This document shows positions 1-22,069 of a stretch of 22,069 bases of DNA, piece after piece. This stretch comes from a virus. The position numbers and the translations under genes are program-made. The stretch is taken from positions 1 to 22,069 of the IMG/VR virus record IMGVR_UViG_3300031999_000219; one strand, given 5' to 3'. The notes under the pieces are model-generated. The model did not search any database, was not told the DNA's origin, and was given only the letters and a program-made list of their open reading frames with translations. Within the stretch, counting starts at the first letter, position 1. Every line of letters starts with the position of its first letter.

Positions 1-40
1 CCATTTTTCCCTTAATAGCGGGATTCAATTCTTGGTTCAA

Positions 41-373
41 CTATTGCCTTCTACTTCCTTTTGAAAACCACACAGTCTTAAACTGTGATGTCGGTTTCCC
101 AACATAACGGTTTATTGGCTTCGCTGTACCGTTCTTTATGTACGTTCTTAAATCTTCAATATTAGCGAAGGTTACGCTATTCTGTTTATTGACTTGTGAG
201 TGGTAGGCTACACAACACTTCTTAGTTTGAAAAGACTTCAGAGGCGTATTTGAACAACTTAAGACTTTTTCATGTGTTCTAGGGTGGAATATATATTGTT
301 CATATCGATTGAGGCGGTTTTCAATTTCAGATACTTTTGAACCAAATTGTTGAACATCTTTATAGGTTGTCAT
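41..373 (-). CDS. Hypothetical protein, 110 aa
   Basis: I do not recognise this protein. It is 110 aa, basic, with three cysteines (one single, then a CC pair) and no hydrophobic segment. It begins with ATG at 373; AGGA lies about 10 nt upstream on the minus strand, and a TATA-like element (minus strand, 425-432) lies about 50 nt upstream, which suits an archaeal promoter with a short leader. The stop is TAG. It is the last minus-strand gene seen, downstream of TerL but separated from it by 346 nt of repeat-bearing DNA, so it is probably transcribed from its own promoter. A short HPRTHEK stretch near residue 31 is only vaguely reminiscent of nuclease motifs, and I would not assign a function from it. 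Confidence 0.6.
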   Translation of the reverse strand: MTTYKDVQQFGSKVSEIENRLNRYEQYIFHPRTHEKVLSCSNTPLKSFQTKKCCVAYHSQVNKQNSVTFANIEDLRTYIKNGTAKPINRYVGKPTSQFKTVWFSKGSRRQ

Positions 374-424
374 TTTTCCATGTCCTAATTTTTCCTTTTA
401 CAATAAACCATATAAACAAACAGG

Positions 425-438
425 AATATAAACCTATC
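425..438 (-). promoter_or_regulatory. Putative archaeal TATA/BRE element for the 110-aa gene
   Basis: On the minus strand this reads GATAGGTTTATATT, a purine-containing BRE-like stretch followed by a TTTATAT TATA box. It lies about 50 nt before the ATG at 373, giving a predicted start site near 400 and a leader of roughly 30 nt. The same 12-bp core occurs in opposite orientation at 540-551. Confidence 0.4.
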
Positions 439-485
439 GCAAATTAGGGTATTAGGAAGTTGAACATAGGTTACTTATAAGTCTA

Positions 486-589
486 TCCCAAAGACTTATA
501 TACCCACGTGTAAAACAGCTTGCATATATACCTTCTCCCATAGGTTTATATACCCCTGAAAATACTATCCGCCTTATAAGTCTTTGGGA
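486..589. repeat. 15-bp perfect inverted repeat, 74-nt spacing
   Basis: TCCCAAAGACTTATA at 486-500 is the exact reverse complement of 575-589. The left arm also forms a smaller inverted repeat with 476-484 (TATAAGTCT/AGACTTATA, 7-nt loop). CTTATAAGTCT is directly repeated at 474-484 and 573-583. Two of the three TATATACC elements lie wholly between the arms (525-532 and 547-554), and the first (497-504) straddles the end of the left arm. Confidence 0.75.
497..554. repeat. Three TATATACC elements (TATA-box-like)
   Basis: TATATACC occurs at 497-504, 525-532 and 547-554, with offsets of 28 and 22 nt. The outer two extend to TTATATACCC. On the plus strand the first is preceded by AAAGAC, resembling a BRE followed by an archaeal TATA box. 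No gene follows closely on the plus strand, so these may serve a short transcript, may act on the minus strand, or may be protein-binding iterons. Confidence 0.5.
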
Positions 590-719
590 ATCCCTAGAGT
601 TTAACTCTTAAGGTTCCTTTGGGTTGGTAGGGTGGGGGGGACTTAGAAGGTTCATGAATTGTTCAACTTTGAGTGAAACCCTGAATGTGATTACTACACA
701 GTAGATCTAAAAAGGTTTA

Positions 720-3032
720 CTAAATCCTACCACTTGAATGAAGAGAGTGTCTTCTCCTCTTATCTGTTTGATTAGGATCGTTGTTATCCTTAGTAATACC
801 GACTTTAAAGTACTCCTCTATGTCCGTGGCGAAAGAACCTTTACCCATGTCATTTTCATGAACAGCTAACATTAGAGCATCGACATAGTCATCATTTCTT
901 TTAGAGTTATATGTGTAATCCAAGAGTTGCTGTATGAGAGGTTGATGTTTCATTGAATCCCAGAATAACTTATGTTTCTCTATCAACATTCTGAGATTCG
1001 TAATCATTATGGATTTCTCGCCTTTAAAGGTAATAGGTTGAACTGGCAGACCTGTTGTCATTAATCGAGCATTCTCGCCTTTATCGGTAGAGTCTGTAAA
1101 AATCATATTAACTCCGTAAGTTAGACAAGTTTCTTTAATATCATCTTGCACCTTTCCTGGATCTTCCTTCAGAAAGTCTCTCATATAAAGTATTTCCCAT
1201 TCATCTTTCCGTTGTTGAACTATGATTAAAACTGTGGGAGCAGGGAAATTGTGAAGGATGCAAGGTTTCCCTTTCCTTCTAAATAATATGTATTCATTTG
1301 GTACTTCAATTCCGACATGGTAACCATCAAAATCTAGTTGTGAATGATTCTTCTTATTAGGCGAACTTTCTCTATTTAAGAGATGCAGTCTGTAACCTTT
1401 CTTTCCTCTATCTTCCACATAAGTTGTCTGCTTTCCTATCTTCAATGTTATTTCCTGTAAATCATCAACTAATTTCTTAGAGTAGGTATTGTATCGAAGC
1501 CCATCTTTATCGCCATCCCCTTTCATCATTGATACCTTAATTTTTTCTAAAAGATCTGGATGAAGTTCTTTATAAGAAGAAGGAATGTATTTCATATAGG
1601 AATTCCCTAATGTGGCGAAGAAATTCGAAAGTTTTCTGTCGGAAAATCTTATACCTATTTTGTGTTCATGTGGGTTTAATCTCATTCTTCCAAGCAATTC
1701 TTTTATTTCTTTCCTATATTCCGGATGAACTTCAGTTTGCCCTATTGTTATCCTATGCCCTCTATTTGTGAAATCTACTGAACCTTCAGCAAGGTACCAT
1801 CCTAAAAGACTTGCGAAATCATCTGCATTGAAACCATGTAAAAATCTAGGTCTCTTACCTTTGAATTTACCTTTCCTAATAAGGTAGTGATGGGAAAGAT
1901 CTTCCCCTAGCATATGATCATGAAGAAACTTCTTTTCCCTATCAAAGACAGGAATGTTGTGTCTCCATGCTCCTGCTATGGAAAGATTTGCATTCTCCCA
2001 TTGATCTATTAATCTTAAGGTTTTCTTTTTGTAAAATTTGGTGGGAATTTCCCATTCTAGGAAGTTGGTTTTCTTATTATAAGTCATTACTTCCTCAGAG
2101 AAAGGAGAACAAAAAGTATCTAATCTCTTCCAACCTGATTTTGTTAGAACTTCATGATCACCAGTTAGACAGTATCCCCAATCGATCCCGGCATATACAT
2201 TTAACCCTTCTATTCTTTGATAGGTAATATCACTCTTCTGACAAAGTTTCATATCCTCGATCCTGAAGACTTTTCCTTCCAATCTGTAGGGAATACCTTT
2301 GATTTCTGTCTGATAAGCATCTTCGGACATCATCTCTTTTAACATCCTCAGATGATCTGGAGGAAGACATAGTTCTGCATCCCAATTGAGGAAGACCCAA
2401 TCCTGACCAAGTCTCTTTCTCTTTTCCCATTGTTCTTCAATGAAGGAATATCCTGATCCCGGGGTAGTGGAAAAGATATGTCTTGCATATTTTGAAGTTG
2501 CAGTCATTGGTAGAGCTGCGTAGATAATACTATTCTCTACCTGTGCAGCTTCATCTACAATAAGAATATCTGGATGGTTCCCTCTTACCGACTTTTCAGA
2601 GGCTGGAAGAGGCATTACCCAACTTCCATCTTTGAAGTGAATCTCATCTTGAGTAGGTTCCTTTGCAAGTTGGTTCTCTAGATATGGAATCTTGTTTATT
2701 GCTTCCATAATGTATCCATAACATATCTTGGCCTGTTTTAAAGATCCTCCCAGAATTATAACTTTAATAGGTTTATTTTCAGCAATAGCAAAAACAAGTA
2801 AGTACCAGAGAGCAACAACGGCGAGGGCATGAGTTTTACCTATTCCTCTTCCGGCTACAATTCCAATATTCCTCTTTTCAAAGGATTCTATCTCTTTAAA
2901 GAAATCTTCTTGGAATGCCCTTGTCTTATGCCCTGTTACATATTCAAAGAAGGTAGTTAGAGATCCTCTCCATTCGATTACCTTTCTGACAAAATCTATC
3001 GTATTGTATGTTTTCCTAGTTTGATGAAACAA
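720..3032 (-). CDS. Terminase large subunit (TerL) interrupted by an intein
   Basis: This is the packaging motor ATPase and headful nuclease. The 770-aa precursor contains a 308-aa intein (residues 288-595), leaving a TerL of about 462 aa, the usual size. Visible motifs are Walker A AGRGIGKT (60-67), Walker B DILIVDEA (155-162), coupling motif STTPG (188-192), and the RNase H-like nuclease with GIDWG (D284), FTDSTD (D647) and NDDYVDAL (D718 region). The intein sits directly behind the first catalytic Asp motif, a typical conserved insertion site. The start is TTG at 3032, supported by GGAGAAAGGAA just upstream. It overlaps the end of the TerS-like gene by 17 nt, so the two are co-transcribed. 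Activity depends on intein splicing, and the downstream +1 residue is Phe (see the intein entry). Confidence 0.93.
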   Translation of the reverse strand: MFHQTRKTYNTIDFVRKVIEWRGSLTTFFEYVTGHKTRAFQEDFFKEIESFEKRNIGIVAGRGIGKTHALAVVALWYLLVFAIAENKPIKVIILGGSLKQAKICYGYIMEAINKIPYLENQLAKEPTQDEIHFKDGSWVMPLPASEKSVRGNHPDILIVDEAAQVENSIIYAALPMTATSKYARHIFSTTPGSGYSFIEEQWEKRKRLGQDWVFLNWDAELCLPPDHLRMLKEMMSEDAYQTEIKGIPYRLEGKVFRIEDMKLCQKSDITYQRIEGLNVYAGIDWGYCLTGDHEVLTKSGWKRLDTFCSPFSEEVMTYNKKTNFLEWEIPTKFYKKKTLRLIDQWENANLSIAGAWRHNIPVFDREKKFLHDHMLGEDLSHHYLIRKGKFKGKRPRFLHGFNADDFASLLGWYLAEGSVDFTNRGHRITIGQTEVHPEYRKEIKELLGRMRLNPHEHKIGIRFSDRKLSNFFATLGNSYMKYIPSSYKELHPDLLEKIKVSMMKGDGDKDGLRYNTYSKKLVDDLQEITLKIGKQTTYVEDRGKKGYRLHLLNRESSPNKKNHSQLDFDGYHVGIEVPNEYILFRRKGKPCILHNFPAPTVLIIVQQRKDEWEILYMRDFLKEDPGKVQDDIKETCLTYGVNMIFTDSTDKGENARLMTTGLPVQPITFKGEKSIMITNLRMLIEKHKLFWDSMKHQPLIQQLLDYTYNSKRNDDYVDALMLAVHENDMGKGSFATDIEEYFKVGITKDNNDPNQTDKRRRHSLHSSGRI
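1248..2171 (-). mobile_element. Intein with LAGLIDADG homing endonuclease in TerL
   Basis: The intein starts at Cys288 (CLTGDHEVLT, block A) and ends at ILHN595 (block G), preceded by a block F-like stretch VPNEYILFRRKGK. A block B-like segment carries His358 (AWRHNIPV). The endonuclease shows two LAGLIDADG-type helices: LLGWYLAEG (409-417) and MMKGDGDKDG (502-511), each with an acidic residue. Class 1 splicing needs Cys, Ser or Thr at the first C-extein residue, but the codon after HN is TTC (Phe) followed by PAPT. If the boundary is right, normal splicing should be blocked after the N-terminal acyl shift. Alternatively the boundary is non-canonical, or the host population is polymorphic at this codon. 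The homing endonuclease looks intact. Confidence 0.88.
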
Positions 3033-3597
3033 TTCCTTTCTCCTTCATGTGTTTTTCCAGATTGTCTAGGAAGGCCGTTCTACATTGAAGACAAAGATTC
3101 TTGGCAAAGAAATATAGAATTTTTACTAATTCAACTTCTGACATTATTGTCCCTGTCTGTAACTTAGAAGTTAATCTTTCACATGATTCCAAAGAAGCCC
3201 TATGTTCTCTATAGATTTCTGTTAAGACTCTTAGGGCCGAAGGATCAATATCCGACTTACCTTTATACGCTTCTATCGTTGTATCCAAGAGTTTTCTTAA
3301 CCCGTCCAAATTACCTCTAATTTCATTTACTATGTTAATAGCTTCCTTCCTTTCATCTTGAACAGCTTGATCAAGTTTTTCACTATTGGATAGAACTTTT
3401 GTATCATTTTCAGTGTAATGAAGAGTAAAGTGTCTCCAGAATGCTTTCCTCGAAATCTCTTCTCCTTTATCTGTTGCTTTCTTCTCAAAATCAACCCATG
3501 GTATAGTGTGTGCAGACTTCTGCCATTCTTCTTCATATACTATTCTATTCTTTGAAGTACAGATCTTGCACTTTGGTTCAAAGGTTCGTTCTGCCAT
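3016..3597 (-). CDS. Probable terminase small subunit (TerS-like), 193 aa
   Basis: This is probably the DNA-recognition subunit that works with TerL, which lies directly downstream and overlaps it by 17 nt. The N-terminus has CKIC (C10, C13) followed by a helix-turn-helix-like segment with SRKAFWRHFTLHY (49-61). This layout resembles the small phage proteins with a CxxC near the start and an S..AL.RH...H motif that precede TerL. The middle (65-150) is helical and charged, suiting oligomerisation. The C-terminus has a second cysteine pair (C169, C172) that could complete a zinc site with C10/C13. The ATG at 3597 is preceded by AGGG with a 5-nt spacer. The role rests mainly on position and the N-terminal pattern. 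Confidence 0.65.
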   Translation of the reverse strand: MAERTFEPKCKICTSKNRIVYEEEWQKSAHTIPWVDFEKKATDKGEEISRKAFWRHFTLHYTENDTKVLSNSEKLDQAVQDERKEAINIVNEIRGNLDGLRKLLDTTIEAYKGKSDIDPSALRVLTEIYREHRASLESCERLTSKLQTGTIMSEVELVKILYFFAKNLCLQCRTAFLDNLEKHMKEKGIVSSN

Positions 3598-3724
3598 CTT
3601 ATCCCTATGGATAGAACAATTCCTACATACTTAAGTGTCTCTAAGTGTCCACTCATTTATAGAAGGAGAAAGCATAAATACGTGTCGAGACATCTAACAT
3701 ATAGTAACTTGTGAGGGAAATTGT
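3598..3724. promoter_or_regulatory. Divergent control region with repeated TAAGTGTC operator-like sites
   Basis: This 127-nt region separates the minus-strand terminase cassette from the plus-strand regulator and portal. TAAGTGTC occurs at 3632-3639 and 3642-3649, exactly 10 bp (one helical turn) apart. TGTC-GA-GACA at 3683-3692 forms a short inverted repeat with the same TGTC core. AT-rich TATA candidates are TTTATAGA (near 3656) and CATAAATAC (near 3672). The adjacent ribbon-helix-helix protein is the obvious candidate to bind these sites and control both directions. Confidence 0.5.
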
Positions 3725-3970
3725 ATGGGTGGAACTCCGAGACAAACATTCCGTATTCCAGAACAGATCTGGAAGCAATTTATTGAGAAATGTAAAGGAA
3801 AGAATTCAAATGCTTCTGAGGTTCTTAGAGACTTCATAGAAGGAGTGGTCTCTGGAAAGATTAGTCTTGAAAGCATCATTGGTCGTAAGAAGAGTAAGGA
3901 TCTTTCGGACTTTGAGGAAGCAGCTAAAACTTGGTTTCAAACTCAACATATAGATTCAGAGGGAACCTAA
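3725..3970 (+). CDS. Ribbon-helix-helix (CopG/Arc-like) regulator, 81 aa
   Basis: This is a small DNA-binding protein of the ribbon-helix-helix fold. Strand RQTFRIP (6-12) would form the dimer ribbon that enters the major groove. Helix A (13-25) and helix B (SNASEVLRDFIEGVV, 28-42) follow, with the typical SxxxRxFI pattern. The C-terminal 40 aa are charged and unassigned. The ATG at 3725 has GAGGG about 8 nt upstream. The gene ends one base before the portal ATG, so regulator and portal are co-translated. It probably represses its own promoter and perhaps the divergent terminase promoter through the TAAGTGTC sites upstream. It could instead regulate host genes. Confidence 0.8.
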   Translation: MGGTPRQTFRIPEQIWKQFIEKCKGKNSNASEVLRDFIEGVVSGKISLESIIGRKKSKDLSDFEEAAKTWFQTQHIDSEGT

Positions 3971-5458
3971 ATGGGTAAAGAAAATACAGATAATGTTTTA
4001 GTGAGGGCTCTGAGAGGTTTAAAGAGAAGTCCTTCTGCATCAGATACTGGAATGATGGGCCAACTAGAGAAATTGATGTATGTTAAAAGAAAGGGAAAAG
4101 CTCCTACCGTAGAGAGGATTGGACCTTCTTCTATACTTATGCAAAGGGCTGAGATGTTATACAGGATGGAACCTTTGATCTTTTCCGGTGTCAATAAACT
4201 TACTAGAAGAATCTCCTCAGGAAGAATCTATTTCACAGGTGATGACGAAGTAGAAAATAAAGCTGCATTAGACTTTGCCTTTAAGATTAAATTACCATCG
4301 TCCCTCAATATGATAACAAAGGATGCTCTCATCTATGGATTTGGTGCTTTTGAGATTGTAAAGGCGAAAGGATTCATAGATTCATTAGAAATAATAGATC
4401 CGAAAACATTTGATTGGCAAAGAGAAGGAAGTGAAATGAAACTCGATGAGAGTGGAACACCAGTAGGATTTCGTACCTCTAAATTGGGAAGGTTGGAGGG
4501 CGAGAAATACACTCCTGAAGAGATTTTCCTTGTCAGATATTACACCATAGGTGAATACTGTTTAGGTATTTCTCCTCTTGAAGCTGCCTTTAAGACCGCT
4601 TGGATAAAGTTAAATCTTGAAGAGGCTCTTGGAGAGGCAATCTATAGACATGGTTATCCTATCTATTCATTTCAAGTAGGAACTGAAAAGAGTCCATATC
4701 AAGATATCACACCTGAAAAGATTAAACAGGCTAAGAAAATCATAGGTAACATGGACACAGCAACAGAAATAGTCTTGCCCTATTGGATAAAATTAGAAAT
4801 GTTGAAAGGTGGAGACACGGGAAACTTTGCTACATTATTGGAATACTTTGGAATGGAGATTCTTGCTGCTCTAGAGATGCCAAAGAGCTTTTCTACATCT
4901 TCATCTCCTGGGCAAAGAAATTCAGAAGAAATGGACTTCGAGAAAACAATTATGGCTCTTCAAGGAGAACTTATAAGGCAAACGATGGATCAAGTCTTGG
5001 AACCTTATTATGCGTCAAAGCATTTCAAGACGAAACCTTTGTTGAACTATGAGATTTATGCTCCTGAACTTCAGAATAGTAAACTTCGGAGACTTTCTGC
5101 TTATGCTAAGAATGGTCTGATAACTAGAACTTTAGATGTAGAGAATTCTCTAAGAAAAGCTGAAGGGTTTAAGACTAGAGAAGAACCATCCTTTGGTAAG
5201 GAAGGTAGAAGTACCAAATGTATCTTTGAACTTGGTGAATGCCCTATTAGAACAGAAGAAGCCCTTACTCTAGAGAAACTGGGAAGCTTCTGTAACATCT
5301 GCATTAAAAGACTTGAAGCAGAAAAGAAGACCCTGAAACCATCTGTTTCACTTCCACCCAGCCAACCTGAACCTACTCAACCTGTAGAAATTGAACCAGA
5401 GATTGTTCAACCAGATACAGTTCAGAAAGAGGTTAAGGCACGTGTCAAAAAACAATGA
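3971..5458 (+). CDS. Portal protein, 495 aa, with C-terminal four-cysteine tail
   Basis: This is the dodecameric portal at the capsid vertex through which DNA is packaged and ejected. Length and content match phage portals of the DUF935/SPP1 gp6 type: an N-terminal wing with ALIYGFGAFEIV (119-130) and IIDPKTFDWQ (141-150), then VRYYTIGEYCLGISPLEAA (188-206), then a clip/stem helix region with LEMPKSF (301-307) and FEKTIMALQGELIRQTMDQVLEPY (323-346 region). After residue 410 there is an extra tail with C417, C424, C441 and C444 (C-x6-C-x16-C-x2-C, a plausible zinc site), ending in a Pro/Glu-rich stretch. It starts one base after the regulator stop, with GAGGG as ribosome site, and its end overlaps the LonB start by 17 nt. 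Confidence 0.85.
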   Translation: MGKENTDNVLVRALRGLKRSPSASDTGMMGQLEKLMYVKRKGKAPTVERIGPSSILMQRAEMLYRMEPLIFSGVNKLTRRISSGRIYFTGDDEVENKAALDFAFKIKLPSSLNMITKDALIYGFGAFEIVKAKGFIDSLEIIDPKTFDWQREGSEMKLDESGTPVGFRTSKLGRLEGEKYTPEEIFLVRYYTIGEYCLGISPLEAAFKTAWIKLNLEEALGEAIYRHGYPIYSFQVGTEKSPYQDITPEKIKQAKKIIGNMDTATEIVLPYWIKLEMLKGGDTGNFATLLEYFGMEILAALEMPKSFSTSSSPGQRNSEEMDFEKTIMALQGELIRQTMDQVLEPYYASKHFKTKPLLNYEIYAPELQNSKLRRLSAYAKNGLITRTLDVENSLRKAEGFKTREEPSFGKEGRSTKCIFELGECPIRTEEALTLEKLGSFCNICIKRLEAEKKTLKPSVSLPPSQPEPTQPVEIEPEIVQPDTVQKEVKARVKKQ

Positions 5459-7604
5459 GTTCTTTGGGAAAGGAAAAGAAACCATAGGTGAAAAGATTTG
5501 GGATTGGGAGAACTTTCAGACAACGGAAGGTTATCCTGTTTCTGATAAACTTATGGATTGGGTAATTGGCCAAGATAATGCTTTAAAAGAAGCTAAACTT
5601 TGCATTGATGAATGGGTACATAAGTTAGAATGGATACAGAAAGAAGACTGGTGGAAGGATTTTGATAATCCTGAAAAACTTAAGCCTCCGCCTAAAGAAT
5701 CTCTTCCTCCTGGGCCATTTCTAATGTTACTTGGTGATCCGGGAACAGGTAAGTCTCTCATAGGAAGAGCATTATCAATCTATATGACGGATCTGTACAA
5801 GGAAAAGAACATCAAACTTTACGATGTTCTTTCTTGGCCTAATAAGATCATTCCTTCTGAACCAAAAGTATCTGTACACCCTTCTCCTGAAGGGAAAAAG
5901 AAAGTCAAACAGATATCGACTAAAGTAGCAAAGAAAGGAAGATTTACGAGATGGGGATTCAAAGCAATCTTCATGCTTATGATTGGAATTGGCCTTTTCA
6001 TATTGTCTTATGTTGCTATTAGCGGGACACTCGATTGGATTAACAATATTGTCTGGGATCCTTGGTTTGGGACGCGTGTTCAGGAAGCTTTTAATAACAA
6101 CTTTTTACAGTATGTTATACAAGCTTGTATGATGGGAAACATCCAGGTTATTATGGCTGGAGTTATGGCTCTATCAATGGGTGGAATGCTATACTTCTTT
6201 GGAAGAATGTCTGGAGGGTTTGGTAATTCTTCAAAGGGGATCGGAGGAGCTTCCAATACAAGTGCTCCTAAGATAATAGTAGATAATTCTAGTGGAAGAG
6301 CACCATTTATAGATGCCACAGGACATGGAAGTTCACAACTGTTTGGCTCCATAGCATGGGATCCCTACCAAACAGGAGACTTAGGCACTCCCGAACATCA
6401 AAGAGTTTCAGCGGGAGATGTCCATAGAGCCAATATGGGCGTCCTCTACATAGATGAGATTAAAAACTTAACAGGTGCGGAAGCTATTACTCTTCTAACA
6501 ATTCTAGAAGATGGTCAGATGCCTATTGCTCTGAGAAGCCAGAGCCATGGTGGGGATACTGCTGCAATGGCTGTCTCTACTGAACCAGTTCCGGCCCTAG
6601 TATTCTTAGTTGTTGCTGGTAATCTCGACAGTGTATGCCAGATTCACCCAGCATTGATGGATAGAATCTACGGATATGGTAAGATAGTAAGAATGAAAAA
6701 TGATATGCCCAATTCAGTAGAGAATAGAAGGAAGTTGGTACAATTCATAAGTCAAGAAGCAGGAAGATTTAAACTTCCTCCTGTCTCTAGGGAAGCTTGT
6801 ATTGAGATAATAAATGAAGCACGAAAGAAATCTGGCAAGAGCGATGCACTTACAACTAAGTTTAGAACATTAATTACTATCATTAAGACTGCTGGTGTTC
6901 TTGCCATCAATGAGAAAGCTCCTACAATCTTAGGTAAACATGTGAAGGCAGCAATTTGTGAACATTGCAAGACGATAGGAAGACAGCTTCTAGAGAATTA
7001 CTTGGAAGAATCAGCAAAGTTCAGAGAACTAAATCCTAATGGTGTTCTTATGGGGCAGATATATGGATTAGCTGTCTTTTCTGAAGGTAGTGAGATGATG
7101 GGTGCTGTACTTAGGATAAAGGGACAAATGACCAAACAGAAGAAGAGTACAGGAGGATTCTACAATGTTACAGGGACTGCAAAGAAAGATGCACAGTATA
7201 TAGGAGATTCCATTTCTAAAACACGTGCTGTGATCATGAAGAAGTACAAAGTAGATATCTCTAAGAACTACTTTACACATCTAGACTTTGCACAAAGTTA
7301 TCATGTAGATGGGCCCAGTGCTGGAGTAGCAATGACAGTTCTTCTATGTTCTCTATTAGAAAAGAAGAAGATAAGACAAGATATTGCTATTACTGGAGAG
7401 ATCAACATAGATGAGGAGGGAGTCTTTGAGGTCACTGCTATAGGTGGAGCACATGAGAAGATAGAGGCAGCACAAGCTAGTGGTTTCAAGACAGTTCTTA
7501 TTCCTTACAAGAACTTTATTCATTCAATCAATCCTAAAGACTATAAGATAAAGGTGATAGGCGTTAAGAATCTTGATGATTGCCTTAAGGAGTTGTTAGT
7601 TTGA
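5442..7604 (+). CDS. lonB: Membrane LonB-type ATP-dependent protease, 720 aa
   Basis: This is an AAA+ serine protease of the archaeal LonB type. Residues from the chosen start: Walker A GDPGTGKS (98-105); two membrane segments inserted between Walker A and B (about 174-194 and 228-255), the hallmark of archaeal LonB; Walker B VLYIDEI (334-340); sensor Asn in AGN (394); arginine finger in ALMDR (408); protease Ser626 in DGPSAG; and catalytic Lys673 in IGGAHEK. All key residues are present, so it should be an active membrane-anchored protease. I chose GTG at 5442, with AGAGGT 8 nt upstream and a 17-nt overlap with the portal gene. An in-frame TTG at 5391 lacks a ribosome site. Its location inside a virion operon is unusual; possible roles are degrading host regulators or quality control during assembly at the membrane. 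Confidence 0.92.
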   Translation: MSKNNEFFGKGKETIGEKIWDWENFQTTEGYPVSDKLMDWVIGQDNALKEAKLCIDEWVHKLEWIQKEDWWKDFDNPEKLKPPPKESLPPGPFLMLLGDPGTGKSLIGRALSIYMTDLYKEKNIKLYDVLSWPNKIIPSEPKVSVHPSPEGKKKVKQISTKVAKKGRFTRWGFKAIFMLMIGIGLFILSYVAISGTLDWINNIVWDPWFGTRVQEAFNNNFLQYVIQACMMGNIQVIMAGVMALSMGGMLYFFGRMSGGFGNSSKGIGGASNTSAPKIIVDNSSGRAPFIDATGHGSSQLFGSIAWDPYQTGDLGTPEHQRVSAGDVHRANMGVLYIDEIKNLTGAEAITLLTILEDGQMPIALRSQSHGGDTAAMAVSTEPVPALVFLVVAGNLDSVCQIHPALMDRIYGYGKIVRMKNDMPNSVENRRKLVQFISQEAGRFKLPPVSREACIEIINEARKKSGKSDALTTKFRTLITIIKTAGVLAINEKAPTILGKHVKAAICEHCKTIGRQLLENYLEESAKFRELNPNGVLMGQIYGLAVFSEGSEMMGAVLRIKGQMTKQKKSTGGFYNVTGTAKKDAQYIGDSISKTRAVIMKKYKVDISKNYFTHLDFAQSYHVDGPSAGVAMTVLLCSLLEKKKIRQDIAITGEINIDEEGVFEVTAIGGAHEKIEAAQASGFKTVLIPYKNFIHSINPKDYKIKVIGVKNLDDCLKELLV

Positions 7605-7732
7605 CAAAGGAAAAGAGTAAGATACGTGATGATGTATCTATTGTTCTAATTGGCCCAGACGGCAAAGTAAAGAATAAGAAAGAAAGTGTGAAAGAGAAAA
7701 TTGAAAAAGTATTGAAGGAACTTCTCACTTGA
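7601..7732 (+). CDS. Small charged protein, 43 aa
   Basis: This short gene is easily missed. It begins with TTG at 7601, overlapping the LonB stop (TTTGA), with AAGGAG 8 nt upstream, and ends in TGA overlapping the TTG start of the glycosyltransferase. The product is Lys/Glu-rich with one beta-like segment, DVSIVLIGPDGKVKNKK (residues 11-27), then an amphipathic helix (KEKIEKVLKELL). The central LIGPDGKVK resembles LYDKTGKVK in the surface protein encoded at 8943. I cannot assign a function. The spacing and ribosome site argue that it is translated. Confidence 0.6.
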   Translation: MTKEKSKIRDDVSIVLIGPDGKVKNKKESVKEKIEKVLKELLT

Positions 7733-8889
7733 AAGACTTTAGAATACTCTGGCATTCTGTTGCTCCTTTCATTACCACCGGATATGGAATAGTAACCAAG
7801 AACTTCGGATTAAGGATAGGTAATCTTTATTCCACAGTCATTTCTTGTTACTATGGAATGCATCCTGGAGGATCTGTTGTATTCTCTGGAACCAAGTGTC
7901 TTCCTACCACTCTAGACGATTGGGGTAAAAGTTCAGTTGAGCATTATATCAAAAACTTTAGTATAAATCTCCCTATTCTTCATACAGACTTCTGGCCATT
8001 TTCTTGGTTTGCTAAGTTACCTCATTCTTTCTTGTATGGTCCCATAGATTCTTATTCATACATAGCACCTGATATTGAGACAATGAAGGATTTCAAATAC
8101 TTTGTTCCTTGTTCCAAGTTTGGTGCACGGGTATATGAGAGTTTAACTAAGAAGAAACCAACTGATATGATTCCCCATGGAGTAGATACTAAAGTATATA
8201 TTCCAATAAAAAGGACAGATTGTAGGAAACTCTTCAACATAAGAAGAAATGATATTGTCATTGGTGTTGTATCGGCTAATAATGATCCTGAACCTAGGAA
8301 AGGATGGGATGATATCTTTATGGCAATAGAACGATTTCTAGAAGAATTCCCATCAGAGAAGAAAAGACTTAAACTGTTTGCTTTCACTAAGCCAAGTCAG
8401 AGAGAAGGTTATGATCTGCCTACCATGGCTAGATCTTGTCATCTCGAGAACAATGTTACATTCCCTGAACACCTTATACAAATGGTTGGCCTTCCAGAAC
8501 CCGAAATGGCTAAGTTATACAACTGTTTCAATTTCCTCCTTAATGCTTCCAGAAGAGAAGGATTCTGTCTACCAGTTCTAGAAGCACAAGCCTGTGGGGT
8601 ACCAGTGGTTGCGCCCAGATCTTCATCTCTAACTGAATTGGTTGAAGGTCATGGATTCATGGTTAAAGAAGGACCCAAAGTCTTTGCTCAACGTGGATGG
8701 GAATGTCATAAGATTGATCCAGAAGATCTTTCAAAGAACTTGGAGAAAGCTTATTTTGATATAGAACTTAGAAGAAAATACTCGAAGGCGAGTCATGAGT
8801 TTGCTCAACAGTATGATTGGGATCTATTGTTTAAGAACAAGTGGGTTCCTCTTCTAGACTCCTTCAAGAAACTGAAAGAGATAAAGTAA
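7729..8889 (+). CDS. Glycosyltransferase, GT-B fold (GT4-like), 386 aa
   Basis: This is a retaining sugar transferase using a nucleotide-activated sugar. The N-terminal Rossmann domain begins with FRILWHSVAPFITTGYG (4-20), which includes the Gly-rich acceptor loop. The linker has PHGVDT (149-154). The C-terminal domain contains the EX7E donor-binding motif (E277 and E285 in EGFCLPVLEAQACGVPVVA) and SSLTELV (299-305). Full length is typical. The start is TTG at 7729, overlapping the preceding 43-aa ORF, with AAGGA about 10 nt upstream; the next in-frame ATG would remove the first domain strands. No membrane segment is seen, so it is probably cytosolic. In this virion operon it may glycosylate a capsid or fibre protein or alter the host surface; the acceptor is unknown. 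Confidence 0.9.
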   Translation: MKDFRILWHSVAPFITTGYGIVTKNFGLRIGNLYSTVISCYYGMHPGGSVVFSGTKCLPTTLDDWGKSSVEHYIKNFSINLPILHTDFWPFSWFAKLPHSFLYGPIDSYSYIAPDIETMKDFKYFVPCSKFGARVYESLTKKKPTDMIPHGVDTKVYIPIKRTDCRKLFNIRRNDIVIGVVSANNDPEPRKGWDDIFMAIERFLEEFPSEKKRLKLFAFTKPSQREGYDLPTMARSCHLENNVTFPEHLIQMVGLPEPEMAKLYNCFNFLLNASRREGFCLPVLEAQACGVPVVAPRSSSLTELVEGHGFMVKEGPKVFAQRGWECHKIDPEDLSKNLEKAYFDIELRRKYSKASHEFAQQYDWDLLFKNKWVPLLDSFKKLKEIK

Positions 8890-8899
8890 GTCGTCAATC

Positions 8900-8908
8900 T
8901 TTAAATAT
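8900..8908 (+). promoter_or_regulatory. TATA-box-like element before the surface protein
   Basis: TTTAAATAT lies 35 nt before the ATG at 8943, within the 53-nt gap after the glycosyltransferase. It fits an archaeal TATA box, giving a very short leader that still includes the GAAGGG ribosome site. It suggests separate expression of the following virion gene. Confidence 0.45.
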
Positions 8909-8942
8909 CTATTCTCTTCCTTCATTAGTAGAAGGGAATAAA

Positions 8943-9407
8943 ATGGAAAACAAAGTTAACATTAAAGGGCTCACGGGCGAATTTGACTTAGTACTGTATG
9001 ATAAGACTGGCAAAGTGAAGGAAAGAAAGCATGTTAAGAACATCACGGTTACTACAGGATTCCAAGCAGTATCAGACATGATGGGTAAGGCCTCTGCTCA
9101 ACCAGTAGGATTTACTTATTGTGGTATAGGAACAGGTACTATTGCTCCAGCAATAGGAGATACTAACTTGGGTACTCCAGCAACATGTCTAGCAGGTGGA
9201 TACACAAGTTCTTCAGCTACAGTTTGGGCTAATGCGACTACATTTGGTGCTGGTGTTGGTACTGGATCTATTACTGAGGCAGGGATGTTTAGTAGTACAT
9301 GGACTACTGGTGTCGGTACTACAATGCTTTGTAGACAGACCTTTGGAGTAGTTACTAAAGGTGCAGCCGATACTTTAGTCGTTACTTGGCAATATACTTT
9401 GTCGTAA
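8943..9407 (+). CDS. Putative virion surface/tail protein, 154 aa
   Basis: This is a beta-rich, Gly/Thr/Ala-rich protein. Layout: an N-terminal strand pair with DLVLYDKTGKVKERKHVKN (17-35), then TTGFQAVSDMM, then the pattern IGTGTIAPAIGDTNLGTP, then Thr/Ser-rich strands ending in LVVTWQYTLS. The 'kN...TG...iGtGt.apa..DtxLgt' arrangement is common in phage minor tail or fibre-associated proteins. The start is ATG at 8943, with GAAGGG 7 nt upstream and a TATA element at 8900; the longer reading frame back to 8841 would overlap the glycosyltransferase and has no ribosome site. A strong terminator follows, so the gene may form a single-gene transcript. The exact virion position is unknown. Confidence 0.65.
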   Translation: MENKVNIKGLTGEFDLVLYDKTGKVKERKHVKNITVTTGFQAVSDMMGKASAQPVGFTYCGIGTGTIAPAIGDTNLGTPATCLAGGYTSSSATVWANATTFGAGVGTGSITEAGMFSSTWTTGVGTTMLCRQTFGVVTKGAADTLVVTWQYTLS

Positions 9408-9443
9408 GATAAAGTGTCCAAGTAAAGATTAATCCCTGACCCT

Positions 9444-9492
9444 ATTTCATTCAGGTCGTTGAGCCGGCTCATGAATGAAATCTTTTCTTTTT
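9444..9492 (+). terminator. Hairpin and T-tract terminator
   Basis: ATTTCATTCA (9444-9453) pairs with TGAATGAAAT (9472-9481). The loop contains the perfect 10-bp palindrome GAGCCGGCTC (9461-9470), so a branched or longer structure is possible. A T-rich tract (9482-9492) follows directly. This ends the upstream transcript before the fibre operon. Confidence 0.75.
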
Positions 9493-9529
9493 CTATTCAT
9501 AATTCTAAAGAGAACAGGGGAGGAAGAAG

Positions 9530-9985
9530 ATGACCGATTTTACGAAAGATCTCACCGAGGATATGAATTTTTCAAATCTTCTCAAGTCCCTCAAGAATTT
9601 AAAATCGATTACAGAACAACCAAGTCTTACTAACGCCTTTGATAGAATCGTAAATTATTTTGTACCAATCCTTGAAGGATTCTTCTTAAGTGGATTCTTA
9701 GGTTTATCGGGATACAGAAAATGGATTCAAATTGATCCTGTTAGTGGAACAGGGACCAATTATCCAATCAAATTTACCGTCTATAAACAAACAGTTACCC
9801 CTCTCTACATAAATATCATGGCTTTTACTCCAGTCGTGGATGTTACAGATATATTCTATCTAGAACCGGATTGTATGAAAAACATTAGATTTGGTCCGGG
9901 AGGGTTTATTGTAAAAAGTGGTGGAACCTGGCAGAAAATCCTCTGGTATACTCGGCGGCTAATTGTTGTGGAGGAGAAAAGTTAA
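9530..9985 (+). CDS. DUF2341-related small protein, 151 aa
   Basis: I cannot name a function. Residues 1-35 are polar and helical. Residues 38-61 are hydrophobic (NYFVPILEGFFLSGFLGLSG) and could be a membrane or assembly helix. Residues 62-86 (YRKWIQIDP...GTGTNYPIKFTVYK) match the opening strands of the DUF2341-like domain that starts the next gene; the rest is beta-rich and not DUF2341-like. The gene has a strong ribosome site (GGGGAGG) and follows the terminator, so it opens a new operon. Its TAA overlaps the ATG of the fibre gene (TAATG), indicating translational coupling. It may be a fibre partner, adaptor or chaperone. Confidence 0.65.
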   Translation: MTDFTKDLTEDMNFSNLLKSLKNLKSITEQPSLTNAFDRIVNYFVPILEGFFLSGFLGLSGYRKWIQIDPVSGTGTNYPIKFTVYKQTVTPLYINIMAFTPVVDVTDIFYLEPDCMKNIRFGPGGFIVKSGGTWQKILWYTRRLIVVEEKS

Positions 9986-12900
9986 TGGTTAACTGGATTG
10001 CTGGTGCTTGGACTTGCCGTAAAAGTCACTTGATTACTTTAAGTGCTGGTGCTGGAACCAACTATCAAGTAGGAATTAAAGTCTATAAGACTACAGGTAC
10101 TGATGGTACTGAAACAGTCAATGGAGTCACTATGGGTAAGGTCTATGTAGGTTCAAGTTGTAGAGATGACTTTGGTGACATAAGGTTCACCGATAATGAT
10201 GGCAGTACTGAACTGGATTATTGGCAAGACCCAGACCTTCTTGTTAGTACCACTTCATCAGTGTTCTGGGTAGAAGTCAAAGATACACTTGAGTCTGATG
10301 CTACAATATATGTTTACTACAACAATGCTGCCCAAACAACAACAAGTAATTTTACTAATACAATGCTTACTCCAGCAGCTAATCCAACATTTACTTTACA
10401 TGGATCATGGGAAACATCTACTTATAACATTCAAACAACTCCTGGAAATACGAAAGTGGCTGATAATAATTATGGTTACATGACAACTAATGACTTATGG
10501 ACTGCCCAAAATGAGGGGTGTGATTGGGTATGGGACTTAGGCACAACAGCTACTAGAACTTTTGTTAGATGGAAAGCTAATGCTACTAGAAATGGTTCTT
10601 ATGCATTGTCTTTTGTAATAACATTACAATCATCAACTAATAATTCTGTTTGGGATACAAAAACAACTTACACATTTACAGAGACAGGTTCTAAAGCCGT
10701 AGCCACAACAGCAATGGGTACAGGTTATAGATATTTCAAGGTTGATCAATGGTCTAGTAGTCTTGTTTTAGTTACTGATGGTCAAACACATGTTGATTCT
10801 GTTTATGCGTCCAAGTATGTTAGTCCTGAACCAGCCCATAGTACTTGGGGAGGACCAGAACTTACTCCTAAGAGTCTCACAGAAACCCTCAAAAAAACAA
10901 GTACTGTCCTCGGTAGGTTTGGCAAGTCTCTTTCATGTGTATTGGGTTTAAGTAACAATGCTAGTACGGATTACATTCACATTCCTGGAACGGTTACAAA
11001 GACTCTATCAGATGCCTTGGCAATGGTTAATATAATTACTAATAAAGTTAGTAAGTCTCTTGTACAGACTTTGGCTCTGAGTGACATTCAGACAAGGGTA
11101 TCGACATTCCTTAGAGAATTCACAGATGGTCTAGGGCTCAGTGATGTCTTCTCATACATCCAATCAATGAATGTAAGTCTAATAGAAACACTAGCATTAG
11201 CAGATATACAGACTAGAGTATGGGAGTTCTATAGGGCATTCACATCCATATTGGGAACATCTGATACTATATCAAGAACAGCATCTTACTTCAGAAGCTT
11301 TCAATCTTCACTTGGATTGTCAAGTACTATCTTCAAGAGAACAGCTAAGTCCTTCATAGAAACCTTAACATTCACTGACATTCAAACAAGAGTTGCTGAA
11401 TTGTATAGGACATTTGTATCTACATTAGGAATGATTGATAGTGTTTCAAGAGAAGCATCATACCTTAGGAGTTTAACATCTACACTTGGACTTAACGATA
11501 TATCTTCACAGATATCATCTTATCTGAGAGACTTCATAGAGGTTTTAGGATTTACTGAAATACAAACAAGGGTATGGGGCTTCTTTAGTGCCCTATCATC
11601 CACACTAGGTATAACTGATGTATTTTCGAATGTCTCATCCTATCTTAAGAATTTCACAGAGAACTTAGGACTTGGTGATCTCTTTTCGTATACTAGCTTG
11701 ATAAACTTCACTCTCATACAGACTTTAGCATTATCTGATGTGCAGACTAGGATACTGAACTTCTCTAGGGAATTTATATCTGCATTAGGTATGATTGATA
11801 CAATCTCGGAAGTAGGTTCCTACCTTATAAATTTAACATCGACATTAGAATTATCAGACTTATTCTCAAGTTCTTCATCTATCCTTAAAATCTTTACAGA
11901 ACTTCTCGGGCTTATAGAAATACCCTCAATTCTCACATCAATCTTAAGAATTCTTACTTTAGGTATGAATGAAACAATCTCAAGAATAATGTCTTACTCT
12001 AAAAATCTCATTGAAATTCTATCTTTTCTAGATACCATTTCAAATGGGTATCTAACACTCGTTACTCTGATAGAAGATCATTCCTTTCCATTCCTAAGAG
12101 AGAGCATAATGAAAACCAGTGAGAAAACATTTGTTGAAACTAAAGGATGGAATGAAATTTTAACGAAGAAAGTAGGAAAAGCCCTAAGTTCAATTATGGA
12201 AATAGTTTCTTCGGTTACTTCGAAGTTTCCTCTCCTAATTATCGAATTATTTGAAATGGCAACGTTAAGTGAGGTTATCTCTTTTACACGTTTAACAATT
12301 CTTTCTCTAACTTCTACTCTTTCTGTTCTCGGATCAGTATCTAAAGATATCACCAAAACCATCTTTTCCGCTTTCTCTCTTGCAGATATTTCGGTAATTC
12401 AATCTTTTATAGAACGATTGGAAGTTATAAACCAAATTAATGTTATTTCAGTCCTTTCACCTTGGGTTGAAAAACTTCTATCTGAAATATTAGAACTAGA
12501 AACAGTATTTGCCCAAGGTACTACTTTAAACATGAATGAAACTATTCTGTTTTCATCCAACTTGCTTGGTGTTTTCAGAAGCCTAGTTATAAAAGAAATC
12601 TTAAGTCTAATTATTACATTACAAAAAGACTTCTCAATCATGAGAAATCAGTCAATCTCTCTTCTCGATCACGTTTCAATACCAATTTTGAACCTCTTCG
12701 AATTGTTAGGAATCTTACATTCATCTTCAAAGAAGATCCTGAAAGTTACAGAAGAGAATTCAAGTATTCTATGGTCTCTTACTCTTATTCAAAAGAAGAA
12801 TCTAGTGCAAAGTATTTCCATCCTTACCTCTTTGTCTAAGAAGGTTTCCAAAGTCCTATCGGCAATCTTCACCATTACCGATAATGTTACTAACTCCAAT

Positions 12901-13221
12901 GTTTTTCTTTCGATATTGAGTGAAATCTTACATCTTACATCTCTGATCACTATGTCATTAACAATTCGGAAAACATTTACAGAGATAATGTCTCTCGTTC
13001 CTTTGTACACTAATCCTTCTAGGACCATTAGGACTTTACTTGAAACTATGATTTTGACACACGATTCTACCTCACCCTTCCTTCTTGGATATATTTATGC
13101 ACGTCTTGCAATTACCCAAGGATATTATGAAGTAAAGATTCTTCTAAAAGATTTCATAACTTCACTCAAGGTTAGAGAAGGAATAAATAGATTGAAACAA
13201 ACAATAAGAGTAGGTCGATGA
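9985..13221 (+). CDS. Long repeat-rich tail fibre/adhesin, 1078 aa
   Basis: This is a probable host-recognition fibre. Residues 5-125 form a DUF2341-like domain (RK..LITL.AGAGTNY at the start, DFGDIRFTDNDGSTELDYW at 62-80, TIYVYYNN at 107-114), a beta-sandwich found in surface proteins. Residues 137-278 look like a discoidin (F5/8 type C)-like sugar-binding domain (CDWVWDLG, TFVRWKA, YRYFKVDQW). From residue 297 the protein consists of repeats of about 20 aa with consensus S-x-x-x-T/S-L-G-L-S-D-x-x-S/Q-x-x-x-x-x-L/F-R, clearest at 361-658 and increasingly degenerate to about 1040. The C-terminus is basic. No signal peptide is seen. A GGAGG ribosome site precedes the ATG, which overlaps the previous TAA. 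The repeats probably build a long trimeric or helical shaft. Confidence 0.8.
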   Translation: MVNWIAGAWTCRKSHLITLSAGAGTNYQVGIKVYKTTGTDGTETVNGVTMGKVYVGSSCRDDFGDIRFTDNDGSTELDYWQDPDLLVSTTSSVFWVEVKDTLESDATIYVYYNNAAQTTTSNFTNTMLTPAANPTFTLHGSWETSTYNIQTTPGNTKVADNNYGYMTTNDLWTAQNEGCDWVWDLGTTATRTFVRWKANATRNGSYALSFVITLQSSTNNSVWDTKTTYTFTETGSKAVATTAMGTGYRYFKVDQWSSSLVLVTDGQTHVDSVYASKYVSPEPAHSTWGGPELTPKSLTETLKKTSTVLGRFGKSLSCVLGLSNNASTDYIHIPGTVTKTLSDALAMVNIITNKVSKSLVQTLALSDIQTRVSTFLREFTDGLGLSDVFSYIQSMNVSLIETLALADIQTRVWEFYRAFTSILGTSDTISRTASYFRSFQSSLGLSSTIFKRTAKSFIETLTFTDIQTRVAELYRTFVSTLGMIDSVSREASYLRSLTSTLGLNDISSQISSYLRDFIEVLGFTEIQTRVWGFFSALSSTLGITDVFSNVSSYLKNFTENLGLGDLFSYTSLINFTLIQTLALSDVQTRILNFSREFISALGMIDTISEVGSYLINLTSTLELSDLFSSSSSILKIFTELLGLIEIPSILTSILRILTLGMNETISRIMSYSKNLIEILSFLDTISNGYLTLVTLIEDHSFPFLRESIMKTSEKTFVETKGWNEILTKKVGKALSSIMEIVSSVTSKFPLLIIELFEMATLSEVISFTRLTILSLTSTLSVLGSVSKDITKTIFSAFSLADISVIQSFIERLEVINQINVISVLSPWVEKLLSEILELETVFAQGTTLNMNETILFSSNLLGVFRSLVIKEILSLIITLQKDFSIMRNQSISLLDHVSIPILNLFELLGILHSSSKKILKVTEENSSILWSLTLIQKKNLVQSISILTSLSKKVSKVLSAIFTITDNVTNSNVFLSILSEILHLTSLITMSLTIRKTFTEIMSLVPLYTNPSRTIRTLLETMILTHDSTSPFLLGYIYARLAITQGYYEVKILLKDFITSLKVREGINRLKQTIRVGR
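11065..11958 (+). repeat. 60-bp coding repeats (20-aa units) with a 180-bp higher-order period
   Basis: Within the fibre gene, the unit x-T-L-G-L-x-D-[IVT] recurs at residues 459, 479, 499, 519, 539, 559, 579, 599, 619 and 639, an exact 20-residue (60-bp) period; earlier copies at 361, 381, 401, 421 and 441 are similar. The segment IQTR[VI] recurs in every third unit (units starting at 459, 519, 579), giving a 180-bp super-repeat, while LGMID recurs 120 residues apart (479, 599). Units have diverged strongly at DNA level, so this is an old array. Confidence 0.85.
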
Positions 13222-13547
13222 TGATGGCTACGAAAATAAATCTTGTGAAAGGGGACATCAATTACGATCTTCAATTCTCTATCTATGATTCGGATGGAAC
13301 TGTTGTAAGTCTTGCTGGGGTTTCACATATCTATCTGAAAATAAAGAAATATCAACAGGCTTCTCCTGTAACTAGTTTAGAAGGTTCAATTCTTAGTCCT
13401 TCCTTGGGAACTTGTAAATTCGATGTTGCAGAGACTTTTAAGACAGATTATGGTGAATATAGAGCAGAAATAGAAATTGATTTCACGAATGGAAAGATTC
13501 TTACTGCTCCTGGTATCACCATCATCGTTCAAAATGATTTGAGTTGA
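13218..13547 (+). CDS. Small beta-rich virion protein, 109 aa (baseplate-upper-protein-like)
   Basis: The N-terminal pattern (INLVKGDINYDLQFSIYDSDG, then VSLAGVSHIYLKIKK) resembles the immunoglobulin-like N-terminal domain of phage baseplate/receptor-binding proteins (BppU type), with alternating strands to the end. There are no catalytic motifs. The first ATG (13218) overlaps the fibre stop (ATGA); two further in-frame ATGs follow at 13221 and 13224, and the true start could be any of these. Its position after the fibre gene suggests an attachment or tip protein. Assignment is by fold-like pattern only. Confidence 0.6.
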   Translation: MMMATKINLVKGDINYDLQFSIYDSDGTVVSLAGVSHIYLKIKKYQQASPVTSLEGSILSPSLGTCKFDVAETFKTDYGEYRAEIEIDFTNGKILTAPGITIIVQNDLS

Positions 13548-13552
13548 TAAAT

Positions 13553-13909
13553 ATGGGTGATAAGAAAGATTGGAAAGCAGATATTAGGAGAGAAATCAAG
13601 AAACTTGAAGAATGGAAGTTGACTGATAGACTTTCTATGACAGCTGCTCTTGCCTTTGCAAATTCCTCTCTTGCCTCTACAGTTGCAGGTTGGAATATAT
13701 GGTTGGCCAATCCCATAATAATGGAAAGATTTGATAATGAACATATGAAAGCCTTAGTTGATAAATTCAACTCCCTTGCGGTATCATTCCTTCGTCTAGA
13801 CTTAGAATATACCGAATTGATGGAAGAAGTTCAAAAGAAAGAAGATGAGGAAAATAGGAAGGATTCGCATAAGGAGAATCAGAAAAAGATAAAATCCTAT
13901 ACAGCGTGA
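13553..13909 (+). CDS. Small helical protein resembling DUF2153, 118 aa
   Basis: This is an all-helical protein. The pattern DRLSMTAALAFANSSLAS, W..WLANPIIM.RF, MKALVDKF, LRLDLEYTELM resembles the archaeal DUF2153 family as I remember it (DRL..., W..WL.dP.ii, LLELD..hT). The C-terminal 30 aa are highly charged. The ATG at 13553 lies just after the previous gene's stop; an in-frame TTG at 13544 is less likely. It sits between fibre-tip and DNA ligase genes and is probably co-transcribed. No function is known to me. The resemblance supports an archaeal host but needs a profile search. Confidence 0.55.
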   Translation: MGDKKDWKADIRREIKKLEEWKLTDRLSMTAALAFANSSLASTVAGWNIWLANPIIMERFDNEHMKALVDKFNSLAVSFLRLDLEYTELMEEVQKKEDEENRKDSHKENQKKIKSYTA

Positions 13910-13913
13910 AAAG

Positions 13914-16040
13914 ATGTCTAAAGAAGAAGATTTGATTGCTACTGAAGATGTTGAAGATGTTATCCCAAAGGTAATAGGGAAGGTTGAACCAACTGCGCGT
14001 AATAAGTGGAAACTTAAGTATAAAGCGAATCTGATAACAGGTAAGATGGACCCTAAGACGATCGATAGAAAACAGTTAGAATTGGTAGATGATGTTTATG
14101 CTAAGTCTCTTTCGGATCTACAGTTGAAAGAACTTCATGATAGACTTCATTTCCTAGAGAAAGAGATTGGTACAGTAACAGAAGGTCTTCAGAACGCACA
14201 CACCTTTGTTTGGGCAGAAATGAAAAGAAGAGACTTGCCTCATAATATTGAAACACCACTTGATCATAAGACTTCCTTAGAAGTAGTTGAATATCCTAAA
14301 CCGGAAGAAGGAATACCTCAGGAACTTAAGGAATATTCGTTAGAAGAAGTATTGAAACTCTTTCCTGAACAAATAGTAGTTGGTGATCCTATTCATGTTT
14401 ATCTCTGTGGCGGAACAGTGAACAGAGAGAAGATCCTTCAAGGGCATGATCTAGATATCCTTTTCAAACAGCCTTATCTTCATAAGCCTACGATCAAAGC
14501 ATTCCTTAATGAGTTAGCAAATTCTAATCCAGAGATCGCTAAGGATGTACATTTCGTATGGGATCAAGAAGGACCACAAATAGGATACTCTTCTGCATTA
14601 TACAGACTTGCATACATTCGTGTTAAACCTGAAGAGATGATTAGGAAATCTCCTTGTAATCTTTCAGGTGGCCCTATCCTCTTCAAACCTTACATTGGAC
14701 TTAAACCTAAGAGTGGGTTTGAAAAGAATGAATTCTGGGATCTCAATGATATGTGGCAGAAGTGGGCTAAGGATCGAATAGATGTAGGGATTGCTATCGA
14801 AGAGAAATATGATGGAATGAGAATGCAGATTCATGTTGATGGCGATAAGGTCAAAATATATACAGAAGATAGACAAAGGGATAGAGCTGTTGCATTTAAG
14901 AAATCTATAGAGGAACTTCTGAAAGGTAAGAAAGCTACCTCCTTTATTCTAGATGCAGAAATGGTAGAATATGCTTGTGGTCAAATAAAGACTAATCATC
15001 CAGAACTTGTATGTAAACAAAGCCCTAGAGAAAACCAAATAAAATGGATAGCGTCTTCTCCAGAGAAATTGGATGATGAAGATATAGTCTTTAACATTCA
15101 TGATTGTGTCTTCATAAATGGAAAGTCCATTAACGATCAAGGATATCTCGAGAGATGGAAACAGATTTCTGAATGTTTTCCTGATTCTCTTAGACATTGG
15201 GCTAGAGTTCCTTGTAAGGTGGCAGAGACCCAGAAACAATTCTTTACATTCTCTAGTGAACTTAGAAGAAAAACAAATGCTGAAGGGATCGTATGTAAAA
15301 CCATAGATTCTAGATATCCAATGAAATATTCTGGTGAGAATAGAGCAGTAGATTGGGCTAAGTTAAAGAATCTTAAAGAAATAGATGTGATGGTCTGGAA
15401 GATAGTTCAGAAGAAGACTTCTGACGGTAAACTCCTGGATCAATATCTCTATGATTGTGTCTTCTCTATTCCATGTTCAGATGTACAGAAGTTCCAAGCA
15501 ACCCATGTAGTAAGAATAGGTGGAAAGTGTTATTCTCATATTGGAAGAACTTATTCTACTAGCGTCAAAGTACATGCTGGTGATATCATAACAGTTAGAC
15601 CAATAAGGATAGCAGAGTATAAAGACAAAAATGGTAAAGTTCTTTATACTTGGATGTTTCCGTACTTTGATTCTAAACACATAGGAAAAATTGAACCAGA
15701 TTCGATTGATGTTGTTAAGAAACTTCTAGATATAGGGACATCTCCTCTTTCTACTATTGAAGAAGATCTTAAGTCAATAGAGAGATTGTTAACTTGTCCC
15801 TTCTTTGATGATGAAAATATATGCCCTCTGAAGGAAAGATTTGCTAAACCTATGGATGAACTTAGTATCACTAAAACAGAGTACTTGAAATATCCTATAG
15901 TTTGCAAGTTGGCTAACTCTTTCAAATGTAGATATGTAAAACCGTACTACTATTCTATTAAGACTATAAAATTGAATAGTAATGCAGAAGGAATAGTAAC
16001 CGATGAAGATGATTGTACAAAAGAAGGTGTTGAAGATTAA
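13914..16040 (+). CDS. ATP-dependent DNA ligase with nucleotidyltransferase-like N-terminal domain and Cys4 tail, 708 aa
   Basis: The product seals nicks or breaks using ATP. Ligase motifs: I EEKYDGMR with nucleophile K298; Ia/III region EDRQRD (318-323) and ILDAEMV (345-351); IV EGIVCK (457-462); V DWAKLK (480-485). An OB-fold stretch (about 488-590) follows. Before the ligase, residues 160-240 look like a pol-beta-type nucleotidyltransferase: VYLCGGTVNREKILQGHDLDILF (162-184 region), that is GG-x11-D179-x-D181, with a possible third carboxylate at D217. After the OB fold comes C628-x8-C637-x26-C664-x7-C672 (CPF...ICPL...VC...KC), which could hold zinc or an iron-sulphur cluster. The usual archaeal replicative ligase N-terminal DNA-binding domain is not recognisable. 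The gene runs directly into the HNH gene (TAATG overlap). Confidence 0.87.
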   Translation: MSKEEDLIATEDVEDVIPKVIGKVEPTARNKWKLKYKANLITGKMDPKTIDRKQLELVDDVYAKSLSDLQLKELHDRLHFLEKEIGTVTEGLQNAHTFVWAEMKRRDLPHNIETPLDHKTSLEVVEYPKPEEGIPQELKEYSLEEVLKLFPEQIVVGDPIHVYLCGGTVNREKILQGHDLDILFKQPYLHKPTIKAFLNELANSNPEIAKDVHFVWDQEGPQIGYSSALYRLAYIRVKPEEMIRKSPCNLSGGPILFKPYIGLKPKSGFEKNEFWDLNDMWQKWAKDRIDVGIAIEEKYDGMRMQIHVDGDKVKIYTEDRQRDRAVAFKKSIEELLKGKKATSFILDAEMVEYACGQIKTNHPELVCKQSPRENQIKWIASSPEKLDDEDIVFNIHDCVFINGKSINDQGYLERWKQISECFPDSLRHWARVPCKVAETQKQFFTFSSELRRKTNAEGIVCKTIDSRYPMKYSGENRAVDWAKLKNLKEIDVMVWKIVQKKTSDGKLLDQYLYDCVFSIPCSDVQKFQATHVVRIGGKCYSHIGRTYSTSVKVHAGDIITVRPIRIAEYKDKNGKVLYTWMFPYFDSKHIGKIEPDSIDVVKKLLDIGTSPLSTIEEDLKSIERLLTCPFFDDENICPLKERFAKPMDELSITKTEYLKYPIVCKLANSFKCRYVKPYYYSIKTIKLNSNAEGIVTDEDDCTKEGVED

Positions 16041-16504
16041 TGCATCCATTCCATGACCTTAGGACCAAGAATCCAAATGCATATGAAAAAGAACTTCAAA
16101 AAACAAATCCTGGCTATGCAGAGAGGAGAAGGCAATATCAGAAAGATTATTTGAAAGAGAAAAGTTCTTCACACGAATTCAGATGGAAGGCCAATGAAAG
16201 AGCCAAAGCATATTTTAGAAGGAAGAGAGAATTGATAATCTGGCTTCTTGGAAGTAAGTGTAGATCTTGTAGTTTCATAGATAAGCGGGCTCTGCAGATT
16301 GACCATGTCTATGGAGGAGGAAATCAGGTAGGAAGGCAACAGGGTGCTTCTTACTACAAAGAGATCTTGGAAAGTATAGAGAGAGGAGAGAATAAGTACC
16401 AACTTCTGTGTGCTAACTGTAACTGGATCAAACGAGTCGAACAGAAAGAATGTTACAAACGGATCAGAACGACCAAAAGAGGGAAAGAGGTAGAAAAACA
16501 ATGA
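16040..16504 (+). CDS. HNH endonuclease, 154 aa
   Basis: This is a free-standing HNH nuclease. CRSC (about 75-78), then LQIDHVYGGG (about 86-95) containing the catalytic DH pair, then LLCANCNWIK (about 123-132) form the zinc-bracketed beta-beta-alpha-metal fold. The first 60 aa are basic and helical (RRRQYQKDYLKE), suiting DNA binding. The ATG overlaps the ligase TAA, and the TGA overlaps the ATG of the next gene, so it is fully embedded in the operon. It may be a homing nuclease, a packaging-associated HNH, or part of the adjacent DNA-end set. All key residues are present. Confidence 0.85.
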   Translation: MHPFHDLRTKNPNAYEKELQKTNPGYAERRRQYQKDYLKEKSSSHEFRWKANERAKAYFRRKRELIIWLLGSKCRSCSFIDKRALQIDHVYGGGNQVGRQQGASYYKEILESIERGENKYQLLCANCNWIKRVEQKECYKRIRTTKRGKEVEKQ

Positions 16505-16881
16505 TGAAAGGAATTCCTAAAGTAATACTTAGACGACTGTTTAAGAAAGAGATTACTCTAACAAGATACACTTACACTGAAAATACTGATGCTTGGGGCC
16601 AGAAAGTAAGCACTTCAGTTGCCTACACTATAATGGGCGAAATACAAGAAGTAACTTCAGAAGATTCTCAACTCTGGAAGGTAGGAGAGGTTCAGATGGG
16701 TGATGCTTGGGGATACTTCTATCCTTCTTATGATGTTGGTAAAGAGATAACTCTTGACGTTCAGAAAGACGATGAAGTAACTTGGAATAGTAAGATATGG
16801 ATTGTTACTGAAATACAGAGTATGTACTACGGAAGGAAAGAAAGCTATAAGAAAGTATACCTTAAGAGGAAGATGCCATGA
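16501..16881 (+). CDS. Head-tail closure (stopper-like) protein, 126 aa
   Basis: Sequence order matches small beta-barrel head-closure proteins (SPP1 gp16-like): ITLTRYTYTENTDAWGQKV, then YTIMGEIQEVTSEDSQLWKVG, then QMGDAWGYFYP, then KDDEVTWNSKIWIVTEI, then SYKKVYLKR. The closing 'D.V...G..W.V..I.......K.V.L.R' is characteristic. It would plug the portal or connector end after packaging. The ATG at 16501 overlaps the HNH stop and follows AGAGG by 10 nt; the longer frame from 16450 would overlap the HNH gene more and lacks a ribosome site. The stop overlaps the next ATG. Confidence 0.72.
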   Translation: MMKGIPKVILRRLFKKEITLTRYTYTENTDAWGQKVSTSVAYTIMGEIQEVTSEDSQLWKVGEVQMGDAWGYFYPSYDVGKEITLDVQKDDEVTWNSKIWIVTEIQSMYYGRKESYKKVYLKRKMP

Positions 16882-18506
16882 AAATAAACGAAGGAATGAT
16901 AGACTGGCTTACTGTGCTTAAGTATCTTAAAGGACAGACAGGTGGAGGATTCTCTCTTGGTCCTTACATGGAATACCCTTCCATTAAGAATTGTAGATTC
17001 GTAATGCAATTTCACTGGAGGGGTAAGTCTATACATATTGATTGGAGGATGGCAGTAAACGATCATCTAGTAGGATGGACTATCTTAAACCCATATGGGA
17101 AAGGAACTCCTGAAATAACTACCTTGGATCAAGCAAAGAGCTTCTTTGGTAGTCATAAGAATGAAGTAATGTTTAGAGCGAATAATCCGAATGTAGGTAG
17201 AAGAGCAGAAACGAAAGCTAAACAGCCTAAAGAATGGATTAAGGCTCAAGGAGTGGTTAAGCCTGGAGGAGTGGGTGCTACAAGATTCGAAGTAGGAGTA
17301 CTACATATCTTTAACGAAGGACAAGTAATCTTAGGGGCTCAGAAGCCTTACTTCCATGAGTACTTTATACATTCTGAGAAAGAAGGAATCTTTCCTATCA
17401 ATAAATGGACTAGGATAATCGTACGGGCAGTGAATGTAGACCAGATCGATCCGGTTAGTAAACAAAAGATTAAGGGTACAGAACTTATGTGGAGAGCAAT
17501 GATTCCGTCGACACAAGAGCCCTACACAATTTCAGATCGTGCCATGATTAAGGAATGGAAAGCTCCTAAAGGTTATACTCCTTTCCCAGAAGAATGGGCC
17601 AAAGAAACATTCCCAGAACAATATAAGAAATGGGAAGAATGGATGAAGGGTGCACCGAAGGTAGAAGAGAAGAATTCTAAATCGACATCTCAATACGTTG
17701 TTCAATATCTTGAATATATGGGCCAAATAGTTATTCGAGGTATTCCAAATACTAGATGGTTCCTTAGGATGAGGGAGGGGGGTAAAATTAAATCTTTCTA
17801 TTCGGATTATGATCCAACTTACTACAATGATATTGCCATGGTAGATGAGGGAAATGTGGACACTAAGTGGTTCACATATGAAGGTGATATTAAACCACAA
17901 ACGGAATACAATCCAACAAAGGAACTTACAGCAAAGATTTCTATCGTAGATTCTGGTTCGGTTGAGATTGTAGAAGAGAAAGATAAGGATGGGAAGACAA
18001 TACTTAATCTGAAGTTTGATGGAAAGAAACTTCATGGTAATCATAGTCTTTCTCAAGAAGAGAAAGGAACTAGCATGTATACTTTCACAAAAGGAATAGT
18101 CACTCTCTCTCAGGGTACTTACTCTCTTCAGAAACATGATATAGAGACTGATGGGATGGTTAAGACTCATATTGATTTACGTCTAAGTCCAGGATTTGAG
18201 TTTAATCTATATGGCAATCCCATACCTCTGAAAGAAGGAGAAGGAATCAAGGCAGTTCTGAAGAATTGTCCAAATGTGGCTGAGTGGATGAAAATTGATA
18301 AAGAGCGTACAAAGATGATGGTAGGAAACCTAGTGACTTATGTGAGTCCTATTGAGCAGGGTAATGTTGATGTCATAGAATATAAACCTCCATTCTTTGT
18401 ATCGATGAGATTTCATGGTAAAGAACTGAATGGCTATTACGTTTATGTACTGAAGGAAGGGAAAGGGATATTGGAGAAGGGTATTCTTCCATCTCCTAAA
18501 ACTTAA
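16878..18506 (+). CDS. LigD phosphoesterase-like protein with triplicated domain, 542 aa
   Basis: The protein resembles the 3'-phosphoesterase (PE) domain of LigD, which trims 3'-phosphate or ribonucleotide ends before ligation. Copy 1 (about 41-185): FVMQFHWRGKSIHIDWRM, with H46, H53, D55 and R57 matching the PE metal site (H...HxDxR), then HLVGWTI. Copy 3 (about 415-540): LQKH, then THIDLRL (H431, D433, R435), then MRFHGKELNGYYV. Copy 2 (about 273-405) keeps the fold-like ending LKFDGKKLHGNHSL but lacks the H-x-D-x-R motif. The KxLxG endings of copies 2 and 3 and shared VD.G.V.I segments indicate duplication. The spacing between first and second His (7) is one longer than in LigD as I recall it. 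It starts at an ATGA overlap with GAGG upstream. Function with the upstream ligase is inferred. Confidence 0.6.
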   Translation: MKINEGMIDWLTVLKYLKGQTGGGFSLGPYMEYPSIKNCRFVMQFHWRGKSIHIDWRMAVNDHLVGWTILNPYGKGTPEITTLDQAKSFFGSHKNEVMFRANNPNVGRRAETKAKQPKEWIKAQGVVKPGGVGATRFEVGVLHIFNEGQVILGAQKPYFHEYFIHSEKEGIFPINKWTRIIVRAVNVDQIDPVSKQKIKGTELMWRAMIPSTQEPYTISDRAMIKEWKAPKGYTPFPEEWAKETFPEQYKKWEEWMKGAPKVEEKNSKSTSQYVVQYLEYMGQIVIRGIPNTRWFLRMREGGKIKSFYSDYDPTYYNDIAMVDEGNVDTKWFTYEGDIKPQTEYNPTKELTAKISIVDSGSVEIVEEKDKDGKTILNLKFDGKKLHGNHSLSQEEKGTSMYTFTKGIVTLSQGTYSLQKHDIETDGMVKTHIDLRLSPGFEFNLYGNPIPLKEGEGIKAVLKNCPNVAEWMKIDKERTKMMVGNLVTYVSPIEQGNVDVIEYKPPFFVSMRFHGKELNGYYVYVLKEGKGILEKGILPSPKT

Positions 18507-18540
18507 ATAAACTATAAAGTAAGTAAAGGTAGTGAGAGAA

Positions 18541-20178
18541 ATGGAAATAGACATGTCAGGTATCTTTGAAGAATTACTAGCCCAGAAAAAGACAGAGTAT
18601 CTAAGTACTCCTAAAGATCAACTCATACGTGAAGAACTTAGCATTACTACTCCTCTCTTCCTGGAAGAAGATTCGAATGGTATTATGATTACTGGAATAG
18701 CCCTTGCTGAAGGTATGTGGAAACAGACTCTTTATACTCCTGAAGAGATAGAGAAAGCTGCTTTAAATCTCAAAGGGAAGGATTTGAAGGTAGAACATGA
18801 ATTGGATAAAGACTTCACTTCCAAAAGTGTAGGTAAGGTTGTAGATACTTACTATGATAAAGCTCTAAGAGCTCTAGTCTTCAAGGCCAGAGTAACAGAT
18901 CCTCTTGCAATTCAGATGGTTAAAGATGGTACATTCCCTGCAGTATCGTGTGCTACATGGCTAGATAAGATACCCCTTAATGCAGAACAAAGTATAGGAT
19001 TTAACTATCTCTTCAAGGAACTTAGTCTCGTAAGACAACCCGCATGTGAGAAGTGTTTCATCTTTGCAATGGAACAACTTTCCAAGTCTCAATCCTTAAG
19101 TATTAAAAAGGATACAAGTAATAAACAAGAAGGAATAAAAATGAATGAAAACGAAGAGCAAGTCATAGAAGTGCTGGAAGAAGATAAGACTGTTGAACCA
19201 GAGAAGGCTTATGCTATCGTTGAATGCACAGAAGAACAACTGGCTGAACTTAAGAAGAATGGTAAGGTAGTCTCGGTACATTATGGCAAGTATCCATATC
19301 CATATACATATGATGAGAAAAAGAACGAATATCCAAAGAAGAATGCCAAGTGTGGTGGAGGCTGTAATGAATGCCCTCTCGATGTCTTACAACTTGCTGA
19401 GGAATACAAGAAATTCATGAAGGACTGTATGAATACTGGAAAGAGTATGAAAGACTGTGCTACTGAATGGGCTGCAAAGAATACAACTCCAGAGAAGAAA
19501 CCTTATGGTGAAGCACCTAAGGAAGGATATGGGGTTCCTGCTGAACAGAATTCTGAGACCTTCATTGAAGGATCACCAGAACAGAAGATAGCAGAACAAA
19601 CCTTTAATCCGCCTCCAGATGTTGATGTAATAGCAGCCAAGATGAAAGTACCTGAAAGTATCCAAACTCAGAACCTTTCTTCGACTATAGAGACTAATAA
19701 AGGAGTAGTACCTCCTGTTGTACCTAAGGTGGAAACACCTAAAGAGGTACCTCAAATGAGTGAAGTAAAGAAAGAAGAAGTGAAGAAAGTCGAAGAGAAG
19801 CCTATAGAGAAACCAGCAGAGGTTCCTAAGGTGGAAGAGCCTAAAGTAGAACCTCCTAAGGAAGTTCCTAAAGTAGAGGCTCCAGTTGTAGAACAACCCA
19901 AGGTTGAAGAACCTAAGCCAGTAGTTGCACCGGTCCAAGAACAGAAAGTAATCATAGAAATCAAAGTCCCAGAACCTAAAGTAGAAGTACCAAAGATTGA
20001 ACCTCCTAAGGTTGAAGCTCCTCCGGTAGTGGAAGAGAAGCCAAAGGAAGAACCTAAGGTTGAACCTCCAAAGGTAGAAGAACCTCCAAAGAGAGATATT
20101 GCTGCAGAGGAACAAACAGTAAAGAAGAATCTTGCCCAGGCAATCCTTGACTTGATTAAGAAAAAGAAGTTCCCATAA
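18541..20178 (+). CDS. Prohead maturation protease fused to Pro/Glu/Lys-rich scaffold, 545 aa
   Basis: Residues 1-180 form a serine protease-like capsid maturation domain: GIALAEGMW, KVEHELDKDF (His86), SVGKVVD, FPAVSCATW (Ser136), ELSLVRQPAC. The His/Ser pair and order match phage prohead proteases (S78/DUF2213-like). From about residue 200 the protein is acidic and low-complexity: a Cys cluster KCGGGCNEC (C271, C275, C278), then PKVE/PPKVE repeats (about 389-516), ending with an amphipathic basic helix (VKKNLAQAILDLIKKKK), typical of a scaffold capsid-binding end. I chose ATG 18541; GTG 18532 is too close to AAAGGT. A weak TATA-like AT stretch precedes it after the PE gene. The scaffold half can be made separately from an internal start at 19141. 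Confidence 0.78.
   Translation: MEIDMSGIFEELLAQKKTEYLSTPKDQLIREELSITTPLFLEEDSNGIMITGIALAEGMWKQTLYTPEEIEKAALNLKGKDLKVEHELDKDFTSKSVGKVVDTYYDKALRALVFKARVTDPLAIQMVKDGTFPAVSCATWLDKIPLNAEQSIGFNYLFKELSLVRQPACEKCFIFAMEQLSKSQSLSIKKDTSNKQEGIKMNENEEQVIEVLEEDKTVEPEKAYAIVECTEEQLAELKKNGKVVSVHYGKYPYPYTYDEKKNEYPKKNAKCGGGCNECPLDVLQLAEEYKKFMKDCMNTGKSMKDCATEWAAKNTTPEKKPYGEAPKEGYGVPAEQNSETFIEGSPEQKIAEQTFNPPPDVDVIAAKMKVPESIQTQNLSSTIETNKGVVPPVVPKVETPKEVPQMSEVKKEEVKKVEEKPIEKPAEVPKVEEPKVEPPKEVPKVEAPVVEQPKVEEPKPVVAPVQEQKVIIEIKVPEPKVEVPKIEPPKVEAPPVVEEKPKEEPKVEPPKVEEPPKRDIAAEEQTVKKNLAQAILDLIKKKKFP
19141..20178 (+). CDS. Nested scaffold protein from internal start, 345 aa
   Basis: An in-frame ATG at 19141 lies inside the protease gene, with GAAGGA 6 nt upstream (19129-19134), the best ribosome site in that gene. 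It falls at the junction between the protease domain and the acidic scaffold region. This copies the lambda C/Nu3 arrangement, in which the scaffold is translated from within the protease gene. The product would be the protease's C-terminal 345 aa: Cys cluster, Pro/Glu/Lys repeats and a capsid-binding helix. Separate expression is an inference from the ribosome site. Confidence 0.55.
   Translation: MNENEEQVIEVLEEDKTVEPEKAYAIVECTEEQLAELKKNGKVVSVHYGKYPYPYTYDEKKNEYPKKNAKCGGGCNECPLDVLQLAEEYKKFMKDCMNTGKSMKDCATEWAAKNTTPEKKPYGEAPKEGYGVPAEQNSETFIEGSPEQKIAEQTFNPPPDVDVIAAKMKVPESIQTQNLSSTIETNKGVVPPVVPKVETPKEVPQMSEVKKEEVKKVEEKPIEKPAEVPKVEEPKVEPPKEVPKVEAPVVEQPKVEEPKPVVAPVQEQKVIIEIKVPEPKVEVPKIEPPKVEAPPVVEEKPKEEPKVEPPKVEEPPKRDIAAEEQTVKKNLAQAILDLIKKKKFP
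19705..20090 (+). repeat. Degenerate Pro-Lys-Val-Glu coding repeats
   Basis: The DNA encodes about 130 residues dominated by PKVE, PPKVE, VPKVE and EEKP, with frequent CCTAAGGT(T/G)GAA-type 9- to 12-mers. It gives an extended, charged scaffold segment. Copy number is likely to vary between relatives by slippage or recombination. Long open frames on the opposite strand here are by-products of this composition. Confidence 0.8.
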
Positions 20179-20190
20179 GGTAGATCTAAG

Positions 20191-20466
20191 ATGCCCGATG
20201 AGATTGAAGAACTTAAGAAACAAATGAAATCCCAACAGGAGAAGTTAGATCTTCTTCTGGACATAGAACTTAGACGTGCAAAGAGAGAAGAGGAATCTGA
20301 GAAGAAAGAAGTAATAATAGAGACTTCTGAAGAGAAGAAGGAACAAGTAAAATTGCAGGCAGAAGAAGTAAAACAAGATCTTAAGTCTAGACCGATTGGA
20401 GAACTTATCATCTTCGCTTTAAAGAAGAATCTAATAAGAACAGGTAATATGGACAAAGAAGACTAA
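20191..20466 (+). CDS. Coiled-coil protein, 91 aa
   Basis: This is a highly charged protein. Residues 1-60 form one long predicted helix (DEIEELKKQMKSQQEKLDLLL, then a Lys/Glu-rich run). The last 25 residues are less charged (RPIGELIIFALKKNLIRTGN), resembling the amphipathic capsid-binding tail of the scaffold just upstream. It starts 13 nt after the protease/scaffold stop, with AAGGTAG at moderate distance. Position between scaffold and major capsid gene suggests an assembly factor, second scaffold or decoration protein. No family recognised. Confidence 0.6.
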   Translation: MPDEIEELKKQMKSQQEKLDLLLDIELRRAKREEESEKKEVIIETSEEKKEQVKLQAEEVKQDLKSRPIGELIIFALKKNLIRTGNMDKED

Positions 20467-20494
20467 GTCTCCATATACCTGACTTGACACCCTC

Positions 20495-20540
20495 TTTTTA
20501 TATTAGAAATATCACCCTTTACGTAGAACCATAAAAGGAG
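20495..20540 (+). promoter_or_regulatory. Capsid gene promoter (TATA) and ribosome site
   Basis: TTTTTATATTAG (20495-20506) is an archaeal TATA-like box about 45 nt before the capsid ATG, predicting a start near 20525-20530. AAGGAG (20535-20540) is a near-perfect ribosome site with a 9-nt spacer. With the terminator at 21609-21651 this would give an abundant capsid-only transcript. Confidence 0.55.
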
Positions 20541-20549
20541 ATTAAGAAA

Positions 20550-21581
20550 ATGAAAGCACTTGAAGAACTAAGTACCATTGCAGAAACTAACATACTTCAG
20601 ATGGTCCCTAAGATCATCCTAGATACTGTAGAAGAAGCTGCAAGAGCTAGACGCTTTGGTCGTAACCTCATCAAAATAAATGATGACCTTGTTAGGACTA
20701 AAGGTAGAAGCATAGTCATTGGCCGTAGAGGTACATTGACTGCTGCTACTGTTTCGGAAGGAACAACTTGTCCAGCAACCAACTTCTCATACACATCTAC
20801 TACAATCACACCAAGTAAAATTGGTGTAGCATCTCATATCACTGAGGAAGCTATTGAGGGTGTGGAATTGAACCTCATCCAAGATGTAGTAACTGAGGCT
20901 GGTATCTCTTTGGCAGACAAGGAAGATGCGGACATCATCAAGGCACTGCTAGGTTATACAGTTGCAACTCTTGTTGCAAATGCATCAACTCAAGATGTTT
21001 CGTCTAGCAATACTAGGAAACTGGTATATGTTGATGAAACAAATGCAAGTGTCCTGAAGGTAGACTACTACAATGCAAGGATATCAACTACAGGAGCAGG
21101 CACTATTATCTATTGGTTTAGTACTAACAAATACTTCTATGATGTAGCTTCAGCATGCACTTTGGCCTATGAGGACATTGTGGGTGCAGTTGCAGATATC
21201 AAAGGAAGAAAGTGGGATCCTAAGTTCATAGTGATCCATCCTGCCAATGTAGGAAACATCCTGAAGAGCACCATGTTCATAGATGCCTCGAAGTATGGTA
21301 GTAACCAACACATTGTAACTGGAGAATTGGGATCGATAAGTGGACTTAAAGTCCTATCGACAACCAACATGCCCTCAACTGGCTGTGCTTTGGTCATTGA
21401 CCCAAGTAGAGCTGCTTGGATGGCAATGAGAAGAACTCTAGATATGAAGCGTTGGGACAATCCTGCTACTGATGCTGTCGAACTGTACTTCTATATGGAG
21501 TATGGTGTTGCGGTCTCTGACCAAGACGCTTTGGAGATAATAGTAGACTTTACTCCACTGTCCGACAAGACATTAGCATAG
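20550..21581 (+). CDS. Major capsid protein, HK97 fold, 343 aa
   Basis: This is probably the shell protein. Its length and layout fit HK97-type capsid proteins without a delta domain (the scaffold is encoded upstream). There is an N-terminal helix (LEELSTIAETNILQMVPKIIL), then RRFGRNLIKINDDLVRTKGRSI (N-arm/E-loop region). VASHITEEAIEGVELNLIQDV (P-domain spine helix) and YEDIVGAVADIKGRKWDPKFIVIHPANVGNI (A-domain, typical of capsids) follow, ending in VELYFYMEYGVAVSDQDALEIIV. It is preceded by its own TATA and strong AAGGAG. Codon use looks more biased (CGT Arg, more C-ending codons) than in neighbours, as expected for the most abundant protein. A terminator follows. Confidence 0.85.
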   Translation: MKALEELSTIAETNILQMVPKIILDTVEEAARARRFGRNLIKINDDLVRTKGRSIVIGRRGTLTAATVSEGTTCPATNFSYTSTTITPSKIGVASHITEEAIEGVELNLIQDVVTEAGISLADKEDADIIKALLGYTVATLVANASTQDVSSSNTRKLVYVDETNASVLKVDYYNARISTTGAGTIIYWFSTNKYFYDVASACTLAYEDIVGAVADIKGRKWDPKFIVIHPANVGNILKSTMFIDASKYGSNQHIVTGELGSISGLKVLSTTNMPSTGCALVIDPSRAAWMAMRRTLDMKRWDNPATDAVELYFYMEYGVAVSDQDALEIIVDFTPLSDKTLA

Positions 21582-21608
21582 AGTACTTAGATCTAATCTA
21601 GAACAATA

Positions 21609-21651
21609 GGACAAGACTCCTAGTAGTCAAGTCCTCAATCCTTTTCTTTTT
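21609..21651 (+). terminator. Hairpin and T-tract terminator after the capsid gene
   Basis: GGAC-AA-GACT (21609-21618) pairs with AGTC-AA-GTCC (21625-21634) around a CCTAGT loop, with an internal AA/AA mismatch. CTTTTCTTTTT (21641-21651) follows. It lies 28 nt after the capsid stop and would end the capsid transcript. Confidence 0.65.
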
Positions 21652-21657
21652 AATTAA

Positions 21658-21680
21658 GTTTTATAACACATTTTTATAAG
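21658..21680 (+). promoter_or_regulatory. TATA candidates for the connector gene
   Basis: GTTTTATAAC (21658-21667) and TTTTTATAAG (21671-21680) are two archaeal-type boxes upstream of the next gene. The second would place the transcript start near the in-frame ATG at 21699 (leaderless option); the first would give a leader covering GAGG before ATG 21711. Confidence 0.4.
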
Positions 21681-21710
21681 TCCTTGCGAACAGTCTAGAT
21701 GAGGATCTCC

Positions 21711-22069
21711 ATGACAGAAAATTATAGTACCCCACAAAATATAAGGGATATATTAGGTCTGGAACCAGAGGACGTAACAGATGAAATTCTTGATGAATTC
21801 ATTGACAAAGCACAACGAATAGTTCTCCATTATGTACAAATAGCTGTTGAAGATGAGGAACCAGAAGGAGATATTAATGGAACCAATAATACTTTTACAG
21901 TAATTCATCCTTACCTAGCAGATACGAACTTCGATCAGGTTGTTTCCACCTTAGACTTTACTATATATGGATGGACCGATGATGAGGATCCTGCAACAAA
22001 GACTGCCTTGACTGTTTCCACATTCTATCCTACTTATGGTATGATAGTCCTTGCAACTGCACCTGCTAT
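21711..22069 (+). CDS. Head-tail connector-like protein, partial (cut by window end)
   Basis: The open frame runs to the window edge (about 119 residues seen, no stop). The N-terminus NIRDILGLEPEDVTDEILDE then FIDKAQRIVLHYV resembles the start of phage head-tail connector/adaptor proteins (gp6-like), where a short helix pair opens the chain. Later residues (GDINGTNNTFTVIHPYLADTNFD) are beta-like and may form an added domain. ATG 21711 has GAGG 6 nt upstream; in-frame ATG 21699 is possible on a leaderless transcript. Position right after the capsid gene supports a connector role, but the C-terminal half is needed. Confidence 0.6.
   Translation, partial: MTENYSTPQNIRDILGLEPEDVTDEILDEFIDKAQRIVLHYVQIAVEDEEPEGDINGTNNTFTVIHPYLADTNFDQVVSTLDFTIYGWTDDEDPATKTALTVSTFYPTYGMIVLATAPA

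Follow-up and report, generated by a model that had tools for sequence, protein, structure and literature searches.

A predicted DNA 3′-end healing and nick-sealing cassette in the head operon of a putative archaeal tailed virus

Results

The window analysed here is a 22,069-nt stretch of viral DNA (IMG/VR record IMGVR_UViG_3300031999_000219, positions 1 to 22,069), and all features described below lie on its plus strand. A single stretch of genes with overlapping start and stop codons encodes a 708-aa nucleotidyltransferase-like (NTase-like)/ATP-dependent DNA ligase/Cys4 protein (13,914–16,040; Pfam, AlphaFold/VIA and alignment), an HNH endonuclease (16,040–16,504; PHROGs phrog_2255, E = 3.4e-10), a head-tail adaptor-like protein (16,501–16,881; phrog_793, E = 0.0018) and a 542-aa protein with three copies of a LigD-type 3′-phosphoesterase (PE) domain (16,878–18,506; AlphaFold, Foldseek, VIA and profile matches). 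Directly upstream of the ligase gene lies a gene for a DUF2153 protein, an archaeal family (13,544–13,909; PF09921, E = 4.7e-9), whose homologues also adjoin the cassette in L001, L002, L003, L010, L012, L014, L017, L018, L025 and L027. The next gene after PE encodes a putative XkdF/S78-like prohead protease (18,532–20,178), and an HK97-type major capsid protein is encoded further downstream (20,550–21,581; Pfam Phage_capsid, E = 1.9e-12). An earlier note on this DNA had described the ligase, HNH and PE genes as one overlapping operon stretch inside the virion operon, and both the gene boundaries and the downstream head genes agree with that description. The head-tail adaptor-like gene did not figure in it; homologues of this gene in relatives lie downstream of the major capsid gene.

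We tentatively assigned this protease by hhalign against the Peptidase_S78_2 domains that are fused to cassette enzymes in relatives (86%, E = 4.8e-6, vs. 0.1–0.2% for unrelated controls); Pfam returned no PF14550 match for it, and an HMM built from the fused domains gave no direct hit. The protein has a conserved H and S and a Pro/Glu/Lys-rich, scaffold-like tail. An XkdF-like protease is usually next in line after the cassette in relatives as well, with the capsid gene beyond it.

The HNH gene had been counted as a member of the cassette, but it falls outside the conserved unit. Of the searched loci, L010 and L017 alone contain homologues; L010 has two, one at the cassette site and one elsewhere, and no other searched locus has a copy at this site. 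From this distribution, the HNH gene is probably mobile or hitch-hiking.

The 708-aa protein matches the Pfam DNA_ligase_A_M profile (E = 1.4e-20) and, far more weakly, RNA_ligase (E = 3e-6). Its adenylation domain (K298, motif KYDG) and OB domain (14,766–15,743; conserved residues and VIA) contain the ATP-dependent ligase catalytic motifs I–V, with a motif VI that looks degenerate in the alignment; K298, D300, G301, E349, E457, K462, K483 and K485 are invariant in 16/16 homologues, and the AlphaFold model matches human DNA ligase 1 (VIA Z = 26.1, rmsd 2.8 over 314 residues). Downstream of the OB domain, a C-terminal motif recognised in the alignment (15,786–15,953) comprises four cysteines (C628, C637, C664 and C672), likewise invariant in 16/16 homologues and located where model confidence is low; we regard it as a probable metal or Fe-S site. 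Upstream of the ligase domains lies the NTase-like domain (14,331–14,699; conserved acids and weak profile matches), with the pattern G166…D179-x-D181…D217, all four residues of which are invariant across the 16 homologues, and an equivalent of which was also found in the distant clades examined. Its best profile matches span E = 0.07–0.4, those in the PDB being sub-significant (MNT antitoxin, E = 0.07; DNA polymerase beta, E = 0.15), and NTP_transf_2 was matched in one member (E = 0.03). The proposed NTase-like/ligase/Cys4 fusion is upheld by the invariant ligase motifs and cysteines and by the DNA ligase I match. The three invariant acids point to a possible nucleotidyltransferase, with profile support for the pol-beta superfamily that is only suggestive.

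The 542-aa protein was modelled by AlphaFold with a pLDDT of 83.8, and its confident Foldseek and VIA matches were LigD PEs only (3p43, 3p4h, 3n9b and 5dmp). A profile built from the family alignment matched PDB PEs (E = 2.3e-7), and hhalign to cellular archaeal LigD PEs gave 95% for copy 1, 98% for copy 2 and 98.7% for copy 3. The three predicted LigD-phosphoesterase-like copies are therefore borne out one by one, and the structure comparison shows a LigD PE fold rather than a virion component unrelated to PE. Taken alone, the protein has no LigD match in Pfam, PHROGs, NCBIfam or PDB phmmer, and so would pass as unknown in standard sequence searches; the relative L002 passes the Pfam LigD_N cut-off, of which the window protein alone falls short. 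Foldseek against BFVD returned no viral protein above chance.

In the Pseudomonas aeruginosa LigD PE, the metal triad is formed by His42, His48 and Asp50, together with Arg52 (PMC8656161). Despite low overall identity, equivalents of these residues are carried by copy 1 (16,983–17,552; H46-H53-D55-R57, present in 26/26 homologues spanning the site) and copy 3 (18,099–18,488; H420-H431-D433-R435, retained in 18/19 homologues) but not by copy 2 (17,673–18,104), which keeps the fold (VIA vs. 3p43, Z = 16.1, rmsd 2.2 over 120 residues) and has lost its metal ligands in the window's clade. Copy 1 also contains an almost invariant, family-specific motif, QKPYFHEYF. The essential phosphate-binding pair of the P. 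aeruginosa enzyme, His84/Tyr88 (PMC8656161), is replaced in the alignment by Q116/W120 in copy 1 and by C464/W470 in copy 3. Given these replacements and the lost site of copy 2, PE activity is described here as predicted. A Trp at the Tyr88 position is also seen in cellular archaeal PEs.

The two genes are associated in relatives too, so that one outcome which the earlier note named as refuting, a lack of co-occurrence, did not arise. A ligase gene lies nearby on the same strand in 42 of the 45 contigs with a PE gene (36 clusters at 90% identity), a family that was recovered through ligase neighbours and the family alignment, and the remaining three contigs are cut at that end; a search of viral contigs with the 542-aa protein alone found nothing. 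In distant relatives (ANMV-1, L016, L030, L036, L039, L042 and L059), NTase, ligase and PE form one polypeptide, in permuted order. In several of them, the XkdF prohead protease forms the end of this polypeptide. Fusions that join the protease to PE, to ligase or to both occur in L030, L031, L038 and L042, in each of which several enzymatic domains and a peptidase share one late-region polypeptide, unlike in the window. The ligase is linked to a metallo-beta-lactamase (MBL) hydrolase in L001, L003, L012 and L018, L036 adds a 2H domain and a HAD/PNK-type phosphatase domain, and a Dam methyltransferase and a DpdA-like domain occur in L028 and L042, respectively. In L003, inteins interrupt both ligase and PE near conserved motifs, the PE intein at the active-site motif of copy 1. 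The cassette association is wider than the window, extending to ANMV-1, MBL domains and XkdF prohead protease fusions. PADLOC, run on five proteins, returned nothing.

No Ku (PF02735) was detected in any of 33 records, all of them fragments, and a host may supply it; LigD primase-polymerase (AEP, PF21686) was likewise found in 0/33 records in a search whose control worked. Both results fit the earlier picture of a rearranged LigD-like set with neither Ku nor AEP polymerase.

Discussion

In cells, both bacterial and archaeal, end healing of the LigD type operates together with Ku. Like bacterial LigD and the Methanocella AP-NHEJ system, the cassette encodes an ATP-dependent ligase together with a LigD-type 3′-phosphoesterase; unlike them, it has neither AEP polymerase nor Ku, its PE is triplicated, its ligase bears a putative pol-beta-like NTase and a Cys4 motif, and it lies in a viral head operon. 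We consider that the cassette would work like LigD but is not LigD. The identity of its enzymes is well supported, and residue conservation at the catalytic sites, gene linkage and the protease fusions were likewise established computationally; we infer activity, substrate, packaging and timing. Our preferred reading, to which we assign a probability of roughly 0.55, is that the cassette is a DNA 3′-end healing and nick-sealing module, made late with the procapsid, whose products are probably both enclosed in the head and co-delivered with the viral genome.

Under this preferred reading, PE copies 1 and 3 would use their His-His-Asp metal sites to remove 3′-terminal ribonucleosides or 3′-phosphates, leaving a 3′-OH, and copy 2 would be a structural or DNA-binding repeat. 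The putative pol-beta-like NTase might act on ends or gaps by adding nucleotide(s), or have a regulatory or binding role instead, and the ligase, adenylated at K298, would seal 3′-OH/5′-phosphate ends, with Cys4 stabilising the ligase protein or binding DNA. In some relatives the set is enlarged by an MBL hydrolase, a HAD/PNK-type phosphatase or a 2H domain, and the prohead protease is part of the polypeptide. The virus would probably gain from having nicks and breaks in virion DNA (from restriction, CRISPR or heat damage) repaired immediately upon cell entry. In the window, cassette enzymes and protease are separate genes, and packaging is argued from gene order and from the fusions in relatives.

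The same late, head-region position and protease fusions, which place the enzymes at the procapsid, could also be explained by genome finishing in the producing cell, in which the enzymes meet replicated concatemers at the packaging motor, where they would seal nicks and clean up ends before encapsidation (some relatives also methylating or base-modifying the DNA), and none is injected. Dam methyltransferase and DpdA-like activities would be most useful before packaging, and these domains fit such action equally well; however, a cytosolic ligase needs no fusion to an internal head protease, and virion-carried DNA-modifying enzymes such as P1 DarB can act after injection (PMC5512222), and we consider genome finishing unlikely, if a serious contender. 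We think it improbable that the module performs end joining proper, circularising or rejoining the injected linear genome by NHEJ with host Ku or none. Of the three LigD domains, two, ligase and PE, are present here, the NTase-like domain occupies the place of the LigD polymerase, and mycobacteriophages Omega and Corndog, which circularise by phage Ku and host LigD, offer a parallel; against this stands the 0/33 count for both Ku and primase-polymerase, the window and its relatives being fragments.

Two further readings have very little probability in our judgement. Repair of RNA or RNA-DNA hybrids instead of DNA (cf. T4 Pnkp/Rnl) would accord with the RNA_ligase match, with the 2H and HAD/PNK-type phosphatase domains of L036 and with the action of LigD PE on 3′-ribonucleotide ends (PMC8656161), but the DNA ligase profile gives by far the better match and the structure, OB domain included, matches DNA ligase I. 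That the PE repeats form a structural or DNA-binding head component devoid of catalysis would fit the lost site of copy 2 and the replaced His84/Tyr88 equivalents, and is hard to square with the metal triad and Arg, invariant in copy 1 and nearly so in copy 3, and with an intein placed at the copy 1 active-site motif.

Phage polyvalent proteins such as P1 DarB are large multidomain proteins of late/head regions, with peptidase and pol-beta NTase domains, that are predicted to be delivered with the DNA, and DarB is a precedent for virion-packaged DNA-protecting enzymes (PMC5512222). In the text of that survey, ligases appear only as RNA ligases and LigD is never named (PMC5512222); the protease here is of the XkdF/S78_2 type, and in the window the domains are divided among separate genes. 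PHROGs includes phage enzyme-XkdF fusions, phrog_1530 (DNA methyltransferase) and phrog_14859 (RNA ligase), which resemble the relatives' fusions in being enzyme-named families whose C-terminal part matches head maturation protease, but their names are not those of an NTase-DNA ligase-PE set. A bacterial Lhr/MBL-exonuclease/ligase/phosphoesterase repair cluster also exists. It shares with L001, L003, L012 and L018 the link between ligase and MBL-fold hydrolase, and differs in its phosphoesterase family, in including Lhr, which was not seen here, and in lacking a viral context.

A further close counterpart is ANMV-1 AJP62006 (KP703175), with NTase, ligase and PE in one polypeptide beside a portal-like gene; it differs from the window in being a single gene instead of two and in lacking PE copy 3. 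AJP62006 is annotated only as 'ATP-dependent DNA ligase', its PE and NTase being unannotated. In the open-access literature, we found no paper on ANMV-1 with DNA ligase or on LigD phosphoesterase with an archaeal virus, and titles and abstracts of papers that combine LigD with archaeal, capsid and terminase revealed no such cassette.

The conserved kit suggests that this group of archaeal tailed viruses produces DNA-repair tools of its own and perhaps also takes them along in the virion. More tentatively, and at somewhat less than even odds, archaeal (and related) tailed viruses of one widespread lineage may build a DNA-repair polyprotein (NTase, DNA ligase and LigD phosphoesterases, often with an MBL hydrolase, end phosphatase or DNA-modifying enzyme) on the prohead protease, package it, cut it free in maturation and inject it, so that it would heal and seal the incoming genome as a virion-borne, Ku-free analogue of LigD. 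Were LigD-type healing conserved among viruses next to their capsid genes, with neither Ku nor AEP polymerase and at times joined to the prohead protease, certain viruses would be equipped for DNA repair by themselves. This would offer a testable explanation of the rescue, ahead of gene expression, of virion DNA that suffered damage inside the particle or cleavage during entry, as well as a new family of end-processing ligases that are compact and possibly thermostable.

By DNA similarity, the window is best matched by a contig (G005/L058) assigned to the bin of an Archaeoglobales MAG, with 65–69% identity across several genes and as much as 74% in one short segment. This similarity is suggestive of an Archaeoglobales/Archaeoglobi host, and short matches occur in other Archaeoglobi genomes, several of them in the LonB gene.

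Genomic context of the cassette

The window is a 22-kb piece of a tailed-virus genome in which an intein-containing terminase gene (720-3032, minus strand) is followed by genes for a portal, a LonB-type protease, tail-like proteins, DUF2153, the nucleotidyltransferase (NTase)-ligase and phosphoesterase (PE) cassette, an XkdF-like protease/scaffold and an HK97-type capsid protein; the cassette genes overlap tightly, forming one run. The LonB-type protease gene (5391-7604; TIGR00764, E 5.7e-116) lies within the virion operon and may be of host origin, since short stretches of its DNA match Archaeoglobi genomes (about 73%). The proteins encoded at the tail-gene position are very long and contain degenerate repeats rich in Leu and Ser (window 9985-13221; related contigs L001, 15914-21940, and L003, 12547-15954).

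Both cassette proteins resemble DNA end-processing enzymes

The 542-aa product of the PE gene (16878-18506) was by itself unrecognised by every family library searched. Modelled from an alignment with 26 homologues (good; pLDDT 83.8), it gave six confident structural matches, all of them LigD 3'-phosphoesterases (best 3p43, Z 16.1, rmsd 2.2, 120 residues; also 3p4h, 3n9b, 3n9d, 5dmp and 2lj6; next row Z 4.9). The alignment profile also retrieved LigD PEs from the PDB by sequence (E 2.3e-7) and stand-alone cellular LigD PEs from archaeal genomes, the three copies aligning with the latter at probabilities of 95, 98 and 98.7%, respectively. Equivalents of the reference residues His42, His48, Asp50 and Arg52 (P. 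aeruginosa LigD numbering; PMC8656161) are kept in 26/26 homologues spanning the site in copy 1 and in 18/19 in copy 3; in copy 2 they are lost in the window clade and kept in some relatives (e.g. L028 and L034). His84/Tyr88 equivalents are substituted (Q/W in copy 1, C/W in copy 3), and an almost invariant QKPYFHEYF motif might stand in for them in copy 1. Its fold and metal site place the protein in the LigD PE superfamily; that it serves only as a structural component is less likely.

The 708-aa ligase protein (13914-16040) carries a DNA ligase adenylation domain (residues 290-490; Pfam E 1.4e-20) followed by an OB domain, and its predicted structure (mean pLDDT 77) aligns with human DNA ligase 1 (Z 26.1, rmsd 2.8, 314 residues). 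No variation is seen across 16 homologues at K298, D300, G301, E349, E457, K462, K483 and K485, or at cysteines 628/637/664/672. Residues 140-262 look like a pol-beta-superfamily NTase: the G-x motif with D179, D181 and D217 is invariant in the same number of homologues, and PDB profile matches (MNT antitoxin and DNA polymerase beta) are coherent, at non-significant E of 0.07-0.4. An equivalent motif is present in the distant clades examined, one of which has the NTase domain between ligase and PE.

The cassette is conserved and linked to head genes

In a viral contig set gathered with PE alone as the start (a few were added from a ligase search), the ligase lay nearby on the same strand in 42 of the 45 contigs with PE (36 clusters at 90% identity, counting the window); in the remaining three the contig breaks off on that side. 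The usual order in nearer relatives is DUF2153-(metallo-beta-lactamase, MBL)-NTase-ligase-PE-XkdF-like protease-capsid protein. A Thermoprotei MAG locus (L059) encodes MBL-NTase-ligase-PE in a single 1882-aa frame, and archaeal virus ANMV-1 has NTase-ligase-PE in one gene annotated as DNA ligase only. One related contig encodes an MBL-NTase-ligase protein (L055, 6051-9932) with an XkdF-like gene downstream and no PE found, possibly a PE-less variant.

Peptidase_S78_2 (XkdF) forms the C-terminal end of PE-containing polypeptides in four relatives (L030, L031, L038 and L042; E 8e-33 to 7.5e-14); the same polypeptides also contain the ligase, which is weak in L031. Neither Pfam nor the fused-domain HMM directly detected the window gene downstream of PE; profile-profile comparison with the fused XkdF domain gave 86% (E 4.8e-6; unrelated controls 0.1-0.2%), which makes it a probable distant relative of that domain. 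Prohead proteases work inside the procapsid, so any protein fused to such a protease is expected to be incorporated into the head. Further domains share these frames: an HAD/PNK-type 3'-phosphatase and 2H in L036, a Dam methyltransferase in L028, and in L042 (6360-7400) a queuine tRNA-ribosyltransferase/DpdA-like domain (phrog_887, E 1.2e-11), fused to the N-terminus of NTase-PE-ligase-XkdF and suggestive of DNA 7-deazaguanine modification. Such domains serve to handle DNA ends and to protect DNA.

Proposed role and relation to known systems

Our best reading is a 3'-end healing and sealing module that would be made late, assembled together with the head and probably delivered along with the DNA, where nicks and breaks would be repaired prior to viral expression. 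The main rival, also plausible, has the module acting in the producing cell while the DNA is packaged; the DNA-modifying domains are compatible with either reading. RNA repair by the module is less likely. So is NHEJ-like circularisation: neither Ku nor the LigD primase-polymerase was found in the window and 32 related records (controls worked), absences that are provisional because the records are mostly fragments.

In its predicted action the cassette resembles LigD and PNK-ligase systems, yet it is not LigD, because neither the polymerase nor Ku was found in these records. Its fused relatives, which in the window are represented by separate genes, resemble polyvalent proteins; the survey text of those proteins mentions RNA ligases as its only ligases, and never LigD (PMC5512222). 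Virion-delivered enzymes and enzyme-XkdF fusions are themes already known. In the open-access papers searched we found no description of the NTase-ligase-LigD-PE combination, nor of its conservation next to a prohead protease or its archaeal virus distribution.

Interrupted genes among the relatives

The ligase gene of one clade carries an interruption between its two halves, in three forms: an in-frame TAG (L028, 6774-6776; L032, 6407-6409; L037, 4150-4152), a frame change near 7140 (L033 and L035) and a stretch with several stops (L034). Recoding, an intron or decay could explain these. Inteins lie near motif V of the ligase and in the copy 1 active-site motif of the PE in L003 (1239-9081), and in the MBL part of L001 (6983-12067). 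One virus contig, L002, holds a major capsid-like gene on each strand (7457-8518 and 16869-17951).
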